Source: Clostridia bacterium (GTDB lineage: Bacteria > Bacillota > TC1 > UBA5767). Taken from it: DNA of 64,000 bases. This document shows positions 1-64,000 of this stretch, one piece after another. Under the pieces are notes generated by a model that saw nothing but the letters and a program-made list of their open reading frames with translations, was not told where the DNA came from and ran no database searches. The stretch lies in NCBI GenBank assembly GCA_016887505.1, contig CP069393.1, forward strand, positions 186,001 through 250,000, read 5' to 3'. Position numbers and translations under genes: made by a program. How positions within the stretch are numbered: the stretch's first letter is position 1; the number at the start of each line of letters is the position of its first letter.

Positions 1-351
1 GCCTTCCAGCGAAAGCGGCAAGCCCACTGTTGCTGCCCATACCATCGAGCATTTCCATGAGGCAGGGTTGATGTATTCGCCGGTAGGGAGCCCAAGAAAG
101 CGAGACAGGCAGACCCGCTCAAAGTTTGCGTTAAATGCCCATTTGGTTACCGTTTCATTTGTGAGAGCGGCGATAACCTCACCAGGCAGTTTCTCACCGC
201 TAACAAGGTCAACGACCTGGACATCACCGCCGTCAATGCTGTAGCTGAAAAGCAGTATCTCGAAATCGGGTGACTCGACATAGCAGTACACACCTGCTTT
301 GGCGAGATTGGTGCTGCTATAGGTTTCAATATCTATTGAGAGTGTTTTCAT
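1..351 (-). CDS. Family A DNA polymerase of a phage-like element, N-terminal part (cut by window edge)
   Basis: Only the first 117 codons are present; the gene continues past base 1. The start is the minus-strand ATG at 351-349, after an AAGGATGG ribosome site. The protein opens with LSIDIETYSS, whose D-x-E is exonuclease motif I of the 3'-5' proofreading domain of family A polymerases, and it contains FNANFERVCL, a second exonuclease block. The upstream neighbours of the DUF2815 and DUF2800 families usually accompany such a polymerase in Clostridia prophages and integrative elements. It is therefore most likely the element's own replicase rather than chromosomal polA. The polymerase domain is not visible. 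Confidence 0.85.
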   Translation of the reverse strand, partial: MKTLSIDIETYSSTNLAKAGVYCYVESPDFEILLFSYSIDGGDVQVVDLVSGEKLPGEVIAALTNETVTKWAFNANFERVCLSRFLGLPTGEYINPASWKCSMVWAATVGLPLSLEG

Positions 352-413
352 AGTTGGCCATCCTTTTATAAGGAACGGCGGTAAAGAAGTTCTCTACCGC
401 CGTCCACAGATTT

Positions 414-587
414 TTACTTGAAGTCCCGCATCCGTTTTTCGTGATACTCTTTATCACGAGCTTCGCGTTCTTCGTCGCGTCTTGCCCTCTTGCGATCGCC
501 TCGAATGCTCTGGATCATTGAGATCAGGAACGTGACACAGAGAGCTGAGTACAATCCCAAAAGGATGTTTAACAAAATCGTTGTCAT
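414..587 (-). CDS. Small membrane-anchored protein of the phage-like element (57 aa)
   Basis: A 57-residue frame sits between the polymerase and DUF2815 genes on the same strand. Residues 3-23 form one hydrophobic helix (ILLNILLGLYSALCVTFLIS). The rest is strongly charged, rich in R, E, D and K, and ends in MRDFK. This layout suggests a single-pass inner-membrane protein with a cytoplasmic charged tail. Upstream of the ATG is a usable AAGGACGG-like ribosome site. No family is recognised and no function is proposed. Gene order and the absence of a competing frame support it being real. Confidence 0.6.
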   Translation of the reverse strand: MTTILLNILLGLYSALCVTFLISMIQSIRGDRKRARRDEEREARDKEYHEKRMRDFK

Positions 588-604
588 TGGTTTACCGTCC
601 TTCC

Positions 605-1180
605 TTAAGACAAAAAGTCGTCATCATCGTCTGTTGCGAAATCGGACTCGGCACTAACCTTGCCACCGAGAGGCTCGCCGTCGCGTACCTTCTGCAGGTT
701 GTTCAGACCGCATGCGATGCCCTTGTTGCCGTTGGAATTGAAGGCGTAGAAGCTGATACTAGCTCTGCCATATACGCCGGAGTACACCTCAGAGCGGGTG
801 AGAATCGGATTACGGTCAGCATCCACGACGCCGGGAGCTGTAGCGGAATTGGCGTTGATGAAGTATGCATTGGCGTAGGCCGGATCATCTGGACGCTCGC
901 TGTCGCCATCTCTGAGCGGGGTCTTGATTGCCGCCATCGGGGGCACGGACTTGCCGCTACCTTTGAGCTTTGCTTCTCCCTCATGGTAAGCTGCCTCAAT
1001 AGCGGCCTTGATCTTAGCGACGGTCTTGGTGTCGGACTTAGGGATAATGAGCGAAACAGAGAACTTCGGAGTACCACCGTTGATGCTCTTGGCTTCCCAG
1101 ATGTTTGCATAGCTCCAACGGGTGTCGGGTCCAGTGATAACTTTCATTGGGTTGTTGGCTTTGTTGGTGTTGTTATTCAT
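605..1180 (-). CDS. DUF2815 family phage protein, probable ssDNA-binding protein
   Basis: The 191-residue product matches the DUF2815 family: an early VITGPDTRWSYANIWEAK block, then GTPKFSVSLIIPKSD, a middle YANAYFINANS region, and an acidic tail ending DFATDDDDDFLS. Such acidic tails are typical of single-strand DNA-binding proteins, and the family is generally viewed as the SSB of this kind of element. The start chosen is MNNNTNK, directly after GGAGGAAAACGACT; an in-frame ATG eight codons upstream lacks a ribosome site. It overlaps the end of the DUF2800 gene by 8 bases, showing one transcription unit with the polymerase downstream. Confidence 0.85.
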   Translation of the reverse strand: MNNNTNKANNPMKVITGPDTRWSYANIWEAKSINGGTPKFSVSLIIPKSDTKTVAKIKAAIEAAYHEGEAKLKGSGKSVPPMAAIKTPLRDGDSERPDDPAYANAYFINANSATAPGVVDADRNPILTRSEVYSGVYGRASISFYAFNSNGNKGIACGLNNLQKVRDGEPLGGKVSAESDFATDDDDDFLS

Positions 1181-2312
1181 AGTCGTTTTCCTCCATAAAA
1201 TCATTTTTGGCAGTGTTCATGACCGGACGTTTGTCGCTCTCCAGTACAAGCGTGGGTTTACCTTGTGGCTTTTCAATGTAAGCCGCGAGTAGTTCGTCAA
1301 AGCGGGATTTGCCGAGCAGCTTCTGCATGGCGGTGACGCCGAGGACTTTGTGGTCATATGGGTCAAATCCTGCACTGATAACTGCATCAGCGACAGCTGT
1401 TTCATTGGTGTACTTACGATTGGACCGGCCTTCGACCAGCTTCCAACCGTTCCATTCCTTACCGCTGATAGCCTGCTGCAGGGCGTATTCCTTGATGTCC
1501 GTGGCCCATGCGACAAGGTCATCGACGCGGGTAAGGATTTCTTCGACTTCCTCGTCCGTGAGTAGCGGCGGCAGCTTGAAGTCATAGCGGGCAAGCTCCA
1601 GGTTGGCATCGGCTCTGGCGCGGCAGTCATGCTTTGCCTTGCAGAAACCACACCATTCACCGCAGAGGAAGTTGCCGTCGCCGGCGAAAGCAAGGTCTGC
1701 AGTGGGCTTGAGTACTTCGTCTGCCCAGCGGTAAAGCTCATCTTTTGAGAGCTCGTAGGTGCTGATATTACTTCTTCTGGGTTGATATATGACCATCCTG
1801 ACGAGGTCAATGTCGTAGATTCCGTCGAACAGTTCCAGGGCACCGAGGGCATAACACTGCATTTGCGGATTCTTTTCTGCAATTACAAAAATTCCCATTC
1901 CGTGTTTGTAGTCGCATATCTGCAAGGTGCCGTCCGCAATAATGATGCAGTCTGCTGTTCCGAAGCCGGACTCCACCCATCGAGAAAAGTCCACACGCTG
2001 TTCGATCAAAACGACTGGGTCAGCACATGTCTGCTTGGCTGCTTCTACCTGTTCGAGGATGTAGGCAGTGTAGCCAGAAGCACAGTCGGCCATTTCTTCG
2101 TTGAACCATGTGAGGTTCTCAGTCGGGTCCTTTGCCTCCATGCCCAGCGCCTGACGGAGCTTGTACTCGCAAAGTTCGTGGGCGTCAGTGCCTTCGGCAG
2201 CGTAATTGCTGCCCTTATCGTCGTAGCTTTCACAGAGTCGAGCCGAGGGTGGGCAGCGGAGCCAACGTTCGGAGCTAGATGCGGATAGGAGTGCGTGTCC
2301 TTTAGCTGGCAT
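1173..2312 (-). CDS. DUF2800 family protein, RecB/Cas4-like PD-(D/E)XK nuclease
   Basis: This 379-residue protein opens with the family signature SASSSERWLRCPPSARL. It carries GTADCIIIADG followed by ICDYKHGMG, which give the D and D-x-K residues of a RecB-type PD-(D/E)XK nuclease. A cluster of four cysteines in CGEWCGFCKAKHDC resembles the Fe-S binding part of Cas4/AddB-type nucleases. The start is the ATG at 2312 after TGTGGAGGG. It probably processes DNA ends during replication or recombination of the element, working with the SSB-like and polymerase genes downstream. The family is well known in Firmicutes prophages; its precise activity here is inferred. Confidence 0.85.
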   Translation of the reverse strand: MPAKGHALLSASSSERWLRCPPSARLCESYDDKGSNYAAEGTDAHELCEYKLRQALGMEAKDPTENLTWFNEEMADCASGYTAYILEQVEAAKQTCADPVVLIEQRVDFSRWVESGFGTADCIIIADGTLQICDYKHGMGIFVIAEKNPQMQCYALGALELFDGIYDIDLVRMVIYQPRRSNISTYELSKDELYRWADEVLKPTADLAFAGDGNFLCGEWCGFCKAKHDCRARADANLELARYDFKLPPLLTDEEVEEILTRVDDLVAWATDIKEYALQQAISGKEWNGWKLVEGRSNRKYTNETAVADAVISAGFDPYDHKVLGVTAMQKLLGKSRFDELLAAYIEKPQGKPTLVLESDKRPVMNTAKNDFMEENDYE

Positions 2313-2613
2313 CGTTAAGTCCCTCCACATCTGCAAGCAGGGCCTTGTAGTTGGCCGGGTCAATACCGGACAGCTTGTCGGCACCGTATTTCTGGAGCAG
2401 AGAGCGAATCTGAGCGGTGAAGCCAGAACGGGACTTATCCGCGAGGACTGCTCTGACCGCTTCCAGCGTAATTACCGGTTCGGTGGGTGTAGGTTCTGGC
2501 GTTGGTTCATTGGTGCTGAACTGCTCGGCTAGCCAATTTGCGGCTTCGTTAATAGCTGCAGCTGCGCTGCGTAGTTCTTCGATGGTCATGGCCATGTCGC
2601 TCATTTTGCTCAT
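2302..2613 (-). CDS. Hypothetical phage-element protein, 103 aa
   Basis: The start ATG at 2613 follows a strong AAGGAGGAAAAGCAC site. The protein has an N-terminal helix (IEELRSAAAAINEAANWLAEQ), a Pro/Thr/Glu linker (EPTPEPTPTEP), and a C-terminal helical domain (ITLEAVRAVLADKSR through LLQKYGADKLSGIDP). Proteins of this shape occur regularly beside DUF2800 in Clostridia elements, some under misleading ribosome-biogenesis names. I know no function for them. It overlaps the DUF2800 start by 11 bases, so translation is probably coupled. Confidence 0.7.
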   Translation of the reverse strand: MSKMSDMAMTIEELRSAAAAINEAANWLAEQFSTNEPTPEPTPTEPVITLEAVRAVLADKSRSGFTAQIRSLLQKYGADKLSGIDPANYKALLADVEGLNDAS

Positions 2614-2764
2614 GTGCTTTTCCTCCTTCCTTGGATTGGCTCTGTCCGGCGAGCAAGGTCAATTTTCTTGCCAGCCGCATGGATACAACGCTAATCGCAG
2701 TGAGAACATCTACGAGTTCATCATCTGCAGCGCAGCTCCGTGGTCTTGTCTGTGCCTTTTGCAT
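2549..2764 (-). CDS. Small hypothetical phage-element protein, 71 aa
   Basis: The ATG at 2764 is preceded by AAGGAGGTGAAAGAA, one of the best ribosome sites in the region, which argues for translation. The product begins MQKAQTRPRSC and contains a helix (ELVDVLTAISVVSMRLARKL), then a polar, basic, His-rich tail. Its last 65 bases overlap the start of the 103-residue gene in another frame, an unusually long overlap. It may be a short regulatory or accessory protein; no family is recognised. An upstream TTG in the same frame lacks a ribosome site and was not used. Confidence 0.5.
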   Translation of the reverse strand: MQKAQTRPRSCAADDELVDVLTAISVVSMRLARKLTLLAGQSQSKEGGKAHEQNERHGHDHRRTTQRSCSY

Positions 2765-2907
2765 TTCTTTCACCTCCTTGGAAGGAGCGCTTGTCGTTTT
2801 GCTCTTTCCACTACCCAATGGAGGTGAGAATGGTGTTTGAACGAAAATCAGGAAAAAAGATTTTCTCCGGCCACCAATTTGGCAGCCGGAGAAAGATGGA
2901 TAAGGGA

Positions 2908-3435
2908 TTAGATGTAGTCGCGTAGAAGCTCCCGCAAAGCGTCAAACGCCTTTTTCTTCTTGTAGTTGATGGTGGATTGCCTGGAAATGCCCATGATGGC
3001 AGCAATTTCTCGTTCAGACTTTTCCTGAAGCAGAAGCTCGCAGATGCGGCGACCGTCGGGATCAAGCTCGTCCAATTTGCAAATAAGGGTGTCAAGCAGT
3101 TCGCGATCCTCTAAAATGGAGTGAGCGCTGGGAGCATCGTCCGCCAAGTCATCGAGCCAGCTCTTTTCGTTTCCGTCATCGTCGGTCACGGTGTAATCAA
3201 GGGAAAGCTCATCGCCAGCCTTGTGAAAACGGCAGGTCCAGCAATCCATATCACAAAGGTAGCGCTTGTTTGCTGGGCAGACGCAGCGGCCGTGCTCCTG
3301 TTGCCTGCGGCGATAGGCATTGATATCGCGGTAATAGTTGTCGTAGTCGGTCTTGCTGACTGGCACCCACTGGTGCAGATCCCTGAGGTAGATTTTGCGT
3401 TCGTTGGATTGGTTCTGGTTTGCATTGTTTGACAT
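2908..3435 (-). CDS. Sigma-70 region 4-like regulator of the element
   Basis: This 175-residue protein ends in a sigma region 4-type helix-turn-helix (ICELLLQEKSEREIAAIMG followed by ISRQSTINYKKKKA), preceded by LDELDPDGRR as in ECF-like sigma C-termini. The N-terminal half lacks a sigma region 2. Instead it carries a Cys-rich stretch (CVCPANKRYLCDMDCWTC) that may bind zinc or simply be structural. The start at 3435 follows CAAACGGAGGAATTTTT. It is the most upstream gene of the left-pointing unit, so it probably controls expression of the replication genes. It could also be a phage ArpU-like late regulator. Confidence 0.7.
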   Translation of the reverse strand: MSNNANQNQSNERKIYLRDLHQWVPVSKTDYDNYYRDINAYRRRQQEHGRCVCPANKRYLCDMDCWTCRFHKAGDELSLDYTVTDDDGNEKSWLDDLADDAPSAHSILEDRELLDTLICKLDELDPDGRRICELLLQEKSEREIAAIMGISRQSTINYKKKKAFDALRELLRDYI

Positions 3436-3628
3436 AAAAATTCCTCCGTTTGTCGTTGTCTCGAAACGGAGGAATTGAGCTGCTCAGCTGAAAAAGGCAA
3501 TAAAAGCCCGACCGCAGTCCAACACAGATTTCTCCGTTTCGGATTGCAGCTTCCTGTTCAGTAGTCAGCTGTTTGATATTTGGTTGTTCGCCTCGCTGCG
3601 CTGAACCATCCATGATCAGTGGATGCAC
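3251..3628 (-). CDS. Doubtful 125-aa frame upstream of the sigma-like gene
   Basis: A minus-strand frame opens at 3628 and runs 178 bases into the sigma-like gene. Its first 50 residues (for example TTEQEAAIRNGEICVGLRSG) have the look of a real protein, but the C-terminal part is a shadow of the sigma gene and reads as low-quality sequence. No good ribosome site precedes either ATG. A shorter ancestral gene that lost its stop by frameshift would explain this. Treat as a possible remnant. Confidence 0.2.
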   Translation of the reverse strand: MHPLIMDGSAQRGEQPNIKQLTTEQEAAIRNGEICVGLRSGFYCLFQLSSSIPPFRDNDKRRNFYVKQCKPEPIQRTQNLPQGSAPVGASQQDRLRQLLPRYQCLSPQATGARPLRLPSKQALPL

Positions 3629-3879
3629 ATCGAGGTGATTTCAAATGACAAGAGCGTTTTTTGTGACTTGAAAAGTGAGTTTATGACTTTTTATAAACAA
3701 CATAGTCGGTAAGAGTAGATTTTCACCTTAAGATGATATATAATTAGAAAGTCAATACCCTCGTCGGGAACACAGATGAGTAACGCCCTGTCATCTATAA
3801 ATAGATTAACAGGGCGCAAAGGGACTAAAAATTAGCCTTACATGGGACTAAAGGGACTGATCAAGGGACTTTCACGGAG
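3629..3879. other. Divergent control region between phage genes and defence genes
   Basis: No gene is seen here. The stretch contains an AT-rich TATAAT-like box at 3739-3744 pointing right, an 8-base perfect inverted repeat (CGCCCTGT at 3784-3791 with ACAGGGCG at 3809-3816), and four copies of GGGACT between 3821 and 3870. It separates the left-pointing replication unit from the right-pointing defence genes and is the natural place for their promoters and operators. Confidence 0.4.
3821..3870 (+). repeat. Four GGGACT direct repeats upstream of the Ig-domain gene
   Basis: GGGACT occurs at 3821, 3844, 3853 and 3865, mostly inside the longer form AAAGGGACTAAA. The last three are spaced 9 and 12 bases apart and end just before the ribosome site of the next gene. 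They look like an operator array or short iterons. The protein that would bind them is unknown; the small HTH protein at 4731 is a candidate by position only. Confidence 0.4.
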
Positions 3880-4707
3880 GTGATTAAAATCAACTTCTCT
3901 CAGTATTGCAAAAGAATATATCCATATTGTCATCAGATATCTAGCCAAGGTTTGTTTGTGAGCAAGTTGTTTGTAGCTGGTGGGAGTTCGTATTTTTCTA
4001 CCTCGGTTAATACTGACAAGGAATATCAAAAGAAACTGTATAATGGCTCGAAACCGCTGACACAGAATCTTAAGGATTCATTCCCTGCAAATATTCAGCT
4101 GGACGCATTGGTAGGTCTGTTTGAAAAGCACTTAAAAGATGATAAGGTTCGCCAGGCGATGACAGCATCTGCAATACCAGTTTCGCTCGAACCACAGAAA
4201 GGTACTTTTTCTCGAGCTCTTGCTCTTCAATTTAATTACCTTGTAAAGAATGAAGATAGTGACGCCGACGATATCGTGGCTATGGAATACCAAAGGCTTC
4301 TCACTGAGCCTGCCGATGAAAAGCCTCAGTCTTTAGTTCCATTGTATCCTGGTGATGGCGCATATGTTCTTGATTTTCTACCGGCGCGGATTTATTTAAA
4401 AAAGTGTTATGAGCAGTTTGATCACACATGGCTAATTCAAAACACTGGAAATCAGACATGGCGCAGTCGAAAACTTGTTTTTGTTAACCAGGCCTCTGTA
4501 AGGCCAAGAACCGCTAAAAGCTGTATCGATATACCAGATGTACCTCCTGGTAAAGAAATAAAAATAACCACAAGCATTGACACTCGTGGTTTTGAAGGAC
4601 GTTATGAATGTTTGTGGGAGATGCAGGATAACGAAGGCAACAACTGCTTTCCTAATAACAAAAAGCTATTTAACGTTACAATAGATTCTAAGTTCGAAAT
4701 AGAATAG
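3880..4707 (+). CDS. Protein with C-terminal NBR1-type Ig-like domain, upstream of type I R-M genes
   Basis: About 275 residues. The N-terminal half holds a conserved-looking block (YFSTSVNTDKEYQKKLYNGS, then SRALALQFNYLV). Residues about 170-272 fit the NBR1 Ig-like fold: HTWLIQNTGNQTWRSRKL, then VPPGKEIKI, then FEGRYECLWEMQD, with the tryptophans and the VPPG turn in the expected order. There is no signal peptide, so it acts in the cytoplasm. Related proteins sit upstream of restriction genes in other Firmicutes islands, but no role has been shown to my knowledge. The start is unclear: GTG at 3880 overlaps a near-perfect GGAGGTGATT ribosome site, and the best-spaced codons are ATT or ATC. 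Confidence 0.65.
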   Translation: MIKINFSQYCKRIYPYCHQISSQGLFVSKLFVAGGSSYFSTSVNTDKEYQKKLYNGSKPLTQNLKDSFPANIQLDALVGLFEKHLKDDKVRQAMTASAIPVSLEPQKGTFSRALALQFNYLVKNEDSDADDIVAMEYQRLLTEPADEKPQSLVPLYPGDGAYVLDFLPARIYLKKCYEQFDHTWLIQNTGNQTWRSRKLVFVNQASVRPRTAKSCIDIPDVPPGKEIKITTSIDTRGFEGRYECLWEMQDNEGNNCFPNNKKLFNVTIDSKFEIE

Positions 4708-4730
4708 TCACTCATTTGGAGGTTAATAAC

Positions 4731-4943
4731 GTGAGCGATAAAAGCATTGAAAAATGGTCTACTTTAAAAGAAGTACAAGAGTATCTCGGTGTAGGCCGTG
4801 AGACCATTCTGCAGTGGATCGCCAAGAGAAATATGCCAGCATATAAAGTCGGGCGACTATGGAAATTCAAGCTGTCCGAAGTTGATGACTGGATTCGCTC
4901 CGGTGGTGCTGCAGATAATTCCGACTTAACGGACACTGATTGA
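4731..4943 (+). CDS. Excisionase-family helix-turn-helix DNA-binding protein (70 aa)
   Basis: The product contains WSTLKEVQEYLGVGRETILQ, then WIAKRNMPAYKVGRLWKFKL and VDDWIRSGG, the full pattern of the small MerR-like winged HTH found in excisionases and in R-M associated regulators. The GTG start at 4731 follows TTGGAGGTTAATAAC; an upstream in-frame TTG is part of that ribosome site and is rejected. It lies 89 bases before the hsdM-type gene and follows the Ig-domain gene by 23 bases. A regulator of the restriction genes is more likely than a true excisionase, since no integrase neighbours it. Confidence 0.75.
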   Translation: MSDKSIEKWSTLKEVQEYLGVGRETILQWIAKRNMPAYKVGRLWKFKLSEVDDWIRSGGAADNSDLTDTD

Positions 4944-5032
4944 TTCCGATTAACAATATTTATAATAAGAAGAAAATAAAATGGGTCGGTTTCTAAATAC
5001 GCATTAGAAGGCCTAGAGATGAGGAGAAAAGA

Positions 5033-7183
5033 ATGGCAAAAGCAAAAAAAGAAGTAAAAGATCAGCCTGTCGAGCAAGCGCTTTGGGCTGCTGCGGACAA
5101 GCTACGTAAAAATATGGATGCCGCGGAATACAAGCATATAGTTCTTGGTCTAATATTCCTTAAATACATTTCGGATAACTTTTATGAGCTATACCACAAA
5201 CTGGAGGCGGGTGAAGGCGATTATGCTGGAGCTGATCCGGATGACCCTTATGAGTACCGTGCTGAGAATGTTTTCTATGTACCACCTCAGGCTCGGTGGG
5301 ACTACCTGCGTGGAAGGGCAAAACTCGCCACCATCGGTAAAGACATAGACGATGCAATGGACTCAATCGAGAAAGACAATCCATCTTTACAGGGTGTCCT
5401 CCCGAAGGAGTACGCGAAAGAAAAGCTAGATAAACAGTCACTCGGTGGACTTATCGACATAATTAGCACAATTGCCCTTGGAGATTCTCTGTCTCGCTCT
5501 AATGATGTACTTGGAACAGTATATGAGTATTTTCTTGGTCAATTTGCACTTGCGGAAGGCAAAAAAGGCGGGCAATTTTATACGCCACGCTGCCTTGTTC
5601 AACTACTCGTAGAAATGCTTGAGCCGTACGAGGGTCGCGTACTTGATCCATGTTGCGGATCTGGCGGTATGTTTGTGCAAAGTGAGAAATTTATTGAAGC
5701 CCATGCTGACCACTACAACGGTAAAGCAAAGGAAATTGTCAAGCTGTTTGAAAGCGTTGTTTCAGTTTATGGTCAAGAAAGCAATCAGACTACTTGGCGA
5801 CTATGTAAAATGAACCTCGCGATGCGTGGAATCGATAGTTCCAATGTGAAATGGAATAACGAGGGATCTTTCTTGAATGATGTACATCAAGATTTGCGTT
5901 CAGATTTTATAATTACCAATCCACCATTCAACGATAGTGACTGGAGTGGAGAATTATTGAGTGGTGACTACCGCTGGAAATACGGCACACCGCCAGCATC
6001 AAATGCAAATTATGCTTGGATTCAGCACTTTATTTCTCACCTTTCACCAAAAGGTAAGGCGGGGTTTCTTTTAGCGACCAAGGCTCTGGCATCCGAATCT
6101 GCTGCTGAGAAAACTATCCGTTCAGGAATCGTCAGAGAAGATTTAGTTGAGTGTATCGTCCTGTTGCCAGGCAAGTTATTCTATACAACCCCAGCTCCTG
6201 TTTCTCTATGGGTATTATCAAGAGGCAAATCGAAAACTCGCCGCAAGGATGAAACTCTTTTCATCGACGCGTCAAAAATGTTTATAGATCTCGATCGAAC
6301 GCATAGGACACTTGATGCAAAAATAATTAGTGGCATTTGCGAAACGTACCATTCATGGCTCTATCAAGAGAACGAGTATGAAGATATACCAGGTTACTGC
6401 CGTTCAGTTCATCAGAGTGAAATTTGTGACAGTGATTATTCACTATATCCAGGTCAATACATCGGTATTGGTGTTGAAGAAACCGATATCAAGCCAAAAG
6501 AACAGTCTCTCGCAATTACAAAAGGAGCGGCTGCTGAAATCAGTGGCAAGATGGAGACGATTAATCAAAACATTAACCACTTGATGAATGAGATACAAGT
6601 AGAACTAAACAAACCAACAACGGCTCTTATAAAATACAAACTTTCCGATGTCCTGGAAGAGTCAACAGCAACACTTGGTAATTCTGAAGAGCCAGAAATA
6701 CTATCAATAACTGAAAATGCAGGGTTAGTCCTGCAGAGGGAGCGTTTCTCAAAGCGTGTTGCAACTGAAGACACAAGCTCGTATAAGATCGTAAAGAAAA
6801 CTGACATTGTTTATAATCCTTATCTTCTTTGGGCAGGCGCAATAGATCAATGCTGGGTTGTAGATCTAGGTATAACCTCTCCAGCTTATGTCGTCTTGTC
6901 AGTTAAACAAAAATTTGAACCGTTCCTTATAGGTCATGTTATCAAAAGTGACCTTATGAAGAAATGGTACTGGAATATTTCCATTGGAACACATGAACGT
7001 AGACGAACGGCTCCAGTGGATAGATTTCTTAATCTTGATATTGAATTGCCAGATGAAGCTACTCAAAAACGTCTTTCTGCTTTATATGAGGAGTTACTTT
7101 CCCAAAAAACATTACTCCAAGATACCATAAAGTCTATTGATGTTTTGTCGAGTGGATTAGGTGAATTCTATACTGGCTTATAG
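5033..7183 (+). CDS. hsdM: Type I DNA methyltransferase HsdM fused to a single HsdS target-recognition domain
   Basis: 716 residues, longer than a typical 500-residue HsdM. The order is an HsdM N-terminal helical domain (LWAAADKLRKNMDAAEYKHI), GGQFYTP before the catalytic core, SAM motif I DPCCGSGGMF (D205), and N6-adenine motif NPPF (N296). From about residue 535 there is one HsdS-type TRD (KLSDVLEES, YKIVKKTDIVYNPYLLW, ITSPAYVV) followed by a helical conserved region. No separate hsdS is nearby. With half a specificity subunit per chain, two chains should pair and read a symmetric split target; that is inference. hsdR follows 11 bases downstream. ATG follows AGATGAGGAGAAAAGA. Confidence 0.9.
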   Translation: MAKAKKEVKDQPVEQALWAAADKLRKNMDAAEYKHIVLGLIFLKYISDNFYELYHKLEAGEGDYAGADPDDPYEYRAENVFYVPPQARWDYLRGRAKLATIGKDIDDAMDSIEKDNPSLQGVLPKEYAKEKLDKQSLGGLIDIISTIALGDSLSRSNDVLGTVYEYFLGQFALAEGKKGGQFYTPRCLVQLLVEMLEPYEGRVLDPCCGSGGMFVQSEKFIEAHADHYNGKAKEIVKLFESVVSVYGQESNQTTWRLCKMNLAMRGIDSSNVKWNNEGSFLNDVHQDLRSDFIITNPPFNDSDWSGELLSGDYRWKYGTPPASNANYAWIQHFISHLSPKGKAGFLLATKALASESAAEKTIRSGIVREDLVECIVLLPGKLFYTTPAPVSLWVLSRGKSKTRRKDETLFIDASKMFIDLDRTHRTLDAKIISGICETYHSWLYQENEYEDIPGYCRSVHQSEICDSDYSLYPGQYIGIGVEETDIKPKEQSLAITKGAAAEISGKMETINQNINHLMNEIQVELNKPTTALIKYKLSDVLEESTATLGNSEEPEILSITENAGLVLQRERFSKRVATEDTSSYKIVKKTDIVYNPYLLWAGAIDQCWVVDLGITSPAYVVLSVKQKFEPFLIGHVIKSDLMKKWYWNISIGTHERRRTAPVDRFLNLDIELPDEATQKRLSALYEELLSQKTLLQDTIKSIDVLSSGLGEFYTGL

Positions 7184-7194
7184 GGGGTATTGAA

Positions 7195-10100
7195 ATGGCT
7201 AAACTGTGTGAATCCGCAGTAGAGGAAATGGCTATCGAGGAATTGCGAAACCTCGGTTATACCTATTTGTCTGGTGTTGACCTCGCACCTGACGTTCTGA
7301 ATTCCGAGCGAAATAGCTATGGAGATGTTCTACTAATGGGGCGATTACAAGCAGCTATGTCCAAGCTGAACCCGAGTATACCTGCCGATGTAATTCATGG
7401 AGCTGCTCGAAAACTGTCAAGGATAGCCACTTCAAATATGCTCACCGATAATGAGGAATTCCACCTTATGCTCTTAAATGGTGTCTCCGTTGAATATCGT
7501 AAGAATGGTGACATCAAAGGTGATTTTGTACATGTACTAGACTTCGAGAATCCGCTGAACAATGAGTTCCTTGTAATCAATCAATATACCATTGTCCAAA
7601 ATAATAACAACAAACGCCCTGATATACTACTGTTCATAAACGGTATCCCGCTAGTTATATTTGAGCTAAAGAATCCTGCTGACGAGAATGCAACTTGTCA
7701 CAAAGCATATGATCAGTTACAGGCGTATAAGCAAGCGATTCCAGGGCTTTTCACCTACAATGAAATCTGCATTATTTCCGATGGATTGGAGGCAAAGGCG
7801 GGGTCACTGACCGCGTCTTATTCTCGTTTTAGTGCATGGAAAACGAAAGACGGCATAAAAGAAGCTACCAAATTTGAAGATGAACTTACCACGCTGATTC
7901 ATGGACTTTGCGCACCCGCGACGTTGATTGACTACATACAAAGTTTTGTGACCTACGAAAAGACACAGATCGAAGACAAAAATACGCACATTGTCAAGGT
8001 GGAAACTGTAAAAAAAATTGCGGCTTACCACCAATATTACGCGGTGAATAAGGCAGTGGAGCAGACAATCCGGGCTAGTGGATACTCCACCACTTCCAGC
8101 TTGGTGATTCATGAAGACCCAGAAAGTTTCGGTCTGCCCTCCGCTAAAAACCAACCAAAAGGTGACCATAAAGCTGGCGTGGTTTGGCATACACAAGGAG
8201 CTGGAAAGTCACTTTCGATGGTATTCTATACAGGTAAAATCGTTCGCGCTTTGCATAACCCAACAATTTTGGTTATCAATGATCGTAATGATCTGGATGA
8301 TCAGCTGTTTGATACTTTCGCAGGCAACAGTGAACTTTTGCGCCAACCGCCGAAACAGGCGGATTCCTGCGAGGATTTAAAAACCCTGTTGAAGGTCGCG
8401 TCTGGAGGTATCGTTTTTACGACCATACAGAAGTTTATTCCCGATAATAATGCATCGGTATATGAACTGCTGTCTGCTCGCGAAAACATCGTAGTAATCG
8501 CTGACGAAGCACATCGTACCCAGTATGGTTTCAATGCTAAACTCCGCGACATCAAGGAAAACGGCGAAGTGGTAGGACAACGGATTGCTTACGGTTTCGC
8601 GAAATATATACGTGATGCGCTTCCAAATGCCACTTTTATTGGATTCACAGGAACACCTGTTGAGAAACAGGATGCAAACACACCAGCTGTCTTCGGCAAT
8701 TATATTGACATCTACGATATCGCTCAGGCAGTAGCGGACAATGTAACCGTTCGTATCTTCTATGAAAGCCGACTTGCAAAGGTGAACCTTACTGAAGAAG
8801 GCAAACGACTTGTGGAGCAGTTCGACGCGGAACTGGACGAAGTTGGCGAAGCTGATGAAGCCACTGCGGCCAAAATCAAGTGGGCGAAGTTAGAAGCCAT
8901 CGTCGGTAATGAAGATAGAATCCGAATCCTTGCTAATGACATAGTGACTCATTTCGAGGAGAGACAGGAAGTATTCGAAGGAAAAGCCTTGGTTGTCGCG
9001 ATGAGTCGCCGTATTGCAGTTACTTTGTACGATGCAATAATCAAATTACGTCCCGAATGGCATAGTGACGATTTAGATAAAGGCGTTATCAAAGTTGTAA
9101 TGACTTCGAGCAGTTCAGACGGTGCTGCTATTCAGAAGCATCATACTACCAAGGCACAGCGTAAAGCTCTCGCTCTTCGTTTAAAGGATGAGAACGACCC
9201 TTTGAAAATTGTCATCGTTCGTGACATGTGGCTTACGGGTTTTGATGTTCCATGCCTAAATACGATGTATATAGATAAGCCAATGAAAGACCACAGCCTC
9301 ATGCAAGCAATCGCTCGTGTCAACCGCGTGTTCAAGGATAAACCTGGTGGTCTGATTGTAGACTACATTGGTATCGCGACAAATTTGAAAAAGGCACTCG
9401 GCTTTTATGCAGAAAGCGGTGGCAAAGGTGTGCCAGCTGAAACTCATCAAAGAGCTGTGGAGATTATGCTCGAGAAATTGGAAGTTGTGCGCGGGATACT
9501 TCATGGTTTTGATTATTCAACGTTTTTCTCCAGTGCAGTCAGGGATAAGCTATCTCTAATACTGAAAGCGGAGGACTTCATCCTAGGTGTGGACGAGGGT
9601 AAAAACCGCTATGTACGTGAAGTTTCACTGTTAGGACAAGCATATGCTCTCGCTAAGCCTGACCCCGCCACCTTTGAAAATGCTGAGGAGATAGCGTTTT
9701 TCCAAGCGCTCAAGGCTCGGCTTACGAAATTTGAGACAAGTGATAATGGCAAAGATGAGAGTTACGATTCCGTCATACGGAACATTGTAAACTCTGCTAT
9801 TGCCTCTGACCAAGTAGTTGATATCTTCAGCGCAGCGGGCCTTGAGAAGCCTGAACTCTCTATTCTTTCGGAAGAATTTTTGAAAGAGATTGAGGGAATG
9901 AAATATAAGAATGTTGCTATTGAACTACTGAAAAAACTATTATCCGACGAAATTAAAATTCGGTCCAAGCATAACCTCGCCAAATCAAAAACATTAATGG
10001 AAATGCTCGATGGAGCATTAAAAAGGTATCAGAATAATCTTTTGACCACTGCAGAAATAATCGAAGAACTCATTCGCATAGCTCGTGAAATTAATGCTTC

Positions 10101-10413
10101 TGATAAGCGAGGTCAGGATTTGGGGCTTTCAGAGGATGAACTTGCTTTCTTCGACGCACTTGAAACCAACAACAGCGCGGTCAAAGTTCTAGGTGACGAC
10201 CAACTAAGGGAAATTGCAAGGGAAATAGCTGATAAAGTCAGAAAGAATGCTACGATCGACTTCGCAATTAAGGAAACAGCCCGTGCTCGCATTATGGTCA
10301 TTGTTCGAAGGATTCTTAACAAACATGGATATCCGCCGGATAAACAGCCCGCTGCAATAGAACTTGTAATGAAGCAAGCAGAGAATCTGGCTGAAGTTTG
10401 GACAGCTCAATAA
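7195..10413 (+). CDS. hsdR: Type I restriction enzyme subunit R
   Basis: 1072 residues, normal for HsdR. The N-terminal nuclease domain shows RPDILLFINGIPLVIFELKN, giving the D143, E157 and K159 catalytic set. The helicase part has Walker A QGAGKS (K338), DEAH (437-440), the GFTGTPVE motif III, and a C-terminal HsdR helical domain. It cleaves unmodified DNA by ATP-driven translocation, in complex with the fused methylase-specificity protein just upstream. ATG follows a GGGGGTATTGAA site, and the gap of 11 bases indicates co-transcription. It belongs to a different HsdR lineage from the copy at 21990 in this window, although both keep the same catalytic spacing. Confidence 0.93.
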   Translation: MAKLCESAVEEMAIEELRNLGYTYLSGVDLAPDVLNSERNSYGDVLLMGRLQAAMSKLNPSIPADVIHGAARKLSRIATSNMLTDNEEFHLMLLNGVSVEYRKNGDIKGDFVHVLDFENPLNNEFLVINQYTIVQNNNNKRPDILLFINGIPLVIFELKNPADENATCHKAYDQLQAYKQAIPGLFTYNEICIISDGLEAKAGSLTASYSRFSAWKTKDGIKEATKFEDELTTLIHGLCAPATLIDYIQSFVTYEKTQIEDKNTHIVKVETVKKIAAYHQYYAVNKAVEQTIRASGYSTTSSLVIHEDPESFGLPSAKNQPKGDHKAGVVWHTQGAGKSLSMVFYTGKIVRALHNPTILVINDRNDLDDQLFDTFAGNSELLRQPPKQADSCEDLKTLLKVASGGIVFTTIQKFIPDNNASVYELLSARENIVVIADEAHRTQYGFNAKLRDIKENGEVVGQRIAYGFAKYIRDALPNATFIGFTGTPVEKQDANTPAVFGNYIDIYDIAQAVADNVTVRIFYESRLAKVNLTEEGKRLVEQFDAELDEVGEADEATAAKIKWAKLEAIVGNEDRIRILANDIVTHFEERQEVFEGKALVVAMSRRIAVTLYDAIIKLRPEWHSDDLDKGVIKVVMTSSSSDGAAIQKHHTTKAQRKALALRLKDENDPLKIVIVRDMWLTGFDVPCLNTMYIDKPMKDHSLMQAIARVNRVFKDKPGGLIVDYIGIATNLKKALGFYAESGGKGVPAETHQRAVEIMLEKLEVVRGILHGFDYSTFFSSAVRDKLSLILKAEDFILGVDEGKNRYVREVSLLGQAYALAKPDPATFENAEEIAFFQALKARLTKFETSDNGKDESYDSVIRNIVNSAIASDQVVDIFSAAGLEKPELSILSEEFLKEIEGMKYKNVAIELLKKLLSDEIKIRSKHNLAKSKTLMEMLDGALKRYQNNLLTTAEIIEELIRIAREINASDKRGQDLGLSEDELAFFDALETNNSAVKVLGDDQLREIAREIADKVRKNATIDFAIKETARARIMVIVRRILNKHGYPPDKQPAAIELVMKQAENLAEVWTAQ

Positions 10414-10431
10414 AAACAAAGGAGTAGAACG

Positions 10432-11919
10432 ATGTCATTATTTATCTCGTACAATAGAGAACAAAAAGACTTTGCGGATAAGATAGAGTCCTCCGTCCGA
10501 ACAGTTTGCACTGTCCTGCGTGATACAAATGACATTGCTCCGTGGGCTAGTATTGAGGAATTCATGAATCGGATTCGCCAAGCGAAGTATGCCGTACTTC
10601 TAATATCAGACGAATATTTAAAGTCAATCAACTGTATGTATGAAGCCTGCCAGTTATACAAGGATGTTAACTGGAAATCTCGCACTATGTATGTTGTGCT
10701 TGGGAATGCTGACCTAAATATCTACACTGTAGCGAACCACGAAAGATATATCCGATTTTGGAAGGATAAAAAAACAATTCTTGAAGAACAGATTAAGAAC
10801 TTGCCGGCAGAAAGCATAGACAGCATTACGGCAGAAATTAAACGAGTAAGCGAAATTCTCCTTATGCTCGGTGATTTACTGAAAATTATACGTGACACAA
10901 ACAATATGCAACCAGAAAACACGATAGACGAAATCATTAGCTTTATTACAACTAAATCCGTTCCAAAGGAAGCGAATTTAGGGGAACATTCTCGCGCTAC
11001 ATCGAGTGTGCTGGATAAGACTCTGGTTGATGCCGGGTTTGACGGTGTCTTCTCTGAGGTGCTTCATAGCGAAAAACTGGGGTTGATAAATCCCTACCAG
11101 TTGCGCTTGTTTCAACTGAGCGTGGTTGACAATGCGTTCTCTTTCGATGCCCTAAAAAAGTTTCTATTAAAAAACATAGGACAGTACATCTATTCTCGTG
11201 AACGTATAAAAAAGTACATCGACGACGAGGAGATAATGCTGATTGGGCTTAAAGCTGTTGAGCTTATGAAAGAACGTAGCAATGGAGATTGCAGTTGGCT
11301 GGGTGATGAACTTGGTGATTTAATGTTGTATGTCTTTTTAGAAGGGATACTTAAAGCTCCAAAAGTGTTCAGTAAATTTGATGCTCCCTCTGACGGAGTG
11401 TTGACGACCGGCACAAGCGGCGTTCATTTACTAAAACCCGACGCAGAAGTGCCCTCTTTTCAGATGGTGTTTGGCAAGTCAAGCATTGTGGGCGATCCGA
11501 AAGACTCGATCGACAACGCCTTTGTCACGCTTGAAGCGATTAAAAATGACAGATCTCGAGAAATGCGACTTGTTGAATCCACAGCATTTGATAAAGAATT
11601 TACACCGGAAGTGGCAGAATATCTTAAAAATATTATTCTGCCAAGCAAGGAGAAACGCGTCAGCCATGATACGGCTTTCGGTGTGTTCCTCGGATACTCG
11701 CTTGGCTTAGATGCTGATAAATATACATCAGCTGAGTTTGCTATAAATCTTGAAAGTAAAATGAAACTCGATATCAAAAGCCACGTTTCTTATATAGTTG
11801 ACAAAATCAAAGCGGCAAAAATGGAGCGCTATTCGTTTTACTTCTACTTTCTGCCACTCAACGATGCAGACGGAGAAAAGCAAAGCATCATGCAGTCGAT
11901 TTTAAGAGGAGGGGTGTAG
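10432..11919 (+). CDS. TIR domain fused to a HamA (DUF1837) domain, Hachiman-like effector
   Basis: 495 residues. Residues 1-150 are a bacterial TIR domain: LFISYNREQKDFADKIE at the start and SDEYLKSINCMYE, matching the S-x-x-Y-x-x-S-x-x-C-x-x-E consensus, with E71 the expected NAD-cleaving glutamate. A linker leads to about residues 200-495, which resemble HamA/DUF1837 (WLGDELGDLMLYVFLEGIL, KAPKVFSK, SGVHLLKPD, then the region around 343-355). HamA nucleases carry G-E-x-K at this last site; here it reads FGKSSIVGD, so the acidic residue and following Lys appear lost. It lies one base before hamB and 18 after hsdR. Hachiman HamA/HamB form an antiphage complex; the TIR part as substitute effector is inferred. 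Confidence 0.75.
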   Translation: MSLFISYNREQKDFADKIESSVRTVCTVLRDTNDIAPWASIEEFMNRIRQAKYAVLLISDEYLKSINCMYEACQLYKDVNWKSRTMYVVLGNADLNIYTVANHERYIRFWKDKKTILEEQIKNLPAESIDSITAEIKRVSEILLMLGDLLKIIRDTNNMQPENTIDEIISFITTKSVPKEANLGEHSRATSSVLDKTLVDAGFDGVFSEVLHSEKLGLINPYQLRLFQLSVVDNAFSFDALKKFLLKNIGQYIYSRERIKKYIDDEEIMLIGLKAVELMKERSNGDCSWLGDELGDLMLYVFLEGILKAPKVFSKFDAPSDGVLTTGTSGVHLLKPDAEVPSFQMVFGKSSIVGDPKDSIDNAFVTLEAIKNDRSREMRLVESTAFDKEFTPEVAEYLKNIILPSKEKRVSHDTAFGVFLGYSLGLDADKYTSAEFAINLESKMKLDIKSHVSYIVDKIKAAKMERYSFYFYFLPLNDADGEKQSIMQSILRGGV

Positions 11920-11920
11920 A

Positions 11921-14548
11921 ATGGCCGATAACCCTGGCATCAGTTTAGGTGATGTCATTTTTGCAGGAATTGACAACAACCCCTACCTCAACGAGTTGTA
12001 CGACAATATTTTACATAATTATGCTCTCTCATTGTTCGGAATTACAAATAAAGAGCCTAAACCGGTCGATGTTGCCGATGCGCTCCAATTTGCCGATGTG
12101 TTATCCAAGTCCACTGATGAAGATAATTTGGACAGGCATAAGATTTGGGCACAGGAAATTGTTGCTTTATTGAAAGCCATGTATCCTGATAATCCCGTAG
12201 TTTTAGACTATTTTGGAACAGTGCTTTTAAGTACAGAAAATTATCTTGGACTTGCAAAAAACGTCCCGGGCTTTTGTGGTCGTACTCTGCTTGACAGGTT
12301 TTATACGGAATTTAGCATGGAGTTTTTAAGCATACCTGCTGAACAGGATAAACAATTCTTTCGTTCGCAAAAGGAAGTCTACGATCGTCTAACTGAACCT
12401 TACTTCAGTTATTCAGGCCCCACCTCGATGGGTAAATCCTATATAATGCGCATGTTCATCAAAAAACAGGTTATGGATGGCACAAAAATGAACTTCGCTG
12501 TTATTGTCCCAACTAAGGCTTTAATTAACGAAGTTTATAGCAAAATCATCGAAGATCTGAAAATAGATGATATAACAGGATATCTTTCCGAACGGAATTA
12601 TACGATTATTACCTCAGCAGGAGCGTTGCAGCTAAACAAGGAGCATCAAAACTTCATCTTTGTTTTAACCCCTGAGCGGTTGCTATATTTACTGATAAGC
12701 CACCCTAATATAAAGATTGATTATCTGTTCATTGATGAGGCACATAAAATCTCAGCGAAAGACAGCCGGAGTGCTTTTTATTATAAAGTTGTGGATATGC
12801 TCGATAAGAAGCAAAAACCACATATTATATTTGCTTCACCGAACATTCCCAACCCAGAAGTATATTTGGGATTGATTCCAAATGCCGAATTGAAAGCAGA
12901 TCAGAAATTATCTACCTCCTTCTCTCCAGTGAGCCAAATAAAAACACTAATTGATATGATCGGTGGAGAGGTACAGACATTTAACTCTTACACTGAGCGA
13001 CTCGAAGATGTGTTTGATTTCAAAAAAGGATTCGTCCTCGGGCAAATAATCAATCTCATAAATAGCAAAGGTAACGGCGGTAAGGCTCAGAGCATCGTAT
13101 ATTTTAATTCGAAGGAAAAAGCAGTAGAGTATGCCCTGGATTTTGCAAAGACGCAGCCAGAACAAGATGACCCTGCTCTTATCACATTGGCAAACGAGAT
13201 CAAGAACGTGATCCATGGGGAATACTATCTCGCTAAAATTATAACAAAAGGCGTGGCTTACCATATTGGTTACCTACCTGCTGCCATCCGCTTGCGGATT
13301 GAAGAGTTATACCGCGAGCGTAAAATTCGGACACTCTTTTGCACTAGCACATTGCTTGAGGGTGTAAATCTTCCTGCTGATAATCTTTTCATCACGACTT
13401 ATGGAAAAGGACGCGGAAGGTCAAAGATGAAAGCCGTAGACTTCAAAAACCTCATAGGGCGTGTTGGGCGAATTGAATATAATTTATACGGTAATGTATT
13501 TCTCGTAAGGCTTGAAGGCAATACGAAAACCGAAGATTTTGTGAAATTGTTAAAAGAAAAAGTTCCAGAACAAGAACTTTCGCTCGTATCAGAGCTGGAT
13601 GAAAGCCAGAAAAAACAGGTGGTTGACTGTCTACTTGAAGGTGATATTACTCTCGAAAATCTAAAAACGAAGACGAAGGAGTCATATAAGATTATCCGAA
13701 AATTTGCTGTTATTCTGCTAAGGGATATAACCAATAACAATCACAGTGTTGTCCACCAAGCATTTGAGGCTTACTTGGAAGGTGATGTTAAAGTTCGAAT
13801 TAGAGAAGTGTTTAGGAAAACTGGCAGTGAACCGGACGATGACATAAATGTATCTGTTGACCAAACGAAAAGTCTATATTGGGCAATAAAGAATGATGAA
13901 CTTTGCTATCCTGCTTTAAATTCCGATCGAACAGTTGATTACGATGATTTAATGAATTTCCTGACAAGGTTAAGTCAGGTATTCAATTGGAATAAATATG
14001 AAAGCGATACCATCGGAAATGATAAACGCTTGAAATGGTATGGGGTAATTTTGCGTCGGTGGATTAATGGTCATGGTTTGAGTTTTATTATGAGTGAATC
14101 CATCGATTATTACAGACGGCATCCAGAGAAGAAGGTTTCGATCAACAACCGTCCGGAAATATATAATGGATCTGCGAAACATAAGAACAGCGTTATCGGT
14201 GAGACTTTGGAAGCTATTGAGCATGTTGTTTTATTTAGTCTGGCGAATTATTTCTTGAAGTTCACTGAAGCGTACAAGCGTTATCACAACATTCAGGGAG
14301 ATATGAAAAACGACTGGTATGAATACGTAGAGTATGGAACGACCAGACCATTAACGATTTTCCTTCAGCGAAACGGTTTCTCCCGTGAAACAGCGATGTA
14401 TATTCGTGAACACGTGGACGAATATGTAGTAGATTTGGATATTGAAAATCCGAAACTTCGACGAAGTATAAGAAACTGCAAGAGTGCAAGTGTCAGGAAG
14501 GAAGTTGAGAGTATGCTCTACAACATTCCCGATCTGTTTGTGGATTGA
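11921..14548 (+). CDS. hamB: HamB-like SF2 DEAH helicase, partner of the TIR-HamA protein
   Basis: 875 residues with a Ski2-like helicase core: Walker A GPTSMGKSY (K172), DEAH (272-275), TSTLLEGVNLPADNLF as motif V, and GRVGR (513-517) as motif VI. A long N-terminal helical region precedes the core and a roughly 340-residue C-terminal domain follows, as in HamB. In Hachiman the helicase senses damaged or phage DNA and releases HamA activity. The ATG comes after AAGAGGAGGGGTGTAGA inside the end of the upstream gene, so the pair is translationally coupled. Assignment rests on the partner gene as well as on the helicase, since SF2 helicases alone are not specific. Confidence 0.8.
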   Translation: MADNPGISLGDVIFAGIDNNPYLNELYDNILHNYALSLFGITNKEPKPVDVADALQFADVLSKSTDEDNLDRHKIWAQEIVALLKAMYPDNPVVLDYFGTVLLSTENYLGLAKNVPGFCGRTLLDRFYTEFSMEFLSIPAEQDKQFFRSQKEVYDRLTEPYFSYSGPTSMGKSYIMRMFIKKQVMDGTKMNFAVIVPTKALINEVYSKIIEDLKIDDITGYLSERNYTIITSAGALQLNKEHQNFIFVLTPERLLYLLISHPNIKIDYLFIDEAHKISAKDSRSAFYYKVVDMLDKKQKPHIIFASPNIPNPEVYLGLIPNAELKADQKLSTSFSPVSQIKTLIDMIGGEVQTFNSYTERLEDVFDFKKGFVLGQIINLINSKGNGGKAQSIVYFNSKEKAVEYALDFAKTQPEQDDPALITLANEIKNVIHGEYYLAKIITKGVAYHIGYLPAAIRLRIEELYRERKIRTLFCTSTLLEGVNLPADNLFITTYGKGRGRSKMKAVDFKNLIGRVGRIEYNLYGNVFLVRLEGNTKTEDFVKLLKEKVPEQELSLVSELDESQKKQVVDCLLEGDITLENLKTKTKESYKIIRKFAVILLRDITNNNHSVVHQAFEAYLEGDVKVRIREVFRKTGSEPDDDINVSVDQTKSLYWAIKNDELCYPALNSDRTVDYDDLMNFLTRLSQVFNWNKYESDTIGNDKRLKWYGVILRRWINGHGLSFIMSESIDYYRRHPEKKVSINNRPEIYNGSAKHKNSVIGETLEAIEHVVLFSLANYFLKFTEAYKRYHNIQGDMKNDWYEYVEYGTTRPLTIFLQRNGFSRETAMYIREHVDEYVVDLDIENPKLRRSIRNCKSASVRKEVESMLYNIPDLFVD

Positions 14549-14583
14549 TATTGTCAAGAGAAATACTAAACAGGAGGCGCAAT

Positions 14584-15477
14584 ATGGCCACAAGAGGGAA
14601 AAGTATAAATCTTTATTTAATGGACGGTGAGCCAGTCGGACGCATTAAATGCACACTTGCCAACTGGACTGGTGTGGCCTATAAGATCCCACGCACTGCT
14701 TTAGATCTTTGTAAAGAGCGAGATGATTTGAAGCAAAGCGGCATCTACTTTCTTTTTGGCACATCCGACCAAACAGGTAATAATATCGTCTATGTCGGTC
14801 AAGCAGGCGCACGCAAAAATGGCGAGGGTCTGCTATACCGCTTGCAGGAACATAAACGCAACCCAAATAAGGATTACTGGACGGAAGCCGTTCTCTTTAC
14901 AACCTCCAATAACTCCTTCGGACCAACGGAGATAAGCTATCTTGAAAATCGTTTCTGTGGACTTGCGCTTGCGGCGAAGCGATATGATGTCAGGAACGGA
15001 AACGACCCGACACAAGGTAACATCACAGAGGAAAAAGAAAGCGAGCTTGAAGAATTTGTCGAATACGCCCGCATTGTTATGGGGACGCTTGGACATAAAG
15101 TCTTCGAGCCGCTTGCGGCGCATTCTGCCACTGCATCAGATGATGCTGACGCACACATCGTTATTGCCGACGAGCCGCTGCTCCAGTTTGACAGACCCGC
15201 AGGAAAAGCCATGGGTCATCGCACGAGTGAAGGGTTTGTTGTCCTTAAGGGCAGTGTTCTATCTATCAAGTTACAACGCAGTTGCCCGGAGAACGCTCGA
15301 AAGTTCCGCATGAAATATTCAGATAAGATTGATGCAAACGGCATCTTGATCGAGGATGCTCTTTTAACCAGTCCTTCGGCGGCGGCGGCTTTCGTTGGTG
15401 GTTCCAGCCTCAGCGGAAACATCACATGGAAAACCGCTGATGGCAGAACGCTTAAGGATATCGAGAGCAAGGAGTGA
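14584..15477 (+). CDS. GIY-YIG nuclease with C-terminal DUF4357 domain (copy 1)
   Basis: 297 residues. The nuclease domain shows GIYFLFGTSDQTG, IVYVGQAG, then LLYRLQEHK and SFGPTEISYLENRF, which supply the Y, Y, R, E and N residues of an active GIY-YIG site. The C-terminal part (SEGFVVLKGS, then LTSPSAAAAFVGG and ITWKTADGRTLKDIE) is DUF4357, a domain often joined to nucleases in R-M settings. The start MATRGKS follows AACAGGAGGCGCAAT; a start 13 codons upstream lies inside the previous gene's end and has no site. It ends 8 bases before the helicase at 15486. A close paralogue is at 27567. Confidence 0.88.
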   Translation: MATRGKSINLYLMDGEPVGRIKCTLANWTGVAYKIPRTALDLCKERDDLKQSGIYFLFGTSDQTGNNIVYVGQAGARKNGEGLLYRLQEHKRNPNKDYWTEAVLFTTSNNSFGPTEISYLENRFCGLALAAKRYDVRNGNDPTQGNITEEKESELEEFVEYARIVMGTLGHKVFEPLAAHSATASDDADAHIVIADEPLLQFDRPAGKAMGHRTSEGFVVLKGSVLSIKLQRSCPENARKFRMKYSDKIDANGILIEDALLTSPSAAAAFVGGSSLSGNITWKTADGRTLKDIESKE

Positions 15478-15485
15478 GGTGTTTT

Positions 15486-18377
15486 ATGTCAGTCTTTGTG
15501 GAACATAGAGATAAATTTATACTTGAACCAAAAAGTGGTATCGGCTTAAGAAAATGTCAATTAGGTGCAATTTGGGCGTTAAAAAGTGCTTTCATAGCTA
15601 ACTCGCCTGAGGTTGCAGCTTTAATTAGTATGCCAACAGGATCAGGGAAAAGTGCAATAATGATGGCGGCATGTTTCGAACTGGGTCTTTCCAAGATACT
15701 AATTATTGAACCTTCCAAAGTTTTGAGGAATCAAATATGTGAGCAATTCCGAAGTTTAGACATATTAAAACGAATTGGATGCTTACCTAGTGACTTCCCG
15801 GAAGCCAAGGTGTTTGAAGTTACGCACATCCAATCAGCAGATGATTGGTCTGATATAACTGAGAAAAACGATATAATTGTAGCACATCCAAATAGCATAT
15901 CACCATACTATAAAAGGATATCACCACTCCCGGCAGACTTAATTGATGCGATTTTTATGGATGAGGCTCATCACGAGGCTGCTCCGACATGGAAAGCTAT
16001 AAATACCTATTATAGAAGTGTTAAAAGGATATTTTTGACTGCAACACCATTTCGACGTGACCGAAAAGCCATGGAAGCAAAGTTGATATATCATTATTCA
16101 CTTAAGCAAGCTTTTGATGATAATATATTAAGGCCAATTGATTTTCTAGGTGTTCGAGCTGGATCGAGCGATTATGATAGTGATTCAATACTCATCGAAG
16201 CAGCTAAAAAAGCCTTCAAAGACGAGAAGTCTCGAAATCCTGTTTCCATAATGATTAGAACTGATAGAATTAGTCATACACAACAATTGTTAGAGAGGTA
16301 TAATTCATCTGGGTTCAAAGTGGATGTAGTTCATTCGGATCGAGAAGATAAGGAAAATTTGCGTGTAGTTAATGAGGTCAAAGAAGGCAAACTTGACGGT
16401 CTAATAAGTGTCGGTATGGCTAGTGAAGGTTTAGATATACCCATGTTAAAAATTGCAGTTTTACATACTACACCAAAATCCATCCCTTATACAATCCAAT
16501 TTCTTGGAAGGATATCGAGGCAACCCACTGAACAATCAGGCAACGCAATTTTAATTGCGAACACCGATGAAGTGCGTGGTGAAGTTTATCGTCTATATAA
16601 TTCGGATGAAACATGGGCTAAGCTTGTCCCTCAACTAATTGATGAGAGTATGAGGAAGGCTCGTTATTATAGATCAGTATTAATTGATGATCCTGATTTT
16701 GTTTTGCCTGATTTGAATATTTATTTTAGTGCAATAATTTATGATGTTGAAGATAACTTTACTTTTAATACTGAATTCAATGTGAAGAGCACATCTCCTT
16801 ATAGAATCTCATATATTTCGCAGCAAGATATTAACAACCCACTTGTAGTTATAACTGAAATGGATAAGCCAATTGAGTGGGCGAATAGAGAAATCTATAT
16901 TGGAAATTATTTGGATATCCATATTTTTTATCATGTTCCTGATAAAAACCTTCTTTTCGAATTGACTTCGAGCGAAGAAGCTTTGGATGCATTCTCTGAG
17001 AATTTATATATAGGTGATATTAAGATTATTTCTCATTCAAAACTATATAAAGCTCTATCAAAGTTTGATACCCAAAATTATCTAATGGTTGGTATGAAAA
17101 ATGCGATTATGCCGGGATCATCCCACCCTTCATATAAGACCTTTATTGGAAATAGTGTTCAAGATACCATTAGAAATTCTGAGGGGAGAGTTTTTGGGGT
17201 TGGACATGCACTTATGAAAATGGGGGAAAAGAAGACATGGGGAATTGCAACAAAGAAAGGTAGAGTCTGGGCCATGAAAAGAGGCACACTTGACGAATAT
17301 CAGTCATGGTGTGATGATATAGCTGATTTGCTTACCTCCTGTGCTGATCGGACAACATTACCGGGTCTATCTTTTCTAGCTAGTACAACTCCAATAAATA
17401 TGCTTGATGAGATTCCATTAGCAGTAATTCCTGACGATTCTTTTTTTAGAGCTAATCTCCTTTCAATAAGTATAAAAGGAGATAAAATATATACAAATGT
17501 TGTGCCCAATATTGAACCCCTCTCTTTTGATAAAACCACGGGTAACTTGATAAGTATTTTGTCTATAGAGTCATTCTCTTGTAAGATAATTATGAATTTC
17601 AAAAATTCTCCGTTATGGGCAGTTGTCTCAGATGAAGATATAAAAGTTACATTAGTTAAAAACCAAATCAATGTCACCACTGCAAGTCTGGAGAAGATTA
17701 TAAACGATTTTCCACCCACTCTCATAATGCCAAAGGGTTATATTGTTGAGGGGAGAACCAAAATAACACCCAATAGCTCCGTAGAAAACTTACCAAACGG
17801 ATTGTGGGTTAAAAAGGATTGGAGTAACTGTAACATAAAGGCTGAGGCATATAAGCCAAAACCAAAGCCTAAAGAATTACCAGTGATAAATCAAACTATA
17901 GAATATATCAAAGTCGAATTTGATAGACAATCAGACGTTCTAGTTCTTGATGATGGTGCACATGAAATAGCCGATGTGATCTGGATTCAAGGATCAAAAC
18001 ATATTATCCATTACATACATTGTAAGCCATCAAGTACCTCTAAGCCTGGCTGCCGTAAAGGAGATTGTGATATTGTTTTTACTCAAGCAATGAGAAGTGT
18101 TCACTGGGTGCACTCAGAGTTAATGTTTGAAAGACTGAGCGAGAGACTTGGTGGAAAGTCAAAAATTATTCTTGGGAACCAGCAGTTACTAGATGATATC
18201 GCGAAAAACTTTAGGGTAAACGAATGGCATTACAAAATTGTAGTCGCTCAACCCGGTTTTGATATAGTGAAAGTGTCAAATCGAATTAGGAAAAATAATA
18301 ATATATATGAGTTGGCAATACCCACTTATGAGAGGATTATTGCAGGACTCGCTGACTTTGAAATATGGGGCAGCTAA
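15486..18377 (+). CDS. SF2 helicase with C-terminal PD-(D/E)XK-like domain
   Basis: 963 residues. The N-terminal helicase has MPTGSGKS (K55), DEAHHEAAPTW (D159), LTATPFRRDR, and motif VI around FLGRISRQ, close to the restriction-enzyme helicase group. After a long middle region without recognised domains, residues about 815-900 carry DDGAHEIADVIWI followed by HYIHCKPSS (E827, D830, K847) and FTQAMRSVHW. That pattern recurs at the ends of defence helicases and looks like a PD-(D/E)XK nuclease. The ATG follows GGAGTGAGGTGTTTT; the in-frame GTG at 15474 is part of that site. Coding is strikingly AT-rich compared with hamB. Together with the GIY-YIG gene it may form a two-gene defence unit; this is inference. 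Confidence 0.75.
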   Translation: MSVFVEHRDKFILEPKSGIGLRKCQLGAIWALKSAFIANSPEVAALISMPTGSGKSAIMMAACFELGLSKILIIEPSKVLRNQICEQFRSLDILKRIGCLPSDFPEAKVFEVTHIQSADDWSDITEKNDIIVAHPNSISPYYKRISPLPADLIDAIFMDEAHHEAAPTWKAINTYYRSVKRIFLTATPFRRDRKAMEAKLIYHYSLKQAFDDNILRPIDFLGVRAGSSDYDSDSILIEAAKKAFKDEKSRNPVSIMIRTDRISHTQQLLERYNSSGFKVDVVHSDREDKENLRVVNEVKEGKLDGLISVGMASEGLDIPMLKIAVLHTTPKSIPYTIQFLGRISRQPTEQSGNAILIANTDEVRGEVYRLYNSDETWAKLVPQLIDESMRKARYYRSVLIDDPDFVLPDLNIYFSAIIYDVEDNFTFNTEFNVKSTSPYRISYISQQDINNPLVVITEMDKPIEWANREIYIGNYLDIHIFYHVPDKNLLFELTSSEEALDAFSENLYIGDIKIISHSKLYKALSKFDTQNYLMVGMKNAIMPGSSHPSYKTFIGNSVQDTIRNSEGRVFGVGHALMKMGEKKTWGIATKKGRVWAMKRGTLDEYQSWCDDIADLLTSCADRTTLPGLSFLASTTPINMLDEIPLAVIPDDSFFRANLLSISIKGDKIYTNVVPNIEPLSFDKTTGNLISILSIESFSCKIIMNFKNSPLWAVVSDEDIKVTLVKNQINVTTASLEKIINDFPPTLIMPKGYIVEGRTKITPNSSVENLPNGLWVKKDWSNCNIKAEAYKPKPKPKELPVINQTIEYIKVEFDRQSDVLVLDDGAHEIADVIWIQGSKHIIHYIHCKPSSTSKPGCRKGDCDIVFTQAMRSVHWVHSELMFERLSERLGGKSKIILGNQQLLDDIAKNFRVNEWHYKIVVAQPGFDIVKVSNRIRKNNNIYELAIPTYERIIAGLADFEIWGS

Positions 18378-18771
18378 ATAACAATCGACTAGTTATCAAG
18401 AACGCAAGGTTAAAAATCGGCTCAAAACATAAGTGCCGTCCTCTTAAATCATTATTTACCTATTCGCGCGAAGTGATAAATAGAGAAATACATACCCGGT
18501 ATCAATCTGTAGTTATGGTTCCAACCGGTTTTAGAAACTGATATAACCTTTCAATTTTGCCTACACTATTTAATTATTCACCATAGCTACATTTTTGCAG
18601 GGTATGCAGCAAGTGGGCACCAGCCCCAACTGACCATTAAACGATATTTGTATAAGTATAAAAAGCTCTCTGAGGGTTGACAAAATCCTCCGAAGCCCTT
18701 TGTTTTAAGCCTTTTTCAGCACATATGTGCCGGATAAGGCTTTTTCTTTTTGTATCAAAATCAGCAGGAAC
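18378..18771. other. Non-coding junction between the helicase gene and the truncated hsdM
   Basis: No frame of any quality is seen on either strand. The stretch contains an imperfect hairpin around 18667-18696 and a clear terminator at 18707-18751, then 20 bases leading into the broken end of hsdM. It most likely marks where the defence module was joined to an older type I locus. The missing hsdM 5' end is not found here in any frame. Confidence 0.5.
18707..18751 (+). terminator. Intrinsic terminator after the helicase gene
   Basis: AAGCCTT (18707-18713) pairs with AAGGCTT (18736-18742). The inner part contains the perfect 12-base palindrome GCACATATGTGC (18719-18730), and a T-rich run follows. 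It would stop the 3.9-18.4 kb transcript before the truncated hsdM. Confidence 0.7.
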
Positions 18772-20730
18772 ATAGATCCGACGAGTGGGTCAGGTAGCTT
18801 GCTGATAAATATCGGTCGAAGTGTTGCTAAGCACATAGATGATGACGATAACATCAAATACTATGCTCAAGAGCTCAAGCAAAATACATATAACCTAACT
18901 CGTATGAATATAATAATGCGTGGTATTCTACCGTCTAACATCACGACTCGCAACGGCGATACCTTAGAGGACGATTGGCCGTATTTTGAAAATAGTGATC
19001 CGGTTGGCACGTATAACCCCTTGTATGTAGATGCGGTTGTTTCCAATCCACCGTATTCGCAAAATTGGGATCCAGAAGGCAAAGAAACTGACCCGCGTTA
19101 TGCTCGTTTTGGCCTGGCGCCAAAAGGTAAAGCTGATTACGCTTTTCTACTACACGACCTATATCATATCAAGCCTGATGGCATCATGACCATTGTTCTT
19201 CCACACGGTGTTTTATTTCGTGGTGGTGAAGAGGGTACAATCCGTAAGAATCTGATTGAGAACAACCACATCGATGTCATTATTGGGTTGCCTGTCAATA
19301 TATTCTTTGGTACGGGCATACCAACCATCATCATGGTGCTTAAGCAAAAGCGTGAAAATACTGATGTGCTAATTATCGATGCATCTAAGGGTTTTGTAAA
19401 AGTTGGAAAAAATAATATACTTCAGGCTTCAGACATCAAACGAATTGCAGATACGGTAGCAGCACGTAAAGATGTGTCGAAGTTTTCTCGTGTGGTCTCT
19501 CGAAGTGAGATTCGCAGTAATGAATACAATCTCAACATCCCACGTTACGTTGATTCTTCCGAAGCTCCTGAAAGCTGGGATATTTATGCCTCCATGTTCG
19601 GAGGTATACCTAAAAAGGAAATTGAAGAACTTTCTGACTTTTGGCAGACTTTTCCTGAGCTGAAGACAGATTTGTTTATTAGGGACACTGGTGAGCATGT
19701 AGATGTTGCTGAGGGTAATCTCAAGGATATCATCAAAAATCATCCGAATGTAGTCTCTTTCAAAGAACACTTTGCGAGGGCTTTCGAAGGTTTTGATGTT
19801 GAGTTGTACACCCATCTTATAGAGGGGATGGAGACTTTAAATATTTCCAAGGAAGAAACTGTACTTAGCGATGAAATTTTCAGTCGTTTAGCATCTGTGC
19901 CACTAGTTGATGAATACAAGGCATACCAGCTCCTAAATGATGAGTGGGTCAAGATAGCTGTTGACTTGGAAATGATTCAAACAGAAGGCTTCGAAGCTAC
20001 TAAGCAAGTTGAACCTAACATGGTCTCAAAGAAAAAGAATGGCAAAGATGTCGAAGTTCAAGAAGGTTGGCAAGGTAGAATTATACCATTTGATTTAGTT
20101 CAAGGAGCGCTACTTCACAAGGAAACAGTAGCTTTAAAAGCAAAAGAAGAACGCCTTATACAGGTAAATTCTTTGCAACAAGAAATCTTTGATTCGCTCA
20201 CGGAAGAAGAAAAGGAAGATTTGAACGATGTTCTAAATGACGATAACACTGCATTTCTGACAAGTTCAGTGAGTAAAGTGGCTAAAGCGCTACTTAAAGA
20301 GCTACTTAAAGAGCATGCTGCGGAATACTACGCAGACGATAGCCCAGAGGGTAAGCTTCTTGCCATGAAGAGCTTGCTCGACGAAGAAAAGGCTCTAAAG
20401 AAAGATATTAAGACTGATTCCACAAAGCTGCACTTACTCACTAAAGAAACCATTGAAAACTTGCTAGATGAACAAGTCTATTCTTTACTGGAATTGAAAT
20501 GGATCACTCCACTGATGTCAGAATTACAACAGATGCCGGCAGCTATTCTCGATGACCTTGCAGTGAAGGTACAGGCGCTTGCGGATAAATATTCTATTAC
20601 CCTTTCTGATGTGGAAGAAGAAATAATTGAAACAGAAGGAATGCTCGCGTCCATGCTGGAACAGCTCACTGCCAGCGAAGTGGACATTAAGGGGCTGACT
20701 GAACTAAAAAAACTGTTGGGAGGTGAGTGA
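18772..20730 (+). pseudogene. hsdM: Type I methyltransferase HsdM, 5'-truncated (second system)
   Basis: The frame matches HsdM from SAM motif I onward: IDPTSGSGSLLINIG at the very start, SNPPYSQNW as the N6-adenine motif, GIMTIVLPHGVLFRGG, and a long helical C-terminus. The whole N-terminal domain and the QFYTP block (about 200 residues) are missing. The frame technically stays open upstream to a GTG at 18727, but that codon sits inside a terminator hairpin and encodes no HsdM-like sequence. Without motif X and the N-terminal domain the product should not methylate. hsdS starts 2 bases after the stop, as in an intact operon. An assembly error at 18772 is the main alternative. Confidence 0.8.
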
Positions 20731-20731
20731 A

Positions 20732-21973
20732 ATGCTTGAAAAAGCAAAAGTCCCCGCGATTAGGTTCAAAGGCTTTACCGACGCTTGGGAACAGCGTAAG
20801 TTGAAAGAAATTGCAGATAAGGTCGTAGAAAAGAATGTAAAACTGCAATTTACAGAAACATTTACGAATTCGGCAGAGTTTGGAATAATTAGCCAGCGCG
20901 ATTATTTTGACCACGATATTTCAAATGCAGACAACTTGGGCTCCTATTATGTGGTAAGAAATGAGGATTTTGTTTACAATCCAAGAATTTCAACATTTGC
21001 ACCTGTTGGACCAATTAACCGTAATAAATTAGGCAGAAACGGTGTAATGTCACCACTTTATACAGTTTTAAGAACTCATGACATTGATAACACTTTTCTC
21101 GAACAGTATTTTAGGAGCTTATATTGGCATTCGTTTATGAAATTGAACGGAGACTCAGGTGCAAGGTCTGATCGTTTTTCAATTAAGGACTCTGTGCTTA
21201 TTGAGATGCTGATTCCATACCCAGGTTTGAAAGAGCAACTAAAAATTGGGGAATATTTAACAAAACTCGACAACCTTATCACCCTTCATCAGCGTAAGCT
21301 TTTGAAATTGAAAAATGTTAAGAAAGCCATGCTTGAAAAAATGTTTCCCCAAAACGGCAGTAATGTTCCAGAAATTCGTTTTTCTGGATTTACTGATGCT
21401 TGGGAACAGCGTAAGTTGGGAGAGTTAAGCGATTCGTTTGAATATGGGTTAAATGCAGCAGCCACAGAATACGATGGAGAAAATAAATATATACGAATAA
21501 CTGACATTGATGAAGAATCAAGAAGGTTTGTTGAAACTGATCTTACCTCTCCTAAAATTGACTTAAGCAATGCGGAAAACTATAAATTGAAAATCGGAGA
21601 TATTCTTTTTGCTAGAACTGGTGCAAGTGTCGGGAAGTCCTATATTTACAATGAGTCCGATGGATTAGTGTATTATGCAGGATTTCTTATTCGAACAAGA
21701 ATAAAGCCAGAATATAATGCTGAATTTGTTTTTCAAAGCACACTAACTAGTCAATATAATGACTACATTCGAATAAATTCACAACGTTCAGGACAGCCCG
21801 GAGTTAATGCACAAGAGTATGCAGAATTTAGTTTTCTTATCCCTGAATTTGATGAACAATATAAGATTGGTACATTTTTTAGGAACCTTGATAACCTTAT
21901 CACCCTTCATCAGCGTAAGCTTGAAAAATTGAAGAATCTCAAAAAAGCTTTTCTTGAGAAGATGTTTGTATAA
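20732..21973 (+). CDS. hsdS: Type I specificity subunit HsdS, expressed copy of a shuffling locus
   Basis: 413 residues with two TRDs in tandem, each framed by the same conserved pieces: IRFKGFTDAWEQRKL before TRD1 and IRFSGFTDAWEQRKL before TRD2; LDNLITLHQRKLLKLKNVKK and LDNLITLHQRKLEKLKNLKK after them. These helices form the coiled spacer that sets the distance between half-sites. The ATG at 20732 follows TTGGGAGGTGAGTGA; the in-frame GTG at 20723 lies inside that ribosome site. The DNA encoding WEQRKL and LITLHQRK recurs in the silent copies at 25134-26261, so recombination can replace either TRD. hsdR follows 16 bases later. Confidence 0.92.
   Translation: MLEKAKVPAIRFKGFTDAWEQRKLKEIADKVVEKNVKLQFTETFTNSAEFGIISQRDYFDHDISNADNLGSYYVVRNEDFVYNPRISTFAPVGPINRNKLGRNGVMSPLYTVLRTHDIDNTFLEQYFRSLYWHSFMKLNGDSGARSDRFSIKDSVLIEMLIPYPGLKEQLKIGEYLTKLDNLITLHQRKLLKLKNVKKAMLEKMFPQNGSNVPEIRFSGFTDAWEQRKLGELSDSFEYGLNAAATEYDGENKYIRITDIDEESRRFVETDLTSPKIDLSNAENYKLKIGDILFARTGASVGKSYIYNESDGLVYYAGFLIRTRIKPEYNAEFVFQSTLTSQYNDYIRINSQRSGQPGVNAQEYAEFSFLIPEFDEQYKIGTFFRNLDNLITLHQRKLEKLKNLKKAFLEKMFV
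20784..20803 (+). repeat. hsdS recombination repeat, 5' family, copy 1 (before TRD1)
   Basis: CTTGGGAACAGCGTAAGTTG encodes WEQRKL at the entry to TRD1. The same 18-20 bases recur at 21399 and 25717 in this orientation and at 25642 inverted, always in the same reading frame. Confidence 0.85.
21272..21301 (+). repeat. hsdS recombination repeat, 3' family, copy a (after TRD1)
   Basis: The core CTTATCACCCTTCATCAGCG encodes the LITLHQRK segment that closes TRD1. It recurs at 21890 and 26213 in this orientation and at 25192 inverted. Confidence 0.85.
21399..21418 (+). repeat. hsdS recombination repeat, 5' family, copy 2 (before TRD2)
   Basis: Identical 20 bases to copy 1 at 20784, at the entry to TRD2. 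Pairing with the inverted copy at 25642 would invert TRD2, all of hsdR and silent cassette A. Confidence 0.85.
21890..21922 (+). repeat. hsdS recombination repeat, 3' family, copy b (after TRD2)
   Basis: Near-identical to copy a over at least 28 bases, at the 3' end of the expressed hsdS. Pairing with the inverted copy at 25192 would invert hsdR alone. Confidence 0.85.
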
Positions 21974-21989
21974 GAAAGGAGTGTGAACT

Positions 21990-24900
21990 GTGATATTTAA
22001 AACCGAAGCAGAATTTGAAGCAGCCATGATTGCTGCCTTACAAAATAAAGGTTGGGAAAATCAGGTTCTTAAATACCCGACAGAAGATACTTTACTGAAG
22101 AACTGGGCAGATATTCTGTTTGAGAATAATCGTGGTATTGATCGTCTGAATGACGCTCCTTTAACAGATACAGAAATGCAGCAGATTCTAGAGCAAATCC
22201 TGGCTCTTCGAAGCCCAATAAAGCTCAATGGTTTTATTAACGGAAAGACGGTTTCTATCATACGTGATAATCCTAATGATCCTTTACATCTTGGCAAAGA
22301 AGTAAGCCTCAAAATTTATGACCGCCGCGAAATAGCTGCTGGTCAAAGTAGATACCAGATTGCTCAACAACCGAGATTTAAGTCTAAATCAAAGATTCTC
22401 AACGACCGCAGGGGCGATTTGATGCTACTAATCAATGGCATGCCGGTGATTCATCTCGAACTGAAAAAGAGTGGAATTCATGTCAGCCAAGCTTATAACC
22501 AGATTGAGAAGTATTCCGATGAGGGTATCTTTACGGGAATTTTTTCATTGGTGCAGATATTTGTAGCGATGCAGCCGGAAGAGACGGTTTATTTTGCCAA
22601 CCCAGGTCAAGATGGTGTTTTCAATAAGGACTTTTATTTCCATTGGGCAGATTTTAATAACGAGCCTATCAATAGCTGGAAAGATATTGCGACCTATCTT
22701 TTGTCAATTCCAATGGCACATCAGATGATTGGCTTCTACACGGTGGCTGATGATTCTGATGGCGTGCTAAAGGTGATGCGGAGCTATCAGTATTTTGCGG
22801 CCAATGCAATTTCTGATCGCGTTTCAAAGATTGACTGGAGTGAGAAACACCTGCTAGGAGGGTATATTTGGCATACAACAGGGTCAGGCAAAACGATGAC
22901 GAGCTTTAAGTCTGCTCAGCTCATAGCAAACTCCAAGGATGCTGACAAGGTAATCTTCCTAATGGACAGAATAGAGCTTGGTACACAGTCGCTTCGCGAG
23001 TATCGTGCTTTTGCGGAAGACCATGAAGATGTCCAGGCAACTGAGGACACCCATGCCCTTATTGCTAAGTTGAAAAGTAAAAATCCTGCCGATACGCTGA
23101 TAGTCACTTCGATTCAAAAAATGAGTAATATTAAGGATGAAGAAGGTGGTTTGAATTCTGCTGATATTGTAGTGATGAACTCAAAACGCATCGTCTTTAT
23201 TGTTGATGAAGCACATCGTTCTACTTTTGGGGACATGCTGATTACCGTTAAACAGACCTTTCCAGGTGCTGTCTTTTTTGGATTTACCGGTACACCTATT
23301 CAGAAGGAGAATCAGAAAAAGAAAAACACGACATCGACAGTCTTTGGTGATGAACTGCACCGCTATAGTATCGCTGATGGTATTCGTGACAAGAATGTGC
23401 TTGGCTTTGACCCTTACAAGGTCCTGACGTATAAAGATATTGATATACGTAGAGCAGTGGCACTGATGAAAGCGAATGCTACAAAGGAAGAAGATGCTAT
23501 CAAAGATTCGGAGAAAGCAAAAAAGTATTACTACTACATGGATACAGCCAAAGTAAAAATGGCAGGACACCGTGATAAAAGTGGTAAATATGTTCAAGGA
23601 ATTGAAGACTATTTGCCAAGAGAACAATATGAATGTGTTAAACATAGGAAAAAGGTCATTCGTGATATTGTAGATAACTGGATGCGTTTGAGTCATGCCT
23701 CAAAGTTCCACGCGATTTTTGCTACTAGCAGTATCGCGGAAGCCATAGAATACTATAGATTGATTAAGGAATTAAAGAGTAATTTAAAAATCACAGCACT
23801 CTTTGATCCAAACATTGATAATAATGGCGGTGTGAAGTTCAAGGAAGATGGTCTTGTTGAAATTCTTGAAGATTATAATGAAAGGTTTGAACAGGACTTT
23901 ACCTTAGCCACCCATGGAAAATTTAAAAAGGATATTGCAGCGCGGTTGGCGCACAAAAAGCCCTATGAACGTATTGAACGAACCCCCGAAAAACAGATTG
24001 ACCTTTTAATTGTTGTCGATCAGATGCTCACAGGTTTTGACTCTAAATGGGTGAACACCCTTTATATGGATAAGGTGCTCAAATTTGAGAACATTATTCA
24101 GGCATTTTCTCGTACAAACCGTTTGTTTGGTCCGGATAAGCCTTTCGGAACGATTCGTTACTATCGTTATCCAAGCACAATGGAAAGAAATATCAATGAA
24201 GCGGTAGCTCTGTACTCAGGCAATAAGCCACTTGGCTTGTTCGTAGAACATTTGGATTATAACCTTGAGAAGATGAATCAAATATTTACGGATATCTCAT
24301 GCCTGTATGCGTTGGCTGGTATTACGGATTTTTCTCACCTGCCAGATGATTTGGATAATTGCAGCAGGTTTGCCAAGCTGTTTAGTAGTCTTAATGAATT
24401 TATGGAAGCAGCAAAGATTCAAGGTTTCACATGGAAACAACAAAATTATCCTTTTGAGAATCCTAAAAAAGTTATTGAAATGACATTTGATGAGAACACT
24501 TATCTGATCTTGGCTTTGCGTTACAAAGAATTACTCACAGGAGGTGGAGGTGGTAGCGGCAGTGATATACCATTTGATATTGATAGTAATCTAATAGCCA
24601 TCGACACTGGTAGAATTGATACCAATTACATGAACTCACGATTTGATAAATATCTTAAAGTGTTGCGCCAAGATGATATTGACAACGACCAGCTTCAAGC
24701 AACACTAGATGAGTTGCACAAATCTTTTGCGACTCTTACCCAAGAAGAACAGAAGTATGCCAATATTTTTATCCATGATGTTCAAAGTGGAAATGTTGAA
24801 CTTGAGGATGGCAAGTTTTTTAGGGATTACATCACGGAATACCAGTTCTGCGCAAAAAAAGAGCAAGTCCACCAAGTAGCTAATGCTTTAGGGATTGATA

Positions 24901-25133
24901 TTCAAAAATTGGTAAACCTTATGAATGTCGATATTCAAGAAGCGAATATCAATGAATATGGTAGGTTTGATGATCTGAAGAAAACTGTAGACAGAGATAA
25001 AGCAAGAGCTTATTTCGAAGCATTAGAAGGTACAAGTATAACAGCATTACGCCTGAGCATAAAAATTGAAAAGCTACTCAAAGACTTTATCCTCAGGGGA
25101 GGTTTTGATATCGACGAGCCTGAAAACAAATAA
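21990..25133 (+). CDS. hsdR: Type I restriction enzyme subunit R (second system)
   Basis: 1047 residues. The nuclease domain gives RRGDLMLLINGMPVIHLELK (D143, E157, K159). The helicase has TTGSGKT (K301), DEAH (from D406), FFGFTGTPI and a later QMLTGFDSKWVNTLYMDK block typical of HsdR. GTG start at 21990 follows AAGGAGTGTGAACT. It lies between the expressed hsdS and the silent hsdS cassettes, inside the region bounded by inverted repeats. DNA inversion could therefore reverse the gene and cut it off from the upstream promoter. Its stop codon abuts the stop of the oppositely oriented silent cassette with no gap. The gene itself looks intact although its hsdM partner is broken. Confidence 0.92.
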   Translation: MIFKTEAEFEAAMIAALQNKGWENQVLKYPTEDTLLKNWADILFENNRGIDRLNDAPLTDTEMQQILEQILALRSPIKLNGFINGKTVSIIRDNPNDPLHLGKEVSLKIYDRREIAAGQSRYQIAQQPRFKSKSKILNDRRGDLMLLINGMPVIHLELKKSGIHVSQAYNQIEKYSDEGIFTGIFSLVQIFVAMQPEETVYFANPGQDGVFNKDFYFHWADFNNEPINSWKDIATYLLSIPMAHQMIGFYTVADDSDGVLKVMRSYQYFAANAISDRVSKIDWSEKHLLGGYIWHTTGSGKTMTSFKSAQLIANSKDADKVIFLMDRIELGTQSLREYRAFAEDHEDVQATEDTHALIAKLKSKNPADTLIVTSIQKMSNIKDEEGGLNSADIVVMNSKRIVFIVDEAHRSTFGDMLITVKQTFPGAVFFGFTGTPIQKENQKKKNTTSTVFGDELHRYSIADGIRDKNVLGFDPYKVLTYKDIDIRRAVALMKANATKEEDAIKDSEKAKKYYYYMDTAKVKMAGHRDKSGKYVQGIEDYLPREQYECVKHRKKVIRDIVDNWMRLSHASKFHAIFATSSIAEAIEYYRLIKELKSNLKITALFDPNIDNNGGVKFKEDGLVEILEDYNERFEQDFTLATHGKFKKDIAARLAHKKPYERIERTPEKQIDLLIVVDQMLTGFDSKWVNTLYMDKVLKFENIIQAFSRTNRLFGPDKPFGTIRYYRYPSTMERNINEAVALYSGNKPLGLFVEHLDYNLEKMNQIFTDISCLYALAGITDFSHLPDDLDNCSRFAKLFSSLNEFMEAAKIQGFTWKQQNYPFENPKKVIEMTFDENTYLILALRYKELLTGGGGGSGSDIPFDIDSNLIAIDTGRIDTNYMNSRFDKYLKVLRQDDIDNDQLQATLDELHKSFATLTQEEQKYANIFIHDVQSGNVELEDGKFFRDYITEYQFCAKKEQVHQVANALGIDIQKLVNLMNVDIQEANINEYGRFDDLKKTVDRDKARAYFEALEGTSITALRLSIKIEKLLKDFILRGGFDIDEPENK

Positions 25134-25191
25134 CTAAATATGAATATTTGGTGAGAAAGAGTCAAACAGGTCTTGGCTCTTTTCTTTTTGC

Positions 25192-25223
25192 GGCTTACGC
25201 TGATGAAGGGTGATAAGGTTATC
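25192..25223 (-). repeat. hsdS recombination repeat, 3' family, copy c (inverted, in cassette A)
   Basis: Reverse complement of the copies at 21272, 21890 and 26213, again encoding LITLHQRK in the cassette's frame. Its inverted orientation relative to the expressed gene is what permits inversion. Confidence 0.85.
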
Positions 25224-25641
25224 GAGTCGCTGAAATAGTAATCCGAGTTGCTTCTGCTCCGCTAAATTTTCCGGTGCAATGATGCAAATCCTCATCATTG
25301 TGTCAGCATTCAGTTTAGCACGACCACCACCGACCAAATAAGGCTCAATATTAGTTTGAGAAATAACATATTTTAAGAACTTGTTGTCTGCAATTTCCTT
25401 TTTCGCTTGAAGCACGTGAGCGTGGTTGTTTACCCATATTCTTCCATTTACATACTGTACAGGGTAGTTCTTTAAATCACTAGCACCATCTTCCGCGACA
25501 AGTATAAATTCACCATCGTGTGTATAACCTTCGACATAATCTTGAATACCGTTTGCTCCATAGTAAGGTGTACTTCCTGAGACTCTATCTAACGCCGTAA
25601 TTGGGACTCGCAAATTGTCGTATCTATCGGCCCATGCATTT

Positions 25642-25659
25642 AACTTACGCTGTTCCCAA
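25642..25659 (-). repeat. hsdS recombination repeat, 5' family, copy 3 (inverted, in cassette A)
   Basis: AACTTACGCTGTTCCCAA is the reverse complement of the repeat at 20784 and 21399. It encodes WEQRKL in cassette A. Together with copy 4 at 25717 it forms a long inverted repeat around a short centre. Confidence 0.85.
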
Positions 25660-25664
25660 TTGTT

Positions 25665-25716
25665 AGTGATTAAGACACATTAACAGAGACTTCTCAAATT
25701 CATAGTCTTAATCACT
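25665..25716. repeat. Inverted repeat between the two silent hsdS cassettes
   Basis: AGTGATTAAGA (25665-25675) and TCTTAATCACT (25706-25716) are perfect inverted copies that extend the 5' repeats of cassettes A and B. The 30-base centre has no ribosome site or start codon in either cassette's frame, consistent with both being silent. Confidence 0.7.
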
Positions 25717-25736
25717 CTTGGGAACAGCGTAAGTTG
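25717..25736 (+). repeat. hsdS recombination repeat, 5' family, copy 4 (in cassette B)
   Basis: Identical to the copies at 20784 and 21399, same orientation as the expressed gene. It encodes WEQRKL in cassette B. Confidence 0.85.
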
Positions 25737-26212
25737 AGTGGAATATTATGCTTATTAAAAGATGGAACCCATGGGACTCATCAAGATGTTGAAGACGGAC
25801 CATTACTTTTGAGTGCTAAAAATATAAAAAACGGACAAATATGTTGGGATAGTTGTGATCGAAGAATATCGGGAAGTGAGTATGAAAAGATACATTCTAA
25901 TTTTACTTTAGAAAAAGAAGATATTCTTCTAACAATAGTGGGTTCAATTGGAGAAACCGCTATTCTAAAGGATAATTATAGAATAACATTCCAAAGAAGT
26001 GTTGCTTATTTAAGACCAAAAACTAATGTGAATCCTGAATTTTTGTATAGTGAAATACAGTCGCCAAAATTTCAAAAAGAATTAATGAATCGAAAATCGA
26101 CATCGGCACAGCCGGGAATATATCTTGGAGACCTATCAGTTATTCCTGTTTCTTATCCTAAAAATTTAGAGGAACAGAAACAGATCGGTAGTGCTTTTGT
26201 CAATCTTGACAA

Positions 26213-26239
26213 ACTTATCACCCTTCATCAGCGTAAGCC
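26213..26239 (+). repeat. hsdS recombination repeat, 3' family, copy d (in cassette B)
   Basis: ACTTATCACCCTTCATCAGC and the following GTAAG match copies a and b. With copy c at 25192 it bounds the two silent cassettes as a 1-kb invertible block. Confidence 0.85.
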
Positions 26240-26266
26240 ACTTCTGCAAAGAAGGAGGTAAGCAGT

Positions 26267-27193
26267 ATGTCAAATGAAGTTAGTAATGCAGATATTTTCT
26301 GCGATTATTATGCAAAATGGATTGATGTATACAAAAATGGTGCAGTTAGAAAAGTGACTATGGATAAATACTTGATGACACGCAAGTGGCTGGTCAAGCT
26401 TGTTCCGGGTTTGAGAATGAATGAACTTGATCGAACTCGATACCAACAATTACTCAATGAATATGCTGAGCACCATGAAAGGCAGACAGTTATGGATTTT
26501 CATCATCAGCTTAAGGGAGCAATTCTTGATGCTGTAGATGAAGGCTTGATTGACCGTGACCCTACTCGTAAAGCTATCATCAAAGGTAAAATTCCACGAG
26601 CCAAGAAAATAAAATATCTGAATCAATTTCAGCTTCAAACTTTGATTACATCTTTAGAACTAAAAGAAAAAATCAACTGGGATTATTTTATATTGCTGAT
26701 ATCAAAGACTGGTATGCGGTTCTCCGAAGCACTTGCGTTAACATCAGCGGATTTTGATTTTAGGAATCAGTCTGTGACTATAAGTAAGACTTGGGATTAC
26801 AAAGGAAATGGGGGCTTTTTACCAACAAAAAATCGATCTTCGATACGCAAAATACAGATTGATTGGCAAACTGTGATTCGGTTTTCTGAGCTAACAAAAG
26901 GGATACCGCATGACAAGCCAATATTCGTAGATGGAAGGGTTTATAACTCGACCGTCAACCACAAGTTAGGACGCCTATGCAAGCTGTGCAAAATTCCAGT
27001 GATATCTATTCATGGTTTGCGACATACGCACGCATCTCTCTTGTTGTTTGCTGGCGTATCTACTGCCAGTGTAGCAAGAAGACTTGGGCATTCGAGTATT
27101 AACACAACACAAAAGACCTACTTGCATATCATTCAGGAACTCGAAAATAAGGACGTGGACTTGGTGATGCGATTGCTGGCTGGGCTTTCGTAA
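26267..27193 (+). CDS. Tyrosine recombinase, probable hsdS invertase
   Basis: 308 residues. An N-terminal SAM-like core-binding domain is followed by a catalytic domain with SKTGMRFSEALAL (R151), IHGLRHTHAS (H249, R252), RRLGHSSINTT (H275) and nucleophile Y285. It follows cassette B by 5 bases with a GAAGGAGGTAAGCAGT ribosome site. Recombinases in this position in type I loci (for example PsrA or CreX type) invert hsdS segments at short repeats. An element integrase is the alternative, but it lies 4.2 kb from the tRNA and directly beside the shuffling repeats. Confidence 0.85.
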   Translation: MSNEVSNADIFCDYYAKWIDVYKNGAVRKVTMDKYLMTRKWLVKLVPGLRMNELDRTRYQQLLNEYAEHHERQTVMDFHHQLKGAILDAVDEGLIDRDPTRKAIIKGKIPRAKKIKYLNQFQLQTLITSLELKEKINWDYFILLISKTGMRFSEALALTSADFDFRNQSVTISKTWDYKGNGGFLPTKNRSSIRKIQIDWQTVIRFSELTKGIPHDKPIFVDGRVYNSTVNHKLGRLCKLCKIPVISIHGLRHTHASLLLFAGVSTASVARRLGHSSINTTQKTYLHIIQELENKDVDLVMRLLAGLS

Positions 27194-27220
27194 AATAATA
27201 GAGGTGGCTTATGCTAAGTA

Positions 27221-27247
27221 GGGAGGATGACAATTAGTCATCTTCCC
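27221..27247 (+). terminator. Hairpin after the recombinase gene
   Basis: GGGAGGATGAC (27221-27231) pairs with GTCATCTTCCC (27237-27247) around a 5-base loop, with one G-T pair. It has only a weak following T stretch but sits 27 bases after the stop codon. Confidence 0.6.
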
Positions 27248-27352
27248 TTGAATTATTGTCTAAAAGGTATAATGCTTCAGTTTGTGAGCTACTTGCTTTC
27301 AAGCACAGATAAAATGTATAATAAATGTATGGATGTGTTTGCGCGACTTTGA

Positions 27353-27472
27353 CATAACGGCTTCTCAAGTGGAGCATCTACCTATATCAGAAATTACAAG
27401 AGCGAATACAATGTCAAAGATGAATCCAAGGAAATTATTTATGGTATCCATTATTGGAATGTAGTAATGTAA
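27353..27472 (+). pseudogene. Short decayed coding fragment
   Basis: Between the recombinase terminator and the GIY-YIG gene, one frame encodes NGFSSGASTYIRNYKSEYN and continues to IIYGIHYWNVVM before a stop. The residues look like real protein, slightly recalling an AraC-type helix-turn-helix, but the frame is blocked upstream by TGA. No function can be assigned. The rest of 27248-27566 shows nothing recognisable except the ribosome site of the next gene. Confidence 0.25.
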
Positions 27473-27566
27473 GATTGAGAAAGGGAACAGAAGATATCCA
27501 GCACAGTGTGCCTGAAATCTTTGCTGAATAAATGATATCTAATGTAGTTCGAGGAGGTTATACGAT

Positions 27567-28469
27567 ATGAAAGCTCGAGGCAAAAGTATAAACCTATATT
27601 TAATGGATGGGACAGCGAGTGGTCGCATTAAATGTACTTTAGCAAACTGGACTGGTGTAGCGTACAAGATACCTAGAACTGAGTTAGAGAAATGTAAAGA
27701 ACGATATGATCTCAAACAGAGTGGGGTATATTTTTTGTTTGGTACTTCTGATCAAACCGGGGAGAATGTTGTTTATATTGGACAAGCTGGAGTGAGAAAA
27801 AACGGAGAAGGAATTCTTTATCGCTTACAGGAACATAAGAGCAATCCTGATAAAGATTACTGGACCGAGACCGTTGTGTATACAACCTCAAATAATTCCT
27901 TCGGTCCTACAGAGATTAGTTATCTTGAAAACCGATTTTGTAATTTAGCTACGGAAGCAAAACGATATATTGTTAAGAACGGAAATGATCCTACATCTGG
28001 GAATATAACAGAAGAAAAAGAAAGCGAACTGGAGGAATTTATAGATTACTCCAAAATCGTTATGGGTACATTTGGATATAAAGTTTTTGAACCATTAAAT
28101 AAAGATAGTTCATTTATTGAAGAATCGTCAGTAATTAATGAGAGTAAAGAATTGTTTCTGCACATGAAACGTAAGAGCCGAAAAAGTAGAAAGATTATTG
28201 AGGCTAATTGCAAACAAACAAATGAAGGATTTGTTGTACTTAAAGGTAGTCGTATCGAGACAATTGATTCAGACAGCATCCCAACTGGTGTCAAGGAAAG
28301 TCGCCAGAAAGCAGCTATTGATGAAAATGGAATTTTGCAGGAGGATATACTTTCCCAAAGTCCATCTTATGCTGCAGCATTTGTCATCGGTGGCCATGCT
28401 AATGGGCTAACTGCTTGGAAAACTACTGATGGAAAAACATTAAAAGAAATTGAAAGCAGCGAACCATAA
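27567..28469 (+). CDS. GIY-YIG nuclease with C-terminal DUF4357 domain (copy 2)
   Basis: 300 residues. The first 180 residues are very close to the copy at 14584 (for example IKCTLANWTGVAYKIPRT and TSNNSFGPTEISYLENRF are identical). The linker after KVFEPL differs completely and the DUF4357 part (EGFVVLKGS, SQSPSYAAAFVIGG, TAWKTTDGKTLKEIE) is diverged. The catalytic set (GVYFLFGTS, VVYIGQAG, R, E, N) is intact. The start follows GAGGAGGTTATACGAT. It has no helicase partner here; instead an unknown Cys-containing protein and a small PD-(D/E)XK nuclease follow. Codon use is more AT-rich than in copy 1, so this is not a recent tandem duplication. Confidence 0.85.
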   Translation: MKARGKSINLYLMDGTASGRIKCTLANWTGVAYKIPRTELEKCKERYDLKQSGVYFLFGTSDQTGENVVYIGQAGVRKNGEGILYRLQEHKSNPDKDYWTETVVYTTSNNSFGPTEISYLENRFCNLATEAKRYIVKNGNDPTSGNITEEKESELEEFIDYSKIVMGTFGYKVFEPLNKDSSFIEESSVINESKELFLHMKRKSRKSRKIIEANCKQTNEGFVVLKGSRIETIDSDSIPTGVKESRQKAAIDENGILQEDILSQSPSYAAAFVIGGHANGLTAWKTTDGKTLKEIESSEP

Positions 28470-28516
28470 CTACTAGAAAATAGGAAAAAGTAATTTACAA
28501 AGAGGGTGTGAATAGA

Positions 28517-29098
28517 ATGAGCTCTAATAGCCCATATTATAGAAATTTGATAAAGCAGGTAGTTGATAATTCCGAGGCTTCAATTTGGGAAGATGCTATA
28601 TATGAGTGGGAAGTTTTTGATTGTGAAGAAGATGAAACTCTTTTCTTATCTTGCATCTGTGGGAAGGAAAAATTACGCTATCTTTTTACAATAAGGAATA
28701 TGGAAAACGGAAACATGCTTTATCCGATAGGTAGTTCATGCATTAAGAAGTTTGAGAGAGATGACTTAAACCAAGACGCATCAATAAAAGAGCAATTATT
28801 TAAGTTACTACACGCGATTGAAAAAAACGAGTACATAATGTTTTCACGGGAGTATTTTTCAAGGAAACTTCTGGTATATCTATATGAAGAGGGCGCTTTC
28901 CAGGCAAACATCTATAACAGATTTAACCCCGAAGGGGATTTTGAATTCCTGCTGAAGATGTTTAATAAGCGAGACAAGGATACTATAACACTAGCTCAAG
29001 ATAGAAAAATTAAAGCTATTATTATGGGATCTATCAGACCGTTCTTAAGAAAATTTTTAAAAGATAAGATCAAGCGGCAAAAAAGCAGTAGGATTTAA
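28517..29098 (+). CDS. Uncharacterised Cys-containing protein, 193 aa
   Basis: Not recognised as a named family. Residues about 30-75 carry FLSCICGKEKLRYLFTI, then NGNMLYPIGSSCIKKF. This C-x-C-G, I-x-N, G-S-x-C-I-x-x-F arrangement recurs in small mobile-element proteins and suggests a zinc-binding or Cys-supported fold. The rest is helical and charged, ending in a very basic tail (KDKIKRQKSSRI) compatible with nucleic-acid binding. The ATG at 28517 follows AGAGGGTGTGAATAGA; the upstream GTG is part of that site. It stands 47 bases after the GIY-YIG gene and 32 before a nuclease gene, so the three may be one unit. Confidence 0.65.
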   Translation: MSSNSPYYRNLIKQVVDNSEASIWEDAIYEWEVFDCEEDETLFLSCICGKEKLRYLFTIRNMENGNMLYPIGSSCIKKFERDDLNQDASIKEQLFKLLHAIEKNEYIMFSREYFSRKLLVYLYEEGAFQANIYNRFNPEGDFEFLLKMFNKRDKDTITLAQDRKIKAIIMGSIRPFLRKFLKDKIKRQKSSRI

Positions 29099-29130
29099 TA
29101 ATACTTAAAATAGTTTAAGGATATGAATTT

Positions 29131-29532
29131 ATGAAATATTTTAAAAAAGAAAAAGTATATCCAAATGAAGCCTTTATTCAAGAAGCTATTGAGAATTATT
29201 TTTCGAACGAAGGATTTGAGATTCAGAAGGATGGTCAAATTGATCTCATCGCTGAAAAAAATGATGAAAAATGGATTATTGAAGCAAAAGGTATGACTTC
29301 ACAAATTACTGTTGATTTTAACACATGCATAGGCCAGTTAGTAAAAAATATGGAATCTTCAACCTGGAATTATGCTATTGCTATTCCATATGAAGATAAA
29401 TATAAAGTTCAGTGTATGAAATTACCAGATTATTTCAGAAACAACAACAACCTCTATATCATAATTGTTAATGAAAATGCGCAGATAAAAGTAATTACGC
29501 CGACAAATAATGTTGAAGATACCTGGAAATAA
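29131..29532 (+). CDS. Small PD-(D/E)XK nuclease, 133 aa
   Basis: The compact product shows an N-terminal helix with NEAFIQEAIENYFSNEGFEI, then GQIDLIAEKNDEKWIIEAKG, giving D38, E51 and K53 as a textbook PD-(D/E)XK site, followed by a conserved Q-containing helix (CIGQLVKNM). This matches stand-alone restriction-like or Holliday-type nucleases. There is no DNA-binding domain, so it may need a partner, possibly the basic Cys-containing protein encoded just upstream. The ribosome site is weak (TTAAGGATATGAATTT). Confidence 0.75.
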   Translation: MKYFKKEKVYPNEAFIQEAIENYFSNEGFEIQKDGQIDLIAEKNDEKWIIEAKGMTSQITVDFNTCIGQLVKNMESSTWNYAIAIPYEDKYKVQCMKLPDYFRNNNNLYIIIVNENAQIKVITPTNNVEDTWK

Positions 29533-29948
29533 ATTTAAGGAATACTGTGATATAGAGTTTGGGTATGTTTCCGAAATCGGGAAAAAAGTGAAAATAGCGT
29601 CCGCGTATTTACTTGAACGTCGATATGTGAATTTACGCTAAAGACATCAAAACGAACGCTCCGTCACACGTTGAGACAGTAGTATTGATATAAAGGGTAT
29701 GAGTAGGTAGCTGGGAAGGATCATATAAGGACTTTTAGGGCATTGCTGTGAAAAAAATTGTGTAAATATTGCTTTGAGAGAACATTCCAAAGGCTTGATT
29801 TTGACCCTTAAAGAACGGATTAGATGTATTTCTGATTTATGGAGGTTGAGAGAGTAGGTTGAATATCTATATATGAGAGGAGATTAATGACAATAGGTAC
29901 AGTATATTTCTTAACTGAGTTCGATTTAGTAAAAAATGGAGAAGTAAA
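29533..29948. other. Gap between the PD-(D/E)XK and HEPN genes
   Basis: No gene of usable length is seen. Very short open stretches exist (for example a 13-residue piece ending ERRYVNLR near 29640) but have no support. An ATG at 29887 after GAGAGGAGATTA opens a 38-codon frame that overlaps the HEPN start in another frame; it may be a leader peptide but nothing confirms it. Confidence 0.35.
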
Positions 29949-30500
29949 ATGGCTACTGGAAAAAAGGATAGGGGAGTACAGATACCATTGCAAGCGTGGT
30001 TAACAACACAGATTGTCATGGACATAGACACAATTTTGAAAACAAATCCTAATATAACCCTAAAGGAATATATTGATACACAAAAGGAAAAAACAAATGT
30101 ATGGAATGAAAATCCTGATTTCCCAATTTATAACAGTGGTTATTTTTTAATGATGGCATATGCATTTCTTGTTGTTCCAAAGGAATCAATTGAAAAAAAT
30201 AGTTTAGAAGTATTTTCAGATGAAATAGAAAAAATCTTAGAAAAAATGACAATCAGAACAAATGTGATACAGAATGGTCTTAATAATTGTGAAAATATTA
30301 TTAGGCATCTTAGAAATGCAATATCTCATGTAAATATTGATATAATTGAAGATGATAAATTACTCTTTATTGATAAAAATGGTAAAAAAACTACTTTTGA
30401 TGGAGATATGAGAATAAATGATTTTAAGGCTTTTCTAGTGGAGTTTTATAAAACCTATCATAAAAAGTATTGCGATAATTTTATAGTTGATTCAAATTAG
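29949..30500 (+). CDS. HEPN family nuclease
   Basis: 183 residues, mostly helical. The motif RHLRNAISH (R122, N123, H127) is the R-x4-6-H active site of HEPN RNases, placed in a helix after ENII as in the pEK499_p136-type HEPN group. Such proteins act as toxins or effectors in antiphage defence by cutting RNA. The ATG follows a GGAGAAGTAAA site. No antitoxin-like partner (for example a MNT nucleotidyltransferase) is adjacent, and the following region is decayed. A lost partner or a stand-alone defence role is possible. Confidence 0.75.
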   Translation: MATGKKDRGVQIPLQAWLTTQIVMDIDTILKTNPNITLKEYIDTQKEKTNVWNENPDFPIYNSGYFLMMAYAFLVVPKESIEKNSLEVFSDEIEKILEKMTIRTNVIQNGLNNCENIIRHLRNAISHVNIDIIEDDKLLFIDKNGKKTTFDGDMRINDFKAFLVEFYKTYHKKYCDNFIVDSN

Positions 30501-30680
30501 CTAAAGCATTAGGATTTTAAGCAAATCATAGAAACTTGGTTTAAGTTTTTTCAATATAAAGGCCAGCTACTAAACGTCAAATTAACTAGAATGCCTTGAT
30601 CAGCTTTTATTATTATCTTTCCACATTCACCGTCAGACCGGATTTAAATTCTACAGTGAATATGTCCTCATAGGCGTTAG
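30501..30680. other. Non-coding, apparently decayed sequence
   Basis: AT-rich sequence with stops in all frames. Nothing recognisable precedes the helicase remnant at 30681. Confidence 0.4.
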
Positions 30681-30872
30681 ATCTTATCAGCGACAGGTAC
30701 CGATATTCTTAATCCTAACACGAATGGTATTCAGTTAATAAATACAGCAATAAGCAGAGCAAAAAAGAAACTTATTATCGTATGCGATTGTGGCTACTGG
30801 CGTAATTGGGAGGGTCAAATTATTAGTGAACTAATTCGTCTTGTGGATTTATATGCTAGGGATCATGATTGA
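30681..30872 (+). pseudogene. C-terminal remnant of a superfamily 1 DNA helicase
   Basis: A 63-codon open piece encodes TDILNPNTNGIQLINTAISR, then AKKKLIIVCDCGYWRNWEGQ, and ends VDLYARDHD. The INTAISRAKKKLIIV block is motif VI of UvrD/Dna2-like SF1 helicases (the VAVSRAK pattern). Everything upstream of it, including the Walker A part, is gone. It shows that this end of the island once held another helicase gene, probably another defence gene. Confidence 0.65.
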
Positions 30873-31402
30873 TTTAGCCGCTTGTTTGAGATGAATTGAC
30901 TGAGAGTTGCACGATTATAGAATTGATATGTTGAGTAGGCTTGGACATATGCTGAGATTATCTTTGTTTAGGGTGAACAAGAAAAGATTAAAGTCTTAAG
31001 TTTTTGGTTTAAGGAAAAATGAGTAACGTAGTGTTATATGATGCTGGAGAATAGACATAGGAGCTTTGTACTGGGGCACAATGCGTTACTCAGCTAAAGT
31101 GAGTAAGAGTATTGAATTCACTAAATAATTGGACACAAGCGAATGTATAGATTCTCAGATGCAAGAGATTTTTATTGCTATGGTACATGGAAATCGGACT
31201 AGGTATAATTATGTATTCAACGAACTGATTGTTAACCATTACTCACGTTATCTAGCATTCAAACTACCATAGATTCATATGAAATATATGGTTTTAAAGC
31301 TTGCGAATAGTAATGCAACGGATACGTACGCTATGCGGAGTTGCACTGAAGTTGCATTATGTATATTTTTATTGCTAATTCAAGATTATCTAATAATAGT
31401 TA
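30873..31402. other. Gene-free stretch before the tRNA, with short inverted repeats
   Basis: No coding sequence is supported. Visible structures are TGAGTAACG near 31019 with CGTTACTCA near 31084, and ATGCAAC near 31311 with GTTGCAT near 31347. They could be remnants of element ends; there is no further support. Confidence 0.35.
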
Positions 31403-31432
31403 AAAGCCCGTAACCTAATGGTTACGGGCTTT
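31403..31432 (-). terminator. Terminator downstream of tRNA-Pro
   Basis: AAAGCCCGTAACC pairs with GGTTACGGGCTTT around a 4-base loop. It has A/T runs on both sides so it can work in both directions; it lies 9 bases past the 3' end of the minus-strand tRNA. Confidence 0.8.
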
Positions 31433-31440
31433 CTATATGG

Positions 31441-31515
31441 TCGGAGTGACAGGATTTGAACCTGCGGCCTCTTGACCCCCAGTCAAGCGCTCTACCAAGC
31501 TGAGCCACACCCCGA
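31441..31515 (-). tRNA. tRNA-Pro (anticodon GGG)
   Basis: Read on the minus strand, TCGGGGT pairs with ACTCCGA as acceptor stem. The D arm has GGCTCAGCTTGGTAGAGC, the anticodon stem is CTTGA/TCAAG with loop CTGGGGG (anticodon GGG), and the T arm carries GGTTCAAATCC. CCA is not encoded. Its 3' end faces the island, the usual target position for integrative elements. Confidence 0.92.
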
Positions 31516-31588
31516 TACGTTGTATTATAAAGTATTGAGGGTGAAAATTACAGCTTTTTTTCTAGAATTTGTAATTTTTTATAATAAA

Positions 31589-31641
31589 TACCAGAAGGAG
31601 GAAAGATTAAGGAGAGGAAAGATAGCATTCTCCTTCTGGTA
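31589..31641 (-). terminator. Terminator after the flavoprotein gene
   Basis: TACCAGAAGGAG (31589-31600) pairs with CTCCTTCTGGTA (31630-31641), a 12-base perfect stem with a purine-rich 29-base loop. It lies 11 bases beyond the stop of the gene at 31653 and marks the end of the sulfur operon. Confidence 0.65.
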
Positions 31642-31652
31642 GATATTAGACC

Positions 31653-32918
31653 TTAGTTACAGCTTTTGCAGGCGCTCTTAATTAGCTCATCAAAGGTATC
31701 CGTACAAAAACCCTCTTCACAAAGACCTTCATATAATATGCTAGACACTTGACCTTCATTGGTGAACACGACTGCTGGATAGTTGCTTACACCGAGGCGG
31801 TCAGCAAGTCCGGTGGATTTGTAGACATCCACTCTACTTACGGCAATAGAACCACCATTTGCTTTTTCATAGGCATCGATAACAGATAGGAATTTACGTG
31901 AGTCAGGATCAATTGCATTGTATACAAAGATTAAACCTGGTTTTTCACTCTGCATCAAGACTTCTTCAAACTGCTCAGACTCAGCGATATATTTTTCAGC
32001 AGCAAAACCAGCGATGGCACCATCTCCGACAGCAGTAGATACTTGTTTGAGCCACTTATCCCGCACGTCGCCACAAGCAAAGACACCAGGGTGGTTGGTT
32101 TCCATCCGCTCATTGGTAATGACATATTTGTGGCCACTCATGTTTAATGTACCCTCAAATATTTCTGTATTGGGCAGATAACCGATGAATTCAAAACAAG
32201 AGTCAGTTTCTACAGGAATGATCTCATTCGTTTTAAGGTTCTTCAAATTCACCTTCTCAAGCATTTCATCGCCTTCAAAGCTATCGACTACTGTATTCCA
32301 GTAAAAATTCATTTTGGGATTGGCCAGTGCTGCTTCCCTAGCAATTTCATTGCAGTCCATTTTTCCTTCATCGTGTATGATGGAAACACTTACTTTATCT
32401 GCAAACTTGGTTAGGAACATGCCTTCTTCAATTGCGGCATCACCAGAACCAATGACCAAGACGTGTTTGCCAGTAGTAGCTGCGGCATCACAAGTAGCAC
32501 AAAAAGAGATGCCCTTATCAAAAAGAAACTTTTCTTCATTGAGAGCGCCAGTAGTTCTAGGACGTCCACCAGTCGCTACGATGACTGTTTTCGCGATGTA
32601 TTTGTTGCGAAAAGTCTCAACTACTTGAACATCTCCACCAAAGCTTACAGATTTTACAGCGGTAAGCTTAAATTTCACACCCATTTCTTCAGCCTGTTTT
32701 TTCATTTCGTTGGTGATATGCTCACCCTTCGGTGCACCATTAAAACCAGAGTAGTTCTCGATGGCATTCGTATAGGTAGCCAATCCACCAATCAAGGCTT
32801 TTTCAATTAACAAAGTATTCAGACGAGCCCGGCCTGCATAGATGGCTGCCGTTAATCCTGAAGGACCTCCACCGATTACAACAACATCATAATTTTCAAC
32901 TTTTTTTTCTCGCGCCAT
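31653..32918 (-). CDS. Thioredoxin reductase-like flavoprotein with C-terminal thioredoxin-like domain
   Basis: 421 residues against about 310 for TrxB. The FAD site is VVVIGGGPSGLTAAIYAGRA, the redox disulfide C140-A-T-C143 is in place, the second nucleotide site is VLVIGSGDAAIEEG, and GVFACGDVRD near the end of the reductase part binds FAD. From about residue 325 there is a thioredoxin-like fold (GLIFVYNAIDPDSRKF, VSNYPAVVF) without its own CxxC; instead the tail ends C417-K-S-C420-N. The context (TusA, YeeE/YedE) suggests electron delivery to sulfur or selenium relay rather than general thioredoxin reduction. The NADP-binding residues are atypical for TrxB. The start follows AAAGAGGTATATT. 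Confidence 0.85.
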   Translation of the reverse strand: MAREKKVENYDVVVIGGGPSGLTAAIYAGRARLNTLLIEKALIGGLATYTNAIENYSGFNGAPKGEHITNEMKKQAEEMGVKFKLTAVKSVSFGGDVQVVETFRNKYIAKTVIVATGGRPRTTGALNEEKFLFDKGISFCATCDAAATTGKHVLVIGSGDAAIEEGMFLTKFADKVSVSIIHDEGKMDCNEIAREAALANPKMNFYWNTVVDSFEGDEMLEKVNLKNLKTNEIIPVETDSCFEFIGYLPNTEIFEGTLNMSGHKYVITNERMETNHPGVFACGDVRDKWLKQVSTAVGDGAIAGFAAEKYIAESEQFEEVLMQSEKPGLIFVYNAIDPDSRKFLSVIDAYEKANGGSIAVSRVDVYKSTGLADRLGVSNYPAVVFTNEGQVSSILYEGLCEEGFCTDTFDELIKSACKSCN

Positions 32919-32938
32919 AATATACCTCTTTCATATAC

Positions 32939-32964
32939 AAAAGAGCTTCCGAAGAAGCTCTTTT
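32939..32964 (-). terminator. Hairpin between yedE-type gene and flavoprotein gene
   Basis: AAAAGAGCTTC (32939-32949) pairs with GAAGCTCTTTT (32954-32964) around CGAA. It sits 4 bases after the stop of the transporter gene and would end or attenuate transcription before the flavoprotein gene. Confidence 0.75.
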
Positions 32965-32968
32965 CAAG

Positions 32969-33526
32969 TTACATAAAGAATTTAACTAAGAGCTTACTGC
33001 CGACCATAGCTCCAAAGAACATAGCGAAACCGAAGACCCAACCACTCAAGGAGAGGGAGGAGATACCGCTATACAGGGCTCCTATGTTACATCCGAAACC
33101 AATCCTGGCTCCGTAACCCATCAGAAGTCCGCCGAGTATGGCTGCTACGACTTGTTTTTTATTTTTAATTTTCTTGATCTTAAATTGTGAAGCCATGAGG
33201 GTTGCAAATAGCGCACCCACGATGATTCCCAGATTCCTCATGGAACCTAGATGGTTTAGAAAACCTTGCTGCAATGTATTTTGAGCTCCAGCACTACTAA
33301 AGTAGTACCACTTGTCTACGCTGCCACCGAAAGCCTCGAAAATCCAGGCGCCCCAATTGGCGAATATACCAGATACGCCCCAGGGGCTACCGGTTACCGC
33401 CAACGTGCTGATCTGCAGGATGGACAAGAGAACTGCGCCCATAACATACGTGAAAGGATTCTTAAACCACTGTTGATAGATTTCGTTGTCCCGCAACTTA
33501 TTAAAAACAGCTTTTAAGCTATCCAT
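32969..33526 (-). CDS. YeeE/YedE family membrane protein, C-terminal-type half
   Basis: 185 residues with about five membrane segments. The family signature is GYGARIGFGCNIGALYSGI, with C146 at the position of the conserved pore cysteine. Full-length YeeE (TsuA) thiosulfate transporters are about 330-350 residues in one chain with three conserved cysteines; here the two halves are separate genes with a TusA gene between them. This half supplies one cysteine. The start follows ATTAGGGGGTACCCAT. The protein probably imports thiosulfate or a related sulfur compound together with the half encoded at 33788. Confidence 0.85.
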   Translation of the reverse strand: MDSLKAVFNKLRDNEIYQQWFKNPFTYVMGAVLLSILQISTLAVTGSPWGVSGIFANWGAWIFEAFGGSVDKWYYFSSAGAQNTLQQGFLNHLGSMRNLGIIVGALFATLMASQFKIKKIKNKKQVVAAILGGLLMGYGARIGFGCNIGALYSGISSLSLSGWVFGFAMFFGAMVGSKLLVKFFM

Positions 33527-33542
33527 ATGGGTACCCCCTAAT

Positions 33543-33770
33543 TTACTTTGTTTTCTCGATGATTACTTCCCATTCAGCGTCGTCTACTTCTTCGATTTCC
33601 ACGTTATGGCCTTCTTTTCTAGCCCACTCCGGAACGTTTTTCATAGCACAACTGTGGTCGATTTGAACGATCAAGACATCGCCAACTTCCATTTCTTTGA
33701 GTGCATTTTGTGCTTTTACCAATGGCACTGGACAAGCTTCACCTAAACTATCTATTATTACTTCTTTCAT
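33543..33770 (-). CDS. tusA: TusA-family sulfur carrier protein
   Basis: 75 residues matching TusA/SirA: VIIDSLGEACPVPLVKAQNA, with sulfur-carrying C13 in the CPxP motif, then VGDVLIVQIDHSCAMKNVPE, which contains a second cysteine. In the TsuA/TsuB pair the TusA-type partner (TsuB, YeeD) receives thiosulfate sulfur inside the cell; its position between the two transporter halves supports this role. The start follows AATAGGAGGATTGAATC. Confidence 0.9.
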   Translation of the reverse strand: MKEVIIDSLGEACPVPLVKAQNALKEMEVGDVLIVQIDHSCAMKNVPEWARKEGHNVEIEEVDDAEWEVIIEKTK

Positions 33771-33787
33771 GATTCAATCCTCCTATT

Positions 33788-34489
33788 TTAATGATTCGAT
33801 TTTTTTTGCTCCCATTTGAGAGCGACAACGTAGAGTACGGCAATCAGAAGGAGCTGTACAAAAACGGCTCCAGACCAACCAAAAATATCTGGTAGGAATA
33901 CTGATTTTCCTTTAGAAATAAATAAATATTTCCACATCTCAAAATCATGTGCACCCCATAGTGATCCTACAACGAAGAAAACCAAGGCCAGCACCTGCAT
34001 AAAGAAACCTTCTCCAACGCGCATCAACGTACCTGAAGCACATCCGCCGGCAATAACCATACCGATACCAAACATGAAAGCTCCGACAAGGGTAGCGAGA
34101 CTAATTGGCACAACATAGCTCATACCTGGTATCGGAAGACCTTTTGCAAAGTAACCATACTTGATGGCGGTAAAACCTATGGTTGTAAGTGCGAAGGCAA
34201 TGAGTACTGCCCTCGTCAGCGAAGTCCCACCAGTAAGGTAGGGGTCTCGCATGGAGGCGGTAAAACAGAACCGCGCCCTTTGTAATACAAAACCAAAAGC
34301 AATACCCGTCATCCAGAAAAATCCCAGCATGGCGGATCTCTGCGCAAGCAAAATGCCAATAATGACAAATACCAAAGCGGCGGCCAACCCAACTGGAATC
34401 ATGTTCTTTTTGGGTTTTCGCGGCGCCCGGTTTCTCCTGCGCGTGGTACTGATAGAGCCCGATGAATTTGTATTGGTAGTTTCTGACAT
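33788..34489 (-). CDS. YeeE/YedE family membrane protein, N-terminal-type half
   Basis: 233 residues. A basic cytoplasmic start (TTRRRNRAPRKPKKN) is followed by about five membrane segments. Two conserved sites are present: FVLQRARFCFTASMRD (C75) and GIGMVIAGGCASGTLMRVGE (C150). With C146 of the gene at 32969 this makes three conserved cysteines, the number known for TsuA. It is the first gene of the minus-strand operon and is divergent from the LysR regulator at 34688, its likely controller. The start follows GACAGGAGTAAGATGAT. Confidence 0.85.
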   Translation of the reverse strand: MSETTNTNSSGSISTTRRRNRAPRKPKKNMIPVGLAAALVFVIIGILLAQRSAMLGFFWMTGIAFGFVLQRARFCFTASMRDPYLTGGTSLTRAVLIAFALTTIGFTAIKYGYFAKGLPIPGMSYVVPISLATLVGAFMFGIGMVIAGGCASGTLMRVGEGFFMQVLALVFFVVGSLWGAHDFEMWKYLFISKGKSVFLPDIFGWSGAVFVQLLLIAVLYVVALKWEQKKSNH

Positions 34490-34687
34490 ATCATCTTACT
34501 CCTGTCTTTGAAATTTTGTTTGACACATATTTCACAATCCCAACACAATTGTAACATCTTTCACGATAGTCGATTATTGGAATTTATGATACTATATTGT
34601 ATATATTGATAACTAAAGATTAAGCCATATATATGGTCTGCGAAAATGTCGATTTCATAAGAAAAGCAAATGCTAGAAAGGAATACG
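34490..34687. promoter_or_regulatory. Divergent promoter region, sulfur operon and LysR regulator
   Basis: The 198 bases between the divergent starts are very AT-rich. They contain the palindrome-like CACAATTGTAAC and several ATATAT-type stretches suited to -10 boxes in both directions. LysR proteins usually bind a T-N11-A dyad in such a gap; the exact site cannot be fixed by eye. Confidence 0.45.
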
Positions 34688-35584
34688 ATGAATATTGAGT
34701 CATTGAAGACATTCAAACTGGTGGTAGAAGCGAAGAGCATTTCCAAGGTAGCCTCTCAGGTACATATGTCACAGTCGGCTCTTAGCCAGTTGATTTCCAG
34801 AATTGAGGATTCACTAGGTTATAAGTTGTTGGAACGAAGCAACAAAGGTGTGGAAGTAACAGATATGGGTAAGATTGTTGTCAAGTATTCAGAAAACATC
34901 ATCCGCAACTATGAGATGATGAATCAGGAATTGAAGCGCTACGAGCGCAAAATGGATACCGTGATGATCAACGGCAACTGGTCTTTGGTAAACTATTCGA
35001 TTCCTTGTATCTTATACAAGGTAAAGAAAAGATTGCCCGACCATAAATATGAGCTCTTTTCCAGCTCCAACGAAGACACTGTGCGAGATATCGTCAATGA
35101 TATCTGTGATATTGGATTTATCTCCTGCCATGCTAGGGAAAAATCACTATTGCATCATGTCATTGGTAAAGAAAAAGTGGTTCTGGTCGCGGCCAAGGAC
35201 TATAACATCCCAGATAAGATTGATGTAGAGGATTTATACAAATACGAGTTTGTGAAGCTGAAAAATAGGGAGAGTGTAAACTATTGCCTAAATAAGGAAT
35301 TAGACTATGTAGGCGTTTCCTATGAATCCTTGAATGCTGTTTTTGAAGTGGATTCCATATCCTCCGTCAAATCATCTTTAGAAAATCGTTTTGGAATATC
35401 CTTCTTGCCATATATGGCCGTTAAAAAGGAATTGTTTGAGGGAAGATATAAAATCGTTGAAGTAGCAGGGCTTATGTTAGAGTACGATATTTTCATGATT
35501 ACCAAGCAATGGAATCAACTGAGTGAATCAGTACGCGAGACCTTAAACTTAATGCAAGAACTGGGACGAGATGGTTTCTGCTAG
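34688..35584 (+). CDS. LysR family transcriptional regulator of the sulfur genes
   Basis: 298 residues. The N-terminal HTH is canonical: IESLKTFKLVVEAKSISKVA, then HMSQSALSQLISRIEDSLGY and KLLERSNKGVEVTDMG. The effector domain follows from about residue 90. ATG at 34688 follows GAAAGGAATACG; an earlier in-frame start six codons upstream has no site. It is divergent from the YeeE/TusA operon and overlaps tail-to-tail by 3 bases with a second TusA gene. By position it should sense a sulfur metabolite, like CysB or CysL; the ligand is unknown. Confidence 0.9.
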   Translation: MNIESLKTFKLVVEAKSISKVASQVHMSQSALSQLISRIEDSLGYKLLERSNKGVEVTDMGKIVVKYSENIIRNYEMMNQELKRYERKMDTVMINGNWSLVNYSIPCILYKVKKRLPDHKYELFSSSNEDTVRDIVNDICDIGFISCHAREKSLLHHVIGKEKVVLVAAKDYNIPDKIDVEDLYKYEFVKLKNRESVNYCLNKELDYVGVSYESLNAVFEVDSISSVKSSLENRFGISFLPYMAVKKELFEGRYKIVEVAGLMLEYDIFMITKQWNQLSESVRETLNLMQELGRDGFC

Positions 35585-35802
35585 CAATTTTTGGTAATCA
35601 AGACCTGGAAGATTCCATCATTTAGTTCTTTGATAGAATATGAAAACCTCATGCGGCTTAGAAATTCCTCGATGGATTCCCGCACACAATCGTGATCGGA
35701 AATCGCGATAAACGTCTCTCCCGGTTCACAAGATTCTAGCATTTTTTTGATTTTCAGGATGGGAATTGGACAGAAATCTCCAATGCAGTTAATTTCTTTC
35801 AT
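35581..35802 (-). CDS. Second TusA-family sulfur carrier protein
   Basis: 73 residues: INCIGDFCPIPILKIKKML with C11 in the CPxP motif, then GETFIAISDHDCVRESIEEF. The internal D-H-D-C resembles the D-H-S-C of the other TusA at 33543, a feature of the TusA group tied to YeeE/YedE transporters. The start ATG at 35802 follows GGAGGCACTCATT; an ATG five codons upstream precedes that site. Its stop codon and that of the LysR gene share the palindrome CTAG. Confidence 0.85.
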   Translation of the reverse strand: MKEINCIGDFCPIPILKIKKMLESCEPGETFIAISDHDCVRESIEEFLSRMRFSYSIKELNDGIFQVLITKNC

Positions 35803-35903
35803 AATGAGTGCCTCCATGAATTGGCATTGACTAGACCTAGAAATAGGTCTAGATTTATTATATCGTAAATTTGTCAGAGAGATAGGCTAAGAAAAGGTGT
35901 ATT

Positions 35904-37046
35904 ATGGATTTTAACAAAACATTTAAAAATGAGGCCATGAAAGAAGCCTTGAATAGAGCTTTCAACTCTGGTCATTGGCAGGGTCGCGGTCCATACACAA
36001 AAAAAGTGGAAACCCTTCTAGGCGAACGATTTGACCGTCAAGTTTGGATGATGACATCTTGCACACATGCGCTGGAATTGGCTGTACGACTATGTAAGCT
36101 AGACCGTGATGATGAGGTTATCTTGCCGTCCTATTCCTACCCATCCGATGCCAATGCCGTACTACTTTGTGGTGCCAAAATCTGTTATGCCCCCGTAGAA
36201 AAAGACAGCTATTGTTTAGATCTAGAGGCATTGCCAGGACTAATTTCGGATAAAACCAAGGCAGTTATCGTAATCCACTATGCCGGCGTAAGCTATAAGA
36301 TTAAAGAATTGGCAAAATTTTGCCAGGACAGAGGCCTTATACTGATTGAAGATGCCGCCCAGGCCTTTGGGTCAACAGTAGACGGGCAAGCATTGGGTAG
36401 TTTTGGCGACTATGGTACCCTTAGCTTTCATTCCACAAAAAATGTAGGCTGTGGAGAAGGCGGTGCCCTTGTGGTCTCAGATAAACACAAGGACCAGTTC
36501 GAAGATATTGAATGCTTTTTGGAAAAAGGTACAGACCGGGCAGCATATACCCGGGGAAACAGAGAATTTTACCAGTGGACTGGTCTAGGGTCGAGTTTTG
36601 TAGTTAGTGATTTGCTCATGGCCATCTTGTATGAAGGATTAAAAACATTTGATGTAGACAACGAATTAAGATGCAGAGCCTACCAAAGCTATGTAGACTT
36701 TTTCAGACAGTTGAAGCATCCGGCAATCTTAAACTATTCTGGTAAAAAAGCAGTGGAAACAAAGCATAATGCCCATCTATTTTATCTGGTATTTCGAACA
36801 AAAGAGCAAGCACAAGTCTTTATCGAGGGAATGAAACAAAGAAAGATAGCCTGCTATCGCCATTTTTATCCCTTGCATGCGTCGACCTATGGTAAGAAAT
36901 TTCTTTTGGAGTCAGAAAGTTTTACCTTAGAAGAACATCTAGGGGAATCCTTGGTCCGTCTGCCCCTTTACACCCGAATGACGAAACAAGAAACGAGTAA
37001 TGTCCTTTCTTCAGTGGCAGAAGTAATGGGTAGGATTCATGGTTAG
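35904..37046 (+). CDS. DegT/DnrJ/EryC1/StrS-type PLP sugar aminotransferase
   Basis: 380 residues. It has the family blocks WQGRGPYTKKVE, TSCTHALELAVRL, DEVILPSYSYPSDANAV, IEDAAQAFGS and SFHSTKNVGCGEGG, where K179 is the PLP lysine. It is closest in look to WecE/RffA, which make 4-amino-4,6-dideoxy sugars on dTDP. It is the first of six overlapping genes; its last 8 bases overlap the GT2 start. The pairing with GT2 and a nearby ArnT-like enzyme recalls aminosugar transfer to a lipid carrier (ArnB-ArnC-ArnT logic). The substrate is not determinable. Confidence 0.88.
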   Translation: MDFNKTFKNEAMKEALNRAFNSGHWQGRGPYTKKVETLLGERFDRQVWMMTSCTHALELAVRLCKLDRDDEVILPSYSYPSDANAVLLCGAKICYAPVEKDSYCLDLEALPGLISDKTKAVIVIHYAGVSYKIKELAKFCQDRGLILIEDAAQAFGSTVDGQALGSFGDYGTLSFHSTKNVGCGEGGALVVSDKHKDQFEDIECFLEKGTDRAAYTRGNREFYQWTGLGSSFVVSDLLMAILYEGLKTFDVDNELRCRAYQSYVDFFRQLKHPAILNYSGKKAVETKHNAHLFYLVFRTKEQAQVFIEGMKQRKIACYRHFYPLHASTYGKKFLLESESFTLEEHLGESLVRLPLYTRMTKQETSNVLSSVAEVMGRIHG

Positions 37047-37737
37047 CGTCGTCATCCCTGTATTGAATGGGGAAAAATCCGTAAAAAAGGTCGTAGCCGG
37101 ACTAATTCGGATGCAACAAAAAGAAGCCCTGGATTTGGAAATAATCTTGGTGGATGACGCAAGTCAGGATGCAAGTGAAGAAATAATTTTCGCGCTAGCA
37201 AACGAGCACCCTGTGGTACGGGCTTTCAAAAATGATACAAGAAAAGGACAACAAGATACCTTGTTAAAAGGCTTGGCACTTGCGCATGGAGACGTTTTGG
37301 TCACGATGGATGACGATTGCCAGCATAATCCTGAAGATATACCAAGGTTACTTAACATTGTGGCATCTGGCTATGATTTAGTATATGGCATATCTGGGCA
37401 AAAGGAAGCAGGATTCATCCGGTCGATAGGATCAAAAATGAGAGATGCTATGTTCCGCCATTTGTATCCCTCAATTGGGGAAAACAAGGTAGGGAGTTTC
37501 AGAGCCTTTACCAGAAGGCTCCACCTTGCAGCCAGGCGACATGATGGCAACTTCAATTATATATCTTGCATGCATCTAGAGCTAGAACCGCAAGTCGCTA
37601 GTATTACTACGACCCCGGGGTCTTCTGCACGAGATAAAAGCAATTATAATCTTCTTTCCTTGGTTCATTTATTGCTAAGAATATACTGGTACTATGGCCT
37701 AAGAAGGCCTTCTAACACGAGGAGAAAAGGTATATGA
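37039..37737 (+). CDS. Family 2 glycosyltransferase (ArnC/DPM-like, short form)
   Basis: 232 residues: MVSVVIPVLNGEKSVKKVV, EIILVDDASQDASEE, and DVLVTMDDDCQHNPEDI with the D-x-D metal site. The C-terminal SSARDKSNYNLLSLVHL matches the G-x-SNY block of polyprenyl-phosphate glycosyltransferases. The two membrane helices usual for ArnC are absent, so it is a soluble or peripheral form like DPM1. It likely loads a sugar, perhaps the aminosugar from the preceding gene, on undecaprenyl phosphate. It starts inside the aminotransferase gene and overlaps the next gene by ATGA. Confidence 0.85.
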   Translation: MVSVVIPVLNGEKSVKKVVAGLIRMQQKEALDLEIILVDDASQDASEEIIFALANEHPVVRAFKNDTRKGQQDTLLKGLALAHGDVLVTMDDDCQHNPEDIPRLLNIVASGYDLVYGISGQKEAGFIRSIGSKMRDAMFRHLYPSIGENKVGSFRAFTRRLHLAARRHDGNFNYISCMHLELEPQVASITTTPGSSARDKSNYNLLSLVHLLLRIYWYYGLRRPSNTRRKGI

Positions 37738-38981
37738 GAGTAATGATTTTAGGGGCAGGCTACAACCAGCTTTATGCCATAGAAAAGATCCAGAGTATGG
37801 GCTACCAAGCGGTGGCCAGTGACTATAATGTGGATTCTCCCGGCAAGAAAATCGCAGACCTATGCCAACTAGCCAGTACCTTTTCCTATGAAGAAACCTT
37901 GGCTGCGGCGAAAGAGGCTAAGATAGACGCGCTCTACACCAGCGGCTCAGATCAGCCAGTCTATATCGCAGCAAAAGTGTCAGAAACCTTAGGCCTTTAT
38001 AGCAATCTGGATTCCCAAACCGCCCATTTGGTGACGAACAAAAAGGCGATGAAGGAACGCTTTACGGAGGCAGGAATTCCTTTTTTGAAAAGTCAGCTTG
38101 TGGATGAAAGCATAGAAGAGGCCTGCCTAGAAATTTCTTTTCCGGCCGTATTGAAACCCCAGGATTCACAAGGACAGCGTGGACTCTACCTGGTTCACTC
38201 CTACCAGGAAATGAAGAATAAACTTAGGGAAACCCTGAAGAATTCTAGACAAAAGCAGGCTATTTTGGAAAGCTATTATCCCAGTGATGAAATTACCATT
38301 AGCGGCTGGGTCAGGCATAAAAAAGTAAAAATTATCAGCGTCTGTGACCGCTTGCGTTTCTCAGATGAGCGAAGGCTGGGTATTTGCGTAGCGCATGAAT
38401 ATCCTTCTAAACATTTCGATGCCTATGGCGACCAGATTCGGGCCTATACAAACCGAATCGTCGAATCCTTTGGCATTGAGAATGGTCCCATCTATTTTCA
38501 AATGCTAATAGGCCGTGACGGCTTATTTGTCAATGAAATTGCCTGCCGCATAGGTGGCGCCTATGAGGATATGTATATAGAAAAATGTCTAGGCCTAGAT
38601 ATTGCTAGATTACAAATTTTGGAGGTTTTGAATAAGGCTAGTGAAAAAGAGTATCATAGGTTGCAAGCGGTGGAATTTCCAGCCAAGAAATATCTATCGG
38701 TGGAACTGTTTTTTGCTAGGCCAGGTACAGTAGCAAGGGTAAGTTCCAAACAATCGATGTGTGCCCTGCAAGGTGTAGTCGATGCCAGTATATTTTACCA
38801 GGTAGAGGATACGATCGTTGAAACAAAAAGAGCCTCACAAAGAGCAGGATTTGCCATAATATGTGCACCAGACCGGAAATCACTCAAGGAGAATATTGAC
38901 CAATTCTACCAAACGGTACGCATCCTGGACGAATCCGGAAGAAATCTAATGTTAAAGCGAGGAATACCTCATGAACGATAG
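37734..38981 (+). CDS. ATP-grasp ligase
   Basis: 415 residues. The N-terminal pre-grasp fold begins VMILGAGYNQLYAIEKIQ. The ATP-grasp domain shows FPAVLKPQDSQGQRGLYLV, AILESYYPSDEITISGW and FVNEIACRIGGAYEDMY, the last giving the metal-binding E and N-like residues. Relatives include PurK/CarB-like carboxylate-amine ligases and peptide-forming enzymes of natural-product clusters. In this operon it may attach an amino acid or other acid to the amino group made by the aminotransferase; this is inference. It overlaps GT2 by 4 bases and the next gene by 11. Confidence 0.85.
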   Translation: MRVMILGAGYNQLYAIEKIQSMGYQAVASDYNVDSPGKKIADLCQLASTFSYEETLAAAKEAKIDALYTSGSDQPVYIAAKVSETLGLYSNLDSQTAHLVTNKKAMKERFTEAGIPFLKSQLVDESIEEACLEISFPAVLKPQDSQGQRGLYLVHSYQEMKNKLRETLKNSRQKQAILESYYPSDEITISGWVRHKKVKIISVCDRLRFSDERRLGICVAHEYPSKHFDAYGDQIRAYTNRIVESFGIENGPIYFQMLIGRDGLFVNEIACRIGGAYEDMYIEKCLGLDIARLQILEVLNKASEKEYHRLQAVEFPAKKYLSVELFFARPGTVARVSSKQSMCALQGVVDASIFYQVEDTIVETKRASQRAGFAIICAPDRKSLKENIDQFYQTVRILDESGRNLMLKRGIPHER

Positions 38982-39882
38982 GCGCCTATTGATTGTTCTA
39001 CTAGTTGTTGGATTGTTGAGCTGCGCTTGCAACAGGTCATCCGAAAAGGATGTTCTAAAAATTGCCGACCAATATGGAATGGCCTATGCACCGCTAGTCA
39101 TAGTGAAAGAAAGAGCCATGCTTGAAGAAAAAGGCCTATCGGTAAAATGGGTACAATTGGGTAATGCTAGCGCTATGCGCGAAGCCATGCTGTCTGGCAA
39201 CCTGGATATTGGCTTTATGGGGATCCCTCCCTATTTGATTGGCCGGGATAAGAAAATGGACTGGGACGTTTTTACGGGCCTTACACAGGCGAGGCTTGGT
39301 CTGGTGAGTAATGATGAATCAATCAAAAAGATTGAAGATATTGAATCCTTCCATAGAATTGCCCTTCCCCAACCAGGAAGCATACAACATATATTACTTT
39401 CCATGGCTGCAGAAAAAATGCTAGGAGATGCAACTGCCTTTGACAACCAGCTCGTAAGCATGAACCATCCAGATGGATTGCAGGCCCTCAGAACCAAGGC
39501 CGGTATCCACTTGCAGTTCACCTCTCCACCCTACGTGAGTATGGCCCTAGAAGAAGATGGATATCAACTTGTTTTGGATGGAGAGGAAGCCTTTGGTGGA
39601 CCCTTTACGTTTATCATTGGGGTTGCTTCTGCTGAAAGTAGGGAGCAAAAGGCTGGGCAAATTGCACTATTACAAGAGACTTTGGAACAAGCCATTTCTT
39701 GGATGCATGACCAGCCTGAAGAGGCGGTAGCCCTTCTTTCAACTTACTATGACCTAGATCCAGAAGAGATTAGAGACTATTTGTTTACGGAACAGTTGCA
39801 GTTCGGCACAGAAGTGAAGGGGATGGAAACATTCCAATCTTTCATGCAGGATGCGGGCTATCTGGATGGAAAAGAGGAATGA
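38971..39882 (+). CDS. ABC transporter substrate-binding lipoprotein, NitT/TauT type
   Basis: 303 residues with a signal peptide and lipobox ending VVGLLSCAC. The mature part fits the NMT1/SsuA fold: LKIADQYGMAYAPLVIVKER, then GNASAMREAMLSGNLDIGFM, and a later ALRTKAGIHLQFTSPPY. Such proteins bind nitrate, sulfonates, taurine or thiamine precursors. The sulfur genes just upstream make an organosulfur ligand attractive, but operon mates are sugar and ATP-grasp enzymes, so an uptake substrate for that pathway is equally possible. Confidence 0.87.
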   Translation: MNDRRLLIVLLVVGLLSCACNRSSEKDVLKIADQYGMAYAPLVIVKERAMLEEKGLSVKWVQLGNASAMREAMLSGNLDIGFMGIPPYLIGRDKKMDWDVFTGLTQARLGLVSNDESIKKIEDIESFHRIALPQPGSIQHILLSMAAEKMLGDATAFDNQLVSMNHPDGLQALRTKAGIHLQFTSPPYVSMALEEDGYQLVLDGEEAFGGPFTFIIGVASAESREQKAGQIALLQETLEQAISWMHDQPEEAVALLSTYYDLDPEEIRDYLFTEQLQFGTEVKGMETFQSFMQDAGYLDGKEE

Positions 39883-40652
39883 TGATGGAAAGATTTATAA
39901 GACATTCTGCAGTAGGTCTTATGCTAGTGGGAATATGGCAGATAATCTATATGCTGGGTATTTATCCAGCCGTAAGCTTTCCCTCCGCTTTTAAAGTACT
40001 CCAAGCGCTATGGAGCGAACTGAGCAAGGGCGTATTGGCCCTCCAAATACTCACTACCTTGCGTACCATACTGATGGGATTGGCTTTTGGCTTGATGCTC
40101 GCCTTTCTCTTGGTCTACCTATGGCGTAAAAAGGGTTTTTGGGAAGACTTGGTCCAGACCTTGGTATCGATTGCCCATCCCCTACCAGGTGTAGCCTTGT
40201 TGCCTCTTTTAATTTTATGGTTCGGTGTTGGAGAACGGGTTATCGTGGTAATGATTGTACATTCAGTACTTTGGCCCTTGGCAATTAATTTGAAGGCAGG
40301 TATCGATGCCATCCCGACCATCTATGGGCAAATAGCAGATGTCTTTTCTTTATCCAAGAAAACTAGATTTATGGAGATTGCTTTACCGAGTAGTTTGCCT
40401 TATTTGCTAAGTGGTCTTAAAACGGCCTGGGCTAGAGCCTGGCGCGCCATGATTGCGGGAGAGATGATTTTTGGTGTAATAGGACAACACGGTGGACTCG
40501 GAACCTACCTTTATCAAAAAAGGGTGTTTATGGATACCCCGGCCCTGTTGGCAGGTCTTTTGGTGATTACCCTACTGGGCATATTGGTTGAAGATGTCTT
40601 TTTCGTTTGGATAGAAAAAAGAACTGTTGGAAAGTGGGGGATGAGTAAATGA
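39879..40652 (+). CDS. ABC transporter permease, NitT/TauT (SsuC) type
   Basis: 257 residues with about six membrane helices. The EAA loop is visible as SLSKKTRFMEIALPSSLPYLLSG in two parts: SLSKKTRFMEIALPSSLPY then LLSGLKTAWARAWRAMIAGE, the standard contact to the ATPase. The start overlaps the binding-protein stop by 4 bases and the stop overlaps the ATPase start by 4. Confidence 0.9.
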   Translation: MMMERFIRHSAVGLMLVGIWQIIYMLGIYPAVSFPSAFKVLQALWSELSKGVLALQILTTLRTILMGLAFGLMLAFLLVYLWRKKGFWEDLVQTLVSIAHPLPGVALLPLLILWFGVGERVIVVMIVHSVLWPLAINLKAGIDAIPTIYGQIADVFSLSKKTRFMEIALPSSLPYLLSGLKTAWARAWRAMIAGEMIFGVIGQHGGLGTYLYQKRVFMDTPALLAGLLVITLLGILVEDVFFVWIEKRTVGKWGMSK

Positions 40653-41344
40653 GCACCTTGCTTACACTTGAAAATCTAACGCTAGGCTACCAAGGGAAGG
40701 CTTTGATTGAAAAACTTAATCTTACGCTCGGTACGAAGGAATTTCTAACGGTGGTTGGGCTTACTGGTATAGGTAAATCCACCCTACTTCGTTTTATGGC
40801 CGGCCTAAAGGACTGTGAACAGATGACTGGTAAGTTCAGCGAAAAACCGGGGCTTAAAAAGGCCATGGTTTTTCAAGATTACGAACAGATCTTTCCCTGG
40901 AAGACGGTTTTAGACAATGTATTGGTGGGACTTGAAAAGAATGAAAACCATCTAGCGGAAGCAAGAAAAATCCTTTTTGAACTGGGTATATTGGATAAGG
41001 AGACAGCCTATCCTCATACCTTGTCCGGGGGACAAAAGCAAAGAACTGCTATTGCTAGAGCCCTGATGCGTAAGCCAGAACTCCTTTTAATGGATGAACC
41101 CTTTGGCAATTTGGACTACCAGACTAGAAAGAAAAATCAGAATCTACTCCTAAAGATATTCCAAAAACATACCATGAGCATTCTGCTTGTCACACACGAT
41201 TTGGAAGAGGCAATGTCCCTAGGAAACCGTGTACTTTTAATCAAGCAGGCTGGTGAGTACCAATTCTACCAAGCAAATGAAGACATGAGTAGAGATGAGC
41301 AAAAAGAATTATTCAATCACTTGATCAATGAGCTGGACTCCTAG
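40649..41344 (+). CDS. ABC transporter ATP-binding protein, NitT/TauT (SsuB) type
   Basis: 231 residues: Walker A GLTGIGKSTLL, signature LSGGQKQRTAIARAL, Walker B LLLMDEPFGNLD, and switch histidine in LVTHDLEEAM. It energises uptake through the permease encoded just upstream. It closes the six-gene operon and its end overlaps, convergently, the last 20 bases of the membrane glycosyltransferase gene on the other strand. Confidence 0.92.
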   Translation: MSTLLTLENLTLGYQGKALIEKLNLTLGTKEFLTVVGLTGIGKSTLLRFMAGLKDCEQMTGKFSEKPGLKKAMVFQDYEQIFPWKTVLDNVLVGLEKNENHLAEARKILFELGILDKETAYPHTLSGGQKQRTAIARALMRKPELLLMDEPFGNLDYQTRKKNQNLLLKIFQKHTMSILLVTHDLEEAMSLGNRVLLIKQAGEYQFYQANEDMSRDEQKELFNHLINELDS

Positions 41345-42950
41345 GTTCAGCTTTTTTTATGTAAATTTGCACCCCCCAGGGATAGCCATCTAGGTAGCGT
41401 ACGATACGCATCCCATATCCGGGACTCGTGAAGCTATGTGCTAGAAGATAGTCTCTTTTAAGCAATGCTTGCAACGCAGGGTAATAGTCCAAGGGGCCGT
41501 AGAGAATACGCCAGGGGTCTTGATTTCGAGCAATGTAGTCCATTTCTTCCGGTAGGATGATGGCCGTGATATTGTTTTGCTCCAGATACTCTTGAAGGCT
41601 CAAACCGCTTGGTAAGTAACTTAGATTTCGGAAGTCCAGTAAAGACGTATCCGCAAAGAAAAAACCGGTGTTGAGGTTTCCGAGTGTCTTATCTTCTGGA
41701 CTTAAGATGGATCTAATCTCAGCTAGATATGCAGAATAGTCATTTTGGGGATGACCAGCTATATTGTGATATACGTTTATACTCTGCAAGGAAATGAATA
41801 GCACCAGTATGGCGGGTACTATCAGACTTTTCCTTGCGGATAAGCTTGAATTTGAGCATACATTATATATGAGCTCTAAAAATAAAAGCAGACTAAAGAG
41901 TAGGGGGAAAAGGATATAGTTGGTGTTGAATCGACCGATGACAAGCAAGCCAGCTTGCATACCCCAAATAAAGAGGGTATATAAAATGATGCGGCAACTC
42001 GCTAGGTCAAGATGGTCGCGACGCATAGGTGAAATCAGTAGCCTTAGCGTTTTCACAGTGCCCCAAAGGAGTGCAATACCTCCGGTAATGAGTAAAAAGC
42101 GCTCCTGAGGGATATAGTAGGTAGCGCCAATTTGATGATAGATTTTACGATAGTAGTCTACGAATCCCATACCCTTGCTTGCAAGGCTATTGGAAACCCC
42201 CATGGTTTTACCATAGGCAGAATACCCTTGAATGAATTCAGGGTTAACGTAGAGGCTCATACCTGCTAGGAGGGCGGCATATGAAGCTACAAAAACGATG
42301 AGCAGTACGAGCTGGTGAAAACGGATTGTACCGGTTCGCCAAAAGAATAGATAAACGAGCCCGGCACCCATTGCCAGCAATAGGGCATTGGGATGCACAC
42401 TTATTGCAAAGCCGATAATGCTAGATAGAAGGAGAGTCTGTTTCCAGCCGATAGTTTTGCTATCGCTTCTTTGCCACAAAGTAATGATATAGCTAAAGGC
42501 AAGAAGAAAGAGGAAGAGCATGAGCATCTCTTGTCTAGCGAAGTGTGTTGCTTTGATAAACTCAATGTTGCTCATGAGGATGAGCAGGGCGAAGAATTTT
42601 ATTTTCGTATTGGATTCTTTTTGATATATTTTATAAACCAAAATTAGACAGAATATGGAGAAAGTAAGTGAAAGCATCCGCACCCCAAACAGGCTGTAAC
42701 CACCCAAAGCGATAAAGGGCATTTGCATGAGATGAAAGCCCGACTTGATTAGATGGGCACTCCGGGGAAATAAATCAAAGAAGGGTTCTGTGACGAACAA
42801 GGATTTTTCGTTCAGCATATGGCGGGTCAATCCTGCAATCCAAGATTCATCCGAATGCATCAAAGGAAAGTGGGTTAAGCTAACCGCATTGATCAGGGCA
42901 TATAGGGCGATGCTTGCAATGGCGATAATCTGTTCATGGAATCGTTGCAT
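41325..42950 (-). CDS. ArnT-like (GT39/GT83) multi-spanning glycosyltransferase
   Basis: 541 residues with at least ten predicted membrane segments. The first extracellular loop has FPLMHSDESWIAG, the D-E pair typical of lipid-linked-sugar transferases (PMT and ArnT families), followed by VRMLSLTFSIFCLILVYKIY. A soluble C-terminal domain comes after about residue 400. It would move a sugar from a polyprenyl carrier to a protein, polymer or lipid outside the membrane. It points toward the aminosugar-like operon and overlaps its end by 20 bases, suggesting shared function. The ATG at 42950 follows a weak GTGAGGTAAC site. Confidence 0.8.
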   Translation of the reverse strand: MQRFHEQIIAIASIALYALINAVSLTHFPLMHSDESWIAGLTRHMLNEKSLFVTEPFFDLFPRSAHLIKSGFHLMQMPFIALGGYSLFGVRMLSLTFSIFCLILVYKIYQKESNTKIKFFALLILMSNIEFIKATHFARQEMLMLFLFLLAFSYIITLWQRSDSKTIGWKQTLLLSSIIGFAISVHPNALLLAMGAGLVYLFFWRTGTIRFHQLVLLIVFVASYAALLAGMSLYVNPEFIQGYSAYGKTMGVSNSLASKGMGFVDYYRKIYHQIGATYYIPQERFLLITGGIALLWGTVKTLRLLISPMRRDHLDLASCRIILYTLFIWGMQAGLLVIGRFNTNYILFPLLFSLLLFLELIYNVCSNSSLSARKSLIVPAILVLFISLQSINVYHNIAGHPQNDYSAYLAEIRSILSPEDKTLGNLNTGFFFADTSLLDFRNLSYLPSGLSLQEYLEQNNITAIILPEEMDYIARNQDPWRILYGPLDYYPALQALLKRDYLLAHSFTSPGYGMRIVRYLDGYPWGVQIYIKKAEPRSPAH

Positions 42951-43209
42951 TGTTACCTCACTTTCTAACCCAATTATAACGCATCAGAGAAAAAGGCCAA
43001 TATCCAGATGGCGATGCTCTGGTTTTTGTTATTAATATTCTTAATATAGCTTTTAAAATAACGATAATGTAAGGTTTGTTATCATCTTCACAAGATGATA
43101 TAGTGGCTATAGCTAAGAGGTGTACCGGCACGTACCCTATTTAGTGAAAGACATCACATACTAAGACACTTATTTTTCAATCCCATGAAATGGATAAGGA
43201 GGCCTTAAG

Positions 43210-44106
43210 ATGATGAACATAAGAGGACGCGTCATCGCTCTCGTTCTACTGGCGGCCGTATTGGTTTTGGTAGGCTGTACGAATACCGCGTATGAAGATT
43301 CGATGAGTATAGTCGAAGTTACAGAAGTGGAATCCTTGGTCGGCCAGGACGACGTGATTGTGGTTGATGCAAGACCTTCAGAAGAGTATGCTAAAGGACA
43401 TTTAGAGGGAGCCGTAAATATTCCCTATTCCGCCGTCAGCACAGATAAGCCTGTAAAAAACATGCTTGCTGACAAGAAAACTGTGGAAACTGTTCTTGGA
43501 AAGCATGGTATTTCTGCCGATACACGGGTCTTGATTTACGACAACGACGGCATTAGTGCCACCCGGTTGCGTTGGTCCATGATTGTATACGGTCATGAAA
43601 ATGTACAAGTTATCAATGGTGGCGAAAAGGCCATCGCAGTTGCAGGCCTTTCTCTTACGAAAGAGAAGCCAAGCTATCCTGCGGTTGACTATATTGCCCA
43701 AGATGCCAATCCTGAGATGATTGCTACATTTGATATGGTGAATGCACAGGTTGAAGATCCCAAGGATACGGTTAAAATTTTGGATGTGCGCAGTCTAGCG
43801 GAAGTGGCCGAAGGATCTATACCAGGTTCTATTTGCTACCCACATACCAACAATTACTATTCTGACGGAACCTTCAAATCGATTCGGACCATTGAATTAG
43901 ACTATGGCGATCTCGGTTTGGAAAAGGATGATACCATCTATGTGTACTGCAAAACGTCTGTAAGAGCTACCGCAACAGCCATGCTTCTTGAAGAAGCGGG
44001 TTACACCGACGTCAAGATTTATGACGGTGCTTGGCTTGAATGGGAGACACAAGGAACAATTGAGGAGATTGAACAACCTGTCGTAAACACGCAGGATGCT
44101 TCATAA
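43210..44106 (+). CDS. Two-domain rhodanese lipoprotein
   Basis: 298 residues with signal peptide and lipobox LVLVGC, so it is anchored outside the membrane. Domain 1 (VVDARPSEEYAKGHLEGAVN) has LIYDNDGISATR where the active-site cysteine loop should be, with Asp in place of Cys, so it is probably inactive, as is usual for the N-terminal half of two-domain rhodaneses. Domain 2 (ILDVRSLAEVAEGSIPGS) has YCKTSVRATATAML with catalytic C247. It would move sulfur from thiosulfate or polysulfide to an acceptor at the cell surface. The ribosome site is AAGGAGGCCTTAAG. It precedes another rhodanese lipoprotein by 25 bases. Confidence 0.9.
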   Translation: MMNIRGRVIALVLLAAVLVLVGCTNTAYEDSMSIVEVTEVESLVGQDDVIVVDARPSEEYAKGHLEGAVNIPYSAVSTDKPVKNMLADKKTVETVLGKHGISADTRVLIYDNDGISATRLRWSMIVYGHENVQVINGGEKAIAVAGLSLTKEKPSYPAVDYIAQDANPEMIATFDMVNAQVEDPKDTVKILDVRSLAEVAEGSIPGSICYPHTNNYYSDGTFKSIRTIELDYGDLGLEKDDTIYVYCKTSVRATATAMLLEEAGYTDVKIYDGAWLEWETQGTIEEIEQPVVNTQDAS

Positions 44107-44131
44107 AATATTATTTGGGGGAAGTACACAT

Positions 44132-45883
44132 ATGAAAGGGTTAAAACAAACGTTATCACTTTTGCTAGTATTGCTCATGATGTTCAGCGCAGTAGCGTGT
44201 AGCAAGGATGCAGAAGTAGCGGAACCATCGATGGATTTGGGTGATAGTGAAGAACCTGCCGATATGGGTGTTGTCGGCGAAAAAGTAGATGCATACTTTG
44301 CAAACATGCCAGAGCATATCTATAAGATTGGACAAGAGGACTTTTTAGATCTAGTTGCTGCTGGTGACGATATGACAATCTTGGATATTCGTCAGGCGGA
44401 TGCCTATGCAGAGGGTCATGTGAAGGGTGCTGTCAATGCTCCCTGGGGTACGGCCATCAGTGATATTCTTACCAAACTGCCATCTGACAAACCATTGTTT
44501 GTATACTGCTATTCTGGACAGACTGCTGGCCAAGCGGTACATACTTTGAACCTTGCTGGCTTTGATGCGAGAAGTGTCAATTTGGGATATGTTTTTGGTA
44601 TCTCAAAGGTAGAAGGTTACGAAGAATTGGTGGATACTGTAGCAGTTGAGTTATCGGACGATGTAACAGAAATCGATGCGGATGTACAAGCCGCATTGGA
44701 TGATTACTATGCTGGACTCGCTGATGTTCAAGATTCCAAATATGCAAACTATAAGATCTCAGAAGACAATTTAGAAGCCATGATGAATGGTGGAGAAGAT
44801 TTCTATCTCCTATCTATTCGTAGCCAGAGTGATTACGATATGAATCACATAGAAGGTGCTGAACTTCTTCCTTGGGGAAATGAGATGGCAGCAGGATTTG
44901 CTAATCTGCCAAAAAATAAGACGATTGTAGTCTATTGCTATTCTGGACAAACGGCTGGTCAAACGGTAGCTGCGTTAAGACTGCTGGGCTATGATGCAGT
45001 TTCTCTAAATGGTGGTTTTGGTGTAGAAGCAAATGCACCCCATGGTTGGACCAACCATGGCAAGCCAACTACGGCTCTTAATGAAGCAATCGCAGATTAT
45101 TTCACCAATATGCCGGCACACATCTATAAGATTGCTCAACAGGAGTTTCTAGATTTGGTTGCTGCAAATGAAGATATGACCATTTTGGATATTCGCCAAG
45201 CAAGTGACTATGAAGCAGGACACATTCGTGGTGCAATCAATGCTCCTTGGGGCACAGCAGTTAGTGATATTCTTTCGAAACTTCCAGCAGATAAACCACT
45301 TTTCGTTTATTGCTACTCAGGTCAGACTGCAGGTCAGGCTGTTCACACCTTGAATCTAGCTGGCTTTGATGCAAGAAGTGTAAATTTGGGTTATGTATTT
45401 GGTATTTCTACGGTTCCAGGTTATGAGGAATATGTGGATACCGTAGCTGTTGAGGCAGGAGAAGAAGTTACTGAAATTAGCCGCGAAATACAAACAGCCC
45501 TAGATTTCTATTATGCTGGCTTGGCTGATCTAGCAGATACTCGGTATGCAAACTATAAGATTTCCGAGGACAATTTGGAAGCTATGATAAATGGCGAAGA
45601 AGATTTCTATCTTCTGTCTATTCGTAGCCAGAGTGATTATGATGCAGGCCACATTGAAGGAGCGGAGCTTCTTCCTTGGGGCAACGACATGGCCGCAGGA
45701 TTTGCTAATCTGCCGAAAGATAAGACCATTGTTGTTTATTGCTATTCCGGTCAAACGGCAGGTCAGACAGTAGCAGCACTAAGACTCATGGGCTATGATG
45801 CCGTTTCTTTAAATGGTGGATTCGGTGTAGAGGCCAATGCTCCTCATGGTTGGACCAATCACGATAAACCAGTAGTTCAGTAG
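44132..45883 (+). CDS. Four-domain rhodanese lipoprotein
   Basis: 583 residues with a signal peptide ending FSAVACSK (lipid-modified C23). Four rhodanese domains follow, each with the active loop YCYSGQTAG: cysteines 126, 269, 394 and 537. Domains 1 and 3 share ILDIRQA and RSVNLGYVFGIS; domains 2 and 4 share YKISEDNLEAM and LLSIRSQSDYD. Thus a two-domain unit (about 51-312) has been duplicated (about 319-580). DNA of the copies has diverged at synonymous sites, so the duplication is old and maintained. No domain has lost its cysteine. The ATG at 44132 follows TTTGGGGGAAGTACACAT. Confidence 0.92.
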   Translation: MKGLKQTLSLLLVLLMMFSAVACSKDAEVAEPSMDLGDSEEPADMGVVGEKVDAYFANMPEHIYKIGQEDFLDLVAAGDDMTILDIRQADAYAEGHVKGAVNAPWGTAISDILTKLPSDKPLFVYCYSGQTAGQAVHTLNLAGFDARSVNLGYVFGISKVEGYEELVDTVAVELSDDVTEIDADVQAALDDYYAGLADVQDSKYANYKISEDNLEAMMNGGEDFYLLSIRSQSDYDMNHIEGAELLPWGNEMAAGFANLPKNKTIVVYCYSGQTAGQTVAALRLLGYDAVSLNGGFGVEANAPHGWTNHGKPTTALNEAIADYFTNMPAHIYKIAQQEFLDLVAANEDMTILDIRQASDYEAGHIRGAINAPWGTAVSDILSKLPADKPLFVYCYSGQTAGQAVHTLNLAGFDARSVNLGYVFGISTVPGYEEYVDTVAVEAGEEVTEISREIQTALDFYYAGLADLADTRYANYKISEDNLEAMINGEEDFYLLSIRSQSDYDAGHIEGAELLPWGNDMAAGFANLPKDKTIVVYCYSGQTAGQTVAALRLMGYDAVSLNGGFGVEANAPHGWTNHDKPVVQ

Positions 45884-45898
45884 TTTAAGGATAAAAAG

Positions 45899-45925
45899 TA
45901 AGCGACCGGATTTCCGGTCGCTTTT
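45899..45925 (+). terminator. Terminator after the rhodanese genes
   Basis: AAGCGACCGG pairs with CCGGTCGCTT around ATTT, followed by a T run. It ends the two-gene rhodanese transcript. Confidence 0.85.
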
Positions 45926-46011
45926 ATTGTGGCTTTAGCTTGTTGAGCTACGAAGCAAGCGAAACATAAAACCACCCGCTATGCGGGTGCGGAAACAGTT
46001 GTTAAACAACA

Positions 46012-46077
46012 AAAATCACCTTTCCGTTATACTAGAGTTGTTCAGGCTACTAATATAACAAAAGGAAAGGTGATTTT
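46012..46077 (+). promoter_or_regulatory. tnpA: RNA hairpin hiding the tnpA ribosome site
   Basis: AAAATCACCTTTCC (46012-46025) is the exact reverse complement of GGAAAGGTGATTTT (46064-46077), which is the ribosome site directly before the ATG. The 14-base stem would block translation, a known way IS200 elements keep transposase low. Confidence 0.8.
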
Positions 46078-46533
46078 ATGGCTAATAAATCAAATAGCTT
46101 ATCGCACACCAAGTGGATGTGCAAATATCATATCGTATTTACACCTAAGTATAGACGAAAGATAATCTTCAATCAATATAAAGAGAGTTTGCGTGAGATA
46201 ATTCGAGACTTATGCAAATACAAGGGTGTAGAGATTATCGAGGGCGAGCTGATGCCAGATCATGTTCATTTGCTAGTGAGCATTCCGCCGAAGATGAGTG
46301 TGTCGAGCTTTATGGGATATTTAAAGGGGAAAAGTGCCCTGATGATATTCGATAGACATGCAAATCTGAAATACAAGTTCGGGAATAGACACTTCTGGTC
46401 ACAAGGATATTACGTGACTACAGTAGGCCTAAATGAAGCGACAATTAAGAAGTATATACGGGAACAGGAAAATCAGGATATTCTGTTGGATAAACTGAGC
46501 GTGAAAGAGTACAAGGACCCGTTTAAGAATTAG
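46078..46533 (+). CDS. tnpA: IS200/IS605 transposase TnpA (Y1 HUH enzyme)
   Basis: 151 residues, the usual size. The HUH motif is MPDHVHLLVSIPP, the catalytic tyrosine lies in IKKYIREQENQD, and the core WMCKYHIVFTPKYRRKI and FWSQGYYVTTVG are all present. The enzyme cuts and rejoins single-stranded DNA during replication. No frameshift or truncation is seen, so the copy may be active. The start follows the sequestered GGAAAGGTG site. Confidence 0.95.
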   Translation: MANKSNSLSHTKWMCKYHIVFTPKYRRKIIFNQYKESLREIIRDLCKYKGVEIIEGELMPDHVHLLVSIPPKMSVSSFMGYLKGKSALMIFDRHANLKYKFGNRHFWSQGYYVTTVGLNEATIKKYIREQENQDILLDKLSVKEYKDPFKN

Positions 46534-46696
46534 TTACCTAATATTGCCCCTTGAGGGGCGGCAACAGTGACAAATGCAAAGTGGCTTGAACGAAGTGAAA
46601 GCCAGCGTCTTTAGGCGCTGGCCAGTAACATCCCCTTATAGGGGTTGTGCAAACCACCCGTTTTACGGGTGGTCATGATTATTTGGATTAAAACTT

Positions 46697-47335
46697 TTAT
46701 AACGAAATACTAGGCTCATCCTCTTGTGAGTTTGTAAGGATTTCAGGAAGTGGCTCACCCTTATCTTGTGGATACATCATGCCTGCAGATATAATCATCC
46801 GAAGCCCTTCTTCAACAGTAATATTCATATGTATGAGTTCCTTTTCCGGAATGAGTAGGTAAAATCCAGACGTAGGATTGGGTGTCGTTGGGATGAAAAC
46901 ATTGACCAAATCCTGCTTTACAGCCTGTTGTGGAGCACCCTTTTTGTGACTGGTTAAAAAGGCAAGTGAGTAGATGCCTTTTCTAGGGTATTCAATCATG
47001 ACGACTTCTTTGAAGGAATCACTTTTTTCTCCTACAAAACTATCGGTGAGCTGCTTTATGGGTCCGTAAACAGTAGAAATAATGGGTAGTTTAAGCAACA
47101 GATTGTGTAAGAAATTTTTGAATGCATTTCCTGCAATTTTCTGGGCAAAGAAACCGATTATAAATACGACTACAATGGTTAAGAGAAATCCCATACCAGG
47201 TATATGGATATCGATAAAGGCATCTATGAATGTTGCAGAAATGCCATCTACAAACTTGAATAGTTCATATATGATGTATAATGATATTGTGATAGGCAGT
47301 ATAGCAACGACACCTGTAAGAAAGATTTTTTTCAT
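46697..47335 (-). CDS. DUF502 family membrane protein
   Basis: 212 residues. Two N-terminal membrane helices (KIFLTGVVAILPITISLYII and MGFLLTIVVVFIIGFFAQK) precede the family blocks LLKLPIISTVYGPIKQLTD and VFIPTTPNPTSGFYLLIP. The ATG at 47335 follows CGAAGGAGGCACAC; a start seven codons upstream lacks a site. DUF502 proteins are widespread and of unknown role, possibly linked to membrane or lipid balance. It is divergent from the flavodoxin gene. Confidence 0.88.
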   Translation of the reverse strand: MKKIFLTGVVAILPITISLYIIYELFKFVDGISATFIDAFIDIHIPGMGFLLTIVVVFIIGFFAQKIAGNAFKNFLHNLLLKLPIISTVYGPIKQLTDSFVGEKSDSFKEVVMIEYPRKGIYSLAFLTSHKKGAPQQAVKQDLVNVFIPTTPNPTSGFYLLIPEKELIHMNITVEEGLRMIISAGMMYPQDKGEPLPEILTNSQEDEPSISL

Positions 47336-47409
47336 GTGTGCCTCCTTCGTTGTCAAACAAAAAAAGTATGACAGTGAAGGAAGGTAAAGTCAAGTAGGAG
47401 GAACGTGGG

Positions 47410-47913
47410 ATGATGAAAGTGGTAGTAGCCTTTTATTCGCATTCGGGCATAACGAGGGATGTTTCTGAGGCAATAGTGGATGAACTGAAGCTTGCAACAG
47501 ACTGGGAGGTTGCACTTTGTGAAATTAAACCTCAAAAAGAAGTTGGACAGGGTTTTTCAAAATATTTATGGGGTGGGTACCAAGTGGTTTCCAAACGCTC
47601 ACCAGAATTGATGCCCTATACTTTTGATACCGAAGCGGATCTAGTATTTATCGGTACACCTGTTTGGGCTTCTAGTATTGCGCCAGCGATTCGAAGCTTT
47701 TTTGCAAAGCAAGATTTGACTGGAAAAGAAGTTTTTTGCTACTATACCTGCCAAGGCGGCCCTGGCAAGGTGGCTGAAAGATTCCACGAAGAAACTAAAA
47801 ACTGTAGCCAGGTTGAAATTAAGGCCTTTGATAAACATGAAATGGATATTGAAAATTTTGAAATGGTTGCCAGAAAATGGGTAAGAACGATTGTTGAAAG
47901 GAAAAATAAATGA
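47410..47913 (+). CDS. Flavodoxin-family protein
   Basis: 167 residues. The phosphate-binding loop is [10 protein letters not shown] after a VVVAFY strand; [16 protein letters not shown] and [15 protein letters not shown] are the other FMN-contacting segments of the flavodoxin/NAD(P)H-oxidoreductase-like fold. It probably shuttles electrons in the cytoplasm. The start follows AGGAGGAACGTGGG. It overlaps the next gene by 4 bases. Confidence 0.88.
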
Positions 47914-48230
47914 TTATTACAACGACACCTGGAATAGAGGGAAAGCAAATCAAACAATATAAGGGAATTGTATTTGGCGAGGTGGTTTCTGGAGTGGACT
48001 TTGTTAAGGATCTTGCTGCCGGATTAAGCAATTTTTTTGGTGGACGCTCTGGCTCTTACGAGGGTGAACTAATCAATGCGCGAGAAGATGCTTTAAGCGA
48101 AATGGAAAGACGTGCAATGGTACTAGGGGCCAATGCAATAGTCGGAGTAGATATTGACTACGAGGTACTAGGGCAAGGTGGCAATATGCTTATGGTGACA
48201 GCATCAGGCACAGCTGTAGTTACTGACTAA
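47910..48230 (+). CDS. YbjQ (UPF0145) family protein
   Basis: 106 residues: [20 protein letters not shown], then [20 protein letters not shown], and [19 protein letters not shown], which define the family. It likely forms a small oligomeric fold; its role is unknown. It starts within the last bases of the flavodoxin gene, so both are made from one message. Confidence 0.93.
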
Positions 48231-48339
48231 CCACAAACCTTCATTGGCAGGGAAAAGATGAACATCTAAATGGGGCTATACAAGAGCCTATGAATCCAGT
48301 AGGATTAAGCAATAAAGTTATTTGAGAAAAGAGGTAAGC

Positions 48340-49185
48340 ATGATAGAACTGGGAAAGATGAACCGAATGGATGTGAAATCCATCAAAGAAACAGAGATTA
48401 TACTAGTAGATCAAGCAGATGGGGAAGAAGCATGTCTTGATTTGACCATACAAGAAAATAGTGGGGGCGTAGAGGGACTTTCTGTAGAGGTCTTTGTTGA
48501 CCGTGATGCAGCAGGAACCTTGCAGGCTAGTTTAAAAAGACCAGATATTATAATGGGCGAGATAAAAAGATGCAGGGTAGTAGATATTACCGATTTGGGT
48601 GCTTTCTTGGACTGGGGCCTCAGTCATGATTTGTTTTTACCCCATAAGAACCACAGGGAAGAAATCAGCATGGGTGATAAACCGATGGTCATGTTAACTC
48701 TAAATCCCAAAGGGCGAATTTCTGCCACCATGGAAATCTATAATTTGATGGAGACTGGTGCACCCTACCAAAAAGGTGAAATAGCCAAGGGCACACTGTA
48801 CAGTTACAGTGAGGAATTGGATGCCTATTTTATCGCAGTAGATAACAAATATCACGGCATGATTCCCAAAAATGAGACGATTGGTAAGGACATGGTATTG
48901 GGTGAGGAATTAACAGTGCGCATTAAAAGGGTTCGTGTAGATGGCAAACTGGATTGTACACCAAGAAAGAAAGCCTACCAAGAGATGGATGACGATGCTC
49001 GAAAAATCATGGCCTTGTTGGATGCAAATGGCGGCCGGATTGGTTTGCACGATAAGAGTAATCCTGAAGAAATCAAGGCAGCGCTTAATATGAGCAAAGC
49101 TTCTTTTAAAAGAGCCGTAGGCAGGTTGTATAAGCAAGGATTGGTTAAATTGGAGAAAGAGGGGACCACCAAAAACGAGGAGTAG
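48340..49185 (+). CDS. cvfB: CvfB-like S1-domain RNA-binding regulator
   Basis: 281 residues. S1-like domains are visible as GEIKRCRVVDITDLGAFLDW, GLSHDLFLPHKN and KYHGMIPKNETIG. A C-terminal winged helix (KIMALLDANGGRIGLHDKSN, then ALNMSKASFKRAVGRLYKQG) completes the CvfB layout. In Firmicutes CvfB affects virulence and stress gene expression through RNA. ATG at 48340 follows AAAAGAGGTAAGC; an upstream TTG-type start has no better site. dsdA starts 4 bases later. Confidence 0.9.
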   Translation: MIELGKMNRMDVKSIKETEIILVDQADGEEACLDLTIQENSGGVEGLSVEVFVDRDAAGTLQASLKRPDIIMGEIKRCRVVDITDLGAFLDWGLSHDLFLPHKNHREEISMGDKPMVMLTLNPKGRISATMEIYNLMETGAPYQKGEIAKGTLYSYSEELDAYFIAVDNKYHGMIPKNETIGKDMVLGEELTVRIKRVRVDGKLDCTPRKKAYQEMDDDARKIMALLDANGGRIGLHDKSNPEEIKAALNMSKASFKRAVGRLYKQGLVKLEKEGTTKNEE

Positions 49186-49189
49186 CAGG

Positions 49190-50458
49190 ATGAGCAAAGA
49201 AAACCAGCTTGAATTGATAACACGATTGCAGTCACTAGAAGAAATCTACTGGAAGAATCCGGCACAGACGAATAGCGAAGAAGCCTTATCGCTTATTGGG
49301 TATGGTTTGAAAGACTTAGAGGAAGCCAACCAACGGCTAAAACGCTTTGCACCATACTTGGCAGAGGTATTTCCTGAAACGCGAAACAGTGGTGGAATGA
49401 TTGAGTCCCCCTTACGCTTACTCAACCAAAATGATTTGGAAAAGATGGGCGTTTTTTCTAAAAAACAGGGAAAGCTCTATCTAAAGATGGATTCTCATCT
49501 ACCCATATCCGGTTCCATTAAAGCCAGAGGCGGTATTTACGAAGTATTATGTTTGGCGGAAGATATTGCTTTGAAGCATGGATTCAGCTTGGATTCAGAC
49601 TATCGCTTGTTGGCTACAAGATACTTTCATGATGTTTTTTCCAACTATTCGATTAGTGTGGGGTCTACTGGAAACTTAGGACTTAGTATTGGAATCATGG
49701 GGGCAAGGCTGGGATTCAAGGTAGTCGTTCATATGTCGCAGGATGCCAAGGAATGGAAGAAACAGGAATTGAGAAAACGGGGTGTAAGCGTCATAGAGTA
49801 TTCTGGCGATTACAGTTTGGCGGTAAAAAAGGCCAGAGAGATTGCCCAAAAGGATGTCAATAATCATTTTGTAGATGATGAAAATTCGGTTACCTTGTTT
49901 TTGGGATATGGTGTGGCTGCTCTGAGACTCAAAGAACAACTGTCAGAAATGGACATCCCTGTCGATGAAGAGCATCTGCTACACGTGTATCTTCCCTGCG
50001 GTGTAGGTGGAGGCCCAGGCGGTATTGCTTTTGGCTTAAAGCTTCTGTTTGGCGACCTAGTGAGATGCTATTTTGCTGAACCGGTTCAGGCACCCTGTAT
50101 GTTATTGGGCATGGCGACTGGACTACATGAAAAAATTGCAGTTACAGATATCGGTTTGAGCGGAATTACCATAGCGGATGGCTTGGCCGTAGGGCGACCG
50201 TCTGGCTTTGTGGGTAAAATTATGAGTGGATTACTAGATGGCTCTTATACCGTCAAGGATGAGACACTACTTCGCTTGCTATATCTCCTTCATAAGGCAG
50301 ACAACATTAATTTGGAGCCGTCTGCCCTAGCTGGCTTGCAGGGACCCAAAATGCTGCCAAGATCGAAAGGTACCCATATCGCTTGGGCGACCGGTGGTGG
50401 TATGGTTCCGGAAGAGGTTATGCGCAAATTGATACAGGCTGGCAAATCCTTAGTATGA
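49190..50458 (+). CDS. dsdA: D-serine dehydratase
   Basis: 422 residues, slightly shorter than E. coli DsdA. The PLP site is SGSIKARGG with K111. GSTGNLGLSIG binds the cofactor phosphate, and CGVGGGPGGIAFGLK is the glycine-rich loop specific to this group. It converts D-serine to pyruvate and ammonia, detoxifying or using D-serine from peptidoglycan turnover. The AGGAG site lies in the end of the upstream gene, so the two are cotranscribed. Confidence 0.93.
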   Translation: MSKENQLELITRLQSLEEIYWKNPAQTNSEEALSLIGYGLKDLEEANQRLKRFAPYLAEVFPETRNSGGMIESPLRLLNQNDLEKMGVFSKKQGKLYLKMDSHLPISGSIKARGGIYEVLCLAEDIALKHGFSLDSDYRLLATRYFHDVFSNYSISVGSTGNLGLSIGIMGARLGFKVVVHMSQDAKEWKKQELRKRGVSVIEYSGDYSLAVKKAREIAQKDVNNHFVDDENSVTLFLGYGVAALRLKEQLSEMDIPVDEEHLLHVYLPCGVGGGPGGIAFGLKLLFGDLVRCYFAEPVQAPCMLLGMATGLHEKIAVTDIGLSGITIADGLAVGRPSGFVGKIMSGLLDGSYTVKDETLLRLLYLLHKADNINLEPSALAGLQGPKMLPRSKGTHIAWATGGGMVPEEVMRKLIQAGKSLV

Positions 50459-50538
50459 AGGGAAACTAGGTTTAGTGGTGGAAGAGGCAAGATGTTACAA
50501 GGCTTATTTCTTCCTTGAACAATACGATAAGAATAAAA

Positions 50539-50578
50539 AAAAGACTTGCTTCCTCTTTTTAGAGAAAGCAAGTCTTTT
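50539..50578. terminator. Bidirectional terminator between dsdA and mscL
   Basis: AAAAGACTTGCTT pairs with AAGCAAGTCTTTT. With A and T runs outside the stem it can serve both convergent genes. Confidence 0.85.
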
Positions 50579-50594
50579 CGTTTAAACCGTTTCT

Positions 50595-50990
50595 TTATTT
50601 TTCACTTTTTAGAATATCCCTAATTTCAGATAGTAAAACTTCTTCCTTGCTAGGCTCGGGAGGAGCAGCAGGTGCTTCTTCTTCTTTTTTCTTTTTGCTA
50701 ATCATTTTAACCATCATGAAAATGACAAAGGCAATTATCAAAAAGTCTACAATTGCTTGAATGAAGGCTCCATAGAGTATGGCTACCTCAGCTAAATCTC
50801 CGCTTGCCGGGGTAATGACATATTTTAAGTCAGTAAAGCTTACACCACCCAATAGGACACCGATGATAGGCATGATGATATCGTTGACGAGAGAAGAAAT
50901 GATGGCCTTGAAGGCGGCACCAATAATGACGGCTACGGCTAAATCCACAACATTGCCCTTTAGTGCAAATTCCTTAAATTCTTTAAGCAT
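50595..50990 (-). CDS. mscL: Large-conductance mechanosensitive channel
   Basis: 131 residues. [20 protein letters not shown] and [20 protein letters not shown] give the N-terminal and pore helix, the second membrane helix is [15 protein letters not shown], and a charged C-terminal helix ends in [13 protein letters not shown]. It opens under membrane stretch during osmotic downshock. A good AAAGGAGTAATTC site precedes the ATG. Confidence 0.97.
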
Positions 50991-51197
50991 GAATTACTCC
51001 TTTCTATTCAGAATATATAAATCCTATGTTTATTGTATAGGATAAAGTACCTAACTGCAAAGTAAACGCACATTCCTATCAATCAGCATTAAGGGCTACT
51101 ACTGGGATAGCATATACTTGAACTCATATTAGGCTAATAGGGGGGAGTGGAGATGAAAGGTGTTAGAAAAGTTAAACCCATTGGTATCAAAAAAAAC

Positions 51198-51225
51198 AGC
51201 CCCAATCCTTTAGTAGGATGGGGCT
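51198..51225 (-). terminator. Terminator after the rubrerythrin gene
   Basis: On the minus strand AGCCCCATCCT pairs with AGGATTGGGGCT (one bulge) and is followed by eight T bases. It lies 11 bases past the rubrerythrin stop. Confidence 0.85.
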
Positions 51226-51235
51226 ATATTTAGAC

Positions 51236-51784
51236 TTATGCGAAGTATCTCTTCAAAAGACCTGCGAAAGCGGAGCCATGTCTAGCTTCATCTTTACACA
51301 TTTCATGTACCGTATCGTGAACAGCATCATAGCCTAATTCTTTGGCTCTGGTAGCCAACTCTTTTTTACCCATACAAGCACCATGCTCTGCGTCTACACG
51401 CATTTCTAGGTTTTTCTTGGTGTCCGGAGCGACTACTTCGCCTAGAAGTTCAGCAAACTTAGCAGCGTGTTCAGCTTCTTCGAAAGCAATACGCTTATAG
51501 GCTTCTGCTATTTCAGGAAAACCTTCGCGGTCCGCTTGACGTGACATTGCCAAGTACATACCTACTTCAGAGCATTCGCCCATGAAATTATCTCTTAGGC
51601 CTTGTACTACTTCTGGATCTAAGTCAGCAGCGATACCTACTTTATGTTCATCGGCCCACACTAGCTCGGCGCCTTCTTCCATCTTATTGAATTTACTACC
51701 GGGAACTTTACACTGGGGACAAAACTCTGGGGGTTCACTACCCTCATGAACATAACCACAAACGCTGCATACATATTTACTCAT
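51236..51784 (-). CDS. rbr: Reverse rubrerythrin (rubredoxin domain first)
   Basis: 182 residues. The rubredoxin-type iron site comes first ([12 protein letters not shown], then [10 protein letters not shown]). The four-helix diiron domain follows with [16 protein letters not shown] and [17 protein letters not shown], then [11 protein letters not shown], supplying the E-x-x-H ligands. This order marks the reverse rubrerythrins of clostridia, which reduce hydrogen peroxide and oxygen using NADH-derived electrons. The ATG at 51784 follows AAGGAGGAAAAGACAG and overlaps the perR end by 8 bases, so both share the PerR-controlled promoter. Confidence 0.94.
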
Positions 51785-52211
51785 CTGTCTTTTCCTCCTT
51801 TTGATTACAAGCAGGGCAATAGCCCGCATAATAGATTTGAATTTGGTCTACCTTGAATCCTTCGAGCAAGGGCGTATAAAAATCCTTATTATCTATACCC
51901 TCGATATCCATAACTTGGCCACAGCCCTTACAAAAAAAATGGCTGTGCGTAGAGCGGTCCGCATCATAGCGTGTTTTCTCGTCTTCTATGGTGATCTTTT
52001 GGACAATCTGCTCCTCTACTAATAGATGAAGGCTGTTATAGATTGAGGCTTTGGATAGGGTAGGAATGTGCTCCTTTAAATCCATATAGATATCGTCTAC
52101 GCTCGGATGTTTATTCGTACCCAGTAGGTATGAAAGTACCTCTAAACGGATGGAAGTAGGTTTTACATTTTCTTCCCGTAGAATATTTTCCGCTTGTTTT
52201 ATAGTATTCAT
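51777..52211 (-). CDS. perR: PerR-like Fur family peroxide regulator
   Basis: 144 residues. The winged helix contains [20 protein letters not shown] and [20 protein letters not shown]. The regulatory metal site uses H and D ligands around [14 protein letters not shown]. The structural zinc site has FCKGCG and YCPACN, two CxxC pairs as in PerR. The D in RYDAD matches the PerR-type Asp rather than the Fur Glu. ATG at 52211 follows AAAAGAGGTGACC; an upstream start 40 codons earlier crosses the operator and is rejected. It should repress itself and rbr until peroxide oxidises it. Confidence 0.9.
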
Positions 52212-52221
52212 GGTCACCTCT

Positions 52222-52238
52222 TTTGTAATGATTACAAA
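52222..52238. promoter_or_regulatory. PerR/Fur box in front of perR-rbr
   Basis: TTTGTAATGATTACAAA is a perfect palindrome around the central G and closely follows the PerR consensus TTATAAT-N-ATTATAA. It lies 10 bases upstream of the perR start, covering the promoter or leader. Confidence 0.8.
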
Positions 52239-52281
52239 TTTATAATAAATATAAAAGAGGGAAAAGTCAAGTATATTATAA

Positions 52282-52308
52282 AAAAAGTCACCCCTAGGGT
52301 GACTTTTT
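52282..52308 (-). terminator. Terminator after aconitase
   Basis: AAAAAGTCACCC pairs with GGGTGACTTTTT around CTA, with long A and T runs on both sides. It separates the aconitase gene from perR, both on the minus strand. Confidence 0.88.
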
Positions 52309-52336
52309 TTCTCTATATTTGAATCTTTCAATTCAC

Positions 52337-54262
52337 TTATGCATTCTGTTTTGTGAAGTTCAGAAGACCACCGGCAAGAACAATCTTAACAAATCGCTCA
52401 CTAAGATCATGGGTTACAACATAATCAAGACCCTTGGTTTTGTTATGAAGGATCAATTCATTGGATACAGGAAGGGTTTCTCGGATTTTATCTAAAACAA
52501 GAACATCTCCCAACTCAATGCTATCGTAGTCTTTCTCATTGTTAAAGGTTAGCGGTAGAATACCGAAGTTTACCAAGTTTGCCTTATGAATTCTAGCAAA
52601 ACTCTTGGTGATAACAGCCTGGACACCCAAATACATCGGTGCTAGTGCTGCATGCTCTCGGCTAGACCCTTGTCCATAGTTTTGACCACCTACAATGAAA
52701 CCACCATCTTTTTCCTGGGCACGTACACAGAAACCTTCATCGTTCTGGCAGAAGACATGCTTGGAAATCTCAGGAATATTGGAACGTAGAGGTAAGACTT
52801 TGGCTCCCGCCGGCATGATATGGTCGGTAGTGATGTTGTCTTCCACTTTCAGTAGCACTTCTTTTTCAATATGATTTTCAACTGGTTCCTTAATGGGTAG
52901 TGGCTTTATGTTTGGACCACGACGAACTTCTACTTCTTCCGGATTCTTGGAAGGAGGGATAATCATGCGATCATCAATGATGAAGGTCGTTGGCATTGCA
53001 ATATCCGCAATATCTTCTAGCTCTCTAGGGTCAGCCATGGTACCTTTCAGAGCAGTTGCTGCTGCGGTTTCCGGGCTGGTCAAAAAGATATCAGCATCAG
53101 CGGTACCGGATCTTCCTTTAAAGTTACGGTTGAAGGTCCGAACGGAAACGCCTTTAGAGCAGGGAGCTTGTCCCATTCCGATACATGGACCACATGCAGA
53201 CTCAAGAATTCTTGCACCAGATTCTATAAGAATGCCCAAGGCACCATTGTCTGCCAGCATCTTGTATACTTGGCGGGATCCTGGCGAGATGACCAAAGAT
53301 ACATCTGGGTGTACCATTTTACCCTTCAGAATCGAAGCTACCCGCATCAAATCCATGTAGGAAGAGTTGGTACAACTACCGATTGCAACTTGGTTTACTT
53401 TCATATCACTCAGTGAAGCAACGGTTTTAATGGCATCCGGGCTGTGCGGAGCTGCCGTTAAGGGCTCCAACTCATCTAGGTTGATCTCAATCGTTTCGTC
53501 ATAGGTGGCATCCGCATCGGGTAGCATCTCATGAAAATCCTGTTCCCGGTTTTGGGCGGTAAGAAAGGCCTTGGTGGTTTCATCACTGGGGAAAACGGAA
53601 GTGGTTGCTCCCAATTCAGCACCCATGTTGGTGATGGTAGCGCGTTCCGGAACGCTTAGGGTCTTAACGCCTGGGCCGGTGTATTCCACGATTTTTCCTA
53701 CACCGCCTTTTACGGACATAATCTCAAGAACTTTCAAGATGATATCTTTCGCACTAACATAGCGGGGAAGGGAACCAGTCAGATTTACCTGGACAACCTT
53801 TGGCATGGTTAGGTAGAAGGGTCCGCCTGCCATGGCAACCGCGACATCCAGACCACCTGCTCCAATAGCAATCATGCCCAAACCACCACCGGTGGGGGTA
53901 TGGCTATCAGAACCTAAAAGAGTTTTTCCAGGAACACCAAAACGTTCTAAGTGTACCTGGTGGCAGATGCCATTTCCAGGTCTTGAAAAATAGACACCGT
54001 GCTTGCTGGCAACGGACTGCAGGTATAGATGGTCATCAGCATTTTCAAACCCAGACTGCAGGGTGTTATGGTCTACATAACTGACGGACAGGTCAGTCTT
54101 TACTTGGTCCACTCCCATGGCCTCAAACTGCAAGTAGGCCATGGTGCCAGTTGCATCCTGGGTCAATGTTTGGTCAATGTGTATGGCTATTTCTTCACCC
54201 GGCTCCATGGCGCCTTCCACCAAATGAGCTGAGAGGATTTTTTCTACGATATTTTTTCCCAT
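52337..54262 (-). CDS. Aconitate hydratase
   Basis: 641 residues, the compact aconitase type of anaerobes. The 4Fe-4S ligands are in IGSCTNSSYMDLMRVAS and SACGPCIGMGQAPCSKG. The substrate loops include GSDSHTPTGGGLGMI, and the C-terminal swivel domain has NYGQGSSREHAALAP. It interconverts citrate and isocitrate in the incomplete TCA path to glutamate. ATG at 54262 follows TTTAGGAGGAAGATA; an in-frame start 11 codons upstream is rejected. Confidence 0.94.
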   Translation of the reverse strand: MGKNIVEKILSAHLVEGAMEPGEEIAIHIDQTLTQDATGTMAYLQFEAMGVDQVKTDLSVSYVDHNTLQSGFENADDHLYLQSVASKHGVYFSRPGNGICHQVHLERFGVPGKTLLGSDSHTPTGGGLGMIAIGAGGLDVAVAMAGGPFYLTMPKVVQVNLTGSLPRYVSAKDIILKVLEIMSVKGGVGKIVEYTGPGVKTLSVPERATITNMGAELGATTSVFPSDETTKAFLTAQNREQDFHEMLPDADATYDETIEINLDELEPLTAAPHSPDAIKTVASLSDMKVNQVAIGSCTNSSYMDLMRVASILKGKMVHPDVSLVISPGSRQVYKMLADNGALGILIESGARILESACGPCIGMGQAPCSKGVSVRTFNRNFKGRSGTADADIFLTSPETAAATALKGTMADPRELEDIADIAMPTTFIIDDRMIIPPSKNPEEVEVRRGPNIKPLPIKEPVENHIEKEVLLKVEDNITTDHIMPAGAKVLPLRSNIPEISKHVFCQNDEGFCVRAQEKDGGFIVGGQNYGQGSSREHAALAPMYLGVQAVITKSFARIHKANLVNFGILPLTFNNEKDYDSIELGDVLVLDKIRETLPVSNELILHNKTKGLDYVVTHDLSERFVKIVLAGGLLNFTKQNA

Positions 54263-54415
54263 TATCTTCCTCCTAAATACGTATTTGTTTCGCACTAAAT
54301 ATATCAGATATGGCAGTCTGCGTAAAGAGAATCACTCTAGTGTGTGTCTTATTCTTTCCTATTGCTCATAAATTAGTTAAAATAGAATCAGACATATGCA
54401 AACAGGAGGAATAAC

Positions 54416-54880
54416 ATGAACATTGTATTGGTAGAACCAGAAATACCCGGCAATACTGGAAGCATTGCCAGAACTTGTGCAGCAACAGGAAGTAACCTAC
54501 ATCTGGTGCGTCCCTTAGGGTTTTCTGTAGAGGATAAATATCTGAAGAGGGCTGGACTCGACTATTGGCCCCTAGTTGAAATCACCTATTATGATTCTAT
54601 TGAAGAAGTATTTGAAAAGCACCAAGGCGCCAAATTTCATTTCTTGACGACCAAGGCCAAACATTCCTATGCGGAAGCAACCTTTGGACCAGAAGACTAT
54701 CTGGTTTTTGGCAAGGAAACCAAAGGCTTACCAGAGGATTTGATCCGAGCCAACGAAGACAGCTGCTTCCGAATTCCTATGGTAGACATAAAGGAAGCGA
54801 GAAGTCTGAATCTTTCGAATGCGGCATGTATCGTATTGTATGAGGCACTCAGACAAAATGGATTTGAGGGTCTTCGGTAG
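54416..54880 (+). CDS. trmL: tRNA (cytidine(34)-2'-O)-methyltransferase
   Basis: 154 residues of the SPOUT fold: MNIVLVEPEIPGNTGSIART, then HLVRPLGFSVEDKYLKRAGL, FGKETKGLPEDL and IPMVDIKEARSLNLSNAA, which form the SAM-binding knot. It methylates the wobble base of tRNA-Leu isoacceptors. ATG follows AACAGGAGGAATAAC. The next gene begins directly after its stop codon. Confidence 0.95.
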   Translation: MNIVLVEPEIPGNTGSIARTCAATGSNLHLVRPLGFSVEDKYLKRAGLDYWPLVEITYYDSIEEVFEKHQGAKFHFLTTKAKHSYAEATFGPEDYLVFGKETKGLPEDLIRANEDSCFRIPMVDIKEARSLNLSNAACIVLYEALRQNGFEGLR

Positions 54881-55366
54881 ATGATACGCGTTGGAGTTAT
54901 ATCTGATACACACTTGAAACAGGAGTTTGACTTTTTACCCACTAGAGTGGCTACCGTATTTGATGGGGTGGACCAGATAATCCACTGTGGGGATATCAAT
55001 AGACAGGAGGTATTGGATGAGTTGGGTTTTATTGCCCCTGTTACCGCAGTTTTTGGCAATACGGATCCCTACGAAATGGCGAGTGCCTTAGAGCATCAGG
55101 CCATCCTAAATTTGGGTGATTACCGTATTGGGATAACCCATGGAGAAGGGTTTTCCCAGGCTCGATTAAACGCACTCAAGCGTTTTCGAGATGTAAAACT
55201 GGATATTCTTCTTTACGGACATAGTCATTGTCCTGAAAAAAGTGTAGAACAAGGAATCTATTGTCTCAACCCAGGTTCTGCCACACGACCTCGTTGCACC
55301 ACTAGGGGTACGATAGCAATTCTTACACTAGGCGATGTTATTGAGAGCGAGTTTATTGATCTTTAG
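54881..55366 (+). CDS. YfcE/MJ0936-type metallophosphodiesterase
   Basis: 161 residues: VISDTHLKQ, IIHCGDINRQEV, VFGNTDPYEM, GITHGEGFS and LYGHSHCPEK are the five metal-binding blocks of calcineurin-like phosphoesterases of this size. The GNTD replaces the more common GNCD. It hydrolyses phosphodiesters; the natural substrate is unknown. It starts with no gap after trmL. Confidence 0.92.
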   Translation: MIRVGVISDTHLKQEFDFLPTRVATVFDGVDQIIHCGDINRQEVLDELGFIAPVTAVFGNTDPYEMASALEHQAILNLGDYRIGITHGEGFSQARLNALKRFRDVKLDILLYGHSHCPEKSVEQGIYCLNPGSATRPRCTTRGTIAILTLGDVIESEFIDL

Positions 55367-55383
55367 TACATAAGGAGGATGAA

Positions 55384-55878
55384 ATGAAAAAAACGATGGT
55401 AATGACTGGTATCACACTCTTATTAGTAGGATTAATCTCTTTGCTAGGTGCTACAGATGTGATTCCGTTAGGGATGGGATTGGTTTGGCCGCTATCACTT
55501 TTGCTGCCAGGTCTTTTCTTTCAAATCATATTTTGGGTCAAGAGAAATCGTTTTGGTGAAGAAATTTTGATACCATCCGGAATCTTGATTGTATATGCCC
55601 TATTTTTCTTTGTGGCTGAATCAAGAGGTTTTGAGATTCTGTCGACGGGTTGGCCGATATTTCCCTTAGGAGTTGCCTTGGGCTTTCTACAAACCTATCT
55701 ATTTGGCAGTCGAAAATCAATCTATCTATTCATCGGACAGATACTGCTGATTTTTTCTGTGCTTGCCATTCTTTTTAATTCACTTAGCCTAGATTTGGAT
55801 GGGATTTTATTCCCCATAATTTTGATGTTTTTAGGTATTTTGGCAGTAATTCAGGCCTTTTGGAAAGACCGAAGCTGA
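55384..55878 (+). CDS. Integral membrane protein, LiaI/DUF5668-like
   Basis: 164 residues with five or six membrane helices, starting MTGITLLLVGLISLLGATDV and ending in ILMFLGILAVIQAFWK. The repeating G-W-P pattern (LVWPLSLLLPGLFF, TGWPIFPLGVALGF) resembles the LiaI/DUF5668 toast-rack-associated membrane proteins of Firmicutes. Function is unknown. The ribosome site is AAGGAGGATGAA, 17 bases after the phosphodiesterase gene. Confidence 0.75.
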   Translation: MKKTMVMTGITLLLVGLISLLGATDVIPLGMGLVWPLSLLLPGLFFQIIFWVKRNRFGEEILIPSGILIVYALFFFVAESRGFEILSTGWPIFPLGVALGFLQTYLFGSRKSIYLFIGQILLIFSVLAILFNSLSLDLDGILFPIILMFLGILAVIQAFWKDRS

Positions 55879-56012
55879 GTAACTACTGATATCTACGCTA
55901 GACTTCGGATATGGGCTTCTGTGGTTTGTTGACAAGTCCCAAAGGGTATACAATAAAGTTGTTAAGATTGATTGCAAGCTGTGTATTCTGTATATGGAAA
56001 GGTGTGATTTTT

Positions 56013-56291
56013 TTGTCAAATGTTCCGAAAACAAAAGAAAATTTGAAAAAATGTCTCTGTATGAAATGTCCTAGCTATACGTTTGCTTGTAAGGTGAAAT
56101 CTATGCCGGGCAATGCTATTTTGATGATGAGTGATATGGATAAGAAGCTTCATGCTGAAGCCATGTATTGTGCTTACGAAAAAAGCAATTGCATAAGTGA
56201 AGATAAGGGTTGTATCTGTAGCACTTGCGAGCTCTATAAAGAGTATGGGCTGACGAACGGTTACTACTGCACTGCAGATGGTGGAAAGTAA
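56013..56291 (+). CDS. DUF2769 family Cys-rich protein, 92 aa
   Basis: The product shows CLCMKCPSYTFACK, MYCAYEKSNCI and GCICSTCELYKEYGL, then YYC near the end: ten or more cysteines in the DUF2769 pattern common in methanogens and clostridia. It probably binds metal or an Fe-S centre. The start chosen is TTG at 56013, after GAAAGGTGTGATTTTT; the frame stays open 34 codons upstream but without a ribosome site and with low-quality sequence. Confidence 0.75.
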   Translation: MSNVPKTKENLKKCLCMKCPSYTFACKVKSMPGNAILMMSDMDKKLHAEAMYCAYEKSNCISEDKGCICSTCELYKEYGLTNGYYCTADGGK

Positions 56292-56343
56292 GAATCCACG
56301 TACAAAAAACTGTGCTAGCAAATACTGTATGTGTGAAAATTTG

Positions 56344-56388
56344 AATACCCAAGGCAGATTTATAATAAAATTGCCTTGGGTATTTTTT
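56344..56388 (+). terminator. Terminator after the DUF2769 gene
   Basis: AATACCCAAGGCA pairs with TGCCTTGGGTATT and a run of T bases follows. Confidence 0.88.
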
Positions 56389-56699
56389 TATTGGGTGGTA
56401 AGTCCTTCGGTGTACTTCGTAATAGAATTCAATCCTTCTTGAATATCTAGTCCTTAGCTGATGAGATTCAACTAGTGAGTCTAGAATATGAAATAGAAAA
56501 CCGCTCTTTCAACCCAAAAGAAATGGTATAATTGCATTAGAAGAAGAAAAATTGTAGGGATATACGTGTTCGGGGTAGAAAATAGGAAAGCAGGGTCAAA
56601 GGTGGGATTCGTATGAACTGCTTAGGTAAGTTTTATTTATAAAATCGGCTAGAATAAAATTTGGTACAATATAAGTCGGAAGGAAGGAAGACAAATCAT
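56389..56699 (+). promoter_or_regulatory. Upstream region of dnaE
   Basis: No gene is seen. Candidate -10 boxes are TATAAT near 56526 (in TGGTATAAT, an extended -10) and TACAAT at 56665-56670. Neither has a convincing -35. The first may drive a long leader. Confidence 0.4.
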
Positions 56700-59600
56700 A
56701 TGACAACAGAAAAAACAGAAGGTTTACATAGTGGCTTTGTCCACCTTCATAATCATACAGGGTACAGCCTACTAGATGGAGCCGCTAGAATTCCAGACAT
56801 GGTTAAGCGGGCGAAAGAACTCAAGATGGATGCACTAGCCATTACGGATCATGGGGTTATGTATGGTGTGGTTGACTTCTATAAAGAATGTAAAAAGCAA
56901 GGCATTAATCCCATCGTTGGGTGCGAAGTATATGTAGCTAAAAATTCAAGATTGGACAAGAGGCCTAGGATTGATGAAGAACGTTATCATCTGGTGCTGC
57001 TGTGTAAAAACATGGTGGGCTATAAAAACTTGGTTAAGTTGGTTTCCGCGTCCCATACGGAAGGCTTCTATTATAAGCCAAGGATAGATTTTGAACTCTT
57101 AGAGGAACATCATGAAGGACTGATTGCTACTAGTGCCTGCATTGCAGGGGAGATTCCTAGTAAGATTCTTGACGGAGATCTTGCTGGGGCAAAAGACATT
57201 GCCATTCAGTATAAGGCCTTATTTGGGGAAGACTTCTTTATCGAATTACAAGACCATGGTATGCGACAAGAAAAAGAAGCCAACCTGCATCTTATTGCTA
57301 TTGCAAATGAATTGGATATTCCGCTCATTTGTGCCAATGATGCTCACTACGTCGTAAGGGAGGATGCCAAGAGTCATGATGCTCTATTATGCATTCAAAC
57401 CGGTAAGACGATTGGCGATGAGGACCGGATGCGCTTCGAGGGAGAAGAATTTTATCTGAAATCCCAAGAGGAAATGGAGTCCTTGTTTTCCCACGTACCA
57501 GAAGCGCTTGAAAACACGGTGCGAATCTCGGAACGTTGCAAGTTGGAATTTGAATTTGGAAAGCTCTATCTGCCCAAATATGAAGTACCTGAGGGATACA
57601 CCTTGAACACCTATCTCCATGAATTATGTCGCCAGGGCGTGGAAAAGCGTCTAGGAGAGATGACAGAGGAAATCCAAAAAAGACTGGACTATGAGCTTTC
57701 TGTAATTGAAAAGATGGATTATCCAGGCTATTTTTTGATCGTTTGGGACATGATTAACTTTGCTCGTAGCAATGGTATCTATGTGGGACCTGGAAGAGGT
57801 TCTGCAGCCGGAAGTTTGGTTGCCTATGTATTGTTCATAACAGACATCAATCCTTTGCAATATAATCTATTGTTTGAACGTTTCTTGAATCCGGAGCGGG
57901 TGAGCATGCCAGATATTGATACGGATTTCTGCTATGAGCGCCGGGGTGAAGTCATTGAATATCTCATCAAGAAATATGGCGAGGAGCATGTGGCCCAGAT
58001 TGTTACCTTCGGTACCTTATCGGCAAGGACTGCTATCCGGGATATTGGCCGTGTGCTAGATCTGCCACTACCATTAGTGGACAAAGTGGCTAAGATGATA
58101 CCGGGAGAACTGAATATTACACTGGATAAAGCCTTAGAGATGAATCCTGAGCTAAGGCGAATTATGGATGAACAAGAAGAAATTGCCCATCTAATCCAAA
58201 TCGCAAGAAAGCTTGAAGGCCTTCCGCGTCATAGCTCCACCCATGCTGCCGGACTCGTCATTGCACCTGGACCGGTGGATGACTATATTCCCATTCTCAA
58301 GGGACAAGGAGATATTCGAGCAACCCAATACAATATGACTACCGTTGAGGAGATGGGTCTTCTCAAGATGGATTTACTAGGCTTAAGGACATTAACGGTA
58401 ATTGGAAAGACCATTAATAATATTCAAACGACCCAAGGCACTTGTTTAGACCTGGACCAAATTCCATTGGATGACCCCGAAACCTATCAACTGTTGGGAA
58501 GAGGAGATACCACCAGCATATTCCAACTGGAGAGCGCAGGAATGCAGAATATCTTAAAAAGCCTGAAACCGGAGGTTTTTGAGGATATTGTTGCCCTAGT
58601 CGCCTTGTATAGACCAGGACCTCTTGGCAGTGGCATGGTCGATGATTTTGTGGACGGCAAACATGGAAAAATAAAGACCACCTATTTGCATCCTTTACTT
58701 GAACCCATATTGCAAGATACGTATGGTGTCATTCTCTACCAAGAACAAGTAATGCGCATTGCTAGTGATATGGCAGGCTTTACACTGGGAGAAGCGGATT
58801 TATTGCGCCGTGCTATGGGCAAAAAGAAAAAGAAAATCATTGAAGAACAAAAAAACCATTTTATCTCAGGGGCAAAAAAACAGGGTGTTTCTGAAAAAGT
58901 AGCTGAAAAGGTTTATGAACGGATGGCTCATTTTGCAGGCTATGGATTTAATAAATCCCATTCAGCTGCATATGCCTTGATTTCATACCGTACAGCCTAC
59001 TTAAAAGCGCATTATCCGAAAGAATTTATGGCAGCCATGCTGACCTCTATTATGCAGAATACCGATAAAGTAACCTTGTATATTGAGGAGTGCAAAAAAA
59101 TGGATATCAAGATACTGCCACCCGATATAAATGAGTCCTATGCTGATTTCACACCGGTAACCAAGGGAATTCGTTTTGGGATTGCGGCAGTAAAAAATGT
59201 GGGGCGCGGTGCTATAGAGAGTATAGTAGAAGCGAGACAAGATGGTCCTTTTACGACCCTGGATGATTTTTGTGAAAGAACAGATTTACGCCATGTCAAC
59301 AAGCGAGTAGTAGAAGGTCTGGCCCTTTGTGGAGCACTAGATAGCTTTGGGCTGTTTCGTAGCCAAATCGTGCAAATGCTACCCAAAGCATTTGATCGGG
59401 CTGAAAAAAGAAGGGATGATATAGATTCTGGACAAGTGTCCCTGTTTGATTCACCAGGAATCGAACTGGAAGAGCACACACCAGTACCGCCCATTAAAGA
59501 ATATCCTCAGCGAGAATTGCTTGATATGGAGAAAAATGCGCTCGGCTTTTATATTAGTGGACATCCTTTGGAACCCTACCGCAACCTATTCGAAGACAAA

Positions 59601-60239
59601 AGAATTCGTAGCCTTGCTAGCATTGATGAAAAAGATGATGGAGAAATGATCATTGTCTGTGGCATGGTGAGTAAGATTAAAAGAAGTGTGACCAAGAAGA
59701 ATGAGAACATGGCCTATGTCACCATAGAGGATCTATATAAAAGTATAGACGTTTTGGTTTTCCCAAGACTATATGCAGAAATGGGTGTCCAATTAAAGGA
59801 AGATCAGGTCGTATTGCTTAGAGGAAGGCTCAATTGCAACGAGGAAGAAACCAAGATTTTTGCCGATGCATTTCAATTTGAGGTAACACCAGATACCCAA
59901 CTGCAGGATTCTTTTATGCGTGGCTTAAGTAGAAAGGCAAGGCAGGCTAATGCATCTGCACCAGCAGTAGAGTCCTCGCCTGTTCCTCAAACGTCTCAGA
60001 ATAAGGAAGATACAATTCCGGCAAGGGTGACCATTCGTGTAGTTAATCGCGAAAATCAAAAGATTGAAGAGTGCTTGACAAGCACGCGCGAACTGCTAGA
60101 CGGTGCAAGCAAAGGTGAAACGGATGTTTTTTTCTATCTCGAAGGGAAGATTCGAGTCAGTCTTAGACAAAAAAAATATATTGACCGAAAAATCTATGAT
60201 AAACTTTGTAGAGTATGGGGAGAAAACAACATCGAGTAA
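56700..60239 (+). CDS. dnaE: DNA polymerase III subunit alpha
   Basis: 1179 residues. The N-terminal PHP domain starts VHLHNHTGYSLLDGAARIPD. The polymerase core has GPGRGSAAGSLVAYVL and the catalytic PDIDTDF; FGTLSARTAIRDIGRV and YRPGPLGSGMVDDFVDGKHG are further signature blocks. An HhH region and an OB fold (EMIIVCGMVSKIKRSVTKKN) follow. It replicates the chromosome as part of the Pol III holoenzyme. ATG at 56700 is chosen after GGAAGGAAGAC; a start 13 codons earlier overlaps a promoter-like box. coaD follows 21 bases on. Confidence 0.96.
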   Translation: MTTEKTEGLHSGFVHLHNHTGYSLLDGAARIPDMVKRAKELKMDALAITDHGVMYGVVDFYKECKKQGINPIVGCEVYVAKNSRLDKRPRIDEERYHLVLLCKNMVGYKNLVKLVSASHTEGFYYKPRIDFELLEEHHEGLIATSACIAGEIPSKILDGDLAGAKDIAIQYKALFGEDFFIELQDHGMRQEKEANLHLIAIANELDIPLICANDAHYVVREDAKSHDALLCIQTGKTIGDEDRMRFEGEEFYLKSQEEMESLFSHVPEALENTVRISERCKLEFEFGKLYLPKYEVPEGYTLNTYLHELCRQGVEKRLGEMTEEIQKRLDYELSVIEKMDYPGYFLIVWDMINFARSNGIYVGPGRGSAAGSLVAYVLFITDINPLQYNLLFERFLNPERVSMPDIDTDFCYERRGEVIEYLIKKYGEEHVAQIVTFGTLSARTAIRDIGRVLDLPLPLVDKVAKMIPGELNITLDKALEMNPELRRIMDEQEEIAHLIQIARKLEGLPRHSSTHAAGLVIAPGPVDDYIPILKGQGDIRATQYNMTTVEEMGLLKMDLLGLRTLTVIGKTINNIQTTQGTCLDLDQIPLDDPETYQLLGRGDTTSIFQLESAGMQNILKSLKPEVFEDIVALVALYRPGPLGSGMVDDFVDGKHGKIKTTYLHPLLEPILQDTYGVILYQEQVMRIASDMAGFTLGEADLLRRAMGKKKKKIIEEQKNHFISGAKKQGVSEKVAEKVYERMAHFAGYGFNKSHSAAYALISYRTAYLKAHYPKEFMAAMLTSIMQNTDKVTLYIEECKKMDIKILPPDINESYADFTPVTKGIRFGIAAVKNVGRGAIESIVEARQDGPFTTLDDFCERTDLRHVNKRVVEGLALCGALDSFGLFRSQIVQMLPKAFDRAEKRRDDIDSGQVSLFDSPGIELEEHTPVPPIKEYPQRELLDMEKNALGFYISGHPLEPYRNLFEDKRIRSLASIDEKDDGEMIIVCGMVSKIKRSVTKKNENMAYVTIEDLYKSIDVLVFPRLYAEMGVQLKEDQVVLLRGRLNCNEEETKIFADAFQFEVTPDTQLQDSFMRGLSRKARQANASAPAVESSPVPQTSQNKEDTIPARVTIRVVNRENQKIEECLTSTRELLDGASKGETDVFFYLEGKIRVSLRQKKYIDRKIYDKLCRVWGENNIE

Positions 60240-60260
60240 AAATTGCAAGGGAGTGATTAA

Positions 60261-60743
60261 ATGAAGATCGCCGTCTATCCTGGGTCTTTTGACCCACTAA
60301 CGAATGGACATCTTGATATCATCGAGCGGTCGGTGCATATCTTTGATAAAGTAATATTAGCGATAGCGAAGGAAAACTATAAAGAGTCACTGTTTTCTGT
60401 TGAGGAGCGCATCGAAATGATTGCCGAAGCGCTAAAGGGCTATGAGACTGTGAAAATTGAAGCCTTTGAAGGATTGTTAGTGCAATATGCCAAGAAAAAA
60501 GGAGCATGTGCCTTAATCCGGGGTTTGCGCGCAGTATCAGACTTTGAATATGAATTTCAGATGTCGCTTATGAACCGCAAACTAGAACCTGATGTTGAAA
60601 CGGTATTTCTGATGACATCAGCAGAAAATGCCTTTATCAGTTCGACGATGATCAAACAGGTTGCATCTTTACAGGGTAATATTCACGGCTTGGTTCCACC
60701 GGTCGTGGAGAAAGCTTTATTCCGAACATTCAAAGGGGATTAA
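60261..60743 (+). CDS. coaD: Phosphopantetheine adenylyltransferase
   Basis: 160 residues: YPGSFDPLTNGHLDIIERS with the T/H-x-x-H nucleotidyltransferase motif, IRGLRAVSDFEYEFQM, and FISSTMIKQVASLQG. It makes dephospho-CoA from phosphopantetheine and ATP. The start follows CAAGGGAGTGATTAA. mtrB starts directly after the stop codon. Confidence 0.97.
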   Translation: MKIAVYPGSFDPLTNGHLDIIERSVHIFDKVILAIAKENYKESLFSVEERIEMIAEALKGYETVKIEAFEGLLVQYAKKKGACALIRGLRAVSDFEYEFQMSLMNRKLEPDVETVFLMTSAENAFISSTMIKQVASLQGNIHGLVPPVVEKALFRTFKGD

Positions 60744-60968
60744 ATGGAAAATATGAAGTGTGATATGGATTATATTGTTGTGAAGGCACTTGAAAACGGT
60801 GTGACCATCATGGGACTTACAAGAGGTCGTGATACAAAAAGTCATCATTCAGAAAAAATTGATAAGGGTGAAGTCTTGATTGCTCAGTTTACAGAAACAA
60901 CAGCAGGCATAAAAATCAGGGGAAAAGCTAAAATTTATACCAAACATGGAGAAGTGGACAACGATTAG
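60744..60968 (+). CDS. mtrB: Tryptophan RNA-binding attenuation protein TRAP
   Basis: 74 residues, the exact TRAP size, and collinear with B. subtilis MtrB: DYIVVKALENGVTIMGLTRG, RDTKSHHSEKIDKGEVLIAQ, then FTETTAGIKIRGKAKIYT. The tryptophan-pocket residues and the RNA-contacting lysines and arginine (the K of EKIDKGE; K and R of IKIRG) are kept. It should form an 11-mer ring that binds (G/U)AG repeats in trp leader RNA when tryptophan is plentiful. No trp gene is in this window; the gene is embedded between coaD and pfkA. Confidence 0.92.
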   Translation: MENMKCDMDYIVVKALENGVTIMGLTRGRDTKSHHSEKIDKGEVLIAQFTETTAGIKIRGKAKIYTKHGEVDND

Positions 60969-60989
60969 AATATCCAGGGAGATTCGGAA

Positions 60990-61166
60990 ATGTGGAAAGT
61001 AGTATTCGTGGTAAATTCTGAAAAAGAAGTGAACAAAATCAAACGGGAATTGGAAAAGGAATATATATTTCCAAGAATTATTCAATATGGCAGCTCCTAT
61101 CAGATTATGGTGGAAGAAATGGACCTACAAGATAGTGAAGAAATTATCAGGGGGATCATATCCTAA
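60990..61166 (+). CDS. Small hypothetical protein between mtrB and pfkA, 58 aa
   Basis: The ATG at 60990 follows CAGGGAGATTCGGAA. The product starts MWKVVFVVNSEKEVNKIKRE and contains IFPRIIQYGSSYQIMVEEMD, an alpha-beta pattern of a compact fold. It has no cysteine, so it is not an anti-TRAP (which needs zinc-binding CxxC pairs). Its place in a tight same-strand run (22 bases after mtrB, 22 before pfkA) supports expression. Function unknown. Confidence 0.7.
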   Translation: MWKVVFVVNSEKEVNKIKRELEKEYIFPRIIQYGSSYQIMVEEMDLQDSEEIIRGIIS

Positions 61167-61187
61167 GGTATGGAGGAAGGCGTGATT

Positions 61188-62147
61188 ATGAATAAAATAG
61201 CAGTCATGACATCAGGTGGAGATGCTCCAGGTATGAATCCAGCTATTCGGGCAGTAGTTAGAAAATCTGTCTATCATGGGCTCTCTGTGGTAGGTATCAA
61301 GAGGGGATTTGAGGGGCTTCTTAATAGCGATTTCGAGCAGATGGATGTTTCTAGTGTAGGAGACATTGTTACCCGTGGGGGGACAAAACTTTTGTCTGCA
61401 CGATGTGAGGAATTTTTGAAAGAAGAAGTCCAAATTGAAGCAGCAAATACGCTAAGGAAACACGATATAGACGGCTTGATTGTCATCGGTGGAGATGGAA
61501 GTTTCCGAGGGGCATTGGCACTACAGAAGCAAGGCATAAAGGTAGTCGGCGTGCCAGGCACGATTGACAATGATATTGCAGGCACTGAAATGACGATTGG
61601 TTTTGACACCGCTGTGAATACTGCTTTGGAGGCCATATCCAAACTTAGAGATACTGCAACCAGTCATGAACGATTGTTTCTGGTGGAAGTGATGGGTAGA
61701 CATTGTGGTGCCATAGCCCTGGCGACAGGAATAGCCGGTGGAGCGGAAGCCATACTGATACCAGAAATGCCCATCGACTACGATAAACTTACCGCTAGCA
61801 TCTTACGAGGCAAGGCTAGAGGAAAAATTTCTAGTATTATTGTGGTTGCAGAAGGAGCTACGCATGTAGCGGATGTGGAGAAGCTTCTCAAAGAACGCAC
61901 CGGAGCAAATGTCAGAACTGTGATCCTAGGGCATTTGCAACGCGGGGGCTCGCCGACGGTAAGTGATTCCATTTTAGCGAGTCGCATGGGTGCTGCCGCG
62001 GTAGATTTCTTGCGAGAGGGTAAAAATGGTGTAATGACAGCACTTCTTCAGGGAAATATTGAAGCAGTTCCGTTGGAGGACTGTTTAAATAAGAGTAGTA
62101 GCTTTGATGAAAAATTGTACCACTTGGCCGAAATCTTGGCCATATAG
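61188..62147 (+). CDS. pfkA: ATP-dependent 6-phosphofructokinase
   Basis: 319 residues, standard bacterial PFK. Key blocks are TSGGDAPGMNPAIRAVVRK, GGDGSFRGALALQKQ, PGTIDNDIAGTEMTIGFDTA with catalytic Asp, and EVMGRHCGAIAL. ATG at 61188 follows TATGGAGGAAGGCGTGATT. It commits fructose 6-phosphate to glycolysis and is followed 10 bases later by pyruvate kinase, the common clostridial pfkA-pyk pair. Confidence 0.97.
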   Translation: MNKIAVMTSGGDAPGMNPAIRAVVRKSVYHGLSVVGIKRGFEGLLNSDFEQMDVSSVGDIVTRGGTKLLSARCEEFLKEEVQIEAANTLRKHDIDGLIVIGGDGSFRGALALQKQGIKVVGVPGTIDNDIAGTEMTIGFDTAVNTALEAISKLRDTATSHERLFLVEVMGRHCGAIALATGIAGGAEAILIPEMPIDYDKLTASILRGKARGKISSIIVVAEGATHVADVEKLLKERTGANVRTVILGHLQRGGSPTVSDSILASRMGAAAVDFLREGKNGVMTALLQGNIEAVPLEDCLNKSSSFDEKLYHLAEILAI

Positions 62148-62157
62148 GAGGAACAGA

Positions 62158-63573
62158 ATGCGAAGAACCAAAATCATATGTACGATTGGTCCCGCTAGTG
62201 AAAAGGACGAAATACTTCGGGAAATGATAGCAGGCGGAATGAATGTTGCAAGACTTAATTTTTCTCATGGCAATCACCAGGAGCATCTAGTACGAATCAA
62301 GAAAATTCGCAAAATAGCTGAGGAACTTGGAAAAAATGTGGCCATTATGTTAGATACCAAAGGCCCGGAGATACGAACTGGTGAATTAGCGTCTTCCAAT
62401 GTGATTCTACATACGGGAGATAATCTGATTCTGACCACGGAACCCATTGTCGGAAACCAGGACAGACTGTATGTGAGCTATGAAAAACTGCCGGAAGAAG
62501 TTTCCGTGAAAGACCAGATCTTACTTGATGATGGTTTAATATCACTGATTGTAAGCAAGATAGAGGGAAAAGAAATTTTTTGCCAGATAGAAAATGGTGG
62601 CAAAATTAAGCCTAGAATGGGTGTGAATGTGCCAGGTGAAAAATTGAATTTACCATTTTTGTCCGAAAAGGATAAGCAGGATATCCTATTTGGTATTAAA
62701 AATGGTATCGATTTTATTGCCCTATCTTTTGTACGGGATAAGTATGAGGTGGAGCAAGTCAGGGCATTATTGGATGAAAATGAGTCTAACATACATATAA
62801 TCGCAAAAATTGAAAATATCTTTGCCGTGGAAAATATCAAGAGCATCATTAAGGTTAGCGATGGCATCATGGTTGCCAGAGGTGATTTGGGCGTGGAAAT
62901 TCCCATCGAAGAAATTCCAATAATCCAGAAGAAAATCATCCGGTACTGCTTTGAAAGAGCAACTCCAGTCATTACAGCGACACAAATGCTCGATTCCATG
63001 ATTCGCAATCCACGACCTACTAGAGCAGAAGTAACCGATGTAGCAAATGCCGTATTGGATGGAACAGACTGTGTTATGCTGTCGGGAGAAACTGCCGCGG
63101 GAGATTACCCCTTGCTCACGCTGAAGACGATGATTAAGATTGTCCTAGAAGCAGAAAACCTGATGTGCAATTCACCAGATCGATTTAAGAAACGCAAATA
63201 CAAGAGCATGCATCCCATCACCGATAACATCAGTGAATCTGCAGTGCAAATTGCTCATAAGCTAGATGCTACGGCTTTAATTGTTCCTACCAGATCCGGT
63301 TTTACACCACGAATGGTAGCCAAATATAGGCCCAGTACGCCGGTCTATGCCATGGTTTCCCATAAGTCTAGTAAACGATTGATGTGCATTGTATGGGGAG
63401 TGGAAACGGTGGAGATTGTGGAACCGGATAATATCGATTCTATGATTGAACGAGCTACAGAAGCTTGCTTGAAACAAGGATATATTCAGGAAGGTGACAT
63501 GGTTGTTATTACTGCTGGCGTGCCGATTGGAGTGAGTGGTAAGACAAATTTACTGAAAGTGCAAATTGTTTAG
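62158..63573 (+). CDS. pyk: Pyruvate kinase
   Basis: 471 residues without the extra PEP-utiliser-like C-terminal domain found in Bacillus. Blocks include RTKIICTIGPASEKDEILRE, LDTKGPEIRTG, ARGDLGVEIP and ATQMLDSMIRNPRPTRAEV, plus the allosteric C-terminal domain. It makes pyruvate and ATP in the last step of glycolysis. ATG at 62158 follows ATAGGAGGAACAGA; the frame extends 18 codons upstream into pfkA without a site. Confidence 0.97.
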   Translation: MRRTKIICTIGPASEKDEILREMIAGGMNVARLNFSHGNHQEHLVRIKKIRKIAEELGKNVAIMLDTKGPEIRTGELASSNVILHTGDNLILTTEPIVGNQDRLYVSYEKLPEEVSVKDQILLDDGLISLIVSKIEGKEIFCQIENGGKIKPRMGVNVPGEKLNLPFLSEKDKQDILFGIKNGIDFIALSFVRDKYEVEQVRALLDENESNIHIIAKIENIFAVENIKSIIKVSDGIMVARGDLGVEIPIEEIPIIQKKIIRYCFERATPVITATQMLDSMIRNPRPTRAEVTDVANAVLDGTDCVMLSGETAAGDYPLLTLKTMIKIVLEAENLMCNSPDRFKKRKYKSMHPITDNISESAVQIAHKLDATALIVPTRSGFTPRMVAKYRPSTPVYAMVSHKSSKRLMCIVWGVETVEIVEPDNIDSMIERATEACLKQGYIQEGDMVVITAGVPIGVSGKTNLLKVQIV

Positions 63574-63633
63574 ATTCAAAAAAGCATTAAAAAAATAGCG
63601 TTAAATATGGAACCTGGGATTCAAACGTAGTAC

Positions 63634-63676
63634 TATGCTATATGTGACAGCACATCACATATGGCATATTTTTTTT
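63634..63676 (+). terminator. Terminator after pyk
   Basis: TATGCTATATGTGA pairs with TCACATATGGCATA (one mismatch) around a short loop, followed by eight T bases. It ends the pfkA-pyk transcript. Confidence 0.8.
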
Positions 63677-63688
63677 ACGGAGGATAGC

Positions 63689-64000
63689 ATGAACAGACAA
63701 ATGCGAGCACAACAGATTCCAAATTTTTCCATAACATTGCAGAAGTCTTTAGACCACTCCGATATCGTGGTATTCATGGGTTTGCATGAATTTTATACTA
63801 CAGAGTTCTTTCAAGAAATCTTGTCTTGGACGACGGATATACCACTAGTAGAAGTGGAATGCTCAATTGTTAAAGATCAAGGCGTATGTATAGATTTTAC
63901 GAAAGAAGAGCAAATCTATTTATTAGATATCCGGAAAGCAAAGTTGGAAAATGGAAATAAGAACATTGCATTACACACCAAGGGCTTACATGGGAAGATT
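63689..64000 (+). CDS. Unknown protein, N-terminal part (runs off the window)
   Basis: The ATG at 63689 follows ACGGAGGATAGC and the frame is open for 104 codons to the window end. It begins MNRQMRAQQIPNFSITLQKS and contains DIVVFMGLHEFYTTEFFQEI. No family is recognised and there is no signal peptide or membrane helix in the visible part. Confidence 0.65.
   Translation, partial: MNRQMRAQQIPNFSITLQKSLDHSDIVVFMGLHEFYTTEFFQEILSWTTDIPLVEVECSIVKDQGVCIDFTKEEQIYLLDIRKAKLENGNKNIALHTKGLHGKI

What the first reader, a model, noticed from the sequence alone, without database searches (positions are those of the whole stretch)
10432..14548. Hachiman-like pair in which HamA is fused to a TIR domain
The first gene joins a TIR domain (catalytic-type E71 in a full S-x-x-Y-x-x-S-x-x-C-x-x-E motif) to a DUF1837/HamA domain, and a HamB-type helicase follows one base later. 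Known Hachiman uses HamA as a nuclease released by HamB. A TIR fusion suggests the same DNA sensor can drive NAD depletion or cyclic nucleotide signalling instead. I do not know this architecture as a described system.
Basis: partly seen in the sequence, partly recalled or inferred. Interest (0 to 1): 0.85.

Follow-up and report, generated by a model that had tools for sequence, protein, structure and literature searches.

The report
TIR domain fused to dead HamA
A prophage carries a Hachiman-like gene pair in which the DNA-cutting half (HamA) has lost its cutting residues and bears a TIR domain instead, so the DNA-sensing helicase probably triggers an NAD-destroying or signalling enzyme rather than a nuclease.

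Summary
The fusion is real. Window 10432-11919 encodes a TIR domain (residues 4-112, Glu71 present) joined to a HamA domain; a full-length HamB with intact ATPase motifs starts one base later. One correction: HamA's catalytic D-GExK motif is gone (D to S329, E to K349, K to S351), and E and K are gone in 79 of 83 examined members of its clade, 76 of them without TIR. So the TIR joined an already dead HamA. In my surveys TIR-dHamA occurs only here and in Syntrophomonas zehnderi; close unfused relatives lack just the TIR segment.

Unfused dead HamAs nearly always have a separate partner gene upstream (helical domain + NBR1-type FW Ig domain; window 3880-4707). Elsewhere a related helical domain is fused to dHamA and the gene is absent. 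R-M genes usually lie in the same run of genes, often beside phage replication genes. The window's locus adjoins terminase, portal, head and tail genes.

Most likely HamB senses phage or damaged DNA, dHamA is the tether and TIR the effector (NAD depletion more likely than signalling); no biochemistry was possible. Dead HamA with another fused effector is published (AbpA, protease-HamA); I found no TIR version in the texts I could search. New variant of a known kind.

The parts
10432..11919 (+). TIR-dHamA gene, 495 aa
   Evidence: ORF; Pfam TIR_2 + HamA; PADLOC HamA
10441..10767 (+). TIR domain, residues 4-112; expected catalytic Glu71 is codon 10642-10644
   Evidence: TIR_2 E 3.5e-11; Glu71 lines up with a Glu of Cat1 in a non-significant alignment (E 0.14); dN/dS 0.045 against L011
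11149..11859 (+). HamA (DUF1837) domain, residues 240-476 by Pfam, catalytically degenerate: S329 (11416-11418) for D, K349 (11476-11478) for E, S351 (11482-11484) for K
   Evidence: column check against intact HamAs; residue numbers from alignment A2; model matches 8zue_A Z 15.8 and 8vx9_A Z 12.6
11921..14548 (+). HamB, Ski2/Hel308-like helicase, 875 aa; GPTSMGKS at residue 166, DEAH at residue 272, GRVGR at residue 513
   Evidence: PADLOC HamB 1095 bits; best solved relative 9wh1_B, 262 bits over 13-829; motifs
3880..4707 (+). partner ('adFW') gene: helical N-terminal domain of unknown family + NBR1-type FW Ig domain
   Evidence: PF16158 E 9.6e-10; model pLDDT 90, Ig part Z 12.5 to ILRUN FW domain 6vhi and Z 11.3 to NBR1 4ole; such a gene in 37 of 88 loci, none of them with the helical fusion
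5033..10413 (+). type I R-M cassette between partner gene and TIR-dHamA: hsdM with a specificity-like C-terminal part (5033-7183) and hsdR (7195-10413)
   Evidence: PADLOC MTase_I, Specificity_I (residues 540-706) and REase_I; R-M genes in this slot in 29 of 37 loci that have a separate partner gene
605..2384 (-). prophage replication genes beside the run: Gp2.5-like ssDNA-binding protein (605-1204) and exonuclease (1173-2384)
   Evidence: phrog_112 E 2.6e-71 and phrog_69 E 2.2e-134

Best explanation
A prophage-borne, nuclease-free derivative of Hachiman with a TIR effector. HamB patrols DNA and is activated by phage- or damage-derived DNA (single strands, ends, possibly ends made by the neighbouring restriction enzyme). 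The HamA domain no longer cuts DNA; it is the tether that holds the TIR in the HamB complex and, on activation, releases or clusters it. The TIR then degrades NAD+ and stops or kills the infected cell, a last resort behind the R-M genes next to it. Shown here: the fusion, loss of the nuclease motif, intact HamB motifs, the TIR Glu and its selective constraint, gene order, prophage neighbourhood. Inferred: dHamA-HamB binding, the trigger, TIR clustering, NAD loss, abortive outcome, coupling to R-M.
For: TIR_2 and HamA both above Pfam cut-offs. D, E and K all replaced, while 16 of 96 HamAs examined keep all three. HamA fold kept in the model and sequence constrained (dN/dS 0.099), so the dead domain still has a role. 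HamB scores 1095 bits; 74 of 74 HamBs over 700 aa keep a (G/A)PTSxGKS-type Walker A and a DEAH-like box (41 by pattern, 33 read by eye from the printed stretches). Within the fusion the TIR changes least in protein sequence (93% identity; HamA domain 76%). Published passages: HamAB senses DNA damage; AbpA and protease-HamA put another effector on a dead HamA, and the protease version is proposed to work by HamA-driven oligomerisation (PMC12278908, PMC12799240). L003/L004 DNA matches the window on both sides of the TIR segment but lacks it.
Against: No biochemistry. The TIR part of the structure model is unusable (pLDDT mostly under 50; only two distinct TIR sequences in the alignment) and no solved TIR matches significantly (best E 0.14). 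Only two distinct loci carry the fusion. dHamA systems without TIR are the rule in the clade, so the core may have another output and the TIR may be an extra. TIR dS (0.77) is lower than HamA-domain dS (1.65), so part of the TIR similarity may reflect a more recent exchange rather than constraint.
Confidence: 0.6

Rival explanations
1. The real output is common to all dHamA systems (through the FW partner protein or the R-M enzymes); the TIR is only a self-association module or an extra.
For: Dead HamA without TIR is the rule: 76 of the 79 rows that lost E and K have no TIR, and no TIR was recognised in 37 viral-contig loci. The window keeps the separate partner gene. Partner gene and fused helical domain exclude each other: 0 of 16 fused loci with at least 6.5 kb upstream have the gene, against 32 of 36 other degenerate loci with at least 7 kb (3 TIR rows included).
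Against: The SxxYxxSxxCxxE motif with Glu is kept and the TIR changes less than the HamA domain, more than a mere spacer would need.
Confidence: 0.2
2. TIR is a signalling enzyme: HamB activation makes it produce a cyclic ADP-ribose-type messenger that acts on an effector elsewhere in the cell.
For: TIR domains of some defence systems do this (Thoeris, recalled). The Glu71 motif fits both kinds of TIR.
Against: I recognised no messenger-receptor effector among the genes listed around the pair, but most of them were not searched against a profile library.
Confidence: 0.13
3. The HamA domain is still a nuclease with rearranged active-site residues, and TIR is a second effector.
For: Fold and much of the sequence are conserved.
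Against: All three named catalytic residues are changed, and in the clade E and K are replaced by several different residues, as expected when a site is no longer constrained.
Confidence: 0.04

Closest known systems
Hachiman (HamA nuclease + HamB helicase; E. coli HamAB, 8vx9)
   Same: Adjacent HamA (DUF1837) and HamB genes; HamA fold (8vx9_A Z 12.6, rmsd 4.3, 225 aligned); intact HamB motifs.
   Different: D-GExK motif lost; N-terminal TIR; stands behind R-M genes in a prophage, with an FW partner gene.
AbpAB (8zue)
   Same: N-terminal effector domain on a catalytically inactive HamA domain, with a Ski2-like helicase; 8zue_A is the best fold match of the HamA part (Z 15.8, rmsd 4.3, 257 aligned).
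   Different: AbpA carries a Cap4-like nuclease (passage of PMC12278908), here a TIR.
Protease-HamA systems (HamMAB; PMC12799240, passages only)
   Same: Another effector on a HamA that lost D-GExK; HamB senses DNA; HamA-driven oligomerisation proposed. The paper says that other kinds of HamA fusion exist; its supplement could not be read, so TIR may be among them.
   Different: Trypsin-like protease that activates a separate nuclease (HamM); the HamA protein here has no protease match, and I recognised no HamM-like gene beside it (not searched for by profile).
PADLOC HamA family PDLC00164 (490 aa)
   Same: Helical domain + HamA, from the same dead HamA clade, fused at the same place.
   Different: The fused domain is helical and has no Pfam match in the three scanned, not TIR.

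Membership tests
Hachiman | HamA (DUF1837) gene next to a HamB helicase gene | tested here: met
Hachiman | HamA nuclease motif D-GExK | tested here: not met
   S329/K349/S351 in place of D/E/K; hence Hachiman-derived, not filed as Hachiman proper
Hachiman | HamB ATPase/helicase motifs | tested here: met
   GPTSMGKS, DEAH, GRVGR
Hachiman | HamA-HamB complex that restrains the effector until DNA damage is sensed | not testable with these tools
   no complex prediction or assay available
AbpAB | inactive HamA domain with an N-terminal effector domain | tested here: met
   (that the TIR is an effector is inferred)
AbpAB | N-terminal Cap4-like nuclease | tested here: not met
   the only N-terminal Pfam match at E up to 1 is TIR_2
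TIR domain with catalytic Glu | profile match above the curated cut-off, and Glu in SxxYxxSxxCxxE | tested here: met
   TIR_2 44.1 bits, cut-off 28; E71
TIR domain with catalytic Glu | TIR fold in a structure model | tested here: inconclusive
   residues 1-98 have pLDDT mostly under 50
TIR domain with catalytic Glu | NAD+ cleavage | not testable with these tools
   needs an assay

The most novel reading that the evidence does not exclude
These loci are a distinct, often phage-borne system: HamB and a nuclease-dead HamA serve as a DNA-state sensor wired to an exchangeable R-M cassette (type I, type III or LlaJI-like) and to a partner module (a separate helical-FW protein, a helical domain fused to dHamA, or, in addition, TIR). 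Restriction would be the first line, and HamB detection of its products or of its failure would fire the partner module. The TIR-dHamA version is the one whose output can be recognised, as NAD loss.
Probability: 0.4. Interest if true: 0.78.

Novelty: new variant of a known kind. Interest (0 to 1): 0.6.

Why it matters
It suggests that HamB/HamA can be kept as a sensor and tether while the killing domain is exchanged, with the gain of TIR visible at DNA level against close relatives without it. It also points to many loci that would be called Hachiman (the few scanned match PADLOC's HamA models) although their HamA cannot be a standard nuclease, with a recurrent FW-domain partner and an R-M cassette. 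That makes the open question 'why keep a dead HamA?', raised for AbpA in PMC12278908, directly testable.

Tried and rejected
Rejected: 'active HamA nuclease plus TIR' (motif lost). Rejected: 'broad TIR-HamA family': TIR only in the window and S. zehnderi among 88 loci; none recognised in 37 viral-contig loci (N-termini read by eye, not profile-scanned); none in the PF08878 survey, where 16 of the 31 fetched loci L092-L122 had their HamA ORF printed, 14 others have open frames of only 277-337 aa, and L117 (440 aa) was not read. L011 and L012 are 100% identical over 12,867 bases at two contig ends of one assembly and count as one locus.

Led nowhere: TIR-only searches (plasmids: one distant hit, beside a NACHT gene; viral contigs: none; 393 genomes: two weak hits besides the window). 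Structure of the TIR part. Fold of the partner's N-terminal domain: in 27 members Pfam gave no match there shared by several members, PHROGs nothing convincing, fold searches did not test it (filled by the Ig part) or were uninformative. By eye it recalls an XRE-type helix-turn-helix, and a bacterial HTH-XRE + FW protein is known (passages of PMC9582228), but no test here supports HTH; a weak match to one LmuA model (7 of 27 members, best E 2.4e-4) is the only other lead. PDB search with the protease-like HamA of L116: no hit. No TIR-HamA paper in the held library; supplements could not be read, PMC11914072 is not held. A search for the FW domain name with restriction and phage gave nothing to the point.

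Weak points. The R-M enrichment uses HMMs trained on the case loci, 8 kb against 10 kb flanks and related sequences, so its Fisher p-value (2e-8) overstates. Dropped before the motif count: 5 of 88 loci with HamA ORFs under 250 aa (L029, L062, L088, L089, L090). Rows are not independent: 96 rows hold 88 different sequences, and some loci were fetched twice (for example L144/L145 = L003/L004). The tree is a quick search with SH-aLRT only and long branches among the 13 distant rows. E/K state needs at least two changes on it, because three intact rows (L031, L034, L081) lie inside the clade. K is kept in one viral-contig locus that lost E (L175). Prophage ends were not determined.
Full report
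Observation. The first has a TIR_2 match at residues 4-112 and a HamA match at 240-476, both above Pfam's cut-offs. The second is a HamB by PADLOC (1095 bits); its nearest solved relative by sequence is 9wh1_B, and that of the HamA part is 9wh1_A, filed as 'Anti-bacteriophage protein A/HamA C-terminal domain'. One base separates the genes. Glu71 sits in SxxYxxSxxCxxE and aligns with a Glu of the CRISPR-associated TIR Cat1 in a non-significant alignment (E 0.14; that Cat1 is an NADase is recalled).

The HamA domain is dead. Published HamA uses D-GExK, and the double mutant E138A,K140A of E. coli HamA abolished defence (passages of PMC12278908 and PMC12799240). I aligned 96 HamA domains: 83 from the 88 loci of this survey (5 with ORFs under 250 aa dropped) and 13 from the PF08878 search. 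16 of 96 keep D, E and K; 79 lost both E and K; one (L116, whose N-terminus I read as trypsin-like) lost D only. The window reads S, K, S. Cross-table: TIR 3 of 3 rows lost (2 distinct loci); helical-domain fusion 26 of 26 lost; plain HamA with a separate partner gene 33 of 33 lost; plain without a visible partner gene 18 not intact, 16 intact. In 37 viral-contig loci none is intact: E is lost in 37 and K in 36 (L175 keeps K; two of these loci repeat L003/L004). The HamA fold is nevertheless kept in the model (8zue_A Z 15.8, rmsd 4.3, 257 aligned; 8vx9_A Z 12.6, rmsd 4.3, 225 aligned).

TIR is a late, precise gain. L003 and L004 match the window DNA over hsdR (about 79%) and again from 11017 or 11009 through most of hamB (70-71%), with nothing in between, where the window has its TIR and linker. 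Their HamA proteins have 309 and 307 aa. In the tree, the window and L011/L012 group with SH-aLRT 92 and join L003/L004 with 100, inside a 13-row set (97) of which every row lost E and K. Window and S. zehnderi TIRs are 93% identical (dS 0.77, dN 0.034), HamA domains 76% (dS 1.65, dN 0.164), hsdR 90% (dS 3.41, saturated); the lower TIR dS may mean a more recent exchange of that segment. S. zehnderi's HamB is only 57-59% identical to the window's but 75% to that of L062, and DNA similarity ends just inside hamB: a recombination point.

Survey. Genome contigs: 94 relatives, best 80 kept; with L003-L007, L009, L010 and the window, 88 loci were examined. TIR: window, L011, L012 only. Plasmids: 10 records matched; no place covers both the TIR and the HamA part; three were inspected. 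Phage records: two, one plain and one with the helical domain. Class of the window: 1 of 10 genomes, its own. Phylum sample: 5 of 398 genomes with the whole protein as query, one of them by its TIR part only; PF08878 in 13 of 398 and, in the class of G245, 18 of 398.

Setting. In 37 of 88 loci a separate gene with a helical N-terminal domain and an FW (NBR1-type) Ig domain lies upstream; in 26 a helical domain that clusters with it is fused to dHamA instead; no locus shows both. Of degenerate loci without the helical fusion and with at least 7 kb upstream, 32 of 36 have the gene (TIR rows included; exceptions L038, L060, L061, L071); of helical fusions with at least 6.5 kb upstream, 0 of 16 do. 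In the viral set 15 of 15 without an N-terminal extension have it and 0 of 22 with one (122-217 aa) do, though some of these 22 have little upstream sequence. Between this gene and dHamA lie type I R-M genes in 16, type III in 13 and nothing in 8 of 37 loci; other loci have LlaJI-like R-M genes. R-M was found near 40 of 43 degenerate loci (45 loci of at least 15 kb, less two intact ones) and near 3 of 17 other HamA loci (biased, see Tried and rejected). Phage replication genes stand near 20 of 45 against 0 of 17. The window's own run follows a Gp2.5-like SSB and an exonuclease gene, and the adjoining 33 kb of the genome hold portal, terminase, major head, tape measure, integrase, primase-helicase and DNA polymerase genes.

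Mechanism. HamB keeps its ATPase motifs (74 of 74), HamA is dead but constrained, and within the fusion the TIR changes least. With AbpA and protease-HamA as precedents of effector-on-dead-HamA, the economical reading is sensor (HamB), tether (dHamA), effector (TIR). I favour NAD depletion because I recognised no messenger receptor nearby, but this is inference. Why unfused dHamA systems persist is not explained; the FW partner is the prime suspect. A back-up suicide response tied to an R-M locus would have a precedent in PrrC (recalled).

Novelty. Membership in Hachiman fails on the nuclease motif, in AbpAB on the Cap4 domain; it may work like both. No text with TIR-HamA was found in the held library; in the main text of PMC12799240 the passages found mention other HamA fusions without naming TIR, and both TIR occurrences are in the reference list. 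Hence a new variant of a known kind, with a wider and bolder reading (an R-M-coupled dHamAB system) left open.

Noticed in passing
window 20723-27193: A second type I R-M locus with hsdS (20723-21973), hsdR (21990-25133), hsdS-like pieces on both strands (25134-25613 -, 25734-26261 +), inverted repeats (21265-21299 / 25193-25227, 97%) and a tyrosine recombinase (26267-27193): looks like an invertible, phase-variable hsdS.
   Followed up: partly
window 18727-20730: The hsdM of the second R-M locus aligns only from profile position 216 on; its N-terminal part seems missing or in another frame.
   Followed up: no
window 14545-15477 and 27567-28469: Two similar genes; the first has a DUF4357 C-terminus, matches PADLOC candidate PDC-S14, looks GIY-YIG-like by eye and directly follows HamB; relatives occur in 12 of the 88 loci.
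   Followed up: partly
window 3880-4707; L056, L079, L154 and others: A helical domain occurs either with an FW Ig domain in its own gene or fused to dHamA, never seen as both in one locus: a fusion/fission pair that hints at interaction. Seven of 27 members weakly match one LmuA (Lamassu) model.
   Followed up: partly
L031, L034, L081: Three close relatives keep an intact D-E-K motif. L031 and L034 have no partner gene within 8 kb upstream, and L031 no R-M hit; L081 has almost no upstream sequence. They may show the state before nuclease loss.
   Followed up: partly
window 605-2384 and neighbours of several related loci: The prophages that carry these genes encode a Gp2.5-like SSB and an exonuclease next door. 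Phage SSB is a reported trigger of AbpAB (title and start of abstract of PMC10732053), so how the prophage avoids firing its own system on induction is unexplained.
   Followed up: no
L091 3431-4636: A Segatella copri plasmid gene next to a NACHT-domain gene shares a weak TIR-region similarity (28% identity) with the window TIR.
   Followed up: no

What the first reader, a model, noticed from the sequence alone, without database searches (positions are those of the whole stretch)
21399..25659. hsdR lies inside the invertible segment
In well-known shuffling loci hsdR is outside the switch. Here the inverted partners sit on either side of hsdR, so swapping TRD2 with cassette A (21399-25659), or inverting between 21890 and 25223, also flips the 3.1-kb hsdR away from the upstream promoter. 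Specificity change could thus be coupled to an OFF state for cutting, giving time for remethylation.
Basis: partly seen in the sequence, partly recalled or inferred. Interest (0 to 1): 0.65.

Follow-up and report, generated by a model that had tools for sequence, protein, structure and literature searches.

The report
Restriction gene inside specificity-switching DNA segment
A bacterial DNA-cutting defence system keeps its spare target-recognition modules on the far side of its cutting gene, so swapping modules by flipping DNA must also flip the cutting gene and clip the recognition protein, but in this cell the whole system is already silenced because a virus has inserted into its partner methylation gene.

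Summary
The repeats and coordinates are real. hsdR (21990-25133) lies between the TRDs of the expressed hsdS and their only inverted partner, silent cassette A (25192-25659). The repeats are the sites known to recombine in Listeria ST8 (PMC4783014), and a related recombinase's inversion at the same core was caught in one assembly.

Two things change the interpretation. First, in all 288 arrangements reachable by site-matched inversions, hsdR orientation is locked to the HsdS C-terminus: hsdR forward means a full helix, hsdR reversed means cassette A's short tail starting with proline. So the reversed state probably turns off methylation as well as cutting; it is an unfinished half-step, not 'methylate first'. 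Across 8 hsdR-inside loci hsdR is forward in 8/8, while the recombinase gene, where it lies inside an inverted pair, is 13 forward to 13 reversed.

Second, hsdM here is split by a 53.7-kb prophage: its first 214 codons lie 53.7 kb upstream, and rejoining gives one 865-aa frame. So in the sequenced cell this system lacks HsdM and its operon promoter whichever way hsdR points.

The layout is not unique: a Mycoplasmopsis cynos locus shares it. Verdict: new variant of a known kind; interpretation partly supported.

The parts
18775..20730 (+). 3' part of hsdM (from motif I DPTSGSG, residue ~215); 5' part is 53.7 kb upstream, outside the window
18774..18777 (.). right end (attR) of the prophage in hsdM; the two junctions share the dinucleotide GA
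   Evidence: uninterrupted site in L006
20723..21973 (+). expressed hsdS with TRD1 and TRD2; C-terminal helix 376-415
20785..20802 (+). 5' recombination site a (WEQRK, TTGGGAACAGCGTAAG)
21273..21299 (+). 3' recombination site a (LHQRK, CTTCATCAGCGTAAG)
21400..21417 (+). 5' recombination site b, start of TRD2
21890..21920 (+). 3' recombination site b, end of TRD2
21921..21973 (+). native hsdS tail (LEKLKNLKKAFLEKMFV), second half of the D2 helix; physically linked to the hsdR 5' end
21990..25133 (+). hsdR, inside the inverted pairs b/c and a/c
25155..25183 (+). terminator-like hairpin just after hsdR
   Evidence: similar hairpin in L032 (sequence)
25192..25226 (-). 3' recombination site c
25134..25659 (-). 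silent TRD cassette A, no hsdS start region, tail RKPQKEKSQDLFDSFSPNIHI
25642..25659 (-). 5' recombination site c
25660..25718 (.). A-B spacer, homologous to L005 in the same orientation and to L006 in reverse orientation
25719..26261 (+). silent TRD cassette B (5' site d 25719-25735, 3' site d 26212-26238), tail RKPLLQRRR overlapping the int ribosome-binding site
26267..27193 (+). tyrosine recombinase (Phage_integrase; relatives sit beside hsdS genes in many Firmicutes)
1..18776 (.). right third of the 53,676-bp prophage inserted in hsdM (C1:151101-204776), carrying a second type I RM (5033-10413), Hachiman hamA/hamB (10432-14548) and other defence-like genes

Best explanation
This is a recombinase-driven, specificity-switching EcoR124-like type I R-M locus of layout hsdM-hsdS-hsdR-cassette A(reverse)-cassette B(forward)-recombinase. 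A x B inversions reshuffle which silent TRD faces hsdS. Moving a TRD into the expressed hsdS by inversion takes two inversions that each span hsdR, one at the 5' sites and one at the 3' sites. After the first, hsdR points away from the operon promoter and HsdS ends in the short cassette A tail, so the locus is most likely fully OFF. After the second, hsdR, the full-length HsdS helix and the new TRD are all in place. Reversed hsdR is therefore a transient or disfavoured half-step rather than a stable restriction-off, methylation-on state. In the sequenced cell the whole locus is silent anyway because a prophage splits hsdM. Shown: layout, sites, topology lock, prophage split, forward-only hsdR in relatives, activity of related recombinases at the same core. 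Inferred: that inversion spanning hsdR happens, that the short-tailed HsdS is inactive, and that excising the prophage restores the system.
For: Sites: identical cores across genera and the published Listeria ST8 inversion sequences (PMC4783014). Activity of the family: genome G449 holds two contigs identical except for a 2729-bp, 100% identical inversion with crossover in CTTCACCAGCGTAAG, recombinase 66% identical to the window's. Spacer A-B reversed in L006 relative to the window and L005, a footprint of A x B inversion. Topology: all 288 inversion-reachable states have either hsdR forward + native tail or hsdR reversed + tail A, 144 each. Tail: the native tail is conserved in 15 of 16 expressed HsdS and predicted as the end of a 40-residue helix (mean pLDDT ~63 overall, ~80 in the helix); in the window, L005, L006, L032, L099, L186 and L191 no silent cassette carries it. 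Truncated pneumococcal hsdS alleles gave no detectable methylation (PMC4948785). Orientation: hsdR 8/8 forward, hsdM 7/7, recombinase gene 13:13 (Fisher p 0.013 for hsdR, 0.001 for hsdR+hsdM). Prophage.
Against: No read data: no hsdR-spanning inversion has been seen in this genome or in any locus of this layout. 8/8 forward also fits inversions that never span hsdR. Loci are related and few, so the p-values are rough. The effect of tail loss is inferred; half-S and circularly permuted S subunits can work if a dimerisation helix is kept (PMC3874165). In M. cynos some silent units carry full helices, so the tail lock is weaker there.
Confidence: 0.55

Rival explanations
1. One reading: hsdR reversal is a true restriction-OFF, methylation-ON state that gives time to methylate the genome with the new specificity before cutting resumes.
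For: Inversions that change hsdS must flip hsdR; no promoter-like site faces reversed hsdR in the spacer.
Against: Reversed hsdR always comes with loss of the conserved HsdS tail; 0 of 8 loci caught reversed; if the 3' sites recombine first, the new TRD arrives together with hsdR ON and there is no grace period.
Confidence: 0.17
2. Inversions spanning hsdR do not occur or are negligible; only A x B shuffling occurs, and TRDs enter hsdS by excision/reintegration between direct copies (as in the pneumococcal tvr locus) or by homologous exchange.
For: hsdR 8/8 and hsdM 7/7 forward versus recombinase 13:13; A x B footprint in L006; several relatives have tandem direct-repeat cassettes between hsdS and hsdR with no inverted copy (L189, L194, L196); precedent PMC6265443.
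Against: Excision between direct TRD2 and B copies would remove hsdR and A, and all eight loci keep hsdR; the cassette next to hsdR is inverted in the four A(-)B(+) loci, useless for excision; Listeria shows 5' and 3' inversions at the same sites.
Confidence: 0.25
3. The switch is a relic in this genome: prophage insertion in hsdM abolished selection and the arrangement no longer does anything.
For: hsdM split, operon promoter 53.7 kb away; decayed-looking HTH region upstream of hsdM.
Against: hsdS, hsdR, recombinase and the rejoined hsdM are all open frames, so the insertion is recent or reversible; the same layout with intact hsdM occurs in L005 and L006.
Confidence: 0.2

Closest known systems
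Listeria monocytogenes ST8/CC8 inverting type I locus (PMC4783014)
   Same: Same two recombination sequences (agcttgggaacagcgt; ...cttcatcagcgtaag) and a tyrosine recombinase in the locus; the L. innocua relative (L075) is 64% identical to the window's
   Different: Order hsdR-hsdM-hsdS-int-hsdS'; hsdR and hsdM are outside, only the recombinase gene is flipped
Streptococcus pneumoniae cod/ivr locus (SpnIII, PsrA/CreX)
   Same: Silent hsdS copies, inverted repeats, tyrosine recombinase; truncated hsdS alleles without detectable methylation (PMC4948785)
   Different: hsdR and hsdM upstream and outside the inverted segments; long IR2/IR3 as well as 15-bp IR1
Mycoplasma pulmonis hsd1/hsd2 (HvsR)
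   Same: [quoted passage not shown] some rearrangements abolish R-M activity (PMC4948785); from own knowledge hsdR/hsdM lie between the two hsdS genes
   Different: hsdM moves too; two full hsdS rather than half cassettes; not sequence-compared here
Mycoplasmopsis cynos locus (L077)
   Same: hsdM-hsdS-hsdR followed by inverted recombinase and hsdS units, so hsdR lies inside the pair; same 3' site DNA
   Different: Recombinase inside the segment; long array of silent units, some with full helices; no 5' core match at 3 mismatches or fewer
ICEs with serine-integrase triplets inserted in hsdM (PMC4701971)
   Same: Mobile element with tandem serine integrases disrupting hsdM with a 2-8 bp repeat
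   Different: Here a tailed-phage prophage with two tandem serine integrases

Membership tests
Type I R-M system, EcoR124-like (type IC-like) | hsdR, hsdM, hsdS with family domains | tested here: met
   Pfam EcoR124_C, HSDR_N, N6_Mtase, Methylase_S; hsdM is split by the prophage and its N-terminal part lies outside the window
Type I R-M system, EcoR124-like (type IC-like) | Active modification and restriction | not testable with these tools
   needs methylome and efficiency-of-plating data; expected inactive while hsdM is split
Inverting (phase-variable) type I R-M locus | Silent hsdS sequence with inverted repeats matching the expressed hsdS | tested here: met
Inverting (phase-variable) type I R-M locus | Locus-encoded tyrosine recombinase | tested here: met
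   Phage_integrase 1.8e-21; relatives next to hsdS genes
Inverting (phase-variable) type I R-M locus | Inversion observed | tested here: inconclusive
   observed for a related recombinase (G449) and as an A-B spacer footprint in L006; not observed in this genome, single assembly
Locus with hsdR inside the invertible segment (M. pulmonis-like) | hsdR between inverted hsdS partners | tested here: met
   also L005, L006, L032, L099, L186, L191, L077
Locus with hsdR inside the invertible segment (M. pulmonis-like) | Reversed hsdR found in some cells or strains | tested here: not met
   0 of 8 assembled loci; minority states cannot be excluded
tvr-type excision-reintegration locus | Direct TRD repeats with circular intermediates | tested here: inconclusive
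   direct repeats exist (TRD1, TRD2, B); circles not testable

The most novel reading that the evidence does not exclude
A class of type I R-M loci, found in several Firmicutes lineages and in a mycoplasma, in which topology forces every specificity change to pass through a state with restriction off and a clipped specificity subunit, i.e. a built-in fail-safe against self-cutting during specificity switching.
Probability: 0.3. Interest if true: 0.65.

Novelty: new variant of a known kind. Interest (0 to 1): 0.45.

Why it matters
How a cell changes R-M specificity without cutting its own chromosome is an open question for shuffling type I systems. This layout makes it testable: the nuclease gene and half of the HsdS dimerisation helix are locked into one invertible unit, so each single inversion gives a predictable state. 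It also warns that a window reading can miss the dominant fact, here a prophage that splits the methyltransferase gene and carries its own type I system and Hachiman into the disabled host locus.

Tried and rejected
Looked for reversed hsdR or hsdM in related loci: none among 15. Checked whether site conservation depends on the recombinase: CTTCATCAGCGT codons are nearly fixed in loci with it and looser without, but the 5' site is also conserved in many loci without it, so this control is only supportive (the 3' test used a wrong pattern and was redone). Promoter scan gave no excess over shuffles. L105 looked at first like a reversed-gene state but is a locus that has lost hsdM. Rfam found only a tRNA. 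Virus-collection relatives of the recombinase mostly lack hsd genes nearby (about 50-59% identity); L150, L151 and L152 do lie beside hsd genes, and L150 is cut off before hsdR. Searches centred on mycoplasmas could not be run (no genome handle), and the M. pulmonis primary paper asked for is not held.

Full report
OBSERVATION. The inverted repeats exist at the stated coordinates, and hsdR is wholly between them. The gap between the hsdS stop and the hsdR start is 16 nt, with a ribosome-binding site and no room for a separate promoter. A terminator-like hairpin follows hsdR (25155-25183), and a hairpin with a T-run is at the same place in L032 (sequence). Promoter-like motifs in the locus are no more frequent than in shuffles.

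RELATIVES. The same order hsdM-hsdS-hsdR-A(-)-B(+)-recombinase occurs in Desulfosporosinus sp. Tol-M (L005) and Peptococcaceae UBA5767 (L006, same genus as the window genome by genome search), and with an extra cassette in RUG342 (L032). Further loci with hsdR between inverted hsdS sequences are L099, L186, L191 and Mycoplasmopsis cynos L077. Between the window, L005 and L006 the TRDs differ at every position while the two site sequences stay nearly the same.

SITES AND ACTIVITY. The 5' site (TTGGGAACAGCGTAAG) and 3' site (CTTCATCAGCGTAAG) match the two recombination sequences reported from isolate comparisons in Listeria monocytogenes ST8 (PMC4783014). In genome G449 two contigs are the same locus in two states: flanks over 99% identical and a 2729-bp segment inverted at 100% identity, with crossover inside CTTCACCAGCGTAAG. 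In L006 the A-B spacer aligns only in reverse to those of L005 and the window (scores 77.6 reverse vs 24.5 forward for L005; 55.5 vs 32.0 for the window; shuffled maximum about 44-45). This is a footprint of A x B inversion, not of hsdR inversion.

TOPOLOGY. I enumerated all arrangements reachable by inversion between like sites (5' x 5', 3' x 3') from the window arrangement: 288 states. In 144 hsdR is forward and hsdS ends in its native tail; in the other 144 hsdR is reversed and hsdS ends in the cassette A tail. No state breaks this rule, because the native tail is attached to the hsdR 5' end and the A tail to its 3' end. The native tail is conserved in 15 of 16 expressed HsdS proteins and is the second half of a predicted 40-residue helix, residues 376-415. 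Silent cassettes of the window, L005, L006, L032, L099, L186 and L191 end 3-26 residues from the start of LHQ without it, often with proline right after RK. By analogy with truncated pneumococcal alleles that gave no detectable methylation (PMC4948785) I infer that the reversed state is inactive for methylation too. That inference is the weakest link.

ORIENTATION COUNTS. Relative to the expressed operon, hsdR is forward in 8 of 8 loci of this kind. hsdM is forward in 7 of 7 loci where it lies inside an inverted pair (L100, L102, L104, L121, L192, L151, L074). The recombinase gene inside an inverted pair is 13 forward and 13 reversed (Fisher 0.013 for hsdR, 0.001 for hsdR plus hsdM). The two G449 states are counted once on each side. 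So inversion is frequent in this family, but arrangements with hsd genes reversed are rare, short-lived or not formed.

PROPHAGE. The window's hsdM begins at motif I. Its missing first 214 residues are at C1:150458-151099, 95% identical to L006 HsdM. Joining the flanks at the shared GA gives an uninterrupted 865-aa HsdM, 743 identities over L006's 862-position reading. Between lie 53,676 bp with two tandem serine integrases near the left end, holin, tape measure, major head protein, portal, terminase and replication genes, and, in the window, a second type I R-M (M-S fusion and R), Hachiman hamA/hamB and further defence-like genes. ICEs using serine-integrase triplets to enter hsdM are known (PMC4701971). 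Therefore in the sequenced cell this system has no intact HsdM and its hsdS-hsdR are cut off from the operon promoter in either hsdR orientation.

VERDICT. Observation confirmed. Coupling of specificity change to hsdR inversion is topologically forced if inversion is the route. The proposed benefit (cutting OFF while methylation proceeds) is weakened by the tail lock. The layout is a variant of known inverting type I loci, with M. cynos (tested here) and M. pulmonis (own knowledge, PMC9465063 in part) as precedents for hsdR inside.

Noticed in passing
window 1-18776 (genome C1:151101-204776): A 53.7-kb tailed-phage prophage is inserted in hsdM with a 2-bp shared core; it carries a type I R-M with an M-S fusion, Hachiman and a DUF4357 gene near its right end.
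   Followed up: partly
window 14545-15477 and 27567-28469; L005 11701-12591: Related DUF4357 genes (PADLOC candidate PDC-S14) sit on both sides of the hsd locus, and in L005 one sits between hsdR and cassette A next to a duplicated hsdR 3' end.
   Followed up: no
L113 and L114 (genome G449): Two inversion states of one hsd locus preserved as separate contigs in one assembly, mapping the crossover to a 15-bp core.
   Followed up: yes
L100, L102, L104, L121, L192, L151: Recombinase loci of order (hsdR)-hsdS-hsdM-cassette-recombinase-cassette(-), where hsdM rather than hsdR lies inside the inverted pair.
   Followed up: partly
L189, L194, L196, L187: Tandem forward TRD cassettes or hsdS copies between hsdM and hsdR with the recombinase after hsdR and no inverted copy, suggesting an excision-type variant.
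   Followed up: no
L080 (Ligilactobacillus salivarius plasmid): A relative of the recombinase (56%) sits beside oppositely oriented GbpC/Spa adhesin genes instead of hsd genes.
   Followed up: no
window 25660-25718: The A-B spacer is conserved between genera although it is non-coding; its role is unknown.
   Followed up: partly
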